A stretch of 64,000 nt of DNA. Origin: Phascolarctobacterium faecium DSM 14760 (GTDB lineage: Bacteria; Bacillota; Negativicutes; Acidaminococcales; Acidaminococcaceae). Below the pieces are notes generated by a model. That model was not told the DNA's origin. It ran no database searches and saw nothing but the letters and a program-made list of their open reading frames with translations. Of the stretch, positions 1 to 64,000 are shown piece after piece. Position 1 is the first letter of the stretch, and each line of letters starts with the position of its first letter. Where the stretch lies: contig NZ_QLTS01000001.1 of the NCBI RefSeq assembly GCF_003269275.1, forward strand, positions 124,001-188,000, given 5' to 3'. The position numbers and the translations under genes are program-made.

Positions 1-1617
1 TTTTACATTACGATCCCAGGATAACTCGGTATTATGAACTAAACCGACCAACCCCTGTCCAACTTCAACAAACAAGCCAAAATCAGCAATTCTTACAACT
101 TTGCCTGTAACTGTCTGTCCTTCTTCAACAGAAGCATAAGCGGCTTCTTCTGCGGCAGTACGAGCTTCTTTAGCAGCTTGGATCCTGGCTTCTTTGGCAT
201 CACGCCAAGCCTGGGCTTTTGCTTCTTTTTCACTTCTAAGCAAATCACGACGTGAAACAACTAAACGTTTTTTTGCCGTATCAACTTCAATAACTTCCGC
301 TTCCAATTCTTTACCAATATAATCAGAAAAATCTTCTACGCGGCGTAATTCCACATGAGAAGCAGGCATAAAACCTTCAACGCCTTCGACTGCAACAGCT
401 AAGCCGACAATATTTTTCATTTTGTTTTTAATAATCCGCAGAACTTTTACAGTAGCACGGCGTTTTTCACCTTCTGCCAAATCTGCTACATAATTCCATG
501 CAGCATCCTGTTCAGCTTTGATTTTCGAAAGACGGATAAAATCGTCTTTCGAAGTACCGGGAATAACTTTGGCCTCCACTTCATCACCAATTTTAATAGT
601 TTGAGCCAAAATTTCCGGAGCTTCATTAGACCATTGTGAAAAAGCAATAGCGCCTTCTTTCATATAGCCGAAGTCAACATATACCTCATCTTTGCCTATT
701 TGGATGACTGTAGCTTTAACAATCTTACCAGGGTAGACATGTGCGTCCTCCAGGCTTTGTTCCAGCATACTTTCAAAAGATTCCATGTTTTCCATTACAC
801 GTATAGCCTCCTTAATTATACGGTCCGGCGTTGATGCGCCTGCCGTTATTCCTATATTTTGACAGTTTTTAAACATCTCCTCGTTTAATTCCGAGGCTGT
901 TTCGATATGGTAAGCACGCTTACAGTGTTCTGCAACAAGCTCATACAAGTGTCTTGTGTTGGCACTGTTTCTGCCGCCTATTACAACAAAGGCGTCTACT
1001 TCATCAGCTAACTTCAGAGCAGCCTTTTGTCGTTTAGACGTTGCCAGGCAAATAGTTTTTTCTATTTTATATTCACCGGAACGTTCCTTCTGAAGTGCTG
1101 CCAGAATTTCTTCAAACTTTGCCAATTCAAAGGTAGTTTGAATCAAAACGCCATATTTATCTGCTAAAGGTACATTACCTATATCTTTTATACATTCTAT
1201 AACTATAGCATGTTTTCCTGCCCATTGTACAATACTTTTTACTTCAGGATGATTTTTTTCACCAATAATTACAGGTAAATAACCAGCCTCAGCCAAAGCT
1301 TGTCCTTTTTTCTGTGCAGCTTTAACATTTGGACAGGTTGCATCAAGAATAGTCAGATTTTTTGCATGAGCAGCTTCGTAAACGTCAGGGCCAACTCCAT
1401 GCGAGCGAAAAACAACAGTTTCTCCAGCTTGAAATTCGTCCAGGCTTTCACGGCAAGGCACTCCTTTGGTATTTAAATCTTCGATAAGCTGCGGATTATG
1501 TATCAAAGGGCCTAATGTTCCAGATGCTTCATTTGCTTCAGCCAATTTATATGCCATATCTACAGCACGTTTGACGCCGTAACAAAAACCGCAATATTCA
1601 GCAATTCTGATTTTCAT
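1..1617 (-). CDS. ispH: IspH–S1 fusion (HMBPP reductase with ribosomal S1 repeats), C-terminus outside window
   Basis: Open to the window edge, so only the N-terminal 539 residues are seen. The N-terminal ~285 residues are 4-hydroxy-3-methylbut-2-enyl diphosphate reductase, the last step of the MEP isoprenoid pathway. The first [4Fe-4S] cysteine region reads EYCGFCYGV (residues 7-15), a second cysteine lies in DATCPNVK, and the substrate-binding stretches GGRNSANT and TAGASTPD are present. From about residue 295 the chain continues without a stop into S1 (OB-fold) RNA-binding repeats: two complete and a third starting near residue 497 (VTGKVVRIADFGLFVEV). This fusion is known from Clostridia and Negativicutes. 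Start is the ATG at 1617, 4 nt after the plsC stop. It is the last visible gene of the operon beginning near 7.85 kb. Whether the S1 half acts like ribosomal protein S1 cannot be decided here. Confidence 0.95.
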   Translation of the reverse strand, partial: MKIRIAEYCGFCYGVKRAVDMAYKLAEANEASGTLGPLIHNPQLIEDLNTKGVPCRESLDEFQAGETVVFRSHGVGPDVYEAAHAKNLTILDATCPNVKAAQKKGQALAEAGYLPVIIGEKNHPEVKSIVQWAGKHAIVIECIKDIGNVPLADKYGVLIQTTFELAKFEEILAALQKERSGEYKIEKTICLATSKRQKAALKLADEVDAFVVIGGRNSANTRHLYELVAEHCKRAYHIETASELNEEMFKNCQNIGITAGASTPDRIIKEAIRVMENMESFESMLEQSLEDAHVYPGKIVKATVIQIGKDEVYVDFGYMKEGAIAFSQWSNEAPEILAQTIKIGDEVEAKVIPGTSKDDFIRLSKIKAEQDAAWNYVADLAEGEKRRATVKVLRIIKNKMKNIVGLAVAVEGVEGFMPASHVELRRVEDFSDYIGKELEAEVIEVDTAKKRLVVSRRDLLRSEKEAKAQAWRDAKEARIQAAKEARTAAEEAAYASVEEGQTVTGKVVRIADFGLFVEVGQGLVGLVHNTELSWDRNVK

Positions 1618-1621
1618 ACTA

Positions 1622-2212
1622 TCACTCCGCTTCTTGTAAGCGTTTTATTTCCAGCATCAAAGCTTCTGTAAGTTCATGCAGTAGTTCTTTGCTGATCGGT
1701 ACATCCTGAGGGAAAAAAATAGGTTTTCCAAATTTGACGTTTACTTGCGGCCATAATTTCCCCTGCCGTTTGATATCGGTACCTTTTACGCATGTTGGAA
1801 CAATGACTGCTTTAGCTTTTCCTGCCATCATCAAAGCACCTGGCTCAGCCTTACCTAACGCCCCTGTTTTACTGCGAGTCCCTTCAGGGAAAATAGCTAA
1901 CACACCACCATCCAGCATCAAGTCAATACCATGTTTTATTGCTGTTCTATCGGCCCCACCACGTTTTACAGGAAATGCGCCCAAAAGTTTATAAATATCA
2001 CCCAAAACAGGTACAAACAACTCCTGTTTTGCCATAAAGTGCACTTTTCTTGTAGATGCTACACCGATTACAGGCGGATCCAGCAAACTTAAATGATTGC
2101 TGGCAATTACCAAAGGACCTGTCGCTGGAATATTTTCTGCACCTTTTACTTCCAGCCGCAAAAATATTTTGAATAAAATTCTTAAAATAATCTTTAAGAC
2201 TGAATAAAACAT
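1622..2212 (-). CDS. plsC: 1-acyl-sn-glycerol-3-phosphate acyltransferase
   Basis: Transfers an acyl chain to lysophosphatidic acid, giving phosphatidic acid for phospholipid synthesis at the inner face of the cytoplasmic membrane. The 196 residues carry the HX4D catalytic motif (NHLSLLD, about residues 39-45), the acyl-acceptor motif FPEGTRSKTG near 108-117 and a hydrophobic N-terminus for membrane attachment. The length is normal for the short bacterial PlsC class. It lies 3 nt downstream of cmk and 4 nt upstream of ispH; a cmk-plsC-ispH order is common in Firmicutes. Confidence 0.92.
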   Translation of the reverse strand: MFYSVLKIILRILFKIFLRLEVKGAENIPATGPLVIASNHLSLLDPPVIGVASTRKVHFMAKQELFVPVLGDIYKLLGAFPVKRGGADRTAIKHGIDLMLDGGVLAIFPEGTRSKTGALGKAEPGALMMAGKAKAVIVPTCVKGTDIKRQGKLWPQVNVKFGKPIFFPQDVPISKELLHELTEALMLEIKRLQEAE

Positions 2213-2215
2213 AGC

Positions 2216-2884
2216 TTAATGCTCCTGCACCAAAGTTAAAATTTGAGAAGCAACTTCCTGAATAGACATATTAGAACTATCCAAAAAAATCGCATCTTCT
2301 GCACAGCAAAGCGGCGCAATTTTACGTTCACAGTCCTGCTTATCACGAGCCTCAATATCAGACTGCAGCTGCTTCAGATCAACCTGCATTCCTTTGGCAA
2401 GCATTTCTTTGTATCGCCGCGATGCCCGCTCCTCAGCAGAAGCCGTCAAAAAAATCTTTAAATCAGCATGCGGAAATACCACTGTTCCGATGTCACGCCC
2501 GTCCATCACTACTCCACCGGCTTCTCCCATGCGGCGCTGCTGAGCTACCATAGCTTCGCGTACAGCTCCTACAGCAGATACTTTAGAAACAATTTCTGTT
2601 ACTTCCGGAGTTCTGATTTCATCTGTTACTTCCAGTCCATCCACAAAAACACGGTTCAATTTTGCTTCCTGTTTAAAAGTAATAGTCATTTCAGCAGCAA
2701 GTTTACTTACTAATTCAGGTGAAAAATCCTGCTTACTTTGTAAAAACTTCCAAGCTACAGAACGATACATTGCACCTGTATCAATATAAATATAGTCCAA
2801 TTCTTCAGCCGCCAGTTTAGCAATGGTACTTTTTCCTGCTCCTGCCGGACCGTCGATGGCAACTACTAATTTCTTCTCCATCAT
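2216..2884 (-). CDS. cmk: Cytidylate kinase
   Basis: Phosphorylates CMP and dCMP to the diphosphates. The 222 residues begin with the P-loop GPAGAGKST (about residues 13-21) and contain the NMP-binding stretch DTGAMYRS and the MDGRDIGTVVFP motif typical of bacterial Cmk. The length matches the family. It lies in the minus-strand operon, 16 nt after the flavoprotein gene and 3 nt before plsC. The first codons read ATG-ATG (2884 and 2881) and either could be used. Confidence 0.95.
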   Translation of the reverse strand: MMEKKLVVAIDGPAGAGKSTIAKLAAEELDYIYIDTGAMYRSVAWKFLQSKQDFSPELVSKLAAEMTITFKQEAKLNRVFVDGLEVTDEIRTPEVTEIVSKVSAVGAVREAMVAQQRRMGEAGGVVMDGRDIGTVVFPHADLKIFLTASAEERASRRYKEMLAKGMQVDLKQLQSDIEARDKQDCERKIAPLCCAEDAIFLDSSNMSIQEVASQILTLVQEH

Positions 2885-2900
2885 TTACCACCCTGCCTAT

Positions 2901-4142
2901 TTATTGATATGCAGCCGCTGTCCCTGCAGCATATCCTGTTGAAAATGCCGCCTGTAAATTATAGCCGCCAGTATAACCGTCTATATCAATGACTTCTCCT
3001 GCAAAATACAATCCTTGCCACAACTTGGAACGCAATGTTTTAGGCTCTATTTCTTTTATGGATACGCCCCCAGCTGTTACAATAGCCTCTGATAAAGGCC
3101 TCGTTCCCGTAATCGAAACTGATAACCCTTTTAACACTTCTACTAAACGCTTACGTTCTTCTTTTGATATCTGATTGACAGGCTTTTCTTCATCAAGATA
3201 AGCCTGATCTAAAACTACGGGGATCAGACGCTGCGGTAGAAGGTCTTTCATCCCATTCAGCAGCTGCTTCCGGCTGTATTGCTCAAAATCACGCTGAACT
3301 CTTGCTTCAAGCTTTTCAAAAGTCAAAGCAGGTTTTAAATCTATCAGCAAATCGATATTAGTTTTATTAGCTTTTAAAAGTGCTGCAACTGTTTTACTGA
3401 GTGATAAAATAATTGGACCTGATACACCAAAATGCGTAAATAACATTTCTCCAAATTCCGAAGCAGCTTTACTTCCTGAAGAATAAACAGTAGCCTGTAC
3501 ATTACGCAGGGACAACCCCTGCAAATCAGGAATATAAGGTGAATCACTAGTTAGTGGTACCAGCGAAGGTTTAAGTGGTATTATCGCATGTCCCAATTTT
3601 TCGGCAAGTTTAAATCCACTCCCGTCAGATCCGGTTCCTGGATAAGACGCCCCGCCTGCTGCAACAATAACTGCATCTGCTTTAAATACTTTACCGCTTT
3701 TAGTTTTGACGCCGATAACTTTTTCAGTATCAGTTAAAACTTCAGTCACACAAATATCAGTAACCAATTCTACACCTAAATCATGCAGAATTTTTAACAA
3801 TGTATCTACTACATCTTTGGCCTGATCACTTACGGGGAAAACCCGACCACCACGTTCAACCTTAGTTTCCAAACCATTATCATTTAAAAGTTTTACAACA
3901 TCTTCATTAGTAAACTGACGTAGAGCACTGTTTAAAAAGCGTCCGTTTCCAGGAATATTTTTGATTATTTCCTGCAAGTCACAATCGTTGGTGATATTAC
4001 AACGACCTTTACCTGTAATTAAAAGTTTCTTTCCAGGTTTAAACATCTTTTCCAAAACTGTTACTTGTGCCCCATGTTCAGCAGCAGCTGCTGCTGCCAA
4101 TAAACCCGCTGCACCTCCGCCTACGACGATAACTTTATTCAT
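2901..4142 (-). CDS. HI0933/YhiN-family FAD-dependent flavoprotein
   Basis: A predicted NAD(P)/FAD-dependent oxidoreductase of the BaiN/YhiN/HI0933 family, 413 residues. The N-terminal dinucleotide fold is clear (VVGGGAAGLLAAAAAAEHG, residues 6-24), followed by KKLLITGKGRCNITND, a family hallmark. The C-terminal TAGGVSIKEI and GLYFAGEVIDIDGYTGGYN segments close the FAD site. Its physiological substrate is not established for most members. The 3' end of rluB overlaps its start by 8 nt, so it is translationally coupled within the operon. BaiN is associated with bile-acid dehydroxylation in some clostridia, but nothing here supports that role specifically. Confidence 0.85.
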   Translation of the reverse strand: MNKVIVVGGGAAGLLAAAAAAEHGAQVTVLEKMFKPGKKLLITGKGRCNITNDCDLQEIIKNIPGNGRFLNSALRQFTNEDVVKLLNDNGLETKVERGGRVFPVSDQAKDVVDTLLKILHDLGVELVTDICVTEVLTDTEKVIGVKTKSGKVFKADAVIVAAGGASYPGTGSDGSGFKLAEKLGHAIIPLKPSLVPLTSDSPYIPDLQGLSLRNVQATVYSSGSKAASEFGEMLFTHFGVSGPIILSLSKTVAALLKANKTNIDLLIDLKPALTFEKLEARVQRDFEQYSRKQLLNGMKDLLPQRLIPVVLDQAYLDEEKPVNQISKEERKRLVEVLKGLSVSITGTRPLSEAIVTAGGVSIKEIEPKTLRSKLWQGLYFAGEVIDIDGYTGGYNLQAAFSTGYAAGTAAAYQ

Positions 4143-4863
4143 TGATCGCAGCCGCCTTGATTAAAGCATTAATTTCGTCTTCATTCAAAATTCTATAACC
4201 GCCGCGTTTTAATCCCTGCAGTGTCAGATTACCTAACTTTATACGTTTTAATTGTCTTACAGGAAACCCAATAAAATCACACATTCTGCGCACTTGACGG
4301 TTACGGCCTTCATGAATAACGATATCAAAAGTTGTATTACTTTTTTCGTTATCATACCCAATCAGAGTAACAATAGCAGGCGCTGTCATTCCATCCTCTA
4401 ATTTTACACCGATCCTCAGCAGATCAAGCTTGTCCTGCGGAACCAGTCCCGGAACAGTCACTCTATATGTTTTATTTACTTCATGTTTTGGATGAGTGAG
4501 TTTTTGGGCCAGATCGCCATCATTAGTCAGAAGCAGCAGACCTTCTGTATTATAGTCCAACCGGCCTACCGGAAAAACCCGTTCCGGCAAATCTTTGGCA
4601 AAATCAGCAACAGTTCTGCGCCCCTGCGGATCCGTCATAGTAGTAACAACTCCGCGAGGTTTATAAAATAAATAATAGGCTTTCTTCTCACGTTTAATCG
4701 GTTTACCATCAACTAAAATAAAAGCTTTTTCTCCTACTTTAGTTCCTAATTCTTTAACAATCTTACCATTTACCTTTACACGCCCGGCTAAAATATATTT
4801 TTCAGCTTCGCGTCTGGAGGCTACCCCAGCAGAAGCTAAAACTTTCTGCAAACGTTCTTCCAT
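4135..4863 (-). CDS. rluB: 23S rRNA pseudouridine synthase, RluB/RsuA family
   Basis: Converts a uridine in large-subunit rRNA to pseudouridine. An S4 RNA-binding domain (residues 1-60, start MEERLQKVLASAGVASRREA) precedes a catalytic domain with the family motif GRLDYNTEGLLLLTNDGDL (about 101-119), whose Asp is the catalytic nucleophile. The C-terminal EGRNRQVRRMCDFIG is the other conserved block. Placement directly after scpB (3 nt gap) is the usual scpA-scpB-rluB arrangement and supports RluB over RsuA. Confidence 0.92.
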   Translation of the reverse strand: MEERLQKVLASAGVASRREAEKYILAGRVKVNGKIVKELGTKVGEKAFILVDGKPIKREKKAYYLFYKPRGVVTTMTDPQGRRTVADFAKDLPERVFPVGRLDYNTEGLLLLTNDGDLAQKLTHPKHEVNKTYRVTVPGLVPQDKLDLLRIGVKLEDGMTAPAIVTLIGYDNEKSNTTFDIVIHEGRNRQVRRMCDFIGFPVRQLKRIKLGNLTLQGLKRGGYRILNEDEINALIKAAAINE

Positions 4864-4866
4864 AGA

Positions 4867-5466
4867 TTATAAATCCTCTGTTTCTTCTGTTTTATTAAGC
4901 TCTTCATTAAATTCAGCCATTAGTGACATTTGTTCCGGTTCGTTTTCATGCTCTGACAAAATATCAGGAAACTCCGGTAAGTCTTTTAAAGAATTCAGAC
5001 CAAAAGTAATCAAAAATTTATCTGTAGTTCCATACAAAATAGGATGACCAATAGAATCCTTACGTCCGGTCTCACTAATCAATCCATATTCTAAAAGCGT
5101 ATTAACGACACCGTCGACCTTAACACCGCGAATAGCTTCCATTTCACTTCTGGTAACAGGCTGTTTAAAAGCAATAATAGCCAATGTTTCCATAGCGGCA
5201 TTAGATAATTTCATTTCCTGAGAACGCGCCAGCTGTTTTATCAATTCATAATGCTGTTCTTTTGTACATAATTGATAACCTTCTGCCACTTTTCTTAAAT
5301 ACAGGCCGCGCTTTTCATCTTCATAATCCCGCTCTAAAAGCGATAAAAGTTCCCATACCTGAGGTTTATCAAGCTGCATTATTTCAGCTAGCTTGGCAAC
5401 AGATAACGGTTCACCGGCAGCAAACAACAAAGCTTCTAAAGAACCCCTTAAGTAATCGTGAAACAT
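4867..5466 (-). CDS. scpB: Segregation and condensation protein B
   Basis: Winged-helix partner of the SMC–ScpA condensin complex needed for chromosome compaction and segregation. The 199 residues show the two winged-helix halves: LRGSLEALLFAAGEPLSVAKLAE at the start (pattern over residues 5-27) and ETLAIIAFKQPVTRSEMEAIRG in the middle (about 92-113). The C-terminal acidic tail is usual. Its start directly abuts the scpA stop (5466/5467). Confidence 0.95.
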   Translation of the reverse strand: MFHDYLRGSLEALLFAAGEPLSVAKLAEIMQLDKPQVWELLSLLERDYEDEKRGLYLRKVAEGYQLCTKEQHYELIKQLARSQEMKLSNAAMETLAIIAFKQPVTRSEMEAIRGVKVDGVVNTLLEYGLISETGRKDSIGHPILYGTTDKFLITFGLNSLKDLPEFPDILSEHENEPEQMSLMAEFNEELNKTEETEDL

Positions 5467-6180
5467 TTATCGTTCCCCCTGTCGCAGGAATATATAGATT
5501 GGAGCAAAAGCCACTGTCTGGTTGATAGTTACAACACCAAGCTTTAAAAGTTCCAAAACAGCTAAAAAAGACGCGACTTTCTCACTGCGGGAACCAGTAC
5601 GTGAAAATACTTTGGCAAATTCTACACCGTTGAGATGTTGAGAAAGCATATGAACAATCTCATTCATTTTATCCTGTACATTAAATTCCTGGCGCTCAAT
5701 ATAAGCCGTATTCTCAGTTTTCACTGAAAGCAGGGTCAGCATAGCACTAATCAACTCTTCTGCCTCATATTGTTTCAAGCTGCGTTCAACAAAACCAGAC
5801 AAAAGCGGCAGTCGGTAACGGCAACGTTCTGCCTGAAGCTTTAGTTCAGCTAGATTTGAGGCACAGACCTTAATACGTCTGTATTCTACCAGCATTTCCA
5901 CCAGCAGTTGACGAGGGTCAGTTTCATCTTCCTCGCCTTCAGCAGTTTGTTTTGGCAAAAGCATACGCGATTTGATTTGCAGCAGCGTGGCAGCCATCAG
6001 CAAAAATTCACTGGCAATCTCAATATCAAACTCCGTCATTGCCTGTAAATATTCAATATATTGCTCAGTCACTGCCACAATAGGAATATCATAAATATCA
6101 ATTTTTTCTTTTTCTATTAAATGTATCAACAGATCCAGTGGACCTTCAAAATCCTGAACCTTGATTGACAGGTTAGCCAT
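5467..6180 (-). CDS. scpA: Segregation and condensation protein A (kleisin)
   Basis: Kleisin subunit that bridges the SMC heads in the bacterial condensin. The 237-residue product has the canonical N-terminus with FEGPLDLLIHLIEKEKIDIYD (around residues 11-31) and a C-terminal winged helix (LELLKLGVVTINQ) that contacts the second SMC head. It sits 3 nt after trpS and abuts scpB. smc is not in this window. Confidence 0.95.
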   Translation of the reverse strand: MANLSIKVQDFEGPLDLLIHLIEKEKIDIYDIPIVAVTEQYIEYLQAMTEFDIEIASEFLLMAATLLQIKSRMLLPKQTAEGEEDETDPRQLLVEMLVEYRRIKVCASNLAELKLQAERCRYRLPLLSGFVERSLKQYEAEELISAMLTLLSVKTENTAYIERQEFNVQDKMNEIVHMLSQHLNGVEFAKVFSRTGSRSEKVASFLAVLELLKLGVVTINQTVAFAPIYIFLRQGER

Positions 6181-6183
6181 ATA

Positions 6184-7176
6184 TTACAGCACATTCATGG
6201 CGGTCTTAACTTCAGCCATAGTTTTTTCAGCTTCCTTGCGGGCACGCTGTGCTCCATAATCAAGTACTTCTTTAATATATTCAGGTTTCTTTGATAATTC
6301 TTCCCGTTTAGTATGGATATCTGCCAGCAACGCATTCATCTTTTCTGCCAAACGTTTTTTACATTCTACACAGCCAATCTCGCCGGCACGGCATCTTGCC
6401 TCAATCTCTTCATATTCCTCAGGATTGAATACCTTATGAAAAGCGTAGACAATACAAACTTCCGGATGTCCCGGGTCAGTCTTTTTTATACGCTGCGGGT
6501 CAGTAGTCATCATACGTATACGTTCCCACATTTCTTCCGGTCCAGCGCCGAAAGGAATGGTATTGCCATAGGATTTTGACATTTTACGGCCGTCAATACC
6601 CGGTAAAACCTTAGCTTTGGAAAATACTGCCTGTGGCTCGGGGAACACTTCTCTATTATAAAGATAGTTAAAACGGCGTACTATTTCCCGGGTCAGCTCC
6701 AAATGAGCAGACTGGTCTTCACCTACAGGAACACAGGTTGCTTTATAAAGCATGATATCCGCTGCCATAAGCACAGGATATCCCAAAAAACCATAGGTAT
6801 TATTATCCTTGCCCTGAGCAGACCAATTCTGCAGTTTATCCTTATAGGTTGGCACACGTTCCAGCCACGACAACGGAGTGCTCATACCTAAAAGCAGCGC
6901 TAATTCAGCGTGCTCTTTAACATGAGATTGTACAAAAATGACATTTTTTTCAGGGTCAAGACCAGCACTGAGCCAGTCAATCGCCATTTCCATAACATTT
7001 TCCTGTAATTTTGAAGTATCGCTATAAGACGAAGTCAGCGCATGCAGATCAACAATGGAGAAAAAACATTCATATTCGTGCTGCAAACGAACCCAATTCT
7101 CCAGCGCTCCCATATAATTACCCAAGTGAAAACGTCCAGATGGCTGCATTCCACTGAAAATTCTACCTTTAGTCAT
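6184..7176 (-). CDS. trpS: Tryptophanyl-tRNA synthetase
   Basis: Class I aminoacyl-tRNA synthetase charging tRNA-Trp. The signature region reads PSGRFHLGNYMGA (HIGH-equivalent, near residue 13) and KMSKS lies in GIDGRKMSKSYGN. About 330 residues is normal. The open frame extends upstream to a TTG at 7185; ATGs at 7182 and 7176 are more likely, with AGGGA just upstream, and 7176 is chosen because it gives the family-like MTKGRIFSGMQPSG. No T-box leader was seen; only about 37-45 nt separate it from the protease gene upstream, so it is probably cotranscribed. Confidence 0.94.
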   Translation of the reverse strand: MTKGRIFSGMQPSGRFHLGNYMGALENWVRLQHEYECFFSIVDLHALTSSYSDTSKLQENVMEMAIDWLSAGLDPEKNVIFVQSHVKEHAELALLLGMSTPLSWLERVPTYKDKLQNWSAQGKDNNTYGFLGYPVLMAADIMLYKATCVPVGEDQSAHLELTREIVRRFNYLYNREVFPEPQAVFSKAKVLPGIDGRKMSKSYGNTIPFGAGPEEMWERIRMMTTDPQRIKKTDPGHPEVCIVYAFHKVFNPEEYEEIEARCRAGEIGCVECKKRLAEKMNALLADIHTKREELSKKPEYIKEVLDYGAQRARKEAEKTMAEVKTAMNVL

Positions 7177-7222
7177 CAACATCAAGTCCCTTCATTAATC
7201 ATAATTCAACAAGCCGTTTTAA

Positions 7223-7849
7223 TTAAAATACTATCCCCAAAATACTGTTTACCAAAGACATATACGTGCTTGCCAAAGGCCTTATGATCATACCAACGAT
7301 ACCGGTAAAGACCAAAGCCAGCAAGATATAAAAGCCATATTGGCCAACCATATTTTCATACTGATAAGCAGTCCGCGGCGGCAGCAGTTCTCCTAAAATC
7401 TTTGAACCGTCCAGAGGCGGGATTGGGATAAGATTAAAAAAAGCAAACCAAACATTATAAAGCTGTGTCCAAAGTAAAAACGAATAAACGCCTTTGGTCA
7501 TAACACCAAATTTGGTCATTAAAGCAACAATCAATGCTGCAAGAAAGCATAAAAACAAATTTGCCGCAGGGCCTGCAAAAGAAACTTTTAAAATACCTTC
7601 GCGGCGATTTCTGAAATTATTGGGATTGATACCTACAGGCTTAGCCCAGCCGAAACCGGCCACAATAAGCATCAAGGCACCAATAGGGTCAAGATGTGCT
7701 AAAGGATTAAAAGTTAAACGTCCCATGAACCGCGGTGTAGGATCGCCCATGGCTTCCGCAGTCTGCGCGTGTGCATACTCGTGGATAGTGATAGCTATCA
7801 AAAGCGCCGGAATCCTATATAACATTGATGAAAAATCAAAATCTAACAT
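7223..7849 (-). CDS. Site-2-protease-family (M50) membrane metalloprotease
   Basis: Integral membrane zinc metalloprotease of the short YwhC/Rip-like M50B type. The zinc motif HEYAH is in ITIHEYAHAQTAEAMG near residue 24, and the third ligand is in NLIPIPPLDGSKI. Four to five hydrophobic segments follow. Start chosen at ATG 7849 because GGAGG lies 5 nt upstream; the frame is open to 7870. It is the first gene of the operon running down to ispH. No PDZ domain is present, so it is not RseP itself. The substrate is unknown. Confidence 0.85.
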   Translation of the reverse strand: MLDFDFSSMLYRIPALLIAITIHEYAHAQTAEAMGDPTPRFMGRLTFNPLAHLDPIGALMLIVAGFGWAKPVGINPNNFRNRREGILKVSFAGPAANLFLCFLAALIVALMTKFGVMTKGVYSFLLWTQLYNVWFAFFNLIPIPPLDGSKILGELLPPRTAYQYENMVGQYGFYILLALVFTGIVGMIIRPLASTYMSLVNSILGIVF

Positions 7850-7897
7850 ACAAACCTCCATAATCGTCAATAGTAATATTATACAGTATTTTACGTG

Positions 7898-7937
7898 AAA
7901 AGAAAACGGAACCGCTGACAGCGATTCCGTCTTTTTT
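7898..7937 (-). terminator. Rho-independent terminator after the enoyl-CoA hydratase gene
   Basis: An imperfect hairpin ACGGAA-C-CGCT/AGCG-A-TTCCGT is followed in the minus direction by TTTTCTTTTC. It lies just downstream of the hydratase stop (7946) and separates that gene from the protease–trpS operon. The plus-side T6 run would also make it work in the other direction. Confidence 0.7.
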
Positions 7938-7945
7938 GTGAATTC

Positions 7946-8722
7946 TTATTTACCTGTAAATTTAGGAGTACGTTTTTCTTTAAAGGCAGTTATTCCTTCT
8001 GCACTATCGTCCGTGCCCATACATAAAGGCTGGGCAACTGCTTCCATTTCCAGCACTTCGTCTAAAGTCATCGCAGTATTATTCAGATATTTTTTGATGA
8101 GCCCTATCGCTAAAGGTGCTGAAGCTGCAAGTCGTTCAGCCATTTGCATAACCGCGTCCTCAAGCTCTGCTGCAGGAAAGATATGATTTACCAACGCCAT
8201 TTTTTCAGCAGTTGCTGCATCAATCAAATCAGCTGTAAACATCAGCTCTTTAGCTTTATGAACGCCGACAGCTTTCGGCAGGAAATATAAACCACCACAA
8301 TCAGGTATCAACCCTACTTTCGCAAAGCTTTGAGCAAATTTAGCTGTATCTACTGCATAAATAAGGTCACAGGCCAGCATCAGATTAACACCGGCACCAG
8401 CGGTAACACCATTGACCATGGCAATAATTGGCTTCTCGATTGTAGTAATACGTTTTGCAACTTGCCCTACTTTGGTAATGAAAGCCTTTTTTACAGCAGT
8501 ATCTGCAAGAGTCTCCAAAAACGGCAGATCTCCGCCGGCACAAAAAGCTTTTCCATTACCTGTCAGCACAGCACATTTTATTGCCGGGTCTTTTTCTACC
8601 TTTGTCAGAGCTTCATGCAACCCGTCAATCAATGCTTCATTCATTGAATTCAAGCTATGCGGTCTGTTCATAGTAATTATAGCAACCTGACCTTTAAGTG
8701 AAAATAAAACTGCATCTTCCAT
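7946..8722 (-). CDS. Enoyl-CoA hydratase/isomerase family protein (PaaG-like)
   Basis: Crotonase-fold enzyme of 258 residues. The CoA/oxyanion-hole motif is GNGKAFCAGGDLPFLE (about residues 54-69) and the second half of the hole is MVNGVTAGAGVNLMLACDL. The two glutamates of true hydratases are not both present: the region reads FAKVGLIPDCGGLYFLP, with Asp in the second position. This resembles PaaG-type isomerases, which use an Asp. The substrate is unknown, and no phenylacetate genes are nearby. It is flanked by a terminator and by guaB upstream (26 nt), so it may be cotranscribed with guaB. Confidence 0.8.
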   Translation of the reverse strand: MEDAVLFSLKGQVAIITMNRPHSLNSMNEALIDGLHEALTKVEKDPAIKCAVLTGNGKAFCAGGDLPFLETLADTAVKKAFITKVGQVAKRITTIEKPIIAMVNGVTAGAGVNLMLACDLIYAVDTAKFAQSFAKVGLIPDCGGLYFLPKAVGVHKAKELMFTADLIDAATAEKMALVNHIFPAAELEDAVMQMAERLAASAPLAIGLIKKYLNNTAMTLDEVLEMEAVAQPLCMGTDDSAEGITAFKEKRTPKFTGK

Positions 8723-8748
8723 ACTCGAAAAACCTCCTCTAAATTTTA

Positions 8749-10236
<1,488 letters not shown>

Positions 10237-10324
10237 TTACTATACTAGCACAGTGATTACACAAAATCAAGTAGTTTCTGTAATTTTTTTTACAATATCT
10301 TGTTTAGGAACCTTAAAAGATACT

Positions 10325-10372
10325 AAAAATGACCGATTTACTGCAACATTACAGCAATCCGGTCATTTTTTA
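10325..10372. terminator. Bidirectional terminator between codY and guaB
   Basis: AAATGACCG and CGGTCATTTTT form the arms of a long hairpin, with additional internal pairing (GCAA/TTGC). A-run and T-run flank it on the two sides, so it ends codY transcription on the minus strand. Confidence 0.8.
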
Positions 10373-10373
10373 T

Positions 10374-11147
10374 TTAAGAATTATTTTTACGCAGTTCTTC
10401 CAGCAGGAACTCATTTTTAATCCGTATATATGTTCCCTTCATCCCAAGCGATTTCGTTTCGATTAAACCGGCACTTTCGAATTTACGCAGAGCATTAACG
10501 ATTACAGAACGTGTAATCCCGACACGATCAGCAATTTTAGAAGCTACAAGCAAGCCTTCCATGCCTTTCAGTTCGCCGAGAATATTGACAATAGCTTCCA
10601 GTTCGGAATAAGAAAGCGTTGAAAAAGCAATCTGAACCATTGCTTTCTTACGCACTTCTTCTTCTACTTTAGCTGCGCGCTCGTGCAGAATCTCAACGCC
10701 GATAACAGTCGCAGCATATTCTGCCAGCAGCAGGTCTTCATCGTCGAAGGGTTTATCATATTTAGCTACGATCAAAGTACCAATACGTTCGCCGTTACCG
10801 TAAATAGGCACGATAGTAGTTTTTTTCTGATCAAAAAAGCATTTTGTACCTTTAACAAAGGAACATTCCTGATTTTTATGTTCAATATTTGAAACTGTTT
10901 CTTTCGCGTCCATAATAAAATCCAGATATTTTTGCGGGAAGTTTTTGACATCCAAAACCTGTTCGCGCATGATATCACATTCGAAATCATCCTGAAGAGC
11001 GCTGCCTTTAACGCCGCCCTTACGCCCAACGATATAAATGTTAGCGCCAATAACATCACGCAGCAGACGTGCGATAGCGTTATATTCTACTTTTTCCCCT
11101 CTTTGCAGCAATTTGTTGATTTTTCTTGTTTTCTCCAAAAGTTCCAT
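10374..11147 (-). CDS. codY: GTP-sensing transcriptional pleiotropic repressor CodY
   Basis: Global nutritional regulator of Firmicutes that binds DNA when branched-chain amino acids (and in Bacillus, GTP) are abundant. The 257 residues show the N-terminal GAF domain (1-155), a linker helix, and the C-terminal winged helix-turn-helix: ASKIADRVGITRSVIVNALR (about 202-221), identical in pattern to the Bacillus recognition helix. It lies 20 nt downstream of xerC. In Bacillus the order is xerC(codV)-hslV-hslU-codY; here hslVU are missing. Confidence 0.96.
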   Translation of the reverse strand: MELLEKTRKINKLLQRGEKVEYNAIARLLRDVIGANIYIVGRKGGVKGSALQDDFECDIMREQVLDVKNFPQKYLDFIMDAKETVSNIEHKNQECSFVKGTKCFFDQKKTTIVPIYGNGERIGTLIVAKYDKPFDDEDLLLAEYAATVIGVEILHERAAKVEEEVRKKAMVQIAFSTLSYSELEAIVNILGELKGMEGLLVASKIADRVGITRSVIVNALRKFESAGLIETKSLGMKGTYIRIKNEFLLEELRKNNS

Positions 11148-11167
11148 GATGATTCCTCCCTCAAATT

Positions 11168-12085
11168 TTAAGCACGCGGATGATTTTTCTGATATACAGA
11201 AGTAATACGTTCAGTCGTAATGTGAGTATAAATCTGCGTTGTGGACAGATTAGCATGTCCAAGCAATTCCTGAACAGCTCTTAAATCAGCACCATGATCT
11301 AAAAGATGTGTGGCAAAAGTATGCCTGATCGTGTGAGGACTGACTTTTTTCTGCATAGCCAGTTGGGTTATATATTTATCTAAGATCCTACGGACACTGC
11401 GATCCGTCAGCGGACCTCCCCTGCTATTAACAAAAACCTTGTCATGCGCCTCTGTTTTATTCTTTTCCATCAAAGCTCCGCGTGTAACTTGCAAATACTG
11501 CCGTACAGCCTGGCAGCAGGTATGCCCTATCGGTACGATACGTTCTTTATTGCCTTTGCCCAGCAGCAAAACATATTGGCTGCCAAGATCTATATTAGTC
11601 ACCATAAGTCCCACCAATTCGGAAACACGGCAACCTGTGGCATAGAGTAATTCTAATATCGCCTGATCTCTTAATCCCAGCGTATCTTTATCCGGTAAGG
11701 TTAATATCTCATTGATTTCCAGTTCTTCCAAAAATACAGGTAATCTTTTTTCCAGCTTTGGCGTTCTTACCTTAATAAAAGGATTTTGCTCCACATAATT
11801 TTCTCGCATTAAAAACTTATAAAAAGAACGCAGCGAAGAAATCCGCCTGGCAATCGTCGTACGCGCATACTTTTCTTTATTGAGCAGCGCTAAATAGGCA
11901 CGAATATCCAAAACTCCGATCTTCTGCCATTGAAAATCTTTCCCCAGCCGTTCTGCTAAAAAATTACTGAATAAACTTATATCAGCGGCATAATTTTTAA
12001 CAGTCAGCGGCGACGTGTTTTTTTCAACCTGCAGATACCTGAGAAACTTATCAACCATAGGATATTGCGATATTGACTCTGCCAT
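11168..12085 (-). CDS. xerC: Tyrosine recombinase XerC (chromosome dimer resolution)
   Basis: Site-specific tyrosine recombinase that resolves chromosome dimers at dif. A SAM-like N-terminal core-binding domain (about residues 8-95) is followed by the catalytic domain with Arg in ATGCRVSEL, the box HTIRHTFATHLLDHG, a second His in ELLGHANLSTT and the Tyr nucleophile in QIYTH. 305 residues is full length. Assigned XerC rather than XerD from its place between trmFO and codY. A 15-mer AATTTTTTGAATTTT at 12157-12171 in its leader resembles the CodY box with three mismatches; in AT-rich DNA this is weak. Confidence 0.9.
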   Translation of the reverse strand: MAESISQYPMVDKFLRYLQVEKNTSPLTVKNYAADISLFSNFLAERLGKDFQWQKIGVLDIRAYLALLNKEKYARTTIARRISSLRSFYKFLMRENYVEQNPFIKVRTPKLEKRLPVFLEELEINEILTLPDKDTLGLRDQAILELLYATGCRVSELVGLMVTNIDLGSQYVLLLGKGNKERIVPIGHTCCQAVRQYLQVTRGALMEKNKTEAHDKVFVNSRGGPLTDRSVRRILDKYITQLAMQKKVSPHTIRHTFATHLLDHGADLRAVQELLGHANLSTTQIYTHITTERITSVYQKNHPRA

Positions 12086-12212
12086 AATAAATCCCTTCTT
12101 CTTATGTAGACTTATAGTATCACAAACCAGGAAGCTATTTCAATAACCAAGTACTAAATTTTTTGAATTTTTTATTGAATACACAAAAATGTGTAAAAAT
12201 CTGAATATAAAC

Positions 12213-12242
12213 AAAAATAGCGGCCAATTTAATGTGCCGCTA
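12213..12242 (-). terminator. Terminator between the YczE-like gene and xerC
   Basis: The 7-bp stem TAGCGGC/GCCGCTA with an 11-nt loop is followed by TTTTTG on the minus strand. It ends the dprA-topA-trmFO-yczE run before xerC-codY, which therefore need their own promoter in 12086-12212. Confidence 0.75.
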
Positions 12243-12253
12243 CTCTTAATATT

Positions 12254-12913
12254 TTAATTTTTTATGCCTAAAGTCTGCCAGATGCCTTCGTGCTGAACTG
12301 ATTTTGCATCAAAGTGCAGCCAATTAAAAGTCAACTGCAAAATAGTACTGATGCCAAACGCAGCTATTATAGTACCTAAACCAACCTTCGCTCCCAGCAG
12401 CCAGCCAGCCAGCAAAACACTGCCTTCTATAAGGCCTCTGATCATACCAATCGGAACTTTCGGCAGCCGACGTTTTAACCCGATCATCAAAGAATCGCGC
12501 GGACCAGAGCCAAGTCCGGCACTGATATAAAAATAAGTGCCCAGACTGATGGAAAACTGCCCTAAAAACATTACGATGATTCCCAGCCAATAATTTTCTA
12601 TTAAAGGTACAGCATGATAGTACTGAAGAACATCAACACCAAAACCGATCAATACAGCATTAAGAATCGTACCTAATCCAAACCGCTCACCCATAGCAAC
12701 TGTCACTACTAAAATCAAAAGCCCACTCAAAACATTGATCGTCCCATAGGTCAATCCTGTAACATAGGAAACACCGATACCAAAGGCTTCCCATGGCGCC
12801 AAGCCGATATTAGCCTGGATGCCAAGGGTCAAACCAATGGAATACAGTGCCAGACCAAAGTGCAGCCGCAGCAGTTTAAAAAACAAGTTATGTTTGTCTT
12901 TCCAGTTCATCAC
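12254..12913 (-). CDS. YczE/YyaS-like integral membrane protein
   Basis: 219 residues with about five strongly hydrophobic segments and the family-like blocks LALYSIGLTLGIQANIGLAP, PWEAFGIGVS and SAGLGSGPRDSLMIGL. This is the YczE/YitT-like membrane family; Bacillus YczE has been linked to surfactin/bacillaene production, but the biochemical function is unknown. It lies 3 nt after trmFO, so it is cotranscribed with topA-trmFO, and it occupies a position where Bacillus has no such gene. No substrate can be inferred. Confidence 0.75.
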   Translation of the reverse strand: MMNWKDKHNLFFKLLRLHFGLALYSIGLTLGIQANIGLAPWEAFGIGVSYVTGLTYGTINVLSGLLILVVTVAMGERFGLGTILNAVLIGFGVDVLQYYHAVPLIENYWLGIIVMFLGQFSISLGTYFYISAGLGSGPRDSLMIGLKRRLPKVPIGMIRGLIEGSVLLAGWLLGAKVGLGTIIAAFGISTILQLTFNWLHFDAKSVQHEGIWQTLGIKN

Positions 12914-12916
12914 AGC

Positions 12917-14242
12917 TTACTTGATTATTTGCAGTACATCCTGCAAAGCATTCAATGAGCGCTCTGCAATCAGAGCGTTTTTCTCTTTTTTATTACGTAT
13001 CTTTTTACCTAAAGACGGCAGCAGTCCAAAATTAACATTCATCGGCTGAAAATCCCTGATTTCAGGATTGCTTATATAATGTGCTAATGCACCGTGAGCT
13101 GTTTCTTTAGGGAAGGTAATATCGGGAAGCTCTAAATAAGCCCGAGCGGTATGAATACCAGCCATCAAACCAGAAGCAGCCGATTCCACATAGCCTTCTA
13201 CACCTGTCATTTGCCCGGCAAAGTAAAATCTCGGCATCGCTTTAAAATTAAACTTATCATTCAATAATTTAGGCGAATTGATATAAGAGTTTTTGTGCAT
13301 TACACCATACCGGACAAATTCTGCATTTTCCAGCCCCGGAATCATACCAAAAACACGTTTTTGCTCAGGCCATTTTAAATGAGTCTGAAATCCGACCAGA
13401 TTATACAGCGAAGCAGCAGCATTATCCTGACGCAGCTGGACCACGGCGTAGGCCTGTTTACCAGTTCTCTGATCTACCAGTCCAACAGGCTTTAGTGGAC
13501 CGAAGCGCATGGTATCTTCACCGCGGCGAGCCATTTCTTCAATAGGCATACAGGCTTCAAAAAAAACTTCTTTTTCAAATTCTTTGACCGGAGCCAGCTC
13601 TGCTGTTCGTAAAGCTTCCCAAAACGCCAGATATTCTTCTTTGGTTTCAAACGGGCAATTCAAATAATCTGCATCACCTTTATCATAACGTGAGGCACGA
13701 TATACTTTTTCATAATTCAAGGACTCTGCGGTCACAATAGGCGCAGCGGCATCAAAAAAATGAAAATAATCTGCTTCTACCAGCTTTTTGATATTTTCAG
13801 CCAATACTGCTGACGTCAAAGGCCCGCTGGCAACTACAACATAACCTTCCAACTGCTGCAAATCTGTTACTTCTTCATAAACCACAGTAATTAAAGGGTG
13901 ATTTTTAATAATTTCCGTAATTCCCTGAGCAAAACCTTCCCTGTCGACAGCTAAGGCTCCGCCGGCTGGAATCTGATGTTTATCAGCCTGCTGCATGATC
14001 AGAGAATCAAGGCGGCGCATCTCTTCTTTAAGAAGACCGACAGCATTTTCCAAATTATTGGCACGCAGAGAATTGCTGCAAACAAGTTCCGCAAAGTCTG
14101 CAGTTTTATGCGCTTCGTCAGACTTTACCGGACGCATTTCATGCAAAATTACAGGAATGCCATATCTAATTATTTGATATGCTGCTTCACAGCCGGCTAA
14201 ACCTGCGCCGATAACATGAATCGGTTTATTTGCTTTTAGCAC
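12917..14242 (-). CDS. trmFO: Methylenetetrahydrofolate–tRNA-(uracil-5-)-methyltransferase
   Basis: Folate- and FAD-dependent enzyme making 5-methyluridine-54 in tRNA. The 441 residues begin with the FAD fold [18 protein letters not shown] (about residues 8-25) followed by LHEMRP, and include the conserved CSNSLR block. Start is a GTG at 14242, overlapping the last 17 nt of topA. The dprA-topA-trmFO order is standard for Firmicutes. Confidence 0.95.
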
Positions 14243-16343
14243 TTTTGCGTCCTGCCTTTCCTTTTTTTATATGCAAGCCATTTTCACAGGTTTCATTAGA
14301 ACAGTACAGTTTCTTATTGCCGTTCTTTTCAATTCGTTCCAGCATCACTTTACCGCATTTCGGACATTTTTCTTCTGTTGGCCTGTCCCATGATGTAAAT
14401 TTACATTCCGGATAATTGGCACAGCCATAAAAAATACGGCGCGTTTTTGTCTTGCGCTCGATAACTTCACCGCTGCATTCAGGGCACTTAACACCGATCT
14501 TATGCAAAATCGGCTTCGTGTTGCGGCATTCCGGAAAACCGGGACATGCCAGGAACTTACCAAAACGCCCCTGCTTTATTACCATCATACGTCCGCATTT
14601 TTCGCATTTCACATCACTGACTTCTACAGGAGCTTCTACTGCCTCAATTTCTTTGTCGGCTTTTTCCATCAATTTTGAAAACGGCACATAGAATTTTTCC
14701 AGTATTTTAGTCTTATCAGCTTTATGCTCAGCAATCTCATCAAGCTCTGTTTCTAATTCAGCAGAAAAAGGAATATCAATAATATCTTTGAAATAATTAG
14801 TCAGCATATCGACGATCATGAGCCCCAGCTCGGTAATCATCAGTTTTTTGCCTTCCTTAGCAATATAACCGCGGTCCAGAATAGTCTGGATAGTAGGCGA
14901 ATAAGTACTCGGCCGTCCAATACCTTTGTCTTCCAGCTCTTTTACCAGTGTCGCCTCAGTAAAGTGCGCCGGTGGTTCGGTGAAGTGCTGTTCAGCCGGT
15001 AAAAGTTTATATAATTCTACAGGCGTTTTAGCCTCCAGATAAGGAACGGTTTTATCCTTATCCTCGAGCAGGTCTTTTTTATCGCTTAGCTTTAAAAAGC
15101 CTTCAAACTTCAAAACAGAGCCCGTTGCACGCAATTGGTAATCGCCGGCGCCGATCAGCAAAGTAGTAACATCAAAAACAGCCGATGCCATCTGACTTGC
15201 AACAGCACGGTTCCAAATCAAAGAATAGAGCTTAAGCTGATCTTTATTCAGATGTTTTGCCATTTCCAGCGGTGTACGATGTACACTTGTGGGGCGGATC
15301 GCCTCATGTGCGTCCTGGGCATTTTTTTTACTTGAATAGCTGTTTGCATGTGAAGGCCTGAATTCTTTGCCAAACTCACTTTCAATATAACTGCGGATAT
15401 CAGCAGCAGCAACATCAGCAATACGTACTGAGTCGGTTCTCATATAAGTAATCAAACCGACAGAACCTTCTTTGCCCACAGCAACACCTTCGTACAGCTG
15501 TTGAGCTACCATCATCGTCTTTTTGGTAGTAAAATTCAGACGTTTAACAGCCTCCTGCTGCAGGCTGCTGGTAGTAAACGGAGGCAGCGGATTACGTTTA
15601 CGCTCTTTTTTTGTTGCTTCTTCAATGATATAAGCAGCTTTAGCCAAAGCTTTTTCTACAATATCCGCTTCCTCAGCAGTATGTATTTCCAGTTTTTTGC
15701 CCAGATGTTTGATAACCTCTGCTTCAAAAATAGGAGCTTTAGCTTTTTCACGCAGTTTAGCATTCAAAGTCCAATATTCTTTAGGAATGAAATCAGCGAT
15801 TTCTTTTTCACGGTCAGCAATGATTTTTACTGCTACCGATTGTACACGTCCGGCACTCAAGCCTTTTCTTATTTTACGCCATAACAAAGGACTAAGCTGA
15901 TAGCCTACGATACGATCAATAATACGACGTGCCTGTTGAGCATCAACTTTATCCAAATCAATCGGGCGCGGATTCTTCAAAGCATCTTTTATGGCACCAG
16001 AAGTGATTTCATGAAACTCAATCCGACAGTTTGCTTCCGGATCAACACCAAGGATATGCGCTAAATGCCAGCCAATAGCTTCGCCTTCGCGATCAGGGTC
16101 AGTTGCCAGATAAATTTTATCAGCTTTTTTGGCCAAAGTTTTCAATTCTTTAATCAATTCGCCTTTACCGCGAATATTAATATATTTAGGCTCAAAATCA
16201 TGTTCGATATCAACGCCAAACAAACTTTTTGGCAAATCGCGCAAATGTCCCATTGAAGCGCGGACAGTATAATTGCGCCCTAAAAATTTTTCAATAGTTT
16301 TTGACTTAGTAGGTGATTCCACGATTACTAAATTTTTCGTCAT
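14226..16343 (-). CDS. topA: DNA topoisomerase I
   Basis: Type IA topoisomerase that relaxes negative supercoils. The 705 residues start with the TOPRIM domain ([16 protein letters not shown] pattern, residues 6-21; [12 protein letters not shown] near 83-94). The active-site Tyr lies in [14 protein letters not shown] near 305. The C-terminus holds three four-cysteine zinc ribbons: [18 protein letters not shown] and CPKCGKVML, each with a second Cys pair about 20 residues later. The final stretch is Lys-rich. Confidence 0.96.
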
Positions 16344-16357
16344 AATAATAAGTCCTC

Positions 16358-17455
16358 CTAAATTCGGTAATACCTGCGCCCATCTGCCAGGCCAAGTTTA
16401 CCTTGCATTTGCAGATCCAGCAGTTCCCCGCTGATCTCTGCCAGAGAGCGACCGCTTAATTCTACCAGTTCCTCTAACGTAACCGGTTCCTGTGTCATTA
16501 TATCCATCAATTGTTTAGCCAGTTCTGAAACGGCCTCTGCTCCTTCACTGGCAAACAACGATAAATTCTCTATTTTCTGCTTACTGCCGAAGTTCAATTC
16601 CAGATCATTCAAAATATCTTCCGGCCTATCTACAAGCTGTGCTCCAGATTTTATCAGACTATGGCAGCCAATACTGTTAGGCAGATAAATACTTCCTGGA
16701 ATACAATATACCTCATGCCCTTCATCTGCGGCAAATTCAGCCGTTATCATAGCACCGCTCTTTTTAGCTGCCTCAACTACCAGTATACCTTTCGTCATTC
16801 CGTTGATGATTCTGTTGCGCGACGGGAAGTTAGCAGCAAGAGGTTCTGTTCCAGGTGCAAATTCTGTTACCATCGCCCCATTTGAACATATCTGCTCGAA
16901 AAGCGCCGTATTTTCACGCGGATAAACAACATCTATACCGCAGCCAAGTACGGCAATCGTACTTCCCCCAGCCTGTAAAGCACCTTTGTGAGCAGCACTA
17001 TCAATACCCTTAGCTCCACCGCTTACAATAACCAGCCCCGCTGAAGCAAGATCAGCAGCAAAGTCACCCGCCGCCTTTAACCCATAAGTAGAAGCTCGAC
17101 GTGAACCAACGATACCGATACTGCAATCAAGCCTGGGCAAATTACCCTTGATATATAAAACCTTCGGCGGTAATGCGATATGCCTTAATGAGACCGGATA
17201 GTCCGCATCACTGCTTATCATCAGCCGCACCTGCTGCCGCTCGCAAAAATTCTGCAGCTGTTCAGGTAACGCAAGATTTCTAAATTTTAAGAACTTATCA
17301 ATGGCCGCCTCTTTATAAACACGGGCAGCCAAAAGCTCTTGTCTATCAGCAAGATACGCACTACGCGCACTGCCAAACACCGCAACTAAAGCTTCAAGCT
17401 TACTGTTGCCCAATCCGACAGCAGCGCTTAAAGCACCCCAATAATAACGCTCCAC
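16358..17455 (-). CDS. dprA: DNA-processing protein DprA
   Basis: Loads RecA on incoming single-stranded DNA during natural transformation. The Rossmann-like core shows GIVGSRRASTYGLKAA, VSGGAKGIDSAAHKGAL and VYPRENTALFEQI; a C-terminal winged helix (EPVTLEELVELSGRSLAEI) is present. The open frame reaches an ATG at 17530, but GTG 17455 is chosen: GGAGG lies 7 nt upstream, and the product then begins VERYYWGALSAAVGLG as in other DprA proteins. That gives 365 residues. Presence of DprA alone does not show competence. Confidence 0.92.
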   Translation of the reverse strand: MERYYWGALSAAVGLGNSKLEALVAVFGSARSAYLADRQELLAARVYKEAAIDKFLKFRNLALPEQLQNFCERQQVRLMISSDADYPVSLRHIALPPKVLYIKGNLPRLDCSIGIVGSRRASTYGLKAAGDFAADLASAGLVIVSGGAKGIDSAAHKGALQAGGSTIAVLGCGIDVVYPRENTALFEQICSNGAMVTEFAPGTEPLAANFPSRNRIINGMTKGILVVEAAKKSGAMITAEFAADEGHEVYCIPGSIYLPNSIGCHSLIKSGAQLVDRPEDILNDLELNFGSKQKIENLSLFASEGAEAVSELAKQLMDIMTQEPVTLEELVELSGRSLAEISGELLDLQMQGKLGLADGRRYYRI

Positions 17456-17570
17456 AGCAATGCCTCCGATAAATTGCAGGCATCCACACGAAAACCGGGT
17501 GTCGCAAAATATTATTTTTCCCAAATCCATTTCATTATAGAGTTGATTTAGTCAACGGTCAAGCTTTTAC

Positions 17571-18695
17571 TTATTTTTCAAGTTTTTTTAAAATATAATT
17601 GCTTATTTCTTCTGCAGCTCCAGGTTTACCATATTTCAAGCTGCGCTGCTGCTTCTGAAGCAAGCGTACTTGGGAGTCGACATCCGCATATCGGCAGACC
17701 ATCGTTTTTACTTCCTGAGGTGAACCGGCTACCTGTGCACCGCAATACTGCTCTAAATAAACAGCATTACCTGTTTCCTGACCAGGCAGCGGCTTATAAA
17801 TAATATAATTGCAGCCCGCAATCAATGTTTCAGCCGCCGTTAAACCACCGGCTTTAGTTACGACAATATCAGCAGCCAGCAATAACTCCGGTACATCATC
17901 CGTAAATCCATAAACAGTCAGTGGTATTTCTTTAAAAATTTCCAGGCGGTGCTGCAAAATTTCATTATGTCCTGCGACCGCAATTATTTTCAAACGCTGT
18001 GGCAAATAACCGTGGAAAGCTTTAACTATGCTCTCCATCGGTAACAAGCCTTCGCCGCCGCCCATCAACAGACATACTATATCCTGCTCAGACCAATTAA
18101 ATTTACGACGCAGCTCCTGACGATCATATGCCTGGTAAAATTGCCGCCGAACCGGTATTCCCGTCGGTAAAACCTCAGCATCAGTCCCATCAAACTGTGC
18201 ACGCAGATTTTCTGATGCTGCAAAATACACATCAACGCCTTCGCAAAGCCACCATTTATGTACAGTATAATCAGTAACCACCGCTCCCAACAGCAAATCC
18301 GGCTTGAATTTTTTTTTATAGATAGCCATGATACCTGCCGGTGTAGCATGTGTGGCAATTACAGCATCGGGGTTGGTCCTGACGATAAAATCCTGTGCCA
18401 AACCTGCTAAGGTACCATTAATAAAGTTACGCAGCCATAGCGACCCGCTCTGACGGTTTCCCCATTTATAAGCCAGCTCATACAGCCAGGGACAATATGA
18501 GAGTACCCATAAATAAAAACGTAAAAAAGCATTGCCGATACTGCCCGGAAAAAAGTCAAAAATACTTCCGTGCACTACCTGCACATTATCTGACAGTGCA
18601 AAAGACTGTTCCAGAGCCTGAGCGGCCAGCTTATGCCCTGAACCTATCGGAGCCGACAATAATAATATTGTATATTTTTTTTCACAAGATGCCAT
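17571..18695 (-). CDS. MGDG-synthase/MurG-like glycosyltransferase (UgtP type)
   Basis: GT28-like lipid glycosyltransferase, 374 residues. The N-terminal MGDG-synthase block LLSAPIGSGHKLAAQALEQS (about residues 12-31) and the UDP-sugar site VVTKAGGLTAAETLIAGCN (near 283-301) are clear. Such enzymes transfer glucose or galactose from UDP-sugar to diacylglycerol at the membrane. The acceptor cannot be deduced. It is a single gene, divergent from pncB. Confidence 0.82.
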   Translation of the reverse strand: MASCEKKYTILLLSAPIGSGHKLAAQALEQSFALSDNVQVVHGSIFDFFPGSIGNAFLRFYLWVLSYCPWLYELAYKWGNRQSGSLWLRNFINGTLAGLAQDFIVRTNPDAVIATHATPAGIMAIYKKKFKPDLLLGAVVTDYTVHKWWLCEGVDVYFAASENLRAQFDGTDAEVLPTGIPVRRQFYQAYDRQELRRKFNWSEQDIVCLLMGGGEGLLPMESIVKAFHGYLPQRLKIIAVAGHNEILQHRLEIFKEIPLTVYGFTDDVPELLLAADIVVTKAGGLTAAETLIAGCNYIIYKPLPGQETGNAVYLEQYCGAQVAGSPQEVKTMVCRYADVDSQVRLLQKQQRSLKYGKPGAAEEISNYILKKLEK

Positions 18696-18731
18696 TTATA
18701 AACTCCATTTAAGAAAAATTTATCAAAAAAC

Positions 18732-18760
18732 TTGAACCTGTAGCGCTATTATTGTATCAT
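18732..18760 (+). promoter_or_regulatory. Sigma-A-type promoter of pncB
   Basis: TTGAAC, 17-nt spacer, TATCAT; about 60 nt upstream of the nicotinate phosphoribosyltransferase start. It overlaps the divergent glycosyltransferase leader. Confidence 0.6.
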
Positions 18761-18820
18761 AAAATGTAATTAGCACAATATCAAGAGCTAATTTATTCTA
18801 TATTAATGATGGAGGTTATC

Positions 18821-19873
18821 ATGAAAAATCGTTTACCAGTTGAACATTTTCATTTTCCGGTAGAAAAAATCAAAGCCGGTTATTACACCGACGCTTATTT
18901 TCTGCGTACCGAGGAGATACTGAATGGCGATAATCACCATCCTAGAGTAATTATGCAGCTTTTTACCCGTGAACCGGTAGTTGTTTGCGGCATCGATGAA
19001 ACTATCGCCCTGATCAAAACCTGCGCACATAATCCTGAAAATATTACGATCCATGCTTTACATGACGGAGATGAGGTTGCCCCCTGGGAAACACTAATGA
19101 CGATCGAAGGTGATCTGGCAGACTTTGCCCATCTGGAAACTATCTATCTTGGTTTTCTGGCGCGGCAAAGCCGTATCGCTACTAATGTACGCCGTGTTGT
19201 CAAAGCAGCAAACGGCAAACCGGTCCTCTTTTTCCCTGCCCGGTATGATACCTATCAAACCCAGGAATCTGACGGCTATGCTGCTATGATTGGCGGTATC
19301 AAAGGTTTCTCTACTGATGCCAACGCCTTAGCCAGCAATGGCAAAGGTCTGGGAACTATTCCCCACGCCCTGATCGCAGCATATAACGGCGACACGCTGG
19401 CAGCAACCAGCGCCTTTGATAAATATGTAGCGCCTGATATCGCGCGTATTGCCCTGGTCGACTTTGATAATGACTGTGTTGGTACGACTTTACAGGTAGC
19501 ACGCAAACTTGGCCGCAAATTAGCAGGAGTCCGCTTGGATACCTCCGGCACTATGGTAGATAAAAGCCTGCTCAGCCAAATGGGTATGTTCAAACCGACA
19601 GGCGTCTGCAAGGAACTAGTACATAATGTACGCACAGCACTTGATGCAGAAGGTTTCGATTATGTAAAAATTATCGTTTCCGGCGGATTTGACGCCGAAC
19701 GTATCAAAGAGTTTGAAGCATTAAAGGTTCCTGTAGATACTTATGCAGTAGGATCCAGCCTTTTTGACGGTAATATCAACTTTACAGCGGATATCGTTAT
19801 GGTAGACGGCAAAGAATGCGCTAAAGCAGGACGAGTACATCTTCCCAACCCACGGCTGGAACTTGTTAAGTAA
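18821..19873 (+). CDS. pncB: Nicotinate phosphoribosyltransferase
   Basis: Makes nicotinate mononucleotide from nicotinate and PRPP, the Preiss–Handler NAD salvage entry. The 350 residues contain ADDGD-like N-terminal substrate residues (KAGYYTDAYFLRT), the FPARYDTYQTQESDGYAA segment and the phosphate-binding IIVSGGFDAERIKEFE. Start is ATG 18821, with GGAGGT at 18811-18816; the open frame begins 15 nt earlier. The shorter (~350 aa) form is common in Clostridia. It is followed at once by a terminator. Confidence 0.9.
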   Translation: MKNRLPVEHFHFPVEKIKAGYYTDAYFLRTEEILNGDNHHPRVIMQLFTREPVVVCGIDETIALIKTCAHNPENITIHALHDGDEVAPWETLMTIEGDLADFAHLETIYLGFLARQSRIATNVRRVVKAANGKPVLFFPARYDTYQTQESDGYAAMIGGIKGFSTDANALASNGKGLGTIPHALIAAYNGDTLAATSAFDKYVAPDIARIALVDFDNDCVGTTLQVARKLGRKLAGVRLDTSGTMVDKSLLSQMGMFKPTGVCKELVHNVRTALDAEGFDYVKIIVSGGFDAERIKEFEALKVPVDTYAVGSSLFDGNINFTADIVMVDGKECAKAGRVHLPNPRLELVK

Positions 19874-19886
19874 TTTTGAAAAAAGT

Positions 19887-19920
19887 AAAAGCACTGTGAG
19901 ATTCTCACAGTGCTTTTTTA
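19887..19920. terminator. Bidirectional terminator between pncB and satP
   Basis: Perfect 10-bp stem GCACTGTGAG/CTCACAGTGC with loop ATT, flanked by AAAA and TTTTTT. It serves the convergent pncB and satP genes. Confidence 0.9.
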
Positions 19921-19930
19921 TCAAACAAGA

Positions 19931-20554
19931 TTATTTTTTCCAGATACCAAGCGGAGCTCCTACAGGCCAGAACTGACGACCATAGAAATTATTAAGGAAC
20001 CCGGCTCCGGCGCCATATAAGGAAATAAGCGCTACTGCCATTTCAGCATAAGCAGCCATGGTGTGCGGGAAATGACCGCCGATACCAAGTCCGTCTAAAG
20101 CTAAACCTAAAAGTAAGATATCAATGAAAACCATATCTACGAATAAGAACAGACTTGCAGAGGACGCAGCAATGGTACCAATGCAGGCAAATATAAAATA
20201 GGCCAAAAATGCAAAACCAATAGCTTTAGGATCCACACCGGCAGCAAGACCAGGACCAAAGGTTCCTGCTTTAATCATCCAGCTCATACCTACTGCAGAC
20301 CAGAAAAAGCCGAAAGCACTGAAAATTGTTGCGCCAAAAATATTGCGATGGCAATAGTCAAAATAACCAGCCAACAGCTGGGCGAAGGATCCGCAGAAAA
20401 GAGCCCACGGCAAAACCCAGGATACTCCTTCAACGATACCTAATTTTTGTGCAGAAGCCACCATTGTTACGACGGCCAGACCAAATAGTCCCAAGGGTGT
20501 AGGGTCGGCTACTGCGATTTGAACATGCTGCGTTGAATCATTATTAGTACTCAT
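19931..20554 (-). CDS. satP: SatP/YaaH-family acetate–succinate channel
   Basis: GPR1/FUN34/YaaH family membrane protein moving acetate or succinate across the cytoplasmic membrane. The 207 residues contain the family signature variant DPTPLGLFGLA (about residues 17-27) and six hydrophobic segments. Monocistronic: convergent with pncB and divergent from hydF. A strong promoter and an overlapping dyad lie upstream (20582-20637), suggesting repression by a redox- or cAMP-receptor-like regulator. The direction of transport (uptake or excretion of fermentation acids) is not visible in the sequence. Confidence 0.88.
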   Translation of the reverse strand: MSTNNDSTQHVQIAVADPTPLGLFGLAVVTMVASAQKLGIVEGVSWVLPWALFCGSFAQLLAGYFDYCHRNIFGATIFSAFGFFWSAVGMSWMIKAGTFGPGLAAGVDPKAIGFAFLAYFIFACIGTIAASSASLFLFVDMVFIDILLLGLALDGLGIGGHFPHTMAAYAEMAVALISLYGAGAGFLNNFYGRQFWPVGAPLGIWKK

Positions 20555-20581
20555 TCATACGCCTCCTTTATTTTGGTTTGG

Positions 20582-20637
20582 TTGTGAATTATTCCACACG
20601 CATATATAATATACTTTAAAACTAACAACATCGTCAA
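20582..20637 (-). promoter_or_regulatory. satP promoter with Rex/CRP-like dyad at the start site
   Basis: On the minus strand TTGACG (20632-20637), 18-nt spacer, TATATT (20608-20613). Immediately downstream, at 20582-20599, lies the dyad TTGTGAATTATTCCACAC, which matches a TGTGRA-N4-TYCACA inverted repeat. Its position around +1 fits a repressor. It resembles Rex (TTGTGA-N6-TCACAA) and CRP/FNR half sites; which protein binds is not known. Confidence 0.5.
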
Positions 20638-20657
20638 TAACTGTTACATAAATTTAG

Positions 20658-20675
20658 CACTTTTGTATACAAGTG
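20658..20675. promoter_or_regulatory. Inverted repeat upstream of hydF
   Basis: CACTTTTGTATACAAGTG contains the perfect palindrome TTGTATACAA (20663-20672). It sits about 85 nt before hydF, in a very AT-rich region with TATAAT-like hexamers at 20711 and 20732 but no clear -35. A candidate operator only. Confidence 0.3.
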
Positions 20676-20759
20676 TGATATTGTATATTTTTCAGAAAAC
20701 TTATCTGTACTATAATCGCACTATTTTAGTATATAATTTATATAAAAGGAAGTGATTTT

Positions 20760-21986
20760 ATGAGTTTAAATGCTACCCCTTCTTCTGAACGCGTTCATAT
20801 CGGTATCTTCGGTAAACGTAACGCCGGCAAATCAAGCCTTATCAACGCGATCACCGGGCAAAATTTAGCAATCGTTTCTGAAGCCAAAGGTACAACCACA
20901 GATCCTGTTTATAAAGCTATGGAACTGCTGCCGCTGGGACCAGTAATGATCATTGATACTCCGGGTATCGACGATGAAGGCGTTTTGGGCAGCCTGCGCA
21001 TTCAAAAAGCATATCAGGTACTCAACAAAACCGATATCGCGCTTGTAATTATTGACGCTGCAGTTGGCCCTTCTGCTGAAGATCTGCGTTTGATAAAACG
21101 GATCAATGCAAAAAAAATCCCCCTGCTCATCGTTATCAACAAATGTGAAACCATAAATGAAGATAAAAAAACTGCTTATCAAGCTCTGCTGCCAAATAGG
21201 AAACTTTTATTTGTCAGTGCTGAACAGAAGCTCAATATTTTTGAGCTTAAAGAAGCAATCACCCAAACCGTACCTGCAGATGAAAATAAAGCACAGATAG
21301 TTGCTGATCTGCTGTCGCCTTCGGACTTCGTTGTCTTAGTAGTGCCCATCGATTCTGCCGCCCCTAAAGGAAGACTGATTCTGCCGCAGCAGCAAACGAT
21401 CCGCGATATTCTGGAAGCAGATGCTGCCGCTATTGTAGTTAAAGAAAACGAACTGACCAACACACTGCAAAATTTAGGTAAACGACCCAAACTGGTTATC
21501 ACCGACAGTCAGGTCTTTAAAAAAGTTGCTGCTGAAACGCCGGCTGATATTCTTCTGACCTCTTTTTCGATCCTGTTTGCACGCTATAAAGGTAATCTGC
21601 AGACTGCCGTTCAAGGCGTTACCGCACTTGAAAGCCTTGAGGACGGAGATAAAATTCTTGTCGGCGAAGGCTGCACACATCACCGCCAATGCGATGATAT
21701 CGGCACCGTTAAGCTGCCACGCTGGATCAAAGAATATACCGGTAAAAATCCAGAATTTATTTTTACCAGCGGCACGGAATTTCCCCTGGACTTATCGCCG
21801 TATAAAATTATTATCCACTGCGGCGCCTGTATGCTGAACGAACGTGAAATGCAGTACCGCATCAAATGTGCTGCGGACCAAAACATACCTTTCACCAATT
21901 ACGGTATCACAATCGCCTATATCAACGGTATTTTAAAACGCACAGTTGAACCCTTCCCACAGATTTATAAATTACTGGATAAATAA
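20760..21986 (+). CDS. hydF: [FeFe]-hydrogenase H-cluster maturation GTPase HydF
   Basis: Scaffold GTPase on which the 2Fe subcluster is built before transfer to the hydrogenase. The N-terminal Era-like G domain has GKRNAGKSSLINAI (G1, residues 18-31), DTPGIDDEG (G3) and NKCE (G4). The C-terminal cluster-binding ligands are in GEGCTHHRQC and HCGACMLNERE, the C-x-H … C-x2-C pattern of the family. 408 residues, full length. It is convergent with the hydrogenase gene; hydE and hydG are not in the window. Confidence 0.95.
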   Translation: MSLNATPSSERVHIGIFGKRNAGKSSLINAITGQNLAIVSEAKGTTTDPVYKAMELLPLGPVMIIDTPGIDDEGVLGSLRIQKAYQVLNKTDIALVIIDAAVGPSAEDLRLIKRINAKKIPLLIVINKCETINEDKKTAYQALLPNRKLLFVSAEQKLNIFELKEAITQTVPADENKAQIVADLLSPSDFVVLVVPIDSAAPKGRLILPQQQTIRDILEADAAAIVVKENELTNTLQNLGKRPKLVITDSQVFKKVAAETPADILLTSFSILFARYKGNLQTAVQGVTALESLEDGDKILVGEGCTHHRQCDDIGTVKLPRWIKEYTGKNPEFIFTSGTEFPLDLSPYKIIIHCGACMLNEREMQYRIKCAADQNIPFTNYGITIAYINGILKRTVEPFPQIYKLLDK

Positions 21987-21987
21987 T

Positions 21988-22021
21988 AAAAAGCTGAAAC
22001 CTTTTGGTTTCAGCTTTTTAT
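21988..22021. terminator. Bidirectional terminator between hydF and the hydrogenase gene
   Basis: AAAAGCTGAAACC and GGTTTCAGCTTTTT form a 13-bp stem around TTTT. It serves both convergent genes. Confidence 0.9.
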
Positions 22022-22028
22022 TTAGACT

Positions 22029-23555
22029 TTAGCGCACTTCTTCAAACATTTCCGCACCCACACCGCAGGTAGGACAGATATAATCTTCGGGCAGGCTTGC
22101 ACCTTCATAAATATAGCCGCAAACCTTGCAGCGAAATTGTTTTAAACCTGCTGCAGACTGAACTTCTGTCGGAGCGATATAAACTCCTCCCAAATCAGCA
22201 CTTCTGTCAAAATACACCGTATGCAGCATCTGTTCTGCCAGCTCACTTAAGGGTTCACCGTAAAATTCTTCGTATAATTTAATGATTTCAGGATTTTCGT
22301 GGCTTAACCGCAGCTGCATCGAATCGTCACGTTTATAAAGGCCTTCGATACGCTTGGCACGCAGCGCATCACCTTTATATTCCCTGTCTTTAGGCTGACC
22401 GCCCCCACCGATGCATCCGCCCGGACAAGTCATTACTTCGACAAAATGATAGCTTTTTTCGCCGCTTTTGATTTTTTCGATCAATTTACGGACATTAGCA
22501 GTACCATAGACGATAGCAACCTTTACTTTCAAGCCGTCAATGTCTACGGAAGCTTCTTTGATACCTTCCAGGCCGCGTACGGGCTTCAGATCATATAGTG
22601 CTGCCGGAACAGTTTTTTTCGTTACAAAAGTGTAAGCACTGCGTACTGCAGCTTCCATAACGCCACCGGTATTACCGAAAATCACGCCGGCACCTGACCC
22701 CAGTCCCATAAAGTCATCATATGCCTTGTCTTCCAATGCTGTGAAATCAATATTTTCATCTTTGGCCAGCATAGCCAGTTCACGCGTAGTAATAACATAA
22801 TCCATATCACGCATACCGTTAATACCTAAATGCCTTGCAGCAGCATTCATTTCATCACGGCGGATTTCATATTTTTTAGCTGTACAGGGAGTAACAGCCA
22901 CATTAACTATTTTTCGGGGATCAAGTCCCATTTTTTTTGCAAAATAAGTTTTGATTGTTGGCCCCTGCATTCCTATCGGGCTTTTAGCACTGGAAATATG
23001 CGGAAGCATTTCCGGATAATAGGTTTCAGCAAATTTGACCCAGGCCGGACAGCAACTGGTAAACTGTGGCAGCGGTTTTTCGCCTTTTGTGATACGTTCC
23101 ACCAACTCACTGGCTTCTTCCATGATCGTAAGGTCAGCAGCAAAATTAGTATCCAACACATAATCTGCCCCCAGTTTTTTCAGCAGCGCTACCATTTTTC
23201 CTTCAACAAAGCTACCGTCTGCCATAGCAAATTCTTCACCTAAAGCAATGCGCACAGAAGGAGAAGTGCTGAAAATAACGATCTTTTCAGGATCGCGCAT
23301 TGCTGCTGCTACTTCATAAGCCTCAACCTTTTCAGTAATACTGTCTGCCGGGCACACATTAGCGCACTGCCCGCAGTTTATACAGATAGGCACATCTCCG
23401 GTCGCCTTGAGATCGTAGGTACCGCAGACACCGATATAATCGGTGCAGACTGCTTTACAGGAACCGCATTTGATGCATTTGAATTCCAACCTTTGTACAG
23501 CAGGATTATCCGGTTCAATAGCAACACGGATATCTGTAAATTGATGTTTACTCAT
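22029..23555 (-). CDS. [FeFe]-hydrogenase catalytic subunit with C-terminal rubredoxin-like domain
   Basis: Reduces protons to H2 or the reverse at the H-cluster. In order: two [4Fe-4S] clusters (CIKCGSCKAVC, CINCGQCANVCP, residues ~31-70); catalytic motifs TSCCPAW (P1), VTPCTAKKYEIRR (P2) and EVMTCPGGCIGGGG (P3); and a short rubredoxin-like C-terminus (CKVCGYIYEG … CPTCG, about 474-500). P2 usually begins MPC; here the residue before PC is Thr. There is no N-terminal [2Fe-2S] domain, so electrons probably enter through the 2x[4Fe-4S] domain or the rubredoxin tail. Monomeric and monocistronic, with no NADH-dehydrogenase partner subunits nearby. Confidence 0.93.
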   Translation of the reverse strand: MSKHQFTDIRVAIEPDNPAVQRLEFKCIKCGSCKAVCTDYIGVCGTYDLKATGDVPICINCGQCANVCPADSITEKVEAYEVAAAMRDPEKIVIFSTSPSVRIALGEEFAMADGSFVEGKMVALLKKLGADYVLDTNFAADLTIMEEASELVERITKGEKPLPQFTSCCPAWVKFAETYYPEMLPHISSAKSPIGMQGPTIKTYFAKKMGLDPRKIVNVAVTPCTAKKYEIRRDEMNAAARHLGINGMRDMDYVITTRELAMLAKDENIDFTALEDKAYDDFMGLGSGAGVIFGNTGGVMEAAVRSAYTFVTKKTVPAALYDLKPVRGLEGIKEASVDIDGLKVKVAIVYGTANVRKLIEKIKSGEKSYHFVEVMTCPGGCIGGGGQPKDREYKGDALRAKRIEGLYKRDDSMQLRLSHENPEIIKLYEEFYGEPLSELAEQMLHTVYFDRSADLGGVYIAPTEVQSAAGLKQFRCKVCGYIYEGASLPEDYICPTCGVGAEMFEEVR

Positions 23556-23587
23556 ATAAAAGACCCTCCTCTTTTATCACTGCCTTT

Positions 23588-23616
23588 ATTATAACTGCTC
23601 TCAATTATTCTTGCAA
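23588..23616 (-). promoter_or_regulatory. Sigma-A-type promoter of the hydrogenase gene
   Basis: On the minus strand TTGCAA, 17-nt spacer, TATAAT (perfect -10), about 35 nt upstream of the start codon, with GAGGAGGG as ribosome-binding site. Confidence 0.75.
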
Positions 23617-23652
23617 TAGATACTAAAAGAAAATTATTATCCTAATTGCAGA

Positions 23653-23685
23653 TAAAAAAATAACTGCCGTAACGCAGTTATTTTA
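23653..23685 (-). terminator. Terminator downstream of the TVP38-like gene
   Basis: AAATAACTGC/GCAGTTATTT hairpin with a 6-nt loop, followed by T4 on the minus strand, about 80 nt after the TVP38-like stop. Confidence 0.7.
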
Positions 23686-23763
23686 TCTGTCCATATAAAT
23701 TTATTCAAAAGTATAAAACTCATCGCCACTGCCGCATTAGATATGAGTAAATAAAGCACACTG

Positions 23764-24456
23764 CTATTTTTTATAACGTTTATAAGCAAAAAACACGATG
23801 CCCGTAACAATAACCAATACTGTCAAACGCATACTGTTTTGCTTAAAATTTACAATATCATGCCCAATAACAACTTCTAATGCCGTCGAAGGAAATTTAC
23901 CGATCAGGTTGGCAATAATATAATCTCTGACGCTGATTTTGCTCAAAGCCCCGATGGCAGTTAAAATTCCCGAAGGAAAATAAGGCAGCGCTCTGGCAAA
24001 TGCCATCCACTGCAAACCGTTCTTACCGCTGGCTTCGTCGATATTTTTCAGGCTGTTACTTGTAGCAATGATCTTTTCAGCAGTACCTCTGAATAAATAA
24101 CGCATCAGCAGAAAGCTGATCACAACACCGACAGTTTCCGCCAGCCAGGAAATCAGTATTCCCAGTGGCAGACCGAAAATCAAACCATTAGCCGTCGAAA
24201 GAAAAATTGAAGGAAAAATACTGGCCGCATTGATGAACACATCCAGTAAAAAACTGATTACAATTGCCCAGGGCCCAAAAGACCGCAGATATTCAGCCAA
24301 AGCATTGACGTTACCGCTGATAGCCAGTTTAAGAGTTTTATCAAAAAAATCCTGAGCAAAAAAATGTATACAGCATCCCAGCAGCACCAAAAAAGCCACC
24401 GCAATGATTTTAGTTATGACATCAGGGGCACGATACCATTTAGTTTTATTCTCCAT
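23764..24456 (-). CDS. TVP38/TMEM64 family membrane protein
   Basis: DedA-superfamily (VTT domain) membrane protein, 230 residues. The family block is visible as FPSIFLSTANGLIFGLPLGI and ALPYFPSGILTAIGALSKIS, with four or more transmembrane segments. DedA-superfamily proteins are implicated in lipid scrambling or flipping, but this one is uncharacterised. Start is ATG 24456, preceded by AAGGGAG; the open frame reaches 24525 inside recG, which would give a 53-nt overlap and is less likely. It follows recG by 16 nt, so is cotranscribed. Confidence 0.82.
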   Translation of the reverse strand: MENKTKWYRAPDVITKIIAVAFLVLLGCCIHFFAQDFFDKTLKLAISGNVNALAEYLRSFGPWAIVISFLLDVFINAASIFPSIFLSTANGLIFGLPLGILISWLAETVGVVISFLLMRYLFRGTAEKIIATSNSLKNIDEASGKNGLQWMAFARALPYFPSGILTAIGALSKISVRDYIIANLIGKFPSTALEVVIGHDIVNFKQNSMRLTVLVIVTGIVFFAYKRYKK

Positions 24457-24472
24457 TAAAACTCCCTTAATA

Positions 24473-26536
24473 TTACGAATAAAAAATACGCTGGAACCGT
24501 TCGTCAAATTGACTGCTAAGAGCATCTTCGATCTCTCGCAGCATCTGCGGGTTCTTGAACGCTTTTTTCGCTAATTCACGTGCTTCTATCAAAACGCCTA
24601 TATCTTGCAGTATATCAGCAATATATAAATCAGGCAAGCCGTGCTGACGCAAACCGAATAATTGCCCGGCACCGCGCAGCTCCAGATCTTTTTCTGCCAG
24701 AAAGAACCCGTTATCACTGTCGCGCAATACCTGCAGTCGTTCCAGTGTTTCCTTATTGTCATTATCCGTAAGCAGCACACAGTACGACTGATCCTTGCCG
24801 CGCCCTACCCTGCCGCGCAGCTGATGCATCTGGGCCAACCCGAATCTGTCAGCATTTTCGATGATCATCAGCGTTGCATTGGGAACATTGACACCAACTT
24901 CAATAACTGTCGTCGTAATCAGCACTTTGATTTCTCCTGCGGCAAAGAGGCTCATAATTTCTTCTTTTTCCTGGTTTTTCAAACGTCCGTGCAGCAGAGC
25001 GCAGGGAATATTTTTTAAATACGTTGCCTGCAGTTCCGTATAAACTTCTGTTGCCGAGCGCGCTTCTACACCTTCAGATTCATCGATCAGAGCGCAGACA
25101 ACATAAGCCTGATGTCCGGCCTGTACCTGACGCACCAGTCCAGCATATACGGCATTACGCTTCTCACCGGTGTAGCACAAAGTCTCAATCGGTTTACGTC
25201 CAACAGGTTTTCCCTGCATCATGGAAGTATCAAGATCACCATAAATAGTTAAAGCTAAGGTTCGCGGGATCGGAGTAGCAGTCATAACTAAAATATCTGG
25301 GGCAAACTGTGATTTATTGGATAATTTCGCCCTCTGATCTACACCAAAACGATGCTGTTCATCAGTAACCACCAGCGCTAATCTGGCAAAAACAACATCG
25401 TCCTGGATCAGGGCATGCGTGCCAACCAGTACATCAATCTCTCCCAGCTCCAGATTTTCTAAAATTTCCCGACGTTTAGCTTTTTTGACACTGCTTGTCA
25501 AAAGCTCGACTCTTAACCCCTGTTTGCCCAAATATTCTGTCAGGGTTTCAAAATGCTGCTGTGCCAAAATTTCTGTCGGCACCATAATACAGCCCTGATA
25601 TCCGTTTTCAGCCGTTTTAGCCAGCGCCAGAGCCGAAACAACAGTCTTGCCAGAGCCTACATCACCCTGCAGCAACCTGTGCATCGGCTTGTTATCCTGC
25701 ATATCAAGTGATATTTCCTGCCAGGCCTTCTGCTGCGCTTCAGTAAGTTCAAACGGCAGTGAGTTTTTCACCGCTGTAACAAGCTTGCCGTCCACGCCGT
25801 GCTTGATGCCCTGCCTCACCTCTTTAATGCGATCGCGATAATAGAGCAGCCCGCATTGCAGTAGAAACAATTCTTCAAAAATGAATCTTTTTTTAGCTTC
25901 TGCCAGTTTAGCAAAACTGCCAGGAAAATGAATATTCTTCAATGCAGTATAACGATCCGGCAGCTGCCTTTCCGTTATAATACTTGCCGGCAATGTTTCC
26001 GGCAAATATTGTTCTGCCTTTGCCAGTGCCTGTTTGACTGCTGTGCGTACCGCTACCTGTGTCAAAGAGCCTGTCAGACTATAAACAGGTAAAATTCCTA
26101 AAGCATTGATACTTTCATTACTGTCGGCAATTTGAATAAACGCTTCGGAAACAAATTTTGCCGTTGTACCGCGGCGTACTTTACCAATAACAATCAGACG
26201 CATACCTGATTTGTATTTACGGGCCTGATACCGCTGCGCTGCAAACAGAAAAATATCGGCGTAACTGCCATCGTCCTGAACTGTGATAACAGTATAGCGT
26301 TTCCCTCTGCCTGAATATTTATCTGAAACTCGAAACACTTCCCCTGTAAAAAGCTGTTTTTCGTTATCAGTAGTCAGCTCTCCGATACGTTTCACTTTAG
26401 AATAATCAAGATAACTGTCCATTCTCGGGAACCGGTTGAGTAGATCACCGACCGTTTCTATATTCAATTTCTGAAATTCTAAAGCTTTTTTTATCCCTAT
26501 ACCTTTTAAACTGGTAACAGGCTCACGCCACCACAT
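24473..26536 (-). CDS. recG: ATP-dependent DNA helicase RecG
   Basis: Branch-migration helicase that remodels stalled forks and Holliday junctions. The 687 residues contain the N-terminal wedge OB-fold (about 60-150), Walker A in LLQGDVGSGKTVVSAL, the DEQH-type box TDEQHRFGVDQRAKL, motif III MTATPIPRTLAL, and C-terminal helicase motifs IIENADRFGLAQMHQLRGR (about residues 560-578). Full length. It is divergent from rpmB. Confidence 0.96.
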   Translation of the reverse strand: MWWREPVTSLKGIGIKKALEFQKLNIETVGDLLNRFPRMDSYLDYSKVKRIGELTTDNEKQLFTGEVFRVSDKYSGRGKRYTVITVQDDGSYADIFLFAAQRYQARKYKSGMRLIVIGKVRRGTTAKFVSEAFIQIADSNESINALGILPVYSLTGSLTQVAVRTAVKQALAKAEQYLPETLPASIITERQLPDRYTALKNIHFPGSFAKLAEAKKRFIFEELFLLQCGLLYYRDRIKEVRQGIKHGVDGKLVTAVKNSLPFELTEAQQKAWQEISLDMQDNKPMHRLLQGDVGSGKTVVSALALAKTAENGYQGCIMVPTEILAQQHFETLTEYLGKQGLRVELLTSSVKKAKRREILENLELGEIDVLVGTHALIQDDVVFARLALVVTDEQHRFGVDQRAKLSNKSQFAPDILVMTATPIPRTLALTIYGDLDTSMMQGKPVGRKPIETLCYTGEKRNAVYAGLVRQVQAGHQAYVVCALIDESEGVEARSATEVYTELQATYLKNIPCALLHGRLKNQEKEEIMSLFAAGEIKVLITTTVIEVGVNVPNATLMIIENADRFGLAQMHQLRGRVGRGKDQSYCVLLTDNDNKETLERLQVLRDSDNGFFLAEKDLELRGAGQLFGLRQHGLPDLYIADILQDIGVLIEARELAKKAFKNPQMLREIEDALSSQFDERFQRIFYS

Positions 26537-26564
26537 AAAATCACTGCCAATCTATAAAATTTAC

Positions 26565-26593
26565 TTGCTTTTACCTACAGTCTATGGTATGAT
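26565..26593 (+). promoter_or_regulatory. Promoter of rpmB
   Basis: TTGCTT (26565-26570), 17-nt spacer, TATGAT (26588-26593). It is about 50 nt before the start, with AAGGAGGTG at 26632-26640. Confidence 0.7.
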
Positions 26594-26646
26594 ACTTTTG
26601 TTAAATTTGTAACTAATGCTCGTAATACGTTAAGGAGGTGGGACTC

Positions 26647-26838
26647 ATGGCATCCATTTGCGAAGTCTGCGGCAAAGGTACTCTCGCTGGCAATAACGTC
26701 AGCCATTCCAATAGACATACTAAACGTGCTTGGAAACCGAACATTCAACAAGTAAGGGCTATTGTTAACGAATCTGTAAAACGCGTTAATGTTTGCACTC
26801 GTTGCTTGCGTTCCGGTAAAGTTACCCGCGCTATCTAA
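26647..26838 (+). CDS. rpmB: 50S ribosomal protein L28 (zinc-binding form)
   Basis: 63-residue large-subunit protein. Two cysteine pairs, CEVC (residues 5-8) and CTRC (about 51-54), mark the zinc-containing C+ paralogue type. Start is ATG 26647 with a near-perfect Shine–Dalgarno; the in-frame GTG at 26638 overlaps that site and is rejected. Single gene with its own promoter and terminator. Confidence 0.96.
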   Translation: MASICEVCGKGTLAGNNVSHSNRHTKRAWKPNIQQVRAIVNESVKRVNVCTRCLRSGKVTRAI

Positions 26839-26847
26839 TTTATGATT

Positions 26848-26892
26848 ATTAAAAATAAACCAAATACCTAACGGTATTTGGTTTATTTTTAT
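26848..26892. terminator. Bidirectional terminator between rpmB and the zinc-ribbon gene
   Basis: AAATAAACCAAATACC and GGTATTTGGTTTATTT form a 16-bp stem around TAAC. It serves the convergent genes on both sides and overlaps the end of the zinc-ribbon gene. Confidence 0.9.
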
Positions 26893-27290
26893 TTTACCGG
26901 TACACCGCATTCCGGACAAAATTTTACAAGCGAACTGATTTTGGCCTTACAGCTGGGACAAAGGATAAAGGCCCGGTATTCACGCAGCTTGTTTTCAAAT
27001 AAGTCGTAAAAAAGATTGACTTCTTTATCCTGTGGCTTCCAGTTATAAACCTGAATCCTCTTACCATGAACATCAGCAAAAACCTGAGTAGTTTCTTCGT
27101 CCATCGCCTGTGCCGAAAAACGCATAACCTTTTTATCATTATGGCATTCAAGAATGCCATTTTCATCATCACGGGAATCAACCGTCACACCCATTTCATT
27201 GACTGTAAGCAATAACAGATTCCAAGCGCTTTTATTGTTTATTTCGTAAATACGGTTATCAAAACAACCGCCGGCACCATCAATTCTCAT
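26889..27290 (-). CDS. Hypothetical zinc-ribbon protein
   Basis: 133 residues, not recognised as a named family. The C-terminus is a classic zinc ribbon: CPSCKAKI then CPECGVPVK. The N-terminal ~100 residues are soluble, alpha/beta-like and acidic (SRDDENGILECHNDKK). No signal peptide or membrane segment. Isolated single gene between two terminators. A nucleic-acid- or protein-binding adaptor role is possible but not shown. Confidence 0.65.
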   Translation of the reverse strand: MRIDGAGGCFDNRIYEINNKSAWNLLLLTVNEMGVTVDSRDDENGILECHNDKKVMRFSAQAMDEETTQVFADVHGKRIQVYNWKPQDKEVNLFYDLFENKLREYRAFILCPSCKAKISSLVKFCPECGVPVK

Positions 27291-27393
27291 TAGCTGACCT
27301 CCAGAAAATTTTAGATAATAAATTAATACTCATATTATAACATAAAATAAACGCCAATCGCAGTGCTTTAAACGAATAAATCGTAACAATTAT

Positions 27394-27432
27394 GTAAAAA
27401 ATCCCCAAACCTGACGGCTTGGGGATTTATTT
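27394..27432 (-). terminator. Terminator of rny
   Basis: AAATCCCCAA/TTGGGGATTT stem with a small internal bulge and loop; a T6 run follows on the minus strand. It lies just downstream of the rny stop. Confidence 0.88.
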
Positions 27433-27441
27433 TCAACCTTA

Positions 27442-28986
27442 TTATTTTGCGTAGTCAACAGCGCGTGTTTCACGAATGATGACGACTTTGATCTGACCGG
27501 GATATTCCATCTCGGCTTCAATCTTTTTAGCAATATCGCGCGCTAACAAAATAGATGTAGCATCATCGATCTGGTCAGGTTTTACCATTATGCGAATTTC
27601 GCGTCCTGCTTGGACAGCAAAGCATTTTTCAACGCCTTCAAAAGATTCAGAAATCTCTTCCAATCGAGTTAACCGTTTCAAATAGCTTTCCAATGTTTCG
27701 CGTCTCGCGCCAGGTCTTGCGGCAGAAACAGCATCAGCTGCAGCTACCAGAACTGCTTCAACACTCTTAGGCTCTACATCGCCATGATGGGCCATGATAG
27801 CATTGAGTACCAATTCAGATTCACGATATTTCTTAGCAATTTCCATGCCGATCTCAACGTGGGAACCTTCCATCTCGTGATCGATAGCTTTACCAATATC
27901 ATGCAGTAAACCAGCACGTTTGGCTAAAACTACGTCAACGCCCAATTCTGAGGCCATCAAGCCTGCTAGATGAGCAACCTCAACAGAATGATTCAGGACA
28001 TTTTGACCATAGCTGGTACGATATTTCAAGCGGCCCAGTAATTTTATCAGTTCAGGATGCAAACCATGCACACCTACCGCAAAAGTAGCCTGCTCGCCTG
28101 CTTCTTTGATCTTTTGTTCGACCTCTTTTTGTGCTTTTTCAACCATTTCCTCGATACGGGACGGATGGATACGACCGTCGTTGATCAGTTTTTCCAGAGC
28201 AACGCGGGCAACCTCACGGCGTACGGGGTCAAAACCGGAAATAATTACCGCCTCCGGCGTATCGTCAATGATCAGGTCAATACCGGTCAAAGTTTCCAGT
28301 GTCCGGATATTTCTGCCCTCACGGCCAATGATACGGCCTTTCATTTCATCATTAGGCAGGGCTACTACAGAAACAGTAGTTTCTGCTACGTGGTCGGCCG
28401 CACAACGCTGAATCGCCAGAGAAATGATCTCTCTGGCCTTCTTGTCTGCTTCCTCTTTCGCCTGCTGCTCCAAATCTTTAATGAGCATTGCGGTTTCGTG
28501 TTTCACTTCTTCTTCAACAGATTGAAGAAGTTCTTTTTTAGCATCTTCGGTAGATAAACCGGACAAACGTTCCAGTTCACCCAATTGTTTTTGATATAAT
28601 GCATCGACTTTAGCCTGACTGTCACTGAGGAAAGTCTCTCTAACAGCTAAGTGTTCCTCTTTTTTCTCAAAAGACTCTATCTTACGGTCAAGATTTTCTT
28701 CTTTTTGCAAAAGACGTCTTTCCTGACGTTGGATATCACTGCGACGCTCTTTATTTTCTCGTTCCATCTCACTGCGCATGCGGTGGATTTCTTCTTTAGC
28801 TTCTACTAACGCTTCTTTGCGTTTAGCTTCACCGGTCTGTTCCGCCTCCTGAATGATACGAATAGCGGTTTCTTCAGCAGTAGCAATTTTGTTTTCAGCA
28901 ACATTTTTACGTACTAAATAACCGATCGCACCACCAACGGCACCAGCACCGATAGTAATACCGATAAGTTCTAAAATGATTTTCAC
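27442..28986 (-). CDS. rny: Ribonuclease Y
   Basis: Membrane-anchored endoribonuclease that starts mRNA decay in Firmicutes. The 514 residues comprise an N-terminal transmembrane helix (residues 4-24), a long charged coiled coil (about 30-190), a KH domain ([20 protein letters not shown]), and an HD phosphohydrolase domain with [17 protein letters not shown] and [12 protein letters not shown]. Full length. It is preceded by the recA-recX terminator and so transcribed separately. Confidence 0.96.
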
Positions 28987-29002
28987 CTCCTTATTAATTT
29001 TT

Positions 29003-29035
29003 AAAAAAAATGAGGCAACAAACTATTGTCGCCTC
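29003..29035 (-). terminator. Terminator of recA-recX
   Basis: GAGGCGACAA/TTGTTGCCTC hairpin with one mismatch, followed by AT8 on the minus strand. It lies upstream of rny and about 80 nt after recX. Confidence 0.82.
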
Positions 29036-29111
29036 GTGGATAACATTCATTCATTAATTATTAACACGATTGGATACTATAATTTTAAATGGATTTTATA
29101 TAAAAGTCAAG

Positions 29112-29627
29112 TTAGCAGTCATCCATTAATATCACAGAACCATGTATATTATTAATGCTTTTTTGAATATATTTACTTGCAAAGCCACGCGCATACAGGT
29201 ACCTGCCAATAGCGGCCCGGCCTTCCTGCGTAGCAGGATCATATTTTTTAGGATTACGTTTTAAACAAGACTGCAGAGCCTTCTCCGCCCGTTCCTGTTC
29301 CTCAGCTTCAGAAAACTGCGCTAAAATACCGTTTATATAACGTTCGGCCACATTTTTTTTCTGCAGCTCCAGCCGAAGGTGACATCTGCCATAGTATTTT
29401 TTAGAAAGCCAGGCTTCAAAAACCCTCTGTCCATAACGTTTTTCATCTAAGAAACCATATTCCAGCAGTTTTTGGATAGTACTCTTGATGATGCCAGTAT
29501 CTGCGCCTTTACGTTTCAGCTTCAGTTCCATATCCTTACGGCTGTAATCACGATAGCTCAGAATATCTAAAGCATAATCATACGCTTCCTGCTCAGTCGT
29601 TAAGTTCTTGGACGACCGGTTCAGCAT
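29112..29627 (-). CDS. recX: Regulatory protein RecX
   Basis: Inhibitor of RecA filament growth. The 171 residues hold the three-helix RecX repeats, starting [20 protein letters not shown] (about residues 15-34) and [20 protein letters not shown]. It overlaps the 3' end of recA by 35 nt (stop of recA at 29593), so translation is coupled. Orthology rests on the repeats and recA adjacency. Confidence 0.88.
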
Positions 29628-30660
29628 CGCTTACACCGCTTTCTGCGCTTACTAATTTGGCAATAGTATGCTCGCGGATCTTGGCTTCGATCTCAGCAGC
29701 CATTTCCGGATTTTCTTTGAGAAAATCTTTGACCTTTTCTTTGCCCTGTCCCAAACGAACCTCGCCGTAGGAATACCAGGCGCCGCTTTTATTGATGATG
29801 TCAAACTCTGCACCCAGATCTACGATGCAGCCTTCATGGGAAATGCCTTCACCGTACATAATATCAAATTCTGCCTGTTTGAAAGGCGGAGCGATTTTAT
29901 TTTTAACGATTTTCACGCGGGTACGGTTGCCTATCATATCGTTGCCGTTTTTCAGAGTTTCAATCCGTCGTACATCCATGCGGACAGTGGAATAAAATTT
30001 CAACGCTCTGCCGCCGGTAGTTGTTTCTGGATTTCCGAACATAACTCCGACTTTTTCGCGGATCTGATTGATGAAAACAGTAGCACATTTAGACTTGGAA
30101 ATGATACCGGTCAGCTTACGCAGAGCCTGACTCATCAACCTGGCCTGCAGGCCAACGTGAGAATCACCCATCTCGCCTTCGATCTCTGCACGCGGTACCA
30201 AAGCCGCTACGGAGTCGATAACGATGATATCGATAGCGCCGCTGCGTACTAAAGCATCAGCGATCTCCAATGCCTGTTCGCCGTTATCAGGCTGCGAAAT
30301 CAGCAGATTGTCGACATCGACGCCCAGCTTACGTGCGTATTCAGGGTCCAAAGCATGCTCAGCGTCGATAAACGCCGCATAACCACCGATTTTCTGTGTT
30401 TCAGCGATCATATGCAGGGCAACTGTAGTTTTACCGGAAGATTCCGGACCATAGATCTCGATGACCCTGCCGCGTGGAATGCCACCTACTCCCAAAGCTA
30501 TATCTAAAGACAAAGCGCCTGTAGGAATAACCTCTATGTTCATTTTAGCGCTGGCTTCGCCCAATTTCATGATCGAACCTTTACCGAAATCTTTTTCGAT
30601 TTGGCGCATTGCATTTTCCAACGCTTTTGTTTTTTCAGCGTTCAGTTTTTCCGTACTCAT
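29593..30660 (-). CDS. recA: Recombinase RecA
   Basis: Homologous recombination and SOS coprotease. The 355 residues include Walker [10 protein letters not shown] (about 69-77), the MAW-motif region [21 protein letters not shown]2 loop [20 protein letters not shown] and the [18 protein letters not shown] block. Full length. The promoter carries an SOS box. Confidence 0.98.
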
Positions 30661-30706
30661 TTGATCAAGCCTCCTGTTTCGTTGCTGTCAATTACTATCT
30701 ACAAAT

Positions 30707-30735
30707 AGTATACAAACAACTGTTCGAGGTGTCAA
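30707..30735 (-). promoter_or_regulatory. recA promoter with LexA (SOS) box in the spacer
   Basis: Minus strand: TTGACA (30730-30735), 17-nt spacer, TATACT (30707-30712). The spacer begins CCT and then holds CGAACAGTTGTTTG (30713-30726), a GAAC-N4-GTTT variant of the Gram-positive Cheo box. Binding there would block polymerase directly. lexA itself is not in this window. Confidence 0.8.
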
Positions 30736-30742
30736 GATTTAT

Positions 30743-31597
30743 TTATTTTTTCAGCAACCGGGCAATTTCTTCCCCGCTGAATTTATAGGTTTCGTTGCAG
30801 AACTGGCAATGCACCTCTGTTTCCTCATCCTGACTCATGGCCGAGATATCTTCCTGCCCTAAAGTCGCCAATGCTCCCAATATCTTTTCTCTACTGCAGC
30901 GGCATTTATAACTCAGCTCTATGCTCTCCTGAATTGTTACATCTAGACCGCGGGCAATAGTTTCGATCATCTTTTCTGGAGTATAACCCAGCTCCAGCAG
31001 CTGCGTAACATAAGGAGTTAAACTGATGTTTTCCTCCAGCTGTGCCAGCGTTTCCTCTGCGCAGCCTGGCATTGCCTGAATAAAGTACCCGCCTGAAGCT
31101 ATGACCTGCCCCTCTTTATTGACCAATACGCCTAACGCCACAGAAGACGGTGTCTGTTCAGACGTGTATAGATAATTAGTAAGGTCACTGGCGATCTCGC
31201 CGTCAACCAGTTCGGCATAGCCGGTAAAAGGTTCAGCGTTCTGCAGATAACGGGTCACAATAATATTGCCGGCTCCAATAGCGCCGCCAACATCCAGCTT
31301 GCCGTTTTTCAGCGGCAAAAATACATCCGGATCACCTACATAACCACGCACATGCGTGCCTTCTGCATCGGCAACGACTTCGCCGATCGGCCCGTCACCC
31401 TTTAAACGCAGGGCAATGCGTTCATTATCTTTCATAGTAGCTGCTAAAAGCAGGGCTCCGTTCATCGCCCTGCCCAAAGCGGCACTAGCCAAATGGGAAG
31501 TATGATGCCTGGTAGCAGCCTCCTGTACCAGATTAGTAGTACACAGCGCATAAATTCGTACACCTTCAGCCGTGCCTTTAGTCAAAATATCTTTCAT
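30743..31597 (-). CDS. hslO: Hsp33 redox-activated chaperone
   Basis: Holdase activated by oxidative unfolding. 284 residues with the C-terminal zinc switch CKCRC-type: YKCRCSREK and CQFCNETY near 231 and 262. N-terminal domain with ATMKDNERIALRLKGDGPIG. It follows ribH by 43 nt without a visible terminator, so it is probably read through from the FMN-riboswitch operon as well as from its own promoter. Confidence 0.93.
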   Translation of the reverse strand: MKDILTKGTAEGVRIYALCTTNLVQEAATRHHTSHLASAALGRAMNGALLLAATMKDNERIALRLKGDGPIGEVVADAEGTHVRGYVGDPDVFLPLKNGKLDVGGAIGAGNIIVTRYLQNAEPFTGYAELVDGEIASDLTNYLYTSEQTPSSVALGVLVNKEGQVIASGGYFIQAMPGCAEETLAQLEENISLTPYVTQLLELGYTPEKMIETIARGLDVTIQESIELSYKCRCSREKILGALATLGQEDISAMSQDEETEVHCQFCNETYKFSGEEIARLLKK

Positions 31598-31640
31598 TAT
31601 ATATACCTCTTAGAATCTACGATTAACGTACGTTTAAAAA

Positions 31641-32102
31641 TCAGATGTTTTTCAACAGATTGACCATTTCGATAGCAGTCATTGCAGCATCAACACCTTT
31701 GTTGCCAGCTTTAGTACCGGCACGTTCAACAGCCTGCTCAATATTTTCGGTAGTCAGAACGCCGAAAGCTACCGGAACACCTGTTTCCAGACCAACATGC
31801 GCCACGCCTTTAGAAGCTTCGGCACAAACATAGTCAAAATGAGGAGTAGAACCGCGGATAACCGCACCCAAACAGATAACAGCATCATATTTGCCACTCA
31901 CTGCAAGCTTCTGCGCTGCCAAAGGGATCTCGAATGCTCCTGGGACCCAAACTGCAGTAATATCTTCATTGTCCATCCCATGACGTTCCAGGCAGTCGAT
32001 AGCACCGCTCAAAAGCTTGCTGGTGATAAATTCATTAAAACGGGCTACAACAATAGCCACTTTCATACCTTGTGCTGTTAATTGACCTTCTAAAGTTTTC
32101 AT
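31641..32102 (-). CDS. ribH: 6,7-dimethyl-8-ribityllumazine synthase
   Basis: Condenses the ribitylaminouracil with dihydroxybutanone phosphate. 153 residues with [30 protein letters not shown] and [14 protein letters not shown]. Start is ATG 32102, 8 nt after GGAGG; in-frame ATGs at 32117 and 32108 lie upstream of or too close to the Shine–Dalgarno. Last rib gene of the operon. Confidence 0.95.
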
Positions 32103-32140
32103 ATTCATTGCCTCCATTTTAAGTTAATTTGATTTTTATA

Positions 32141-33385
32141 TCAGCTGCAGCAGTTGCAGTGTTTATGCTCATGACCTTCGTGCAGCTCATGCCCCATTTT
32201 TTCCTCTTTGACTTCCAGATAGAACTCGTTAAAAGGGTTAGCGTCGATAACGATAGGCACTCTTTCGCTTACGGTGATGCCATAGCCGGAAAGCCCCACA
32301 CGTTTGGCAGGATTATTAGTGATCAGACGAATGCTGGTCAAGCCCATGTCGGAAAGGATCTGAGCTCCGATACCATAATCACGCAGATCCGGAGCAAAGC
32401 CCAGCTTAACATTGGCTTCAACGGTATCATAACCCTGATCCTGCAGCGCATAAGCCCTGATTTTATTCGCCAGACCGATACCACGTCCTTCCTGACGCAT
32501 ATACAGTACTACACCGCACCCTTCTTTTTCTATCATTCGCAGCGCTGTTGCCAGCTGATCGCCGCAATCACAGCGCAGGGAACCGAAAGCGTCGCCGGTC
32601 AGACATTCTGAATGTACGCGTACCAAGACATCTTTTTTACCGGACACCTCACCTTTAACGATGGCAACATGGCAAAGATCATCCAGATCATTTTCGTAAG
32701 CTACAGCGCGGAAATTGCCGTATTTACTCGGCAGCGCGGCTTCAGCCGCACGATGCACCATTTTTTCGTGCGCCTTGCGGTAAGCGACCAAAGCAGCAAC
32801 GGTAATAAAAACCAACCCGTGTTCTTTAGCAAATTCTTTCAATTCAGGAGTACGAGCCATATTGCCGTCTTCGCTCATGATCTCGCAGCAGATACCGACT
32901 GGCTTCAATCCAGCCAGCTTACACAGATCTACAGTCGCCTCGGTGTGCCCTGTGCGGCGCAGTACGCCGCCTTCACGTGCACGCAGCGGAAAAACATGTC
33001 CCGGACGACGGAAATCATCAGGCTGCGCGTTATCATCAGCACATTTTTTCATCGTATATGCGCGTTCGTGCGCCGAAATACCCGTAGTAGTATCGACGTG
33101 ATCGATAGATACGGAGAACGCAGTTTCGTGATTATCAGTATTTTTAGCTACCATCGCGCCAAATTGCAACTTATCCATGATCTCCGGAGCTGCCGGCATA
33201 CAGATCAGACCGCGTGCGTATTTTGCCATAAAGTTTACTGCCTCAGGCGTACACAGCTCGGCAGCCATAATCAGATCACCTTCGTTTTCCCTATCCTCGT
33301 CATCAGTTACCAAAACCATTTTACCGGCTTTGATAGCTGCTATCGCTTCTTCAACTGTATTAAATTTGAACTCTTCCATTTTCAT
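32141..33385 (-). CDS. ribBA: Bifunctional DHBP synthase / GTP cyclohydrolase II, His/Cys-rich tail
   Basis: Catalyses both entry steps of riboflavin synthesis. Residues 1-~205 are 3,4-dihydroxy-2-butanone-4-phosphate synthase ([37 protein letters not shown]), and ~206-400 are GTP cyclohydrolase II with the zinc motif [18 protein letters not shown] and [17 protein letters not shown]. The last 18 residues, [20 protein letters not shown] in context, form a His/Cys-rich tail not usual for the family. The function of that tail is unknown; metal buffering or regulation is possible. Confidence 0.95.
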
Positions 33386-33396
33386 AGCCTCCTTAT

Positions 33397-34056
33397 TTAC
33401 ATAAAACCGTTTTCGAATAAAGTAGCTTTACTCAAAACGCTGGTTTCATCCTTTTTCTCTGCCTTATTGCCAAACTTCAGCATCTGTTCAACATATTTAC
33501 CGATAATGTCTGTCTCCAGATTGACCTCGTCGCCAACGGTCTTAAAGCCTAAAGTAGTTTCCTTCGAGGTATGCGGGATCAGCGATACTGAAAAAGTATC
33601 CTCGGTGACATCCGTTACCGTCAGACTGATACCATCGATAGCAATAGAACCCTTATGCAGGATGTAACGCATCAACTCCGGCGGCGTTTTTACCGTTACC
33701 ACATTAGCTATGCCGTCCTGCCGGCATTTCGCGATCACACCGATCCCCTCCACATGACCGCTGACGATATGTCCGTCCAGGCCATCCATCAACCGCAGCG
33801 TCCTTTCCAGATTGACCCGGTCGCCGCTGCGCAGATCACGCAGATTGCTCAAACGCACAGTTTCCGGCATCACGTCAGCCGTAAACTCACCGCTGCCCAA
33901 AACAACTACTGTCAGGCAAACGCCGTTCACTGCAACGCTGTCGCCTATTTTTAAATTATCCAGCACTTTTCTAGCGGCTACAGTCAGATGATAACTGTTC
34001 TGCACTCTCTTCAACCCTCGCACAGTGCCAAGCTCTGCAACTAATCCAGTAAACAT
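33397..34056 (-). CDS. ribE: Riboflavin synthase alpha subunit
   Basis: Dismutates two lumazines to riboflavin. 219 residues with the duplicated lumazine-binding fold: [12 protein letters not shown] start, [14 protein letters not shown] in repeat 1, and [16 protein letters not shown] in repeat 2. It lies between ribD (1 nt) and ribBA (11 nt). Confidence 0.95.
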
Positions 34057-34057
34057 A

Positions 34058-35167
34058 TCAGCATTTATTCCTTTCCACTCTGCCAGTCAGCAAAATATCT
34101 GCTCCCAAAGGCAGTGTTTCTATCTCCTTCAAAACATAACAATCCTCCATCAGTGCAAAACCTTTGCCGCCGACCGGAGTCAACGCCTCTTTGCCGCCGA
34201 TCAGTTTCGGTGCGATAAACGCATAAATACGATCCACCAAGCCGGCTTCTAAAAAGTCACCGTGCACTGTACTGCCTCCTTCAACCAAAATACTGGTCAG
34301 ATTACGCCCAGCCAGCTCCTGCAGCAGCAACGCTACAGGCAGCTTGCCATTGACCGCAGGCAGCTGAAGCACTTCTACCTTCGGCAGCGCCTGCAGCGCT
34401 TCTGCTTTGGCCTGCTTGGCGCCCGGTAAACAAGTGCCTGTGACCAGCAATGTTTCAGCCTCGCCGTCAAAAATCTTCGCAGTCATGGGTATTTCACAGT
34501 TACTGTCCAACACTATCCGCAGCGGGTTTCGCCCCTCTACCAACCTGGTAGTAAGCTCCGGATCATCTGCCAGCACCGTATTCTTACCGACCAGGATACA
34601 ATCGTGAGCCTTGCGCAAATAGTGCCCATAAGCTCTGGCGTCCTCGCCGGTGATCCATTTCGAATCGCCGGTCCTTGTAGCTATCTTACCGTCTAAAGTC
34701 ATTGCATATTTCATCGAAACAAAGGGTCTGCCGGTTACGATCCAGTGGAAAAACTTCTCGTTAAGCAGACGTGCCTCTTCTGCGCACACGCCCACAGTAA
34801 CCTCGATCCCCGCATCGCGTAAACGCTTAAAACCGTTGCCGGCAACCTTGGGGTTCGGGTCTTCGACCGCCGCAACCACACGTTTCAGTCCGGCAGCAAT
34901 AATCGCCTCGCAACAGGGTCCGGTACGTCCAAAATGCGAACAGGGCTCCAGTGTTACATATATCGTTCCGCCACGGGCCAGCTTTTTTGCTTCCTTCAAC
35001 GCATTGATCTCGGAATGAGGCTGCCCTGCCTTATGATGATAGCCTTCGCCTACAACTTCTCCATCAGCACTGACGATAACTGCACCTACCATAGGATTGG
35101 GGCTGGTATCACCTTCAGCCAGACAGGCTAAAGCCAGCGCCTGCCGCATATATAATTCATCGTCCAT
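34058..35167 (-). CDS. ribD: Riboflavin biosynthesis deaminase/reductase RibD
   Basis: Deaminates and reduces the pyrimidine intermediate. N-terminal zinc deaminase (GQPHSEINALKEA, VTLEPCSHFGRTGPCCEAI) and C-terminal NADPH reductase (SMKYAMTLDGKIATRTGDS … ILVEGGSTVHGDFL). Start is ATG 35167, 5 nt after AAGGTG; the frame is open to 35227, inside the riboswitch terminator. 369 residues. First gene of the riboswitch-controlled operon. Confidence 0.94.
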   Translation of the reverse strand: MDDELYMRQALALACLAEGDTSPNPMVGAVIVSADGEVVGEGYHHKAGQPHSEINALKEAKKLARGGTIYVTLEPCSHFGRTGPCCEAIIAAGLKRVVAAVEDPNPKVAGNGFKRLRDAGIEVTVGVCAEEARLLNEKFFHWIVTGRPFVSMKYAMTLDGKIATRTGDSKWITGEDARAYGHYLRKAHDCILVGKNTVLADDPELTTRLVEGRNPLRIVLDSNCEIPMTAKIFDGEAETLLVTGTCLPGAKQAKAEALQALPKVEVLQLPAVNGKLPVALLLQELAGRNLTSILVEGGSTVHGDFLEAGLVDRIYAFIAPKLIGGKEALTPVGGKGFALMEDCYVLKEIETLPLGADILLTGRVERNKC

Positions 35168-35211
35168 CAAGTCACCTTCTTCAAGTAAGCTTACGATATG
35201 CCCTGAAATTA

Positions 35212-35251
35212 GAAAAACCACAGGCAAAACCTTTTGGGGTTTTGTCTATGG
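35212..35251 (-). terminator. Riboswitch-controlled intrinsic terminator
   Basis: On the minus strand the hairpin ACAAAACC/GGTTTTG, extended by CCATAG/CTGTGG, is followed by TTTTTCT. It stands between the FMN aptamer and ribD and is the likely expression platform that stops transcription when FMN is bound. Confidence 0.88.
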
Positions 35252-35271
35252 CTCAGTAAACAAACTCATAG

Positions 35272-35386
35272 CCGCCTTTTCTCATCCAGACTATACTGTC
35301 GGTACCGGAATCACACCGGATCATGCTCACAAAGAAGCTCGCGGACTATAACCGCCGGTAGGGAATCACACCCTGCCCCAAAGGCT
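35272..35386 (-). promoter_or_regulatory. FMN riboswitch (RFN element)
   Basis: Minus-strand reading gives the conserved RFN core: GGGGCAGGGTG, ATTCCC, ACCGGCGGT, AGTCCGCGA, and the 3' GGATGAGAAAAGGC that closes P1 with GCCTTT at the 5' end. Upstream of ribD, with a downstream terminator, so it should switch ribD-ribE-ribBA-ribH off at high FMN. Confidence 0.97.
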
Positions 35387-35407
35387 ACCGTATTTAATTA
35401 CTTTCTA

Positions 35408-35436
35408 AATATAGCACAAAATATTCAAAGCGTCAA
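35408..35436 (-). promoter_or_regulatory. Promoter of the rib operon
   Basis: TTGACG (35431-35436), 17-nt spacer, TATATT (35408-35413) on the minus strand; transcription would start just upstream of the FMN aptamer. Confidence 0.8.
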
Positions 35437-35494
35437 TTTCTTAAAAGCGAACTTCCTGTGAACAAACAGTATGCCTTCTGGCACCAACTATTTT

Positions 35495-35535
35495 TTTGGA
35501 AGCAGGCGGACTTGCTCTTCCCGCCCGCTTCCAAA
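35495..35535. repeat. Long imperfect inverted repeat downstream of the LpdD-like gene
   Basis: Arms TTTGGAAGC-A-GGCGG (35495-35509) and CCGCC-C-GCTTCCAAA (35521-35535) with an 11-nt loop; one A·C mismatch. For the minus-strand gene it follows, the downstream flank is A-rich, not T-rich, so it is not a typical intrinsic terminator. It could be an mRNA 3'-stabilising hairpin or terminate a plus transcript poorly. Confidence 0.7.
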
Positions 35536-35567
35536 GATGGAGGAATGAGTGTAAACTCGTCTTATTG

Positions 35568-35945
35568 TCAGGCAGCAGCCCAAAGGCAAATCTGCCGTAA
35601 CAGCTCTTGAAAATTAGCTTCCAGCATCGCTATCGCCTCAGCCGACGCATCATCGATATGCAGGCCTACGGTCACTGTAACAGTATGTCCAAGCATCCTG
35701 GCCAGTTCTAAGGCGGCTTTGCGTGCCAGCAGGTCTTCCTTATGCCCTGTCAGGCACAGTACCGATGCCGAAGAAGAAACTATATTTTTATCTTTTAAGC
35801 TGGGGCGCGGTACGCCTACGGCGACAGCACCGATATGCTGCTTTTCACCGCCGCCGATAACGACCGTCAGATCATCACCACAGCGTACTGCCACAGCTTC
35901 CAGCAAATATTCCTGCGCTCCCAAGGAAAAAGACTTTGCCTGCAT
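35568..35945 (-). CDS. LpdD-like protein (prenyl-FMN / decarboxylase accessory subunit)
   Basis: 125-residue homologue, by pattern, of LpdD, the accessory protein found with gallate decarboxylase LpdC/LpdB in lactobacilli. Matching features are YLLEAVAVRCGDDLTVVIGG, HIGAVAVGVPRP, a DLLARKAALELARMLG helix and VTVTVGLHIDDASAEAI. LpdD is thought to help handle the prenylated flavin made by the UbiX-type LpdB. Start is ATG 35945 (GGGGAGGAG upstream); the frame is open to 35993 inside ubiX. Only 1 nt separates it from the ubiX stop, so the two are cotranscribed. Assignment is from memory of the family pattern and needs a profile search. Confidence 0.75.
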   Translation of the reverse strand: MQAKSFSLGAQEYLLEAVAVRCGDDLTVVIGGGEKQHIGAVAVGVPRPSLKDKNIVSSSASVLCLTGHKEDLLARKAALELARMLGHTVTVTVGLHIDDASAEAIAMLEANFQELLRQICLWAAA

Positions 35946-35946
35946 T

Positions 35947-36510
35947 TTACTCCTCCCCTTTCCAGGCCACAAAATGCTTATAATCAATACCAAACTGCAT
36001 CAGGACCTTACCGATGATATGCTGCATTTGCTTTTCCACCGAATTTGACCCATTGTAAAAAGTCAGCATCGGCGGCACAACGACGCAGCCGTAATCAGCA
36101 GCTTCCTTGATATTACGCAGATGCAGCCTGCTCAAAGGCATTTCGCGCGGTACGATAACTACCTTCCTGCCCTCCTTTAGACAAACGTCAGCGGAACGCA
36201 GCAGCAGATTATCTGTATAGCCGGCTGCTATCCCGGCGACTGTTTTCATACTGCAGGGTATTACGATCATTCCATCAGTTTTAAACGAGCCGCTGGAAAT
36301 ACTGGCAGCCATATTTTTATTGCTGTGCACAACATCGGCCAGAGCGCATACATCCTGTACGGTAAGATCCGTTTCGCACTCAAAATTTTTAACTGCACCT
36401 TCAGTTACAACTAAGTGAACTTCACAATCTGGGAGCAATTTTAAAGCTTTCAACATCTCATAGCCCAAAATGACCCCGCTGGCTCCGGAAATACCAACGA
36501 TCAGACGCAT
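35947..36510 (-). CDS. ubiX: Flavin prenyltransferase UbiX (LpdB/BsdB type)
   Basis: Makes prenylated FMN, the cofactor of UbiD decarboxylases, from FMN and dimethylallyl phosphate. 187 residues, with the N-terminal GISGASGVILGYEML (about 5-19), IPCSMKTVAGIAAGYTDNLL and VPREMPLSRLHLRNIKEA. The only ubiX in the window, so presumably it serves both UbiD proteins here. It follows the permease gene by 21 nt and precedes the LpdD-like gene. Confidence 0.94.
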   Translation of the reverse strand: MRLIVGISGASGVILGYEMLKALKLLPDCEVHLVVTEGAVKNFECETDLTVQDVCALADVVHSNKNMAASISSGSFKTDGMIVIPCSMKTVAGIAAGYTDNLLLRSADVCLKEGRKVVIVPREMPLSRLHLRNIKEAADYGCVVVPPMLTFYNGSNSVEKQMQHIIGKVLMQFGIDYKHFVAWKGEE

Positions 36511-36531
36511 CTCCAGCCCTCCTTCAGCAGA

Positions 36532-37920
36532 TTATTTATCAAACAAGCCTAACATCGACCAGTACGGAACTTCAATCAGTACAGTCATAACATAGATAAC
36601 GATAATGAACGGAATACCCAAACGGATCGTTTCCTTCTGTGAATACATACCGTTATCTTCACCCAAACCGACCAGCATGTTCAAATGCTGGAAAGGCAGC
36701 ACATAGTGAGAAGCAACTGCCGAATAAGCGAGCAGCGCCGGAACAAGCGGCGTAATACCCATCTGGCTGGTAAAGGTGATCATAGCTGGGATAATGATAC
36801 CCATAACTGCGATAACGCTGCCCAAAAGCATATGTATAATAATTGAAATAGTTGCGATAAACGCTGCCAGGATATATGGATCAGACGGAACTGTACCAGG
36901 CAATACTGTCTGGGCTATCCATGCATTCATACCGGTAGCGCCGCCAACACGTCCGATAGCAACAGCAGCAGTCAAAAAAATCAGTACATGCAGAGGAACA
37001 CCGCTCCAGCTTGCCGGCGTCAGAATTTCGCCAACCAAAGGCAGGCTCATTGCCATTGCGATAAACAAGGTTACCCAACCGATATCGACGCCATGCAGAG
37101 TATCAGTCATCCAAAGAATGATCGCTAAAGTTACCCAAAAGGCAGTCCGAAGCTCTTTCCCACTCATTGGACCCATAGCTGCTAATTTAGCACGCATTTC
37201 CTCTTTGTTGACCTGTACTTCCTGAGTTGGCTTAAATAGGAACAAAATCATAAAGCAGGTAATAATACTTACGATAATACTGGGTGGTCCCATCAATTTA
37301 AACCAGCCAAGCCAACCTAGAGAAACACCGGATGATTGTACTGCCAGCGGACTGATAGTAGCATCGCCAGTCAAAAAGATCAGGGAAACCGGAACAGAAG
37401 CGGCAAAAACAGTAAAGCCTATTTTAACTGCATCCACACGAGGAATATTCGCACTTTTAATAACGACCGCCATAACTGACATAATCAGGAAAGCACGCGG
37501 CCAGGGATGCGGAATCAAAAGACTGAGGATAAAAGTCAGAATAAAAATCGCCACGATAATACTCTTAAATGAAGTTACATAAGAAATGATAAATTTATAA
37601 GCGATACGTTCGCCAAGTCCAGATTCTTTAACTGCACCGGCAATCAAATAAGCGCCTACAATCAAAAACATCATTGGACCAGTCCAGGTCGAAAAAATGA
37701 GAGCAGGTTTTTCAACCCCAAAAACTGCGAGGAGTAATAGATAAAGACCGGAAGTATAACCCGGCTGAGTGATTTGAAAGCCCCAGAAAATTACGGTCAT
37801 AAAAGAAAGCGCCATACATATCTGACCATTTCTTGCAAGTCCTGGGATATCGGCCGTGCCGATCAACAGTGCTACGATAATGCCTAAAATAAACCCTATT
37901 CTCGCTTTATTCATTCCCAC
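36532..37920 (-). CDS. DASS/SLC13-family anion permease, putative aromatic-acid transporter
   Basis: 462-residue membrane protein with about 11-12 hydrophobic segments and DASS-type stretches (GPMMFLIVGAYLIAGAVKES, IPHPWPRAFLIMSVMAVV, MLLGSVIAVMGIIIPAM). DASS carriers move di- or tricarboxylates and related anions, many with Na+. Linkage to ubiX, an LpdD-like protein and LysR genes suggests hydroxybenzoate or gallate uptake, as for the permeases of lactobacillar gallate loci; this is inference. Start is GTG 37920 (AGGAGG 8 nt before); ATG 37914 is the alternative. First gene of the permease-ubiX-lpdD operon. Confidence 0.85.
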   Translation of the reverse strand: MGMNKARIGFILGIIVALLIGTADIPGLARNGQICMALSFMTVIFWGFQITQPGYTSGLYLLLLAVFGVEKPALIFSTWTGPMMFLIVGAYLIAGAVKESGLGERIAYKFIISYVTSFKSIIVAIFILTFILSLLIPHPWPRAFLIMSVMAVVIKSANIPRVDAVKIGFTVFAASVPVSLIFLTGDATISPLAVQSSGVSLGWLGWFKLMGPPSIIVSIITCFMILFLFKPTQEVQVNKEEMRAKLAAMGPMSGKELRTAFWVTLAIILWMTDTLHGVDIGWVTLFIAMAMSLPLVGEILTPASWSGVPLHVLIFLTAAVAIGRVGGATGMNAWIAQTVLPGTVPSDPYILAAFIATISIIIHMLLGSVIAVMGIIIPAMITFTSQMGITPLVPALLAYSAVASHYVLPFQHLNMLVGLGEDNGMYSQKETIRLGIPFIIVIYVMTVLIEVPYWSMLGLFDK

Positions 37921-38353
37921 AAATAAAACCTCCTATCTCTTACAACTTTTGAACATCCACAACCAATAAAATATCTATTTTAACAATTAAGTTTATGTGC
38001 AGCAAATTTAATTATTGTAATTTATTAAGTTATGGAGTATCCTTATGCTAATGAGCAAGAGCTTTTTGACAGCTCCTAAAAATCTTTTTCCCCTCCTTCC
38101 CTTTCGTCTCCAGCAATTCTCTTTCTTGCTTTTCATCATAGAACCAGCCCGTCTAAAAGGCAATTCAGTTAAATAAACACGTCATTCTTGTTAGGAATTT
38201 CCAAAGGTGAAAGCTTGTATTCCATTCTCGAATATGTGTATATAGCAAAATCGAATATAATTTAAATGAAGAAGGTAAAGATTTTAAAACAAATCTCATT
38301 TTTTTACTATTTGCTATCGTGTTTTAATTTGCACAGAAGGGCGGATTGAATTT
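37921..38353. other. Divergent intergenic region between permease and lysR
   Basis: 433 nt holding the permease promoter, LysR-type boxes and the lysR leader. The permease promoter start would leave a leader of roughly 200 nt before its GTG. On the plus strand a 43-codon open frame (38045-38176) with a GGAG 7 nt upstream is present but runs antisense to that leader and is not called. A TATAAT (38256-38261) may be the lysR -10. Two TCGAATAT direct repeats occur at 38228 and 38251. Confidence 0.7.
38135..38233 (-). promoter_or_regulatory. Permease promoter with tandem LysR-type boxes
   Basis: Minus strand: TTGCCT (38158-38163), 17-nt spacer, TATGAT (38135-38140). Upstream, read on the plus strand, are GCAATTCAGTTA (38160-38171, overlapping the -35), 22 nt, then GGAATTTCCAAA (38194-38205). 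Two T-N11-A boxes of ATTC-N7-GAAT form lie at 38184-38198 and 38219-38233, 35 nt apart centre to centre. The same elements with the same spacing occur before the second ubiD (47139-47238). Confidence 0.72.
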
Positions 38354-39253
38354 ATGAATCTTAATCAATTGAAATACTTTCTGGCCATTGTCAAAACAGG
38401 TAGCTTTTCAAATGCTGCCGATGATATGTATATCTCCCAATCGTCAATGTCCAAACAGATAAAAGCCCTGGAAACAGAACTGGGTGTCGATCTCTTCAAA
38501 CGCGAACATTCCAAGGTCTATCTGACTGAAATAGGTGCGGAATTTGCCAAATATGCTGAAATGACCATCAAACAACACAACGATATGCTGCTTTATTTAG
38601 ATGAATTTGCTACCAAGAAGTCTAATACTATTCGTTTTGGGTCAATACCTGTAGTATCCTCCTATGGTATCAGCGCTCAGATAGCCCAATTTACAACCAA
38701 CTATAAACCCGATGTTAACGTCGTTATCGATATGCACGAGACCAACCAGCAGGAAGTTATGAAAGAGCTGTTTGACGGAGCCATCGACATTGCGCTGATA
38801 CGTACTGATTATCTTGATGAAGTAGATGTCTTTGACTGTATTCCATATAAGAAAGATATTTTTGTTCTGGTCTGCAATCAAAATCATCCTTTAAGTACAA
38901 AAGAAGCTGTTTCCCTGAATGACCTGATAAAATACCCACTTTCACTTTTAGATACCTCATCGGTCATTTATACGATCGTTATAAAAGCATTTGAACGCCA
39001 CGGCATCGAGAAAAAAACAAAATGTCTGACAACAAGGCACAAGATCCTTATGGAGATCCTGCAGACGGCGCCAAATATTTCGCTGCTGCCGCTCAGTCTC
39101 GTTGACCTGACACTTTTCCCTCATCTCTGTACCGTTCCTCTAGTTGAAGAACTCACAAGCGATGTGGCGCTGATAAAACTCAAAAAACGCCGCCTCAATA
39201 AAATTACCAAGGATTTTTGGATCTATTGGCAAAAATATTTTCAAATGCAATAA
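38354..39253 (+). CDS. LysR-family transcriptional regulator (permease-linked)
   Basis: 299 residues. N-terminal winged helix (MNLNQLKYFLAIVKTGSFSN, residues 1-20; YISQSSMSKQIKALETELG about 31-49), then a periplasmic-binding-like effector domain (IRFGSIPVVSSYGISAQIAQ, SLLDTSSVIYTIVIKAFERH). Divergent from the permease-ubiX-lpdD operon, with LysR boxes between. It probably regulates that operon and the second ubiD in response to an aromatic acid or product. 60% or more pattern similarity to the convergent LysR downstream suggests a duplication (visual estimate). Confidence 0.92.
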   Translation: MNLNQLKYFLAIVKTGSFSNAADDMYISQSSMSKQIKALETELGVDLFKREHSKVYLTEIGAEFAKYAEMTIKQHNDMLLYLDEFATKKSNTIRFGSIPVVSSYGISAQIAQFTTNYKPDVNVVIDMHETNQQEVMKELFDGAIDIALIRTDYLDEVDVFDCIPYKKDIFVLVCNQNHPLSTKEAVSLNDLIKYPLSLLDTSSVIYTIVIKAFERHGIEKKTKCLTTRHKILMEILQTAPNISLLPLSLVDLTLFPHLCTVPLVEELTSDVALIKLKKRRLNKITKDFWIYWQKYFQMQ

Positions 39254-39284
39254 ATAAAAAACCACTGCTCAGCAGTGGTTTTTT
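39254..39284. terminator. Bidirectional terminator between the two convergent lysR genes
   Basis: AAAAACCACTGC/GCAGTGGTTTTTT with loop TCA, immediately after the first LysR stop and at the end of the second. Confidence 0.92.
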
Positions 39285-40200
39285 ATTGCTGATATTCCTG
39301 ATATTTACCGCAAAGGAACTTCCAAAATTTTTCTGTCGTCGCATTCAAAGTTTTTTCCTTACGTTTAACGATGTAAACATTACTGTAGATTGGCATCGTC
39401 AGAGGGACATATTTCAGCCCTTCAATGCTGTGTCCTTCCTCCAGCATCCGTTTTGTAAAAAAAGTAATACCAACATTATTGGCCACCATCGAAAACACAT
39501 TCCTATGCCGTGTCATCGTTGCCGCCACATTACATTCCTTGTTCACTTTACGCAGCTTTTCCATTAAAATCCGGTAAATTTCCGATTTAGGAGAAATCAG
39601 AATGATTTTTTCATCCCGCAGCATCGAAAAATCAAATTCCTGCAGCTGTGCCAGCTCACTTTCCTGCGAACAAATCAGGCCGATCTCGTCTGTCATAAAC
39701 AGCCGATGCTCATATTCGGGCAGCTGGTCAAAACCGTCGCGCACAAAAGCAAAATCCACCTTATCGTTTTTTAAAAGCATCAGTACGTCTTTCTGTTCTT
39801 CTTCCAGAATATTATAATTAACGACCTGCCTGCGATTTTTATTGACTTTCTGAAACTCAGAAAGCAGCGTTGATATCTTATAGGAACTGACGATTGGAAT
39901 CGAAGCGAATTTCACTTCTTCGATCGGCGTATCTTCAAAAGCCATCAGCTCCTGGTGCATTTCGTTTTTTGTCTCCAGCAGCTGCAGCGCATAATCATAA
40001 AAACACTGGCCTGCTTCCGTCAGAGTAATCTTATTACCGGTCCTGTTAAACAACACTACCCCAAGCTCGGTTTCCAAAGCTTTGATCTGCTTGGACAGCG
40101 AAGACTGAGAAATGTATTCTTCCAGTGCTGCCGACCAAAAACTGCCATGCTTGACAATAGCGACAAAATATCTCAACTGATTAAAATTCATTTCTCTCAC
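39283..40200 (-). CDS. LysR-family transcriptional regulator (lpdC-linked)
   Basis: 305 residues. Helix-turn-helix MNFNQLRYFVAIVKHGSFWS and YISQSSLSKQIKALETELGV; effector domain with VKFASIPIVSSYKISTLLSE. It is similar in pattern to the upstream LysR but lies convergent with it and divergent from the LpdC/AroY-type gene, whose intergenic region contains TATTGG-N10-CCAATA and GCTATT-TAG-AATAGC dyads. Probably an activator of that decarboxylase. The ATG here is the third codon of a frame open to 40200; MREMNF and MNFNQL are both possible (40200 or 40191). Confidence 0.9.
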   Translation of the reverse strand: MREMNFNQLRYFVAIVKHGSFWSAALEEYISQSSLSKQIKALETELGVVLFNRTGNKITLTEAGQCFYDYALQLLETKNEMHQELMAFEDTPIEEVKFASIPIVSSYKISTLLSEFQKVNKNRRQVVNYNILEEEQKDVLMLLKNDKVDFAFVRDGFDQLPEYEHRLFMTDEIGLICSQESELAQLQEFDFSMLRDEKIILISPKSEIYRILMEKLRKVNKECNVAATMTRHRNVFSMVANNVGITFFTKRMLEEGHSIEGLKYVPLTMPIYSNVYIVKRKEKTLNATTEKFWKFLCGKYQEYQQ

Positions 40201-40576
40201 CTGCTTTCACTCTGCCCAGCCTGAAGCTGCTTATCTACTACGATTATACGGTAAAAGCAGGCTTTTTCGTATTCCAATAGAGCATAACGTCTTGCCTTTA
40301 TAGAATTAAAAGTTTATTAATGCAAACTATTGGTTATATCTTTCCAATATGTCAAAACAGCTTTGCTATTTAGAATAGCCTTCAAACTCCCACTCGTATT
40401 ATGATGTTCCTAAGAGGAAATGCTGCTTGAACACCGGTGTCAGTTGGTGCAGCTCTGAAACCGGTCAGCTGAAAACTGTTAGATATTGCAAAAAACAGTC
40501 TCCGCAAAAATGATTCTACTTTCTTGCAGGCAGCAGCTTCCCATTCACAGTACAGTATATTTAAGGAGGCTTTATT
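40201..40576. other. Divergent intergenic region between lysR and the LpdC-type gene
   Basis: 376 nt. A TATAAT for the lysR gene (minus strand, 40242-40247) lacks a clear -35. Dyads at 40328-40349 and 40365-40379 lie near a weak promoter AGCCTT-N17-TATGAT (-10 at 40400-40405), leaving a leader of about 165 nt. The leader contains the palindrome ACACCGGTGT (40431-40440) and further self-complementary GGTGCAGC/CCGGTCAGCTG stretches. AGGAGGC precedes the ATG at 40577. Confidence 0.6.
40328..40379 (+). promoter_or_regulatory. Two dyads upstream of the LpdC-type gene, candidate LysR sites
   Basis: TATTGG-N10-CCAATA (40328-40349) and GCTATT-N3-AATAGC (40365-40379), centres about 33 nt apart. This resembles LysR recognition plus activation sites upstream of the weak promoter AGCCTT-N17-TATGAT. 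The sequences differ from the ATTC-N7-GAAT boxes of the permease and second ubiD, so a different LysR is implied. Confidence 0.5.
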
Positions 40577-42055
40577 ATGACTACTAAAATCAATGATTTA
40601 CGTTCCGCACTCGACTATCTGCGTACCATCCCCGGACAGTTGGTGGAAACCAACGTCGAGGCCGATCCACGTGCCGAGATCTCCGGTATTTACCGCTATG
40701 TTGGTGCCAAAGGCACCGTTAAACGCCCGACTCGCTTAGGACCTGCCATGATCTTCAATAATGTTAAAGGCCATCCCGGCGCTAAAGTCGCTATCGGCGT
40801 ACTTTCAAGCCGTGCCCGTGTCGGGCACCTGCTGGGATGTGAACCCGAAAAGCTGGGCTTTCTTTTAAAAGACTCCGTATCCACCCCGATCGCTCCGGTA
40901 GTTGTAAGTGCTGACCAGGCACCCTGTCAGGAAGTAGTGCATCTGGCAACAGAAGAGGGCTTTGATATCCGCAAGCTGATCCCAGCCCCTACCAATACTG
41001 AAGAAGACGCCGGCCCATATGTAACCATGGGGCTTTGCTACGGCACCGATCCTGAAACCGGCGATACCGATATTACTATCCACCGCCTCTGCCTGCAGGG
41101 CAAAGACGAAATATCCATGTATTTCGTTCCAGGCCGTCACTTAGACGTATTCCGTCAAAAATACGAAAAAGCCGGCAAACCGATGCCGATCTCCATCAGT
41201 ATCGGCGTTGACCCGGCCATCGAGATCGCCGCCTGCTTCGAACCACCTACAACTCCACTCGGCTTCAATGAATTGAGCATAGCCGGCAGTATACGGGGCG
41301 AAGGCGTGCAAATGGTACAGTGCAAAACTATCAACGAAAAGGCTATCGCCCGTGCAGAATATGTTATCGAAGGCGAACTGCTGCCTGATGTCCGCGTCCG
41401 CGAAGACCAAAACAGCAATACCGGTAAAGCAATGCCGGAATTTCCGGGCTATACCGGCGCTATGAAACCAGCAATCCCGCTGATCAAAGTCAAAGCAGTT
41501 ACCCACCGCCGCGACCCAATCATGCAATCCTGCATCGGTCCTTCCGAAGAACACGTCAATATGGCAGGTATACCGACTGAAGCATCTATCCTCGGCATGA
41601 CGGAAAAAGCACTGCCAGGCAATGTCAAAAACGTATATGCCCACTGCTCCGGCGGCGGCAAATATATGGCCGTTATCCAATTCGTCAAAAAAGCTCCGCC
41701 TGATGAAGGCCGTCAAAGACAGGCTGCTCTGCTAGCCTTCTCTGCTTTCTCGGAACTGAAACACGTTATCCTGGTAGACGACGATGTTGATCTGTTTGAT
41801 ACCGACGACGTACTGTGGGCTTTGAATACCCGTTTCCAGGGCGATGTCGACGTTATCACTATCCCAGGCGTTCGCTGCCATCCGCTCGATCCTTCCCAAT
41901 CCCCCGAATTTTCGCCTTCGATCCGCGATGTAGGTATATCCTGCAAAACTATTTTTGACTGCACCGTACCTTTCGGGCTTAAAGAGCACTTCCAGCGCAG
42001 CAAATTTAAAGAAGTCGATCCAGCCAAATGGGTTCCTGAATTATTCAAAAAATAA
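40577..42055 (+). CDS. lpdC: UbiD-family decarboxylase, LpdC/AroY type (gallate/protocatechuate decarboxylase)
   Basis: 492 residues. Prenyl-FMN-dependent nonoxidative decarboxylase. It resembles Lactobacillus LpdC and Klebsiella AroY: GTVKRPTRLGPAMIFNNVKG, TNTEEDAGPYVTMG, TIHRLCLQGKDE, PTTPLGFNELSIAG and RVREDQNSNTGKAMPEFPGY. In ordinary UbiD the catalytic stretch is EGPFGEFPG; the E-x11-E form here is the LpdC/AroY clade variant and should give the catalytic Glu pair. C-terminus PSIRDVGISCKTIFDCTVPF. Product would be pyrogallol or catechol plus CO2. The substrate is inferred from clade, not shown. It stands alone between a LysR-controlled promoter and a strong terminator. Confidence 0.87.
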   Translation: MTTKINDLRSALDYLRTIPGQLVETNVEADPRAEISGIYRYVGAKGTVKRPTRLGPAMIFNNVKGHPGAKVAIGVLSSRARVGHLLGCEPEKLGFLLKDSVSTPIAPVVVSADQAPCQEVVHLATEEGFDIRKLIPAPTNTEEDAGPYVTMGLCYGTDPETGDTDITIHRLCLQGKDEISMYFVPGRHLDVFRQKYEKAGKPMPISISIGVDPAIEIAACFEPPTTPLGFNELSIAGSIRGEGVQMVQCKTINEKAIARAEYVIEGELLPDVRVREDQNSNTGKAMPEFPGYTGAMKPAIPLIKVKAVTHRRDPIMQSCIGPSEEHVNMAGIPTEASILGMTEKALPGNVKNVYAHCSGGGKYMAVIQFVKKAPPDEGRQRQAALLAFSAFSELKHVILVDDDVDLFDTDDVLWALNTRFQGDVDVITIPGVRCHPLDPSQSPEFSPSIRDVGISCKTIFDCTVPFGLKEHFQRSKFKEVDPAKWVPELFKK

Positions 42056-42059
42056 TAGT

Positions 42060-42102
42060 AAAAGAAAAATACCTGAAGCATTTATGCTTCAGGTATTTTT
42101 CT
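42060..42102. terminator. Bidirectional terminator after the LpdC-type gene
   Basis: AAAAATACCTGAAGCA/TGCTTCAGGTATTTTT, 16-bp stem with loop TTTA. It serves the convergent LpdC gene and the orphan of the MoxR operon. Confidence 0.93.
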
Positions 42103-42739
42103 TTTGTATACCTAATGCCAGCAGCTTCACTGCCTGCCACTGTTTGTGTCTCTCCGGACTTACTTCCCTGTCCCAAAATTCATACTTCAACTGGAAGAAA
42201 TACTCCTCATAAAAACAGCTGACAGCAGATTGCCGCGAATAGTCTATTTTTAACGCTGCTAAAACGTCCAACAAACCGGCGCCAAAATATGGCAGCAACT
42301 CTTTTACTTTCCGTTTATACGTCCTGGTCTCCTCCTGAAAGCGAGCATAACACAAAGCAAACAGCGCCAGCTCCAGCAGCTCCTTAAAAGTAATATCGTC
42401 GCCGCTTACGGCAGCCGTCAGTACTGTTTCATAAATCAAACTCCGTACCGCTGCACTGGCGTGAAAAAACAAAAGAAATTCGTTCAGCGCTGTGCTGGAC
42501 TGCGGCGGTACATATCCCTCAGCAAGTTCACCACCACGCACATATGGTGCTAAAGCTGCGAAATTGCCGCTGCTCACAAAAGTCTGACCCATTTCCAGCA
42601 AAATTTCCTCCGGCGTCAACTGTAACCCATTCAGCAATCCACACGCCTCACCGTCCTGCAGATGTCGATAGATTTTCAACCCCTGCCGCTCCTCGCAGCC
42701 TGTAACCAGGCCATGCGGGCACTTCAACAAACCTTCCAT
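42089..42739 (-). CDS. Hypothetical protein of the MoxR–VWA operon
   Basis: 216 residues, not recognised. Two cysteines stand near the N-terminus (LKCPHGLVTGCEERQGLKIY, about residues 5-24); the rest is largely helical with LNEFLLFFHASAAVRSLI and LELALFALCYARFQEETRT. No signal peptide. Start chosen at ATG 42739, just one nt after the VWA TGA stop (TGATATG); the open frame extends to 42778 inside the VWA gene. Tight coupling to the VWA protein suggests a third component of the same complex. Confidence 0.7.
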   Translation of the reverse strand: MEGLLKCPHGLVTGCEERQGLKIYRHLQDGEACGLLNGLQLTPEEILLEMGQTFVSSGNFAALAPYVRGGELAEGYVPPQSSTALNEFLLFFHASAAVRSLIYETVLTAAVSGDDITFKELLELALFALCYARFQEETRTYKRKVKELLPYFGAGLLDVLAALKIDYSRQSAVSCFYEEYFFQLKYEFWDREVSPERHKQWQAVKLLALGIQKKNT

Positions 42740-42740
42740 A

Positions 42741-44288
42741 TCAGTATGTCGCCCCCTTTTCGATAATCCTGCGGGCAAGAAACCTGTGCAGATTTATGAT
42801 TGTCGTATGCTCATAGCCATATTTATCCTCTTCGTCAAAAGTTATCTTCACCATCTCAATCTGATTCCTGCGGCAATAATCGTTCAACTCCCTTTCGGCC
42901 TGCTCACGGTCGTTGATCTCTCCATCCGATAATAGAAACAACAATCTCCGCTTCCCCTTCAGCACCTGTTCCTGCAGCAACCGCACCGCCGGCAGCAGAT
43001 TAGTCCCCCCTCCAGACAACGGTACGATCGAAGTCTGCTCGGCTTTATCAATAAAACTTTTACGTACTTTGCCCCCGCCCTCAAAATCTATTATCAGTGT
43101 TCTGATACCGTCAAAATTATTAACTGCCGCCAAAATCTCGATCAGCGCTTCTGCATATTCACGTTCAAATCGGTACGTACTGCCCGAAACATCGCGTATG
43201 ATCATAATATCTACCGATACCTTACGCCGCAAGTAATACTGATAAACCCTGCTTTCCTCCGCTGTTTTAGAGGCCAGATACGCTTCCTGCTGCTTTTTCA
43301 GGTTAACGTCGCCGTCATAAGCACCAATGATCTTCATCGACGTAAAGCTCTGCTTAAAAATATATTCCAGCTCGCCGATCTCGCGCCTGTATTTCCGTAC
43401 TGTATCCAAAAAGAACTGTGAAGTGTCGCCCGACCTGCTTACCATACGCCCTACGCCTGCCAGCTTACCTGTCTGTGATGCGGCATTCTGCATTTTTGCT
43501 TTCAGTTCACGGATATGCTCTTTCCGTACAATCTCGTATAATTCTTCTTCGCTGAACACCTTCAGCACCGACATAGAGCCGGCAGTTCCTGCCGCAGCAG
43601 CTTTCTGCTCCCACACAGGTGTGATTTCTGACGTCATCCGCAATCCCTGCAGCCATTCTGTCAGCAAATCTGTCACCACGATCAAATTCTGCAGCTCCGT
43701 CCGTACCGCAGTCAAGGCCAGAGGTACCATAAAATCATAAAAACTACTGTCACCCTGCGGCTCGATGATACCGTACTTCAAAAACACCTGTAAAGCTTCC
43801 AGCTGACCACGCTGCGGCAAATACTTCACAAGCTGCTCCAACTCCACATCCTGTGTCGTCATATTCAGCAGTGTCAGCAGCTTGCCAAACTCAGGCAGCT
43901 CACGCGCCAGCTTATACTCACAGAACGTCCTAAACAGACTTCTATAGATGCATCGGTATAAAATATCCTTCTTAAGTCGCTCCAAGTGCCTGTACCCCTC
44001 CGCCCCCGTAAACAACGCCGTATTTTCATACCGCAAAACACTCAGTTCACTTATAACAAATGCATCAGTAAAACTCTCTGACGACAGTAGCCCATGCAAA
44101 GCTGAATGCTGCCATGCCTCCAGCAAACATTCGCAGTTGACAGCCAGCACATACCCGTCCTCACGACTTCCAGTACAGCAGCACAGCTGTCCGCATTCTG
44201 TGCCAACAGAGTCTTGATATGCAGCTGCATCAGCATAATATTCTATTTTAAAAGCCAGTTCCGGGCATAATACCGCAAAATTTTCCAT
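42741..44288 (-). CDS. VWA-domain protein partner of MoxR
   Basis: 515 residues. A helical N-terminal ~340 residues is followed by a von Willebrand A domain with intact MIDAS: DVSGST (near 364), GGGTNLLPA (about 425) and SDGEIND (about 453). MoxR–VWA pairs such as RavA–ViaA and CbbQ–CbbO act as AAA+ chaperones that fit cofactors or remodel metalloenzymes. Start is ATG 44288 with AAGGTGG 5 nt upstream; the frame is open to 44318 inside moxR. No signal peptide, so cytoplasmic. Confidence 0.85.
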   Translation of the reverse strand: MENFAVLCPELAFKIEYYADAAAYQDSVGTECGQLCCCTGSREDGYVLAVNCECLLEAWQHSALHGLLSSESFTDAFVISELSVLRYENTALFTGAEGYRHLERLKKDILYRCIYRSLFRTFCEYKLARELPEFGKLLTLLNMTTQDVELEQLVKYLPQRGQLEALQVFLKYGIIEPQGDSSFYDFMVPLALTAVRTELQNLIVVTDLLTEWLQGLRMTSEITPVWEQKAAAAGTAGSMSVLKVFSEEELYEIVRKEHIRELKAKMQNAASQTGKLAGVGRMVSRSGDTSQFFLDTVRKYRREIGELEYIFKQSFTSMKIIGAYDGDVNLKKQQEAYLASKTAEESRVYQYYLRRKVSVDIMIIRDVSGSTYRFEREYAEALIEILAAVNNFDGIRTLIIDFEGGGKVRKSFIDKAEQTSIVPLSGGGTNLLPAVRLLQEQVLKGKRRLLFLLSDGEINDREQAERELNDYCRRNQIEMVKITFDEEDKYGYEHTTIINLHRFLARRIIEKGATY

Positions 44289-44298
44289 AACAGCCACC

Positions 44299-45318
44299 TT
44301 AAATAATTGAAGACTCAAGCTTCTCCTTCACCATCTGCAAATCATAAAAACCCAGGTCTACATCCAGATAATACATAAAGCTCTGCAAAATGATCTCTTT
44401 AAAAGTTCCGATTCCTATCGCGCTCAAGGCCTGCTCCAGCTCCATGATCCGCCTGTCTGTCAAATCAGTAACGCTTGCCGCCTCACAGCCCAACACCCTT
44501 TTTGCCAGATACCTCTTGATGCTTTCAACATTCCGATTATCATAAAAATAAGAATCTATCATCGTCTGCCGCCACTCTGGGCGCCGCAAAAGCTCCAAAT
44601 TGCACAGAACTACGGCAATAGCCGCATTGCGTACCGACAGTGGATAAGTATTGCTGCGTACCTCGCGCATCAACTCAATAATATAACGCTTTAGGCTTAC
44701 CGGTACAACATCGTTGGCACGGTACTCCTCCGCTACTATCTGTTCAACTATCAAAAGCTCATCTTCCGCCGTCGGATAATCGAAATAAAATGAAACCAGA
44801 CGCTGAGCAAAGCTCTGCGGCAGCTTAACGTTGCCGGAATATCTGCTGTCATTCGAACAGAATACGATCCGAAAATCCTCGTGTGCATAAATCATCTTAT
44901 CGCCGATCGCCGTTACCGAAGTCCGGTCCAGTATACTGTTGAACATCAGTAAAATCTCCTGTACCGAATGTGTCGCCTCATCGACGATGATAATGCCGCC
45001 ACGCTCCATACAATCTGCCACAACTCCGTTCTTAACTGCCAGACTGCCGTTTTCCAGCCTTAGTCCCAAAATCAGGCTTGTTTTCGTCTGTTCTGGACTC
45101 AGCTGCACATAATAGGCTGGCACATTTTTAGCCAGCGCATACTGCCTGGCCAGGTTCATCGCGATAATACTTTTGCCGCTGCCCGAAGGTCCCACGATAT
45201 AAAGCGGCCACCTGGTATGCTCAAGCACCGCGTAGCAGCGTGCCAAAAGCTGCGTCCCATCCTCGCCTACTATTTTTGGTATCTGCTGCAGATCAAGCTG
45301 TGTTTTCAGCTCTGCCAT
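44299..45318 (-). CDS. MoxR-family AAA+ ATPase
   Basis: 339 residues. Walker A GPSGSGKS (43-50), Walker B GIIIVDEAT (about 108-116), sensor 1 IVFCSND (151-157), and an Arg in FAQRLVSFYF as in other MoxR proteins. A C-terminal lid follows. First gene of the moxR-vwa-orphan operon, behind a terminator after bsdD. MoxR proteins are substrate-remodelling ATPases; the client here is unknown, with the neighbouring UbiD enzymes as candidates. Confidence 0.92.
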   Translation of the reverse strand: MAELKTQLDLQQIPKIVGEDGTQLLARCYAVLEHTRWPLYIVGPSGSGKSIIAMNLARQYALAKNVPAYYVQLSPEQTKTSLILGLRLENGSLAVKNGVVADCMERGGIIIVDEATHSVQEILLMFNSILDRTSVTAIGDKMIYAHEDFRIVFCSNDSRYSGNVKLPQSFAQRLVSFYFDYPTAEDELLIVEQIVAEEYRANDVVPVSLKRYIIELMREVRSNTYPLSVRNAAIAVVLCNLELLRRPEWRQTMIDSYFYDNRNVESIKRYLAKRVLGCEAASVTDLTDRRIMELEQALSAIGIGTFKEIILQSFMYYLDVDLGFYDLQMVKEKLESSII

Positions 45319-45340
45319 AATTTTTCACCCCGCAATTATA

Positions 45341-45371
45341 TAAAAAAAGCGGGGGAGCTAACTCCCCCGCC
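45341..45371 (-). terminator. Terminator between bsdD and moxR
   Basis: GCGGGGGAG/CTCCCCCGC (9-bp stem, loop TTAG on the minus strand) followed by T7. Very strong; it separates ubiD2-bsdD from moxR, though partial read-through is possible. Confidence 0.95.
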
Positions 45372-45404
45372 AATCAAGGACTTGTCCAAGCCCCAAGCAG
45401 CCAT

Positions 45405-45611
45405 TTATTTCTTTAAAGGTGGAACCGGCGGAATTGGCTGTAAATTAGGAATATCTTCCGGTTTTAGTTTAAATACATCATGTACATGGATTTCTTCGGT
45501 AGAACGCCAGGAATAACTGCAGGTATCGCAGACATAAACTTCCCAAACATCGCCAACCGGGGATTTAGTCATAACTCTTACTGTATCAGCATCACAACGC
45601 GGACATTTCAT
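45405..45611 (-). CDS. bsdD: BsdD/VdcD-type small subunit of hydroxyarylic acid decarboxylase
   Basis: 68 residues. The two Cys pairs CPRCDAD and CDTCSYSW, with KSPVGDVWEVYVCDTC between, match BsdD/VdcD of Bacillus and Streptomyces. A Pro-rich C-terminus (PIPPVPPLKK) follows. In BsdBCD the B subunit is UbiX and C is UbiD; D is a zinc-ribbon-like accessory subunit. It follows the second ubiD by 30 nt and ends just before the terminator. Confidence 0.93.
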   Translation of the reverse strand: MKCPRCDADTVRVMTKSPVGDVWEVYVCDTCSYSWRSTEEIHVHDVFKLKPEDIPNLQPIPPVPPLKK

Positions 45612-45641
45612 AAAAATCTGCCTCCTTTATACCTCAAATTA

Positions 45642-47084
45642 TCATTGATTTTTTTGTGCAGCCATAAAGTCTCTGAAAATAGCTTCCCATTTCGGGGTAG
45701 CCGGAGACGGTTTCAACAATTCAACAGAACGCGGATTCGGTTCCGGAGCGACCGGAGTAGTTGCATCGATGATCAGCTTGTCATGCATACCTGCCGGTAC
45801 CGAAGACGGATCAAGCGGCATACCTGCACAATTCGGGATGATCGCAACATCCTTACTGGGTTTGACGCGGGTAGTAAGCGCCCACATAACCTGCTCCAGA
45901 TTAAACGGATCGACAAACTCATCGACAACGATAATGACCTTGGAATAAGGCATACCATGCGGAGTAGACAGCAGACGGAAAGCAACACCCTTACCGAAGC
46001 CGCCGTAACGGACCTTCGTAGAAATGATAACGCCGATACCATGAGTATACATAGCATTGACTGCCTGCACTTCAGGCATAGTAGCTTTCAGCTGTTTGTA
46101 CAGAGGAACACTGGTATTAAGAGCCATCAGGTAATCGATCTCAGTCCAGGGCATACCAAGATACAAGTTTTCAAATATCGGATTGGTACGATGTGTGATA
46201 TGAGTTATCTTGATCTCGCACTGATTCCTGGCGCCGGAATAAGAGCCAGGGAACTCGCCGAACGGGCCTTCGCAGGTACGAACGCGCGGCATAATGTAGC
46301 CTTCCAGAATAACTTCAGCATGAGCAGGAACATACAAATGCTCAGCAGTATCAGCTTTAGTAATTTCAGTAGGAACACCATCCTGCAAGGCGCCGACGAA
46401 TTCATATTCATTCTGGTCGTAATTAACAGGAGTGCTTGCCATAAAGCTTACAAGCGGAGTATTGCCCAGAGCGATAGCTACCGGTAAAGGCTCGTTGACT
46501 TCTTCTGCCTTAGCAAGCTGGATGGCGATATCATGAAAAGGCAAAGCCTGGATGCCAATACGGTCGATATCTTTGACCTGGATACGGTAAATACCGACAT
46601 TCTGCTTATCCAGATTATCAGGTTCAGCCGGATCGCCGGTAACAACGGCTGCTTTAGACAGGAAGAAACCACCGTCCTGATCATTGATTCTGTAAAGAGG
46701 CAAAACATCAAATAAATTGATATTTTCGCTGATGGTATTTTCCTTACACATTGCTTTTTCACGTGGAAGAATTACTGGCGGTACCGGGAATTTGTCCCAG
46801 CGGCGGTTCAATTCATGGAATTGTTCCTTTACAGGAGTGTCTTTAGGCATTCCCATCATCAAAGCATGATTAGCCCAGGAACCGTGAACGTTGGTTACAA
46901 CAGAATATTTATAACCTTTCACCTTCTCAAACAAAACAGCCGGTTTTTTATCCATATTAGCGCAGGCACGTCCGGCAGCGCCAATATCAGGTTCCGGATC
47001 GACCTCATCTTTAACGCGGATCAGCTGCCCCTCTTCTTCTAATGTTTTTAAAAACTCTCTCAAATCTTTGTAAACTTTTGCCAT
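45642..47084 (-). CDS. bsdC: UbiD-family decarboxylase, BsdC/VdcC type
   Basis: 480 residues. Prenyl-FMN-dependent hydroxyarylic acid decarboxylase with the canonical motif EGPFGEFPGSYSGARNQCEI, plus YRIQVKDIDRIGI and GMPLDPSSVPAG. Residues RTCEGPFGEF hold the catalytic Glu pair. BsdC/VdcC enzymes act on 4-hydroxybenzoate, vanillate and similar acids; the exact substrate is not known here. Start is ATG 47084 with AAAGGAGG; the frame is open to 47105. Its promoter shares the permease's regulatory architecture. Confidence 0.9.
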   Translation of the reverse strand: MAKVYKDLREFLKTLEEEGQLIRVKDEVDPEPDIGAAGRACANMDKKPAVLFEKVKGYKYSVVTNVHGSWANHALMMGMPKDTPVKEQFHELNRRWDKFPVPPVILPREKAMCKENTISENINLFDVLPLYRINDQDGGFFLSKAAVVTGDPAEPDNLDKQNVGIYRIQVKDIDRIGIQALPFHDIAIQLAKAEEVNEPLPVAIALGNTPLVSFMASTPVNYDQNEYEFVGALQDGVPTEITKADTAEHLYVPAHAEVILEGYIMPRVRTCEGPFGEFPGSYSGARNQCEIKITHITHRTNPIFENLYLGMPWTEIDYLMALNTSVPLYKQLKATMPEVQAVNAMYTHGIGVIISTKVRYGGFGKGVAFRLLSTPHGMPYSKVIIVVDEFVDPFNLEQVMWALTTRVKPSKDVAIIPNCAGMPLDPSSVPAGMHDKLIIDATTPVAPEPNPRSVELLKPSPATPKWEAIFRDFMAAQKNQ

Positions 47085-47138
47085 GTTTTTGACCTCCTTT
47101 GTCATCGTTTCACTTGGTAAGGTTTACCCCTTGTCTAT

Positions 47139-47238
47139 ATACTAGAACTGACTGCTCCTAATAGCAATTCAGTTAGTTCGCAAGGATATGCGTTTTCGGA
47201 ATTTCCAAAAAACTATCGCTGTCATTCAGTTTAGGAAT
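47139..47238 (-). promoter_or_regulatory. bsdC promoter with LysR-type boxes
   Basis: Minus strand: TTGCTA (47162-47167), 17-nt spacer, TAGTAT (47139-47144). Upstream, read on plus: GCAATTCAGTTA (47164-47175), 22 nt, GGAATTTCCAAA (47198-47209), and ATTCAGTTTAGGAAT (47224-47238; ATTC-N7-GAAT). A degenerate ATGC-N7-GAAT lies at 47188-47202, 36 nt from the upper box. Same elements and spacing as at 38.1-38.2 kb. Confidence 0.72.
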
Positions 47239-47520
47239 GGCAGCGACCGGCTGTTCACGCCGCCTTGCACTTGCTGGCAGACGCCTGCTTTTTACCCGTG
47301 ACTGCCCTGCAAGCCAATGTAGACAGCAGGCACGTTCACATCTTTATTTTGAATGATATAACCCAGCTCCAACATACCGCTACTGCCTTTGATACTGAGT
47401 GCCGGCGTGCTCAGACCTTTGACCGTTGTTTTTGCTTCGCCTCCAAATTCGTATTCATACGCCAAGCCTGCAATAAGTACATGGGTATGGCTCCCTGTAA
47501 GGTTTACCGTCCTTAAAATA
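47238..47520 (-). pseudogene. Relic of an autotransporter outer-membrane beta-barrel C-terminus
   Basis: In one minus frame the region reads AGLAYEYEFGGEAKTTVKGL, then STPALSIKGSSGMLELGYII, then QNKDVNVPAVYIGLQGSHG, stop, KAGVCQQVQGGV. This matches the C-terminal barrel pattern of autotransporters (GLAYEYEF … P-L-K-G-x-G-ELG … LGLQG-GKREGV). There is no start, an in-frame stop breaks the last strand, and no terminal Phe is visible. The gene body upstream is gone. It indicates a diderm host. Confidence 0.72.
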
Positions 47521-47537
47521 TGTTATAGGCAGCAGCT

Positions 47538-47587
47538 AATACCCCTAAAGTAAGGTTTCTAAGCTGCTTTAGGGGTATTTTATTTTA
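47538..47587 (+). terminator. Plus-oriented hairpin with T-tract, no gene upstream
   Basis: AATACCCCTAAAG (47538-47550) and CTTTAGGGGTATT (47567-47579), 13-bp stem with a 16-nt loop, then TTTATTTT. Inner GCAGCT/AGCTGC can pair alternatively. No plus-strand gene precedes it. Confidence 0.6.
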
Positions 47588-47630
47588 CAGAAACAGTTTT
47601 TCCTGCTTTAAAGGAGGAAAAACTTTACTA

Positions 47631-47671
47631 AAAACAAAAACACTGCAAAATTTGCAGTGTTTTTGTTTTTA
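47631..47671. terminator. Terminator of rpe
   Basis: AAAAACAAAAACACTGCAAA/TTTGCAGTGTTTTTGTTTTT, a 19-20-bp stem. It ends the prpC-prkC-rsgA-rpe operon on the minus strand. Confidence 0.88.
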
Positions 47672-47680
47672 GCTTTTTAA

Positions 47681-48325
47681 TTATGCTTTTAAACTGGCAA
47701 TCGCCGCTTTGGTATCAGCAGCGCCATAAACATACGAACCTGCAACCAGTACAGTCGCACCTGCTTCACGTACCAGTTTGGAGTTTTTATCGTTGATGCC
47801 GCCGTCTACCTGTATCTCTATGTTCAGGCCTGCATCGTTGATCATCTTCCGCAGCCGGGCGATCTTTGGTACTGTGGTTTCAATGAAGCTTTGACCGCCA
47901 AAACCGGGGTTGACGCTCATCAAAAGCACCATATCCACATCCGGCAGAATCTCTTCCACCAGGCATAGTGGCGAAGCCGGATTCAAAGCGACGCCGGCCT
48001 GCATACCTTTGTTTTTGATGTATTGCACACAGCGGTGCAGATGTTTGGTAGCTTCGGCGTGTACTACTACCATATCCGCGCCGGCATCGGCAAAATCATC
48101 GATATATTGCTCGGGATTGTTGACCATCAGGTGACAGTCAAAAAAGAGATCGGTGACCTTACGGATCTTTTTAACGACCGGCGCGCCAAAGGTCAGGTTC
48201 GGTACAAAGGCACCGTCCATCACGTCGATATGCACCCAGTCGGCCCCGGCAGTTTCGATTTTTTTGATTTCGTCTGCCAGATAAGCAAAATCGGCAGATA
48301 AGATTGAAGGCGCTACTTTGATCAT
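47681..48325 (-). CDS. rpe: Ribulose-phosphate 3-epimerase
   Basis: Interconverts ribulose-5-P and xylulose-5-P. 214 residues: [19 protein letters not shown] start, [58 protein letters not shown]. Start is ATG 48325, overlapping the rsgA stop by ATGA; the frame is open to 48436 inside rsgA. Confidence 0.95.
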
Positions 48326-49212
48326 TTTCTTCCGTCCTTTTCCTTTTTGGATTTTATTTCTTCTAAAATAGTCAGGTACGATTCGTAACGCGACTGCGCT
48401 ATCTCTCCGGCTGCCAGCGCATCTTTGACGCCGCATATCGGTTCGTGCGTATGTGTGCAGGGCGTAAATTTACATCCATCTTCAAAGCCTGCAAATTCGC
48501 GGAAACATGCCGCCAGTTTTTTATCGTCCAGTTCTTCTAAATTCAAATTGCCAAAACCGGGAGTGTCTGCCAGATAACCGCCGGCAAAAGGCAGCAGGTG
48601 TGCAAAGCGCGTGGTGTGTTTGCCCCGCCCTATTTTTTCGCTGACACTGCCTGTCACCAGCTGCATACCGGGTTCGATAGCGTTGAGAGTCGATGACTTG
48701 CCCACGCCGGAAGGTCCGGCAAATACAGTTATTTTACCGTACAGCCGATCTTTCAGCTTGCCAACATTGATTCCCTGCTGCGCAGAGATCGCATAGACCT
48801 CGTAGCCAGCCCGTTTATAAACAGTTTCGATCTCGGCCACCAGCCCCGCCGGTGCCAAGTCGATTTTATTAAGGCAGATAACGGCCGGGATACCAGCCTG
48901 CTCTGCCAGTACCAGCAGCTTATCGGCCAGCAGGTAGCTGAAATCGGGGTTGATACAGGCAAATGCGACGATGATCAGATCGACGTTGGCGATAGTCGGC
49001 CGCAGCATAAAATTACGCCGCGGCAGAATCCTGGTAATCATACTTTCGCCGTTATGATTGGTTTCAAATTCAACTATGTCGCCAGTGCAGAGTGAAAACC
49101 TGATCTGCTTAAGCTTGCCTTTGACCTTGCAGGTGACAAGCTCGTCGGTACCGCTGTCGACATAGTAATAACCGTTATAGGTTTTGATGATTCTTCCCTG
49201 GCCGATACTCAC
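48322..49212 (-). CDS. rsgA: Ribosome small subunit-dependent GTPase A
   Basis: 30S assembly GTPase. 296 residues with an N-terminal OB-fold, circularly permuted G domain (LNKIDLA before GPSGVGKSS and DTPGFGN), and a C-terminal zinc domain [18 protein letters not shown]. It starts by a 4-nt ATGA overlap with prkC. Confidence 0.95.
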
Positions 49213-51155
49213 AGATTTTTCTCCTCGACCATTTTATTGTTACAGAAGAACTGCACTTTGCCGCTGCCGGTAACTTCCACTTTTTGGCGTATACGTACGC
49301 CGGCTTTCTGCGCGCCCTGATAAACAGTTCTCTGTCCGTTGGCATCGATCAGGATGATCTGCACATCCTGGGTACCGCTGCCCTGGGGCACGACGAATTC
49401 GGCATATTTATTGACGCTTTGCGGATGACTGCCGGATGATACCTGCAATACAACTTTACCGTCGGCGGCAAACTTAGAGCCTGCAGGCGGTTCCATACCT
49501 ACTATGCTGCCCTCACTGCTGCCGCTTTCAACATAACGTACGGTAATATCCATGATACCTAACTCGGTCAGGGCTTTTTTAGCATCATTCAAGCTGCTGC
49601 CCATTACGTCCGGCATCGACAGGTCTTTGGGATCGCGGCATACAACCAGATCTACCTTCGATCCCTTCGGTGTCTTGTTTTTAGCCTTTGGGGCCTGTTC
49701 CAAAACAGAATCGGCCGGTTTGCCTGCCACAAATTTATAAGTTACAACACCAGTTTCGTAACCCAGGTCACTTAAAAACTTTTTGGCATTGTCCAGCTTT
49801 CTTCCAATCAAATCAGGCATTTCCAGCATTTCCAGGCCTTTGCTTACTACCAAAGTGATCTCGCTGCCTTCCTTACGCTTACTGATGCCTTCCGGTTCTT
49901 GTTTGATAACGTAGCCCGGAGTCACCTTCTCGTCATATTCTTCGTCCAGTTTTACAGTAAAGCCCGATTTTTCCAGGGTTTTCTGCGCTTCCACTACCGA
50001 TTTACCAACTACGTTAGGCACATCAACTGTTTTGCGGCTGAACACGTTACCGACCATTAAAAAGACAGCGGATAAGATAGCGACCAGTGCAAACAGCTTG
50101 ATGTATTTGTTCCGGCGTTCCCGCCTGTTGATAGCGGCAGCTTCCTGCACTATCTCGTCAGTACTTTTGTTGAAGGCCGGCTTCATGATAATGGTTTCTT
50201 CAGGAGCGCCTTCCTCATTATCATTGGCCCAGTCGTAAATTTTTCCGGTAGGCTCGGCCAGCTCGTTTTTCGAGATCGCCGTAATACCCAGCATTTCGGC
50301 ATAATCTTCTTCAACGCTTTCCTGCAGCATTTTAGTTTTGATATTATAAAGGTCTTGCCACATTTCTTCGGCGGTCGCATAGCGGTCGGCCGGGTCTTTG
50401 GCAAGCGCTTTGTCAATTACTTCCTGCAGCGAATCAGGCAGGTCTGGATCATAGCTTTTCAGCGGCGGCGGCGTTTTTTCGAGGTGCATCATCGCCACAG
50501 CAACGGCAGTTTTGCCGTCAAAAGGCACGTGTCCCGTCAGCATTTCATACAAAACGATGCCCAGTGAATAGATGTCGGACTGAGCCGTTACGGGACAGCC
50601 TCCAGCCTGTTCTGGCGACAGATAATGCACCGAACCTATCACAGACGATGTATAGACCATCGTCTGACTGGTGACCATACGCGCGATACCGAAATCGGCG
50701 ATTTTAGGTGTCATGCTTTTATTGATAAGGACATTATGCGGTTTGATGTCGCAGTGAATAATATTGCGGTTATGGGCATGCTGCAAAGCGGCAGCCAGCT
50801 CACAGGCAATATGCACGGCCCAGAAAGGTTTGAGCGGGCCCTGCTCCTCTAAAATACTTTTCAATGTTCTACCATCTACGTATTCCATAACGATAAAATA
50901 CAAACTGTTTTCTTCGCAAACGTCAAAAATATTGACAATTGAAGGGTGGATCAGCCTTGCGGCGGACTGAGCCTCGCGGCGGAACTGTTCGAGCAGGCTT
51001 TTATCGTTATTGAACTGAGCGCGCAGTATTTTTACGGCGACTTCCCGGTCCAGCAGCATATCCTGTGCCAGGTAAACCTCCGCCATACCACCGACGCCGA
51101 CAGGACGCAGGATCTTATAACGGTTATGTAAAATTTTTCCTACCATATCTGTCAT
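49209..51155 (-). CDS. prkC: PASTA-domain serine/threonine kinase PrkC
   Basis: Membrane kinase sensing muropeptides. 648 residues: kinase domain (about 1-275; VGGMAEVYLAQD, HCDIKPHNVLI, ADFGIARM), one transmembrane helix near 345-370 (KLFALVAILSAVFLMVGNVF), and three PASTA repeats beginning VDVPNVVGKS, LEMPDLIGRK and LSMPDVMGSS. It pairs with the phosphatase gene prpC. Confidence 0.95.
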   Translation of the reverse strand: MTDMVGKILHNRYKILRPVGVGGMAEVYLAQDMLLDREVAVKILRAQFNNDKSLLEQFRREAQSAARLIHPSIVNIFDVCEENSLYFIVMEYVDGRTLKSILEEQGPLKPFWAVHIACELAAALQHAHNRNIIHCDIKPHNVLINKSMTPKIADFGIARMVTSQTMVYTSSVIGSVHYLSPEQAGGCPVTAQSDIYSLGIVLYEMLTGHVPFDGKTAVAVAMMHLEKTPPPLKSYDPDLPDSLQEVIDKALAKDPADRYATAEEMWQDLYNIKTKMLQESVEEDYAEMLGITAISKNELAEPTGKIYDWANDNEEGAPEETIIMKPAFNKSTDEIVQEAAAINRRERRNKYIKLFALVAILSAVFLMVGNVFSRKTVDVPNVVGKSVVEAQKTLEKSGFTVKLDEEYDEKVTPGYVIKQEPEGISKRKEGSEITLVVSKGLEMLEMPDLIGRKLDNAKKFLSDLGYETGVVTYKFVAGKPADSVLEQAPKAKNKTPKGSKVDLVVCRDPKDLSMPDVMGSSLNDAKKALTELGIMDITVRYVESGSSEGSIVGMEPPAGSKFAADGKVVLQVSSGSHPQSVNKYAEFVVPQGSGTQDVQIILIDANGQRTVYQGAQKAGVRIRQKVEVTGSGKVQFFCNNKMVEEKNL

Positions 51156-51892
51156 GATCTGTTATCCTCCTCGGTCGGGGTCAAGTCTATCAGGATCAGC
51201 GAAATATTATCTCTGCCACCGTTGTCTAAGGCAGCTTCCAGCAGCACTTCAGCAGCTTCGGCCGTCTGATGTGCCTGCAGAATCTCGCTGATCTGTCTGT
51301 CATCCACCATATCACTTAAACCGTCACTGCATAAAAGCAGCTTGGTATCTGCTGTCAGCTCCAGAGTAAAGCAATCTACTTCCAGCTCGTCTTCGGCTCC
51401 AACAGCGCGCAGAATGATATTTTTCTGTGGATGCTTAAAAGCCTCCTGTGCAGTGATTTCGCCGTTGGCCAATAACTCTGCGACGTAAGAATGATCGCGG
51501 GTGACCTGCTGTAAAGTGCCGGCACTCCATGTATAAAGTCTGCTGTCACCTACGTTGACCGCATAAGCTTTACCGTCTGCCGCCAGATATACTGCCACGA
51601 GCGTCGTGCCCATATCATGATACTGTACTTCACTTTGAGCCATCTGCCTGATATGCTTATTAGCCTGCTGCACTGTTTCACGCATGGCGGTGCATAACTC
51701 GGTGCCAGTAAGCTCCTTAAATTTTTCCGCTTCCTGCTGCAAAACCTGTAAGGCTTCCCTGCTGGCGGTTTCTCCGGCTGCATAGCCGCCCATACCGTCA
51801 GCCAGCGCAAAAAGCTCAGGTCCTGTTGTCAACAAAGCGTCTTCGTTGACAGTTCTTACCATGCCCACATGGGTTTTACTGATAACGAACAT
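51152..51892 (-). CDS. prpC: PP2C-family serine/threonine phosphatase PrpC
   Basis: Reverses PrkC phosphorylation. 246 residues with the PPM motifs ALADGMGGYAAGETAS, NVGDSRLYTW, LLCSDGLSDMVDDRQ and GGRDNISLILIDL. Four-nt ATGA overlap with prkC. First gene of prpC-prkC-rsgA-rpe. Confidence 0.95.
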   Translation of the reverse strand: MFVISKTHVGMVRTVNEDALLTTGPELFALADGMGGYAAGETASREALQVLQQEAEKFKELTGTELCTAMRETVQQANKHIRQMAQSEVQYHDMGTTLVAVYLAADGKAYAVNVGDSRLYTWSAGTLQQVTRDHSYVAELLANGEITAQEAFKHPQKNIILRAVGAEDELEVDCFTLELTADTKLLLCSDGLSDMVDDRQISEILQAHQTAEAAEVLLEAALDNGGRDNISLILIDLTPTEEDNRS

Positions 51893-51952
51893 TGACGAAC
51901 CTCCTAACTTTATAGCTTATGTCTGTTTTTGTCACTGATAACGCCGCTGCTT

Positions 51953-53008
51953 TCAGTCCTGCTGCTCTTGGGCAAACCTGGCGCGCAGCTGTCCACAGGC
52001 GGCATCGATGTCTTTGCCCATTTCCCTGCGGACGGTGGCATTGATTTTATGTTTCTGCAGTACCTTTAAAAATGCTTCAACCACTTTTTTTGATGGGCGT
52101 TCAAAGCCTTTTTCTGGCACTGGATTGGCCGGAATCAAATTGACGCTGGCATGTTTGAACCGCAAATGATTAGCCAGCAGCTCGGCTGCTACAGGGCTGT
52201 CATTTTTGCCGGCAATCAGAATATATTCATAAGTCACCTGCCTGCCGGTATAACCGACATAAGCTTCGGCAGCCTGGATGACGTCCTGAAAAGGAAAACC
52301 TTTGTTGACCGGCATCAGCTCGGTTCTGAGCTCAGGCTCGGCTGCGTGCAGCGAAATTGCCAGATTGATCGGCAGTCCCAGCTGCGTCAGCTTTTCGATA
52401 CCTGGGATAATACCGCAGGTAGAAATCGTCATGTTCCGGTAACTCATATACAGCGTATTTTCCCGATGCAGGAACTGCAGTGCGCCGATAACGGCGTCAA
52501 AATTAAGCATCGGTTCGCCGCTGCCCATAACGACAATACGACTGACCTGCTTACCTTCTCCGACCAGCATACTGTTAAAAATATAAACCTGTGCTAAAAT
52601 TTCAGCGGCGGTCAGATTACGAATGCAGCCGCTGAGGCCGCTGGCACAGAAAGCACACCCCATATCGCAGCCGACCTGGCTGGATACGCAGACGCTGTAA
52701 CCATAATCATGGCGCATCAGTACGGTCTCGACCGAATTGCCGTCCGGAAATTCGAGCAGCACCTTGCGGGTCAGATCGTCCTGCGATACCTGCTCGCGCA
52801 GGATTTTAAGCTGCTGCGGCAGGAGCGTAAAGTTTGCTTCTAAGATAGCGATATCCGCTTTGGAAAGATTGCGCATCTGATCAAAAGCAGTTACGGATTT
52901 TTGGTATAACCATTGATAAACCTGAGCCGCGCGGAATTTCTTCAATCCGGCAGCCACCAAAAGTTCCTGTAATTCAATTAAAGATAAGCCAAAAAGCTCT
53001 TTTTTCAC
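51953..53008 (-). CDS. rlmN: Dual-specificity 23S/tRNA adenine-C2 methyltransferase
   Basis: Radical-SAM methyltransferase for A2503 of 23S rRNA and A37 of tRNAs. 351 residues; CDMGCAFCASGLSGC carries the CxxxCxxC cluster (about 114-121) and a C-terminal Cys in DIDAACGQL completes the redox pair. It lies 3 nt after rsmB. Confidence 0.96.
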   Translation of the reverse strand: MKKELFGLSLIELQELLVAAGLKKFRAAQVYQWLYQKSVTAFDQMRNLSKADIAILEANFTLLPQQLKILREQVSQDDLTRKVLLEFPDGNSVETVLMRHDYGYSVCVSSQVGCDMGCAFCASGLSGCIRNLTAAEILAQVYIFNSMLVGEGKQVSRIVVMGSGEPMLNFDAVIGALQFLHRENTLYMSYRNMTISTCGIIPGIEKLTQLGLPINLAISLHAAEPELRTELMPVNKGFPFQDVIQAAEAYVGYTGRQVTYEYILIAGKNDSPVAAELLANHLRFKHASVNLIPANPVPEKGFERPSKKVVEAFLKVLQKHKINATVRREMGKDIDAACGQLRARFAQEQQD

Positions 53009-53011
53009 AGC

Positions 53012-54379
53012 CTACTCCTTACGCACCAAAGCGCAGATATAGAAACCATCGGTACCATCGTGCTGCGGCAGCAGCTGCAATTCGTCCACTGTTTCACCTG
53101 TCAGCGGGTGCTGAAAACCGGCATACTGCCAGTTGGGATTATTTTCTAAAAATTCAGCGGGAATGTAATGATTTTCGGCCTGCTCTAAAGTGCAGGTACT
53201 ATAGACCAGCCTGCCGCCAGGTTTGACATAACGGGCAGCATTGCGCAGAATATCGCGCTGCAGCGGCGGGAAAGTTTTCAGATCAAGCTTATTTTTCTTC
53301 CAGCGTGCTTCGGCACGACGGCGCAGTACGCCCAGCCCCGAACATGGAGCGTCTACCAGCACGCAGTCTGCCATTGACGCCCACTCAGGCTTAAACTCTG
53401 CCGCATCCTGCAGCGACGGCTCAATGATTGTAATGCCCAGCCGCCTGCTGTTTTCTTCGATCAGCTTGATTTTATGCTCGTGGATATCAGTAGCGTAGAT
53501 AACGCCTTTGTTTTGCATCAGCTGCACTAAATGGGTCGTTTTACCGCCCGGCGCACTGCAAACGTCGATAACTGTCTGCCCGGGCTGAGGTGCTAAAACC
53601 GGCGCTACCAGCATCGAGCTTTCGTCCTGCACATAAAACATATCGTTGTATTTACTGAACAAAACACTGAGCGCCGGGATCTTGGTACAGACGATACCAT
53701 CTTCGCACCATTTGGAAGGTTCGGCCTCAAAGCCATCCTCCTGCAGACTCGCCAGAAGTGTTTTGCGGTCAATCACCAAAGTGTTTACACGCAGTGTCAG
53801 AGGCGGTGGCTCGTTATCAAAGCGGCACAAAGCCTGCGCCCCTTCAAAACCGAATTGTTTGAGCCAACGTTTTACCAGCCAGTCCGGATGAAATTCTTTA
53901 AGTGCTAAATACTGCCTGGGATCTTTTCCTGCATCCGGATAAACGATACTTTCCTTACTGCGCACCGCTCCGCGCAGCACGCCGTTCACAAATTTTACGA
54001 TGCCTTCATGCCCGAACTTCTTCGCCAAATTAACGGACTCGTTACAAGCAGCAGAGGCCGGTATGCGTTCCAAAAAATAAATTTGGAAAACACCCAGCCG
54101 TAATATATTTAAAATCATCGGTTCGATTTTGCCAAGAGGACGTGATACCAGCTGCTGCAGCAGCCAGTCTATAGTGCCTTTGGCCTTCACCGTGCCGTAA
54201 ACCAGCTCGGTAACGAACCTTCTGTCCTGTTCGCTATGATTTTGTTTGCTTAGCGCCTTGCCGAGCGCTATATTGGCGTAAGCCCCATCTTTGAAAACGC
54301 TGTTGATCACCTGAGCCGCTGTTAAGCGGGCATTTGGCAGCATGTTCACAGCAGCGGCTTGTTCTTTAATGTTCGCCAT
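53012..54379 (-). CDS. rsmB: 16S rRNA (cytosine-967-C5)-methyltransferase RsmB
   Basis: 455 residues: NusB-like N-terminal domain (about 10-150) and a methyltransferase with APGGKTTHLVQLM, VDAPCSGLGVLRRRAEARWK and YSTCTLEQAENH (two catalytic Cys). Start chosen at ATG 54379, which has GAGG 6 nt upstream; a TTG at 54391 is the alternative. It overlaps the DUF116 gene by 14 nt. Confidence 0.94.
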   Translation of the reverse strand: MANIKEQAAAVNMLPNARLTAAQVINSVFKDGAYANIALGKALSKQNHSEQDRRFVTELVYGTVKAKGTIDWLLQQLVSRPLGKIEPMILNILRLGVFQIYFLERIPASAACNESVNLAKKFGHEGIVKFVNGVLRGAVRSKESIVYPDAGKDPRQYLALKEFHPDWLVKRWLKQFGFEGAQALCRFDNEPPPLTLRVNTLVIDRKTLLASLQEDGFEAEPSKWCEDGIVCTKIPALSVLFSKYNDMFYVQDESSMLVAPVLAPQPGQTVIDVCSAPGGKTTHLVQLMQNKGVIYATDIHEHKIKLIEENSRRLGITIIEPSLQDAAEFKPEWASMADCVLVDAPCSGLGVLRRRAEARWKKNKLDLKTFPPLQRDILRNAARYVKPGGRLVYSTCTLEQAENHYIPAEFLENNPNWQYAGFQHPLTGETVDELQLLPQHDGTDGFYICALVRKE

Positions 54380-55157
54380 GCTTTTCCTCAACTTCTAAAA
54401 AGTCTAATACTGCGGCCTCCACACGTTTGATATCGACGCGGGTATTGAAGCAGGGCCCGAAGGGACGTTCATTGAGCACGCCGACTACCGGCAGCGGGAA
54501 CACGTCCTGGATACCGCTGGTCAGATCACGTTCACAGGCCACAGCCACAATAGCTTTCGGTCTGATCTGTTTGACCATTTGCCGGGCCAAAGTTCCGCCT
54601 GTGGCTACTGCCATGTGGATACCGTATTTATGGGCCAGCCCCAGCATATCGCCAACGCTGCAGCCACCGCATTGACGGCAGTTTTCGATATTACGGGTGA
54701 TCTTATGTACGCAGGTATCCAGCTGGATACAGTGCGGGGTCAGGATCATAATGCGGTCGGCAGGAACTTTGACGCGATGCTGCTTGACCAAATGATTACT
54801 GACTTCGATAAAAGACTGCTCTATCTTACTGCGCGGGATATCAAAAATTCTGCCTAAAACAACGGCGAAGGGGAATAAGATATTCACAGCCTTCCAGGCC
54901 CAGAAGTAAAAGATCTTCATGATGGGCACACCTAAGATAGCCAGTACGATACCGGCAACACCGGCCAGCAATGCTAAAGCAATAGCGATACCGATGCCGC
55001 CGAACACCACAGGCAGCTTGGCGTTGATTTGTTCCAAACCAGGCAGAGCTACGCGCCAGGCCATATAAATGACCATCGCGCCAATAACGGCGCTGGCCAG
55101 AGTCAGTGAAACAAAGACCCTCTTTTTAGGCTTAAAAACATTTTCAAGTTCAATCAT
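54366..55157 (-). CDS. DUF116-family membrane protein
   Basis: 263 residues with two N-terminal transmembrane segments (LASAVIGAMVIYMAWRVALP, LPVVFGGIGIAIALALLAGV) and a soluble Cys-rich part: HCIQLDTCVHKITRN, CRQCGGCSV, VACERDLTSG. This is the DUF116 pattern; the function is unknown, and iron–sulfur or metal binding is suspected from the Cys spacing. Conserved between fmt and rsmB in several anaerobic Firmicutes. Confidence 0.85.
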   Translation of the reverse strand: MIELENVFKPKKRVFVSLTLASAVIGAMVIYMAWRVALPGLEQINAKLPVVFGGIGIAIALALLAGVAGIVLAILGVPIMKIFYFWAWKAVNILFPFAVVLGRIFDIPRSKIEQSFIEVSNHLVKQHRVKVPADRIMILTPHCIQLDTCVHKITRNIENCRQCGGCSVGDMLGLAHKYGIHMAVATGGTLARQMVKQIRPKAIVAVACERDLTSGIQDVFPLPVVGVLNERPFGPCFNTRVDIKRVEAAVLDFLEVEEKHGEH

Positions 55158-55160
55158 TAC

Positions 55161-56105
55161 TTACCCCTCGATATTACCTAATACAGTGCCGGGCTCTACA
55201 CCGCGGCCATTGCAGAAAACTTTGGCTTCCATACGTTTTTTCGATTCCGGCTGCACTTCCAGCACTTCCAAGGCACCGCTGCCGCAGGCAACTATAAAAC
55301 CTTTTTTCGTTACAGCCGTAACTGTCCCTGCTGGTGCCGTCTGCCCCTCTGCCGGAACTGTTTTCCATATTTTCAGGTTTTTGCCGTCCGGCAATCTGGT
55401 AAATGCGCCGGGAGCCGGATTAAATCCCCGCACCAAATCGTGTATTTTAGCGGCCGGATTATTCCAGTCGATTTTTTCCATTGCCCGGTCCAGCAGCTTG
55501 GCATAGGTTGCTTCAGTCTCATTTTGTTTTTCAGGCTTTGCCGCACCTGAGGCAAGCTCGTCTAACGTTCGCACCAGAAGCTCAGCCCCTTTGACCTTCA
55601 ATTCGTCATGCAGCTCTCCCATCGTCATTTCACTGCCTATAGGAACGATAACTTTACTGAGAATATCGCCAGTATCCATGCCGATATCCATCTGCATGAT
55701 CGTTACGCCGGATTCTTTTTCGCCCTGCAAAATCGCATAATGGATCGGTGCCGCACCGCGATATTTCGGCAGCAGCGAAGCGTGTACATTGACGCATCCT
55801 AAAGGCGGCAATGCCAAAAGCTCCTGATTGAGCAGCTGCCCAAAAGCGGCAACGACGATGATCTCTGGCCGCAACTCACGCAGCTGGGCAATAACCTCAG
55901 GTGTTTTGACCTTCGCCGGCTGATACACAGGTAAACCCTGCGATAAAGCGTATTCTTTAACAGGCGTCATCAGCATTTTCTGCCCGCGCCCTTTAGGACG
56001 GTCGGGCTGCGTAACAACGGCAGCGATTTCGTGCTTACCTGATTCCACCAAAGCCTGTAAAGTTCCTACGGCAAAATCTGGTGTACCCATAAATACAATT
56101 CTCAT
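55161..56105 (-). CDS. fmt: Methionyl-tRNA formyltransferase
   Basis: Formylates initiator Met-tRNA. 314 residues: MRIVFMGTPDFAVGTLQAL start, the catalytic stretch HASLLPKYRGAAPIHYAIL and MDIGMDTGDILSK. It lies 3 nt upstream of the DUF116 gene and 23 nt after def. Confidence 0.96.
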   Translation of the reverse strand: MRIVFMGTPDFAVGTLQALVESGKHEIAAVVTQPDRPKGRGQKMLMTPVKEYALSQGLPVYQPAKVKTPEVIAQLRELRPEIIVVAAFGQLLNQELLALPPLGCVNVHASLLPKYRGAAPIHYAILQGEKESGVTIMQMDIGMDTGDILSKVIVPIGSEMTMGELHDELKVKGAELLVRTLDELASGAAKPEKQNETEATYAKLLDRAMEKIDWNNPAAKIHDLVRGFNPAPGAFTRLPDGKNLKIWKTVPAEGQTAPAGTVTAVTKKGFIVACGSGALEVLEVQPESKKRMEAKVFCNGRGVEPGTVLGNIEG

Positions 56106-56128
56106 TTTGATCTCCTTTAGCTTGCCGC

Positions 56129-56605
56129 CTATTCTATGCCGACAGGCACTGTTTCTTTAGGTGTCAATACGGTAGCTTTATCAATAAACAGGATACCGTC
56201 CAAATGATCCAGCTCGTGCTGTACAGCGATCGCCAGAATGCCGTCGCTGGCAAGCTTCATACGTTTGCCTTTACGGTCAAAAAACTCACATTCAATATAT
56301 TCGGCGCGTTCTACTTCGCCTTCAAAATTAGGCACCGACAGACAGCCTTCGCCGCCGACAACGGAACCTTCCCTTTTGGTGATAACCGGATTGATAAGCT
56401 CGATCAGGCCTTCGCCAACGTCGATAACTACTATTCGTCTGGAAACACCTACCTGAGGCGCTGCCAGGCCTACGCCGTCTGCCGCGTACATGGTTTCCGC
56501 CATATCGTTCAGCAAACGGACTGTTTTTTTATCTATACGTTCTACTTCTTTTGCCTTTAACCGCAGCACTGGGTTACCGGCAACAATGATATCTAATTTA
56601 GCCAC
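56129..56605 (-). CDS. def: Peptide deformylase
   Basis: 158 residues with the three PDF motifs: GVGLAAPQVG, EGCLSVPNF and QHELDHLDG (HEXXH metal site). Removes the formyl group from nascent chains. It lies upstream of fmt in the conserved priA-def-fmt order. Confidence 0.96.
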   Translation of the reverse strand: MAKLDIIVAGNPVLRLKAKEVERIDKKTVRLLNDMAETMYAADGVGLAAPQVGVSRRIVVIDVGEGLIELINPVITKREGSVVGGEGCLSVPNFEGEVERAEYIECEFFDRKGKRMKLASDGILAIAVQHELDHLDGILFIDKATVLTPKETVPVGIE

Positions 56606-56669
56606 GGTCGGACCTCCTTAATTTTTCGTACCTTATATTATACCATAAAATTCAAACTGCAGGCAATTT

Positions 56670-58928
56670 CTAAACTACGCTGACAGGGTCGACGTCAAAA
56701 AAGACATTTCGGCATTCTTTAAATTCAGAATTCCACAAAGCACGCTTGACCGGCTCCATCTGCGGACATTTTACAAGAATGTTCATGCGGTACAGGTCAC
56801 GTACCTTGGCAACGATAGCAGGGAACGGCCCCAATACCAACAGTTCCTGTTCAGGATGTTCCAGCTGCAGCGTCTGCAGAAAATTAACGATCCGCTGGGC
56901 CAGACTGCTGCCGCGCACTTCTTCCTTATCCAATACCGTAATTTTCAAAATTTCGGTATAAGGCGGATATCCAAGCTCCTGCCTGATTTCCAGTTCGCTG
57001 GCGGCAAAAGTGTCGTAATCCTGCGTCGCCGCCAGCTTGATAACTGGATTATCCGGGTCATAAGTCTGCAGGACCACATGGCCGGCCCTGTCACCGCGCC
57101 CGGCTCTGCCTGCAGCCTGTGTCAGCAGAGCAAAGGTTCGTTCCGAAGCTCTGAAATCGGGCAGATTCAGCGTCGAATCTGCCGAAAGGATACCCACCAG
57201 TGTTACGTTAGGTATATCATGTCCTTTTGCTACCATCTGCGTACCTAAAAGCACATTATATTCACCGCTGCTGAAAGATTTAAGAATATCCTCATGCGCG
57301 AATTTTTTGACAGTCGAATCCTGATCCATCCGCAAAATCCTGATTTCCGGCAGTTCGGCAATTTCTGCTTCTGCTTTCTGGGTGCCAGTACCAAAAAATC
57401 TGATTCTGCGACTATGACAGTTAGGACATTCGTCCGGGATCGGGGCGGTATTCCCGCAGTAATGGCAGCGCATTGCTTCACCGGCACTATGATAAACCAG
57501 CGCAACAGCACAATGCGGGCATACAATACTTTCACCGCAGTCACGACACATCACAAAGGTTGAAAAACCACGCCTGTTCAGCAGTACTATAGCCTGCTCT
57601 CCCTGTACCGCCGTCTGCAGCAATGCATCGTTCAGCGCCGCCGAGAGCACAGATTTATTCCCCCGCTGCAATTCCAGCCTCATATCGGCAATTTCAACAT
57701 GCGGCAGCATACTGCCGTTGGCACGCTGCAGCAAACGCAGATGTGTATATGTTCCCTGGCGCGCTTTATAAAAACTTTCCAAATCAGGTGTCGCACTTCC
57801 CAAAACTACCGGAATACCGCTCAGCTGCGCCCTTTTCAGGGCTACTGTCCGCGCATGATAATTGGGCCGCTCGTCCTGCTTGTAACTGCTCTCATGTTCT
57901 TCATCAATAATTATCAGGCCCAGATCGCTGAAGGGAGCAAAAACAGCTGAGCGTACACCGATCAGCAGCTTGGCACTGTTAGTACGCATTTTATACCACA
58001 CATCGGCACGTTCATTCTGTGACAGTTTGCTGTGGGCAACCGCAACTTCATCGCCGAACCAGGCCTGAAAACGTTTAACGATCTGTGCCGTCAATGCTAT
58101 CTCTGGTACCAGCAGCAGAACCTGCTTGCCTGCTTCCATTGCCTGAGCTGCCGCCCGCAGATAAACCTCTGTCTTACCGCTGCCGGTTATGCCCTGCAAC
58201 AAAAAAGTTTCCTGATGCGGCTCTGTAATAGCACTGCCGATAGCCTCAACAGCCTGACGCTGCTCGTCTGTCAAATGCAGACTTTCCTTCAGCTCCGTCC
58301 TGTTGGCATAGCTGTTGCGCAAAACACGTTGCTCACTACGTTCGCTCCAGCCTTTCTCACATAAGATACGCAGTGTCGCAGCACTCACCTGCACTGACGC
58401 CAGTTCCTCCCCGCTTAGAGGGCGTTCGGCTTCTGCCAGCACTTCCAAGGCATGCATCTGTGCACGCAGACGTTTATTATATGCTACCAGAGCCTCACGT
58501 CCTGCCTTAGTCACAACAAAGCAGATACGGGTCTTGATTTTCAGTTTATTTTCGTAATCATAAGCGATCAGCTTACCTTCATCGTTATAAACAGCCTGCC
58601 GCTTGATGCTGGTTTTACCTGGAATAAACAGCCGCATCGCCTCAGCCGGCGAACACAGATAATATTCGGACAGCCAATTTGCCGTTGCCAGCATTTCCGC
58701 ATCAAACCAGGGGCGCGTATCCAGTGTCGCCAAAATTTCTTTACATTCGTATTCTGCCGGAGCAGCCGCGGCCAACGATGTCACAAACCCCTCCACTGTC
58801 TGATACCCAAATGGCACCACAACACGCCAGCCCACATCAACGTGGTCCAGCTGCGGCGGTACGGCATAGGTAAATTGTTTGAACAAGTTTTTTACAGGCA
58901 GGTTGATTGCCACATTTATATATTTCAT
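56670..58928 (-). CDS. priA: Primosomal replication-restart helicase PriA
   Basis: 752 residues: N-terminal 3'-DNA-binding domain, Walker A GITGSGKTEVYLRAA, DEEHESSYKQDE, a zinc-binding insert CRDCGESIVCPHC and CHYCGNTAPIPDECPNCH (eight Cys), and C-terminal helicase motifs including QAAGRAGRGDRAG. Start is ATG 58928 with GGAG 6 nt upstream; the open frame begins at 58940. Confidence 0.95.
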   Translation of the reverse strand: MKYINVAINLPVKNLFKQFTYAVPPQLDHVDVGWRVVVPFGYQTVEGFVTSLAAAAPAEYECKEILATLDTRPWFDAEMLATANWLSEYYLCSPAEAMRLFIPGKTSIKRQAVYNDEGKLIAYDYENKLKIKTRICFVVTKAGREALVAYNKRLRAQMHALEVLAEAERPLSGEELASVQVSAATLRILCEKGWSERSEQRVLRNSYANRTELKESLHLTDEQRQAVEAIGSAITEPHQETFLLQGITGSGKTEVYLRAAAQAMEAGKQVLLLVPEIALTAQIVKRFQAWFGDEVAVAHSKLSQNERADVWYKMRTNSAKLLIGVRSAVFAPFSDLGLIIIDEEHESSYKQDERPNYHARTVALKRAQLSGIPVVLGSATPDLESFYKARQGTYTHLRLLQRANGSMLPHVEIADMRLELQRGNKSVLSAALNDALLQTAVQGEQAIVLLNRRGFSTFVMCRDCGESIVCPHCAVALVYHSAGEAMRCHYCGNTAPIPDECPNCHSRRIRFFGTGTQKAEAEIAELPEIRILRMDQDSTVKKFAHEDILKSFSSGEYNVLLGTQMVAKGHDIPNVTLVGILSADSTLNLPDFRASERTFALLTQAAGRAGRGDRAGHVVLQTYDPDNPVIKLAATQDYDTFAASELEIRQELGYPPYTEILKITVLDKEEVRGSSLAQRIVNFLQTLQLEHPEQELLVLGPFPAIVAKVRDLYRMNILVKCPQMEPVKRALWNSEFKECRNVFFDVDPVSVV

Positions 58929-59029
58929 GTAATGCTCCATTACTGTAAACTTTAACTTATTATACTTCTACTATTTAAATGAAAATTCCTTTATTTTTCC
59001 TACGGACAACAGTTTTTATACTAAGATAA

Positions 59030-59065
59030 AGAAAGTCACAGCTCCTGCAGAAGCTGTGACTTTAC
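59030..59065 (-). terminator. Terminator downstream of metK
   Basis: AAAGTCACAGCT/AGCTGTGACTTT, 12-bp stem with an 8-nt loop. T-rich but imperfect tract (CTTTATCTT) on the minus strand. Confidence 0.7.
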
Positions 59066-59077
59066 CAACATTTTAAA

Positions 59078-60256
59078 TTACAAGCCTGCCTGTTCTTTCA
59101 AGGAAGCGGCTTTATCCGTACGCTCCCACGGCAGATCAATATCAGTACGTCCCATATGGCCGTAAGCAGCCGTTTGTTTATAGATCGGACGGCGCAGGTC
59201 CAAAGCTTTGATGATCGCAGCCGGACTCAGCGAGAAGTTTTTGCGCACCAGGTCAGCGATCTTATCATCGTCGATCTTACCGGTACCAAAGGTATCTACC
59301 AAAACAGATACAGGCTGTGCCACGCCGATAGCATAAGCCAGCTGAATCTCACATTTACCAGCCAGTCCGGCGGCAACGATATTTTTAGCAACGTAACGTG
59401 CGGCGTAAGCAGCGCTGCGGTCTACCTTTGTGGGGTCTTTACCCGAGAAAGCTCCGCCGCCATGACGTGCCATACCGCCGTAGGTATCGACAATGATCTT
59501 ACGTCCGGTCAGACCGGAGTCACCCTGCGGGCCGCCGATAACAAAACGGCCGGTAGGATTGATATAGTATTTGGTATCAGCGTCCAGCATTTCTGCAGGT
59601 ACGATCGGTTTAATAACATGCTCCATAATATCAGCGCGGATCTGCTCCATCGGAATTTCAGGCGCATGCTGAGAAGAAACTACTATAGCGTCGATACGTA
59701 CGGGCTTACCGTCGTCGTATTCAACTGTAACCTGAGTTTTGCCATCAGGACGCAGATACGGTAAGGTACCGTTTTTACGAACTTCCGACAACCGACGGGC
59801 CAGCTTATGAGCCAGACAGATAGGCAGCGGCATATATTCTTCGGTTTCGTTAGTAGCGTAACCAAACATCATACCCTGGTCGCCGGCGCCTACCTCAGTT
59901 TCCTCTGCTTTGCCTTCTTTAGCTTCCAGTGCTTTATCAACACCTAAAGCGATATCGGCAGACTGCTCGTCGATAGAGATCAGCACGCCGCAGGTATTAC
60001 CGTCAAAACCATATTTAGCACGGTCATAGCCAATATTGACTACAGTTTCACGGGCGATTTTCGGAATATCCACATAACAGTTTGTGGAAATCTCACCGAC
60101 AACATGAATCTGACCGGTTGCCACCAAAGTTTCACACGCAACACGTCCCATCGGGTCCTGTTCTAAGATAGCGTCTAAAACCGCATCAGAAATCTGATCG
60201 GCGATCTTATCCGGATGTCCTTCTGTTACAGACTCAGAAGTAAATAATTTTCTCAT
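59078..60256 (-). CDS. metK: S-adenosylmethionine synthetase
   Basis: 392 residues. SAM from methionine and [22 protein letters not shown] (about 14-32), [15 protein letters not shown] and [19 protein letters not shown] are family signatures. Monocistronic and preceded by a SAM-I riboswitch. Confidence 0.97.
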
Positions 60257-60304
60257 AATTAGCCTCCTTTAGATAAAGTACACATCATCAATCTGCCTGC
60301 TTAC

Positions 60305-60333
60305 TAAAAAAGCGCTCTCATAATGAGAGCGCT
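60305..60333 (-). terminator. SAM riboswitch expression-platform terminator
   Basis: Perfect stem AGCGCTCTCAT/ATGAGAGCGCT followed by T6 on the minus strand. Formation should be favoured when SAM is bound. Confidence 0.93.
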
Positions 60334-60351
60334 GCGTATTATTGTTCAGCA

Positions 60352-60461
60352 TTCTCATCTCACGAATTATCGCAGGACTTAGCACCGTTTTGCAAGACTT
60401 TCACCTTACAATGGTTGCTGCGGTTTCACAGGGCCATTCCCTCCACCAGCTCTTGATGAGT
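60352..60461 (-). promoter_or_regulatory. SAM-I riboswitch (S-box) controlling metK
   Basis: Minus-strand reading: CTCATCAAGAGC, GGTGGAGGGAATGGCCC, TGTGAAACCGCAGCAACC, AAGGTG…AAGTCCTGCG, then GATGAG closing P1. These are the conserved S-box blocks. A terminator follows, so SAM should switch metK off. Confidence 0.97.
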
Positions 60462-60481
60462 AATATTCAATTACAATGCTT

Positions 60482-60510
60482 ATTATAGCGGAACAACTTT
60501 CAAATTGCAA
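60482..60510 (-). promoter_or_regulatory. Promoter of the metK leader
   Basis: TTGCAA (60505-60510), 17-nt spacer, TATAAT (60482-60487) on the minus strand, about 15 nt before the expected transcript start above the S-box. Confidence 0.82.
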
Positions 60511-60592
60511 CAGATTTTACAAAAATCTTTCATTTTTACATCCCGAGGCCTACAAAAGCTTATTTCTACGCCTTTTGAACGAGTTATACTAT

Positions 60593-61798
60593 TTACGATT
60601 TGAGCAAACGCAGAACAGTATTCAAAAGCTCTTCTGCAACTTCTGCTTTGGTCATTTGCTCCAGCTCGCGCACTTCGCCGTCCGGAAACAGGAATTTAAC
60701 GATATTGGTATCAGAGTTAAATCCTGCCCCCTGCAAAGTGACATCGTTAGCAACGATCATATCCAAATTCTTTTTGCAGATTTTTTCTTTTGCATTAGCA
60801 ATCAGATTTTGAGTTTCGGCAGCAAAGCCTACCAAAAACTGTTTTTCTTTACGTTCGCCCAGAGCTTTTAGAATATCAGGGTTTTTATCCATTACGACAG
60901 TTAAAGCGTCGTCAGTTTTCTTTTTGATTTTCTGTTCGGCAACATCATGGGGTCTGTAATCAGCCACAGCAGCAGCTTTGATCACTATATCCATGTCGTT
61001 GTAAGCTGCCAGACAGGCGTCCATCATCTGCTGCGTAGTTTCAACCTGCACCGTTTTGACATTAGCAGGCGGATTCAGCACCGACGGCCCCGAAACCAGC
61101 GTCACCTCGGCACCGCGGTCAGCAGCGGCCTGCGCGATAGCATAACCCATCTTACCGCTGGAGCGGTTGCCGACATACCGTACCGGGTCGATCGGCTCGC
61201 GGGTACCGGCAGCAGTTACCAAAACACGCAGATTTTTCATATCGCCACAACTTCTGGCAAAGAAAGCTTTGACAAATTCCACGATCTCACAAGGCTCAGG
61301 CAGACGTCCCGCACCAGAAGTACCACAGGCCAAAAAGCCTGTCGCCGGGGCCATCACAGTTACGCCATGCTCTTTCAGGCAGGTAATATTTTCCTGCGTC
61401 AAAGCATTTTCATACATACCTGTATTCATCGCCGGACAGACGATGATCGGTGCCTGAGCGGCCAGTAAAGTTGTAGAAAGCAGATCGTCGGCAAGACCGT
61501 GCGCCATTTTCGCAATGATATTGGCAGTAGCCGGAGCTACTACAAAAACATCAGCCCAGTTTGCCAGAGCGATATGCTCAACATTAAATTCCTGGTTACT
61601 GTTCCACATAGAAGTCGCAACAGCGTTGCCGCTGATTTCCTTAAATGTCAGCGGCGTAACAAACTGCCGGGCATGCTCTGTCATAACGACACGCACCTCG
61701 GCCCCCTGCTTGCGCAGACGGCTTACCAGATCGACAGCTTTATAAACGGCGATACCGCCAGTAACGCCTAAAACGATTTTCTTTCCTTTTAGCAACAA
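60593..61798 (-). CDS. coaBC: Bifunctional phosphopantothenoylcysteine decarboxylase / synthetase
   Basis: Two successive steps of coenzyme A synthesis. CoaC half: VLGVTGGIAVYKAVDL, CPAMNTGMYENALTQ and ACGTSGAGRLPEP. CoaB half from about residue 190: VLVTAAGTREPIDPVRYVGN, SSGKMGYAIAQ, VKAAAVADYRP. Start chosen as TTG 61798 (GGGGG upstream), which yields LLLKGKKIVLG; the open ATG at 61849 is inside rpoZ and would add 17 unusual residues. Start uncertain. Confidence 0.93.
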   Translation of the reverse strand: MLLKGKKIVLGVTGGIAVYKAVDLVSRLRKQGAEVRVVMTEHARQFVTPLTFKEISGNAVATSMWNSNQEFNVEHIALANWADVFVVAPATANIIAKMAHGLADDLLSTTLLAAQAPIIVCPAMNTGMYENALTQENITCLKEHGVTVMAPATGFLACGTSGAGRLPEPCEIVEFVKAFFARSCGDMKNLRVLVTAAGTREPIDPVRYVGNRSSGKMGYAIAQAAADRGAEVTLVSGPSVLNPPANVKTVQVETTQQMMDACLAAYNDMDIVIKAAAVADYRPHDVAEQKIKKKTDDALTVVMDKNPDILKALGERKEKQFLVGFAAETQNLIANAKEKICKKNLDMIVANDVTLQGAGFNSDTNIVKFLFPDGEVRELEQMTKAEVAEELLNTVLRLLKS

Positions 61799-61817
61799 GG
61801 CACTAAGCCCCCTTATC

Positions 61818-62009
61818 TCAGCGTACTTTACGCTCGTAAGTAATAACATCGTCAGCGATCTCGCGTAAAGCGGTGCTTACTTCTTTCTGAGGCATATTCT
61901 GATTGCCTACCGTCAGTTCACGGGCACGTTTGGCAGCTAAAATCACCAGGGTGTATTTACTGTCAACTTTCTCTGCTAAATAATCGATAGAAGGGTCAAC
62001 CATACTCAT
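61818..62009 (-). CDS. rpoZ: DNA-directed RNA polymerase omega subunit
   Basis: 63 residues: [19 protein letters not shown] is the omega signature. Four-nt overlap with gmk. Promotes RNA polymerase assembly. Second ATG (codon 3) is an alternative start. Confidence 0.93.
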
Positions 62010-62635
62010 ATTTCTCTCTCCTTATGTGCCGCATGGCAAATTTCATTGATAATAAAATAAGTTCTGGCAGCACGGTAACGTTCTGCTTCCATGATCGTCA
62101 AAACTTTGCTGGTAGCTTTCTGCGCCACATCATTGACGACTATATAATCATATTCGTTGGCATAAGCCAGTTCACCTGTTGCCGAAGCTAAACGGCGTTT
62201 AATAACGTCTTCGCTGTCCGTGCCGCGTTTATAAATGCGCGAGCATAATTCATCAAGTGACGGTGGTACGATAAACACAAATACTCCATCAGGAAAGCGT
62301 TTTTTAATCTGCATCGCGCCCTGGATATCAATCTCCAAAATAACATCCTTACCCTGATTCAGCAGTTCCATAACATAAGAACGGGGCGTACCGTAATAAT
62401 TTCCATAAACCTCGGCATATTCCAGCAGTTCTCCCTCTGCGATCATCTGCTTTACTTCTTCCACAGATTTAAAAAAGTAATTCACGCCGTCAACTTCGCC
62501 GTTACGCGCCTGTCTGGTAGTAACTGAAACGGAATAAGCCAAGTCGGGAAGCTTTTCCCTAAGCATCTGACAAATCGTTCCCTTGCCGGCTCCTGAAGGC
62601 CCGGACAAAACTAATAATAACCCCTGCGGCTTCAC
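62006..62635 (-). CDS. gmk: Guanylate kinase
   Basis: 209 residues. P-loop [35 protein letters not shown] and [13 protein letters not shown]. Phosphorylates GMP to GDP. Conserved remA-gmk-rpoZ-coaBC order. Confidence 0.96.
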
Positions 62636-62658
62636 GATTAGCCCACCTTCCGTTTTAT

Positions 62659-62919
62659 TTATTCTTCGTCTTCGTCGTCAGTCTGCACTAAACGGTTGGC
62701 GACTGTTTCCGGCTGCACAGCCGATAAAATAATATGACCGCTGTCAGTCACGATAACCGCTCTGGTTCTGCGGCCATAAGTGGCATCAATCAGCATACCT
62801 CTGTCGCGCGCTTCCTGAATAATCCTTTTGATAGGAGCAGATTCAGGACTGATGATAGAAATGATCCTGTTGGCAGCTACAATATTGCCAAAGCCAATAT
62901 TGATCAATTTGATATCCAT
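62659..62919 (-). CDS. remA: RemA-family (DUF370) extracellular-matrix regulator
   Basis: 86 residues. [20 protein letters not shown] and [20 protein letters not shown] match RemA, a DNA-binding regulator of matrix genes in Bacillus. The acidic tail QTDDEDEE is usual. The role in Negativicutes is not established. Confidence 0.93.
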
Positions 62920-62937
62920 ACTTTCACCCTTTCCCCA

Positions 62938-63837
62938 TTACTCGATATTCTGGATCTGTTCCCTGATTTTTTCTATCTCAGCTTTGATCTCCACAACAAC
63001 TTGCGCCAAAGTATAATCGTTGGCTTTGGAAGCAATGGTATTTGCCTCGCGGTTGAATTCCTGGATAAGAAAATCGAGCTTGCGACCGACAGGCTGATCT
63101 GCATCAATGATCAGCCTGAATTGTTTAATATGGCTTTTCAGTCTGACGATCTCCTCAGTAATACTGGTACGGTCAGCAAAAATAGCGACTTCCTGCAGCA
63201 ATCGTTCCGGTTCAATGACCTGGTTATGTTTCGCAAGCAGTTCGTTGATCCTGTCGCTCAGGCGAATCTGGTATTCTTCAACTACCTGCGGCGAACGTTC
63301 TTCGATTACTGCCAGTTTTTCGGCAATCAGATCGGCACGTTTAATGAAATCACCATAGATATTACTGCCCTCGGTCTCACGCATAGCGACAAGATTACTG
63401 ATAGCCTGACGCAAAGCCTGTTCCAGCTTCGGCCAAACACTCTCAACGTCAAAAAAACCTTCTTGTGCATTGATCACATCCGGGCAGCGTGACAAATATA
63501 AAATTTCCGACTGCTCGTTAAGCTTATAGTCTTCACAGCCGATAGCGGAACCAACATCACGCAAAGCGTTATGATACGCCAGTACCAAAGCTTTATCTAC
63601 TTTAATCGAAACGTTTTCTGTATTGGTATAAGAAGCATTGATAAAAACATCGATGCGTCCACGATTAACAGATTTTAAAATAGTCTTACGGATTCTGTCT
63701 TCTACCGGATTCAAAAAACGCGGTAAGCGAATAGCTACCTCGTTATAACGGTGATTGACCGTTTTCATTTCAATCGTTACTGAAAACTGCTCGTCTTCAT
63801 ATTCACCCCGGCCGAAGCCAGTCATACTTTTCAGCAA
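62938..63837 (-). CDS. YicC-family endoribonuclease
   Basis: 299 residues: MLKSMTGFGRGEYEDEQFSV start, LPRFLNPVEDRIRK, and the C-terminal DUF1732 part GRKLDFLIQEFNREANTIAS. YicC is a Mn-dependent endoribonuclease in Escherichia coli. 18 nt upstream of remA. Confidence 0.92.
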   Translation of the reverse strand: MLKSMTGFGRGEYEDEQFSVTIEMKTVNHRYNEVAIRLPRFLNPVEDRIRKTILKSVNRGRIDVFINASYTNTENVSIKVDKALVLAYHNALRDVGSAIGCEDYKLNEQSEILYLSRCPDVINAQEGFFDVESVWPKLEQALRQAISNLVAMRETEGSNIYGDFIKRADLIAEKLAVIEERSPQVVEEYQIRLSDRINELLAKHNQVIEPERLLQEVAIFADRTSITEEIVRLKSHIKQFRLIIDADQPVGRKLDFLIQEFNREANTIASKANDYTLAQVVVEIKAEIEKIREQIQNIE

Positions 63838-63870
63838 GCTAAAACCTCCTAAATTTTATGATGATTCATT

Positions 63871-64000
63871 TTATTTTAATAACGCAGGATCCACGGCAAA
63901 TTCTCGTCCGCCGCAATAAGCGTCCTTAATGACCAGTAAATAAGGTTTGTCAACATTGAATTCTGCCTGATCAAAATAAAAATTATACTGCAGCTGGCAG
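63871..64000 (-). CDS. 3' end of an unidentified gene (right edge)
   Basis: Only the last 42 residues are visible: CQLQYNFYFDQAEFNVDKPY, then LLVIKDAYCGGREFAVDPAL, then LK and a TAA stop. Not recognised. It ends 33 nt before yicC, so is probably in the same operon. It is too short for a family call; the NFACT/RqcH gene usual at this position in Bacillus does not match by eye. Confidence 0.7.
   Translation of the reverse strand, partial: CQLQYNFYFDQAEFNVDKPYLLVIKDAYCGGREFAVDPALLK

Follow-up and report, generated by a model that had tools for sequence, protein, structure and literature searches.

The window, the 64-kb stretch of DNA from Phascolarctobacterium faecium that was analysed, contains an 11.5-kb cluster in which three adjacent genes, for an AAA+ ATPase, a VWA-domain protein and a protein of no known family (here the C-P-H protein), are found together with two ubiD paralogues, vdcD, ubiX, an lpdD-type gene, a DASS-family transporter and two LysR regulators (Table 1). 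The initial annotation had described the first three genes as a tight trio with an intact MIDAS downstream of bsdC-bsdD, and this description holds: vdcD and ubiD-1 lie upstream on the same (minus) strand, and the intergenic gaps are 10 bp (AAA+/VWA) and 1 bp (VWA/216-aa gene), with a longer alternative ORF of the VWA gene opening with TTG at 44318. The second paralogue, ubiD-2, is on the opposite strand and convergent with the trio. The strong terminator that had been placed between the trio and bsdD is real and stops ~30 bp before the AAA+ gene. The ubiX, lpdD, DASS and two LysR genes of the cluster had not been mentioned in that annotation. By NCBIfam, the ubiD-1 product is VdcC (759 bits vs. 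a cut-off of 650) and the small subunit is VdcD (88 bits vs. 30). Base composition gives no sign that the window locus was acquired recently.

Table 1 Features of the trio locus in the 64-kb window.
Feature	Position	Strand	Remarks
lpdD-type gene (PF21758), prFMNH2 chaperone family	35568..35945	-	PMC10865409
ubiX, flavin prenyltransferase	35947..36510	-	
DASS-family anion transporter	36532..37920	-	
LysR regulator 1	38354..39253	+	
LysR regulator 2	39283..40200	-	
ubiD-2, second UbiD paralogue	40577..42055	+	
Third gene (C-P-H protein), no known family	42089..42739	-	216 aa
VWA-domain partner gene	42741..44288	-	515 aa from ATG
AAA+ ATPase gene, CbbQ/NorQ/midasin-like (AAA_5)	44299..45318	-	339 aa
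Intrinsic terminator between vdcD and AAA+ gene	45348..45371	-	10 pairs, then T7
vdcD/bsdD, zinc-ribbon-like decarboxylase subunit	45405..45611	-	68 aa; NCBIfam VdcD
ubiD-1 (vdcC/bsdC), proposed client	45642..47105	-	NCBIfam VdcC

The 2.3-Mb source genome (G000) has five UbiD and three LpdD genes, and a trio accompanies just one of its three LpdD clusters. A second cluster of UbiD-2, DASS, ubiX and lpdD (G000:C6:30000-49900) contains a perfect tandem repeat of >4 kb (L082 ~5860-14730) with a truncated DASS gene in one copy and a run of N; this repeat is probably an assembly artefact.

The AAA+ protein matches AAA_5 in Pfam (1.7e-15) and has Walker A (GPSGSGKS) and Walker B (IIIVDEA) motifs as well as a conserved tail, IILQSFMYYLDVDLGFYD. 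Its PDB matches are midasin, CbbQ and NorQ, with CbbQ and NorQ as the closest solved bacterial relatives. An AAA_5-type ATPase with both Walker motifs adjoining a VWA gene is expected of MoxR/CbbQ-NorQ pairs, and this is what is present here. The protein is not a RavA or AAA_3-type MoxR, given that AAA_3 is not among its Pfam matches and the locus is not among the AAA_3 matches of the genome. Midasin and GvpN share sequence similarity with it in the AAA+ domain, but the trio has no gas-vesicle or ribosome context, and assignment to GvpN was rejected on a score far below the NCBIfam cut-off (47.7 vs. 266.8 bits).

The partner protein consists of a helical N-terminal part, a linker and a C-terminal VWA domain (CoxE/NorD-like) that keeps its MIDAS (D366-x-S368-x-S370, T429 and D455; the T429 position is a serine in two VWA relatives). 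Its VWA_CoxE match is below the curated cut-off, as are those of six of the seven relatives at E up to 1, and the protein, used as a single query sequence against 84,980 genomes, gave no match. VWA domains come first among the PDB matches of the predicted model, and NorD (9qhf) is one of the top matches (probability 0.98, 18% identity), although this weak model (pLDDT 51) supports no more than the VWA call.

These features invite comparison with two known systems. NorQ-NorD likewise combines a CbbQ/NorQ-type AAA+ protein with a VWA protein of the same layout (helical N-terminus, linker, C-terminal VWA), whereas identity is low and the trio differs in having a third gene, linkage to UbiD, VdcD and LpdD, and no NOR nearby. 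For NorQD, it has been proposed that the linker of the VWA partner is twisted and stretched so that iron enters the client (PMC13036017). CbbQ-CbbO is similarly an AAA+/VWA pair with a single dedicated client of the carboxylase/decarboxylase type encoded in the same cluster, and CbbQO is reported to reactivate inhibited Rubisco (PMC4660213). In contrast, the trio AAA+ protein has no CbbQ_C match at E 0.1 (Pfam), the putative client is unrelated to Rubisco, and there is a third subunit. The trio was therefore not classed as CbbQ/NorQ proper, as it is without CbbQ_C and, in the loci examined, without linkage to Rubisco or NOR genes.

The third protein has no match in Pfam, NCBIfam, PADLOC or the PDB, and an AlphaFold model of its relative from a Synergistaceae genome (L026; pLDDT 71) gave no significant fold match. 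It is characterised by an invariant C7-P8-[H/C]9 ... H26 ... C33 pattern, with the remainder helical. At all ten loci with a readable third gene, the N-terminal motif is kept as C-P-[H/C], ~17 residues, H, 6-7 residues, C. The single Cys-for-His swap, in G380, is a change that a metal site would tolerate, making the motif a probable metal site as judged from its sequence. That the protein mimics VdcD was ruled out by the lack of profile similarity (hhalign probability 0.5%). By analogy with iron insertion by NorQD (PMC13036017), the trio could be a metal insertase that supplies the decarboxylase with Mn2+ or with VdcD's zinc, the metal being carried by the C-P-H protein. The invariant Cys/His motif with its swap in G380 would fit such a role, as would the Mn2+ that UbiD enzymes require for prFMN binding (PMC10865409). 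We nevertheless regard this explanation as rather improbable, because relatives that have this UbiD-1 and VdcD evidently cope without a trio, and VdcD and the C-P-H protein bear no resemblance at the profile level.

To what extent is the trio tied to this operon elsewhere? A first survey of 61 genomes, widened to 380 genomes of the source's class, found the VWA gene in four of the 61 besides the source genome; the third gene was detected in three of these four, and the fourth locus is interrupted by a contig end. Across the 380 class genomes there are five trios, the source genome included. An AAA+ alignment scan of 84,980 species genomes added L026 (Synergistaceae), L028 (Syntrophomonadaceae) and L029 (Syntrophomonas), and three further genomes, G597 and the diverged pair G583 and G584, came from a search of Synergistia; more trios may exist, since the scan uses short exact peptide patterns. 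Close relatives of the trio are present in seven other genomes from three distant lineages. In six of the seven (G005, G019, G037, G040, L026 and L028), the trio comes directly after lpdD on the same strand. The complete order ubiD1-vdcD-DASS-ubiX-lpdD-trio is found in G005, G019, G037 and L026, and as far as the contigs extend it is followed in G040 (DASS-ubiX-lpdD-trio; L020/L024) and L028 (ubiX-lpdD-trio). No terminator was seen in the ~45 bp gap between lpdD and the AAA+ gene of L026. The Syntrophomonadaceae AAA+ gene shifts frame right after the P-loop (L028 862-1030), reflecting either a sequencing error or a broken gene. Relative to these genomes the arrangement in the window is reshuffled, yet the trio is still located behind ubiD1-vdcD, and relatives (46-51%) of the LysR regulator encoded at 38354-39253 adjoin the operon or the trio in other genomes. 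G597 has the trio with a LysR gene at one locus and, at another, a complete ubiD1-vdcD-DASS-ubiX-lpdD operon whose UbiD-1 is 89% identical to that of the window. The trios of G597 and L026 share their neighbours (Nudix, LysR, V-type ATPase), and the presence of the same chromosomal flanks in two separate assemblies argues against contamination. Both Synergistaceae genomes have the Nudix gene immediately after the trio (L026 13025-13552, L126 8604-9131); by eye its product reads as isopentenyl-diphosphate isomerase-like, and it could supply the prenyl donor of UbiX. In a tree, the AAA+ proteins from UbiD-linked trios form one clade (support 99/99). The gene identities, the conserved module and its genetic linkage to the ubiD1-vdcD-ubiX-lpdD operon are thus established directly, and conserved linkage with ubiD, ubiX and lpdD is what would be expected of a UbiD accessory factor. 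DASS adjoins ubiX-lpdD in every close-type-operon contig that reaches that far, which raises the question of whether the trio acts on a different protein encoded in the cluster, for instance this transporter, or whether a transporter or regulator is under the control of the AAA+ ring. This seems very improbable to us, as the source genome and G020 each have a close DASS paralogue that accompanies UbiD-2, ubiX and lpdD where there is no trio.

Whether the trio co-occurs with ubiD more than expected, a check suggested in the initial annotation, can be answered for the 380 class genomes. VdcC-type UbiD, defined at 59-100% identity (next matches ≤36%), is present in 14 of them, four of which have the trio; the sole trio genome scored without it is G040, where the contig is cut. 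The association exceeds expectation per genome (Fisher p = 5.7e-6) and per genus (3/12 vs. 0/90, p = 0.0013), and LpdD is found in 5/5 trio genomes vs. 61/380 overall (p = 9e-5), all three values being uncorrected for ancestry and transfer. This UbiD-1 type occurs without a trio in about ten class genomes, two of which, G020 and G004, were confirmed to carry the whole operon. With most VdcC-type genomes lacking it, the trio would be an accessory rather than an obligate insertase. The very sparse distribution (5/380), matched to one operon type, also makes a general stress chaperone of the RavA-ViaA kind, positioned here by coincidence, the least probable of the explanations considered, even though MoxR-VWA pairs are widespread (PMC3893208).

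Much of the association could be explained by a single recruitment and operon transfer, without any function. In the UbiD-1 tree, the trio-bearing rows and G020 form one group (73/91), and a topology that unites the trio-bearing rows to the exclusion of G020 is not rejected by the AU test (p-AU 0.074). G020 is a close relative of the trio-bearing G019 and G005 in this tree and has apparently lost the trio, making one recruitment and one loss the simplest history. In UbiD-1, trio-bearing enzymes can be told from trio-less ones at a single column, too little for use as trio-specific residues. The trio could accordingly have been joined to the operon once by chance and spread with it by horizontal transfer while serving another client: a single recruitment may suffice for the grouping with G020, and the 88-89% identity of Synergistaceae UbiD-1 to that of the window speaks for operon transfer between distant lineages. 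However, the trio has been kept through internal rearrangement in the window and when unlinked in G597, and the module is intact although its AAA+ proteins are only 64-67% identical, compared with 87% for UbiD-1. We therefore consider such hitchhiking unlikely. The dedicated trio-UbiD link, for which the initial annotation had adjacency as sole evidence, is now stronger through the conserved operon, the retention through rearrangement and the co-presence when unlinked, whereas the notion that UbiD needs the trio is at odds with the trio-less genomes.

The diverged trios (L029, G583 and G584; AAA+ 50-56% identical) present a different picture. In Syntrophomonas (L029), which has one distant UbiD and in which LpdD was not detected, the trio stands by itself. 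In G583 and G584 (Synergistia), an AAA+/VWA/C-P-H trio is located behind a microcompartment operon (L127 1-7357, L128 1-7230; BMC-H, PduL, EutN, RnfC-like and tandem BMC), and no UbiD was detected in either genome. By eye, this operon also includes an adenosyltransferase-like gene. Trios at unrelated loci without UbiD, which had been named as grounds for dismissing the link, are thus seen only among diverged relatives and not among close ones. MoxR-VWA pairs are known to change clients, and the same is suggested for this module family by the diverged trios, which occur in the absence of VdcC-type UbiD and in G583 and G584 follow a microcompartment operon.

The link to the VdcC-type decarboxylase operon suggests that the trio switches on or repairs UbiD/VdcC. 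In our judgement the odds are even that the trio works as a MoxR-VWA remodelling machine specific to one client, here the VdcCD-type UbiD, with the metal-motif protein as its third subunit. VdcCD/UbiD as the client is fairly likely, while we infer complex formation and the loading or repair chemistry. VdcD is integral to active VdcCD, and LpdD brings prFMNH2 to UbiD, aiding activation (PMC10865409); given its placement beside LpdD and VdcD, the trio would most simply act on the UbiD-VdcD holoenzyme. In this scheme ATP would drive a ring of the AAA+ protein, the client would be engaged through the VWA protein as adaptor, and handling of client or metal would fall to the C-P-H subunit. In anaerobic bacteria, the trio would spend ATP to open or remodel the holoenzyme, allowing entry of Mn2+ and of prFMNH2 made by UbiX and carried by LpdD, or alternatively exit of a dead-end species, for example the prFMN radical, for which an oxidant-based rescue is described in the case of PhdC (PMC13040415). 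LpdD, which is encoded in the trio's own cluster, and PhdC are likewise UbiD activation helpers, but an ATPase is described for neither. Against a UbiD client speak the trio-less UbiD-1 genomes, the diverged trios elsewhere and the strong terminator between vdcD and the trio in the window.

The literature searched describes no AAA+ factor for UbiD and yielded no paper in which MoxR and UbiD occur together, but as subscription papers are mostly absent from it this is only weak evidence of novelty. It is tentative, and somewhat doubtful, that the trio represents the first AAA+/VWA activase or repair machine for a prenylated-flavin UbiD and belongs to a wider three-part MoxR-VWA-CPH module with varied clients, including a microcompartment. 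Many UbiD enzymes are not obtainable in active form, and the authors of the LpdD study conclude that exploiting UbiD fully takes more than co-expressed UbiX (PMC10865409). How prFMN is matured in the absence of oxygen is a standing question; it becomes directly testable with a naturally linked ATPase module, which can be expressed together with VdcCD and LpdD. If our proposal is true, anaerobes would have a means of loading or rescuing the prFMN cofactor, and the MoxR-VWA group would gain a new class of client and a third subunit.
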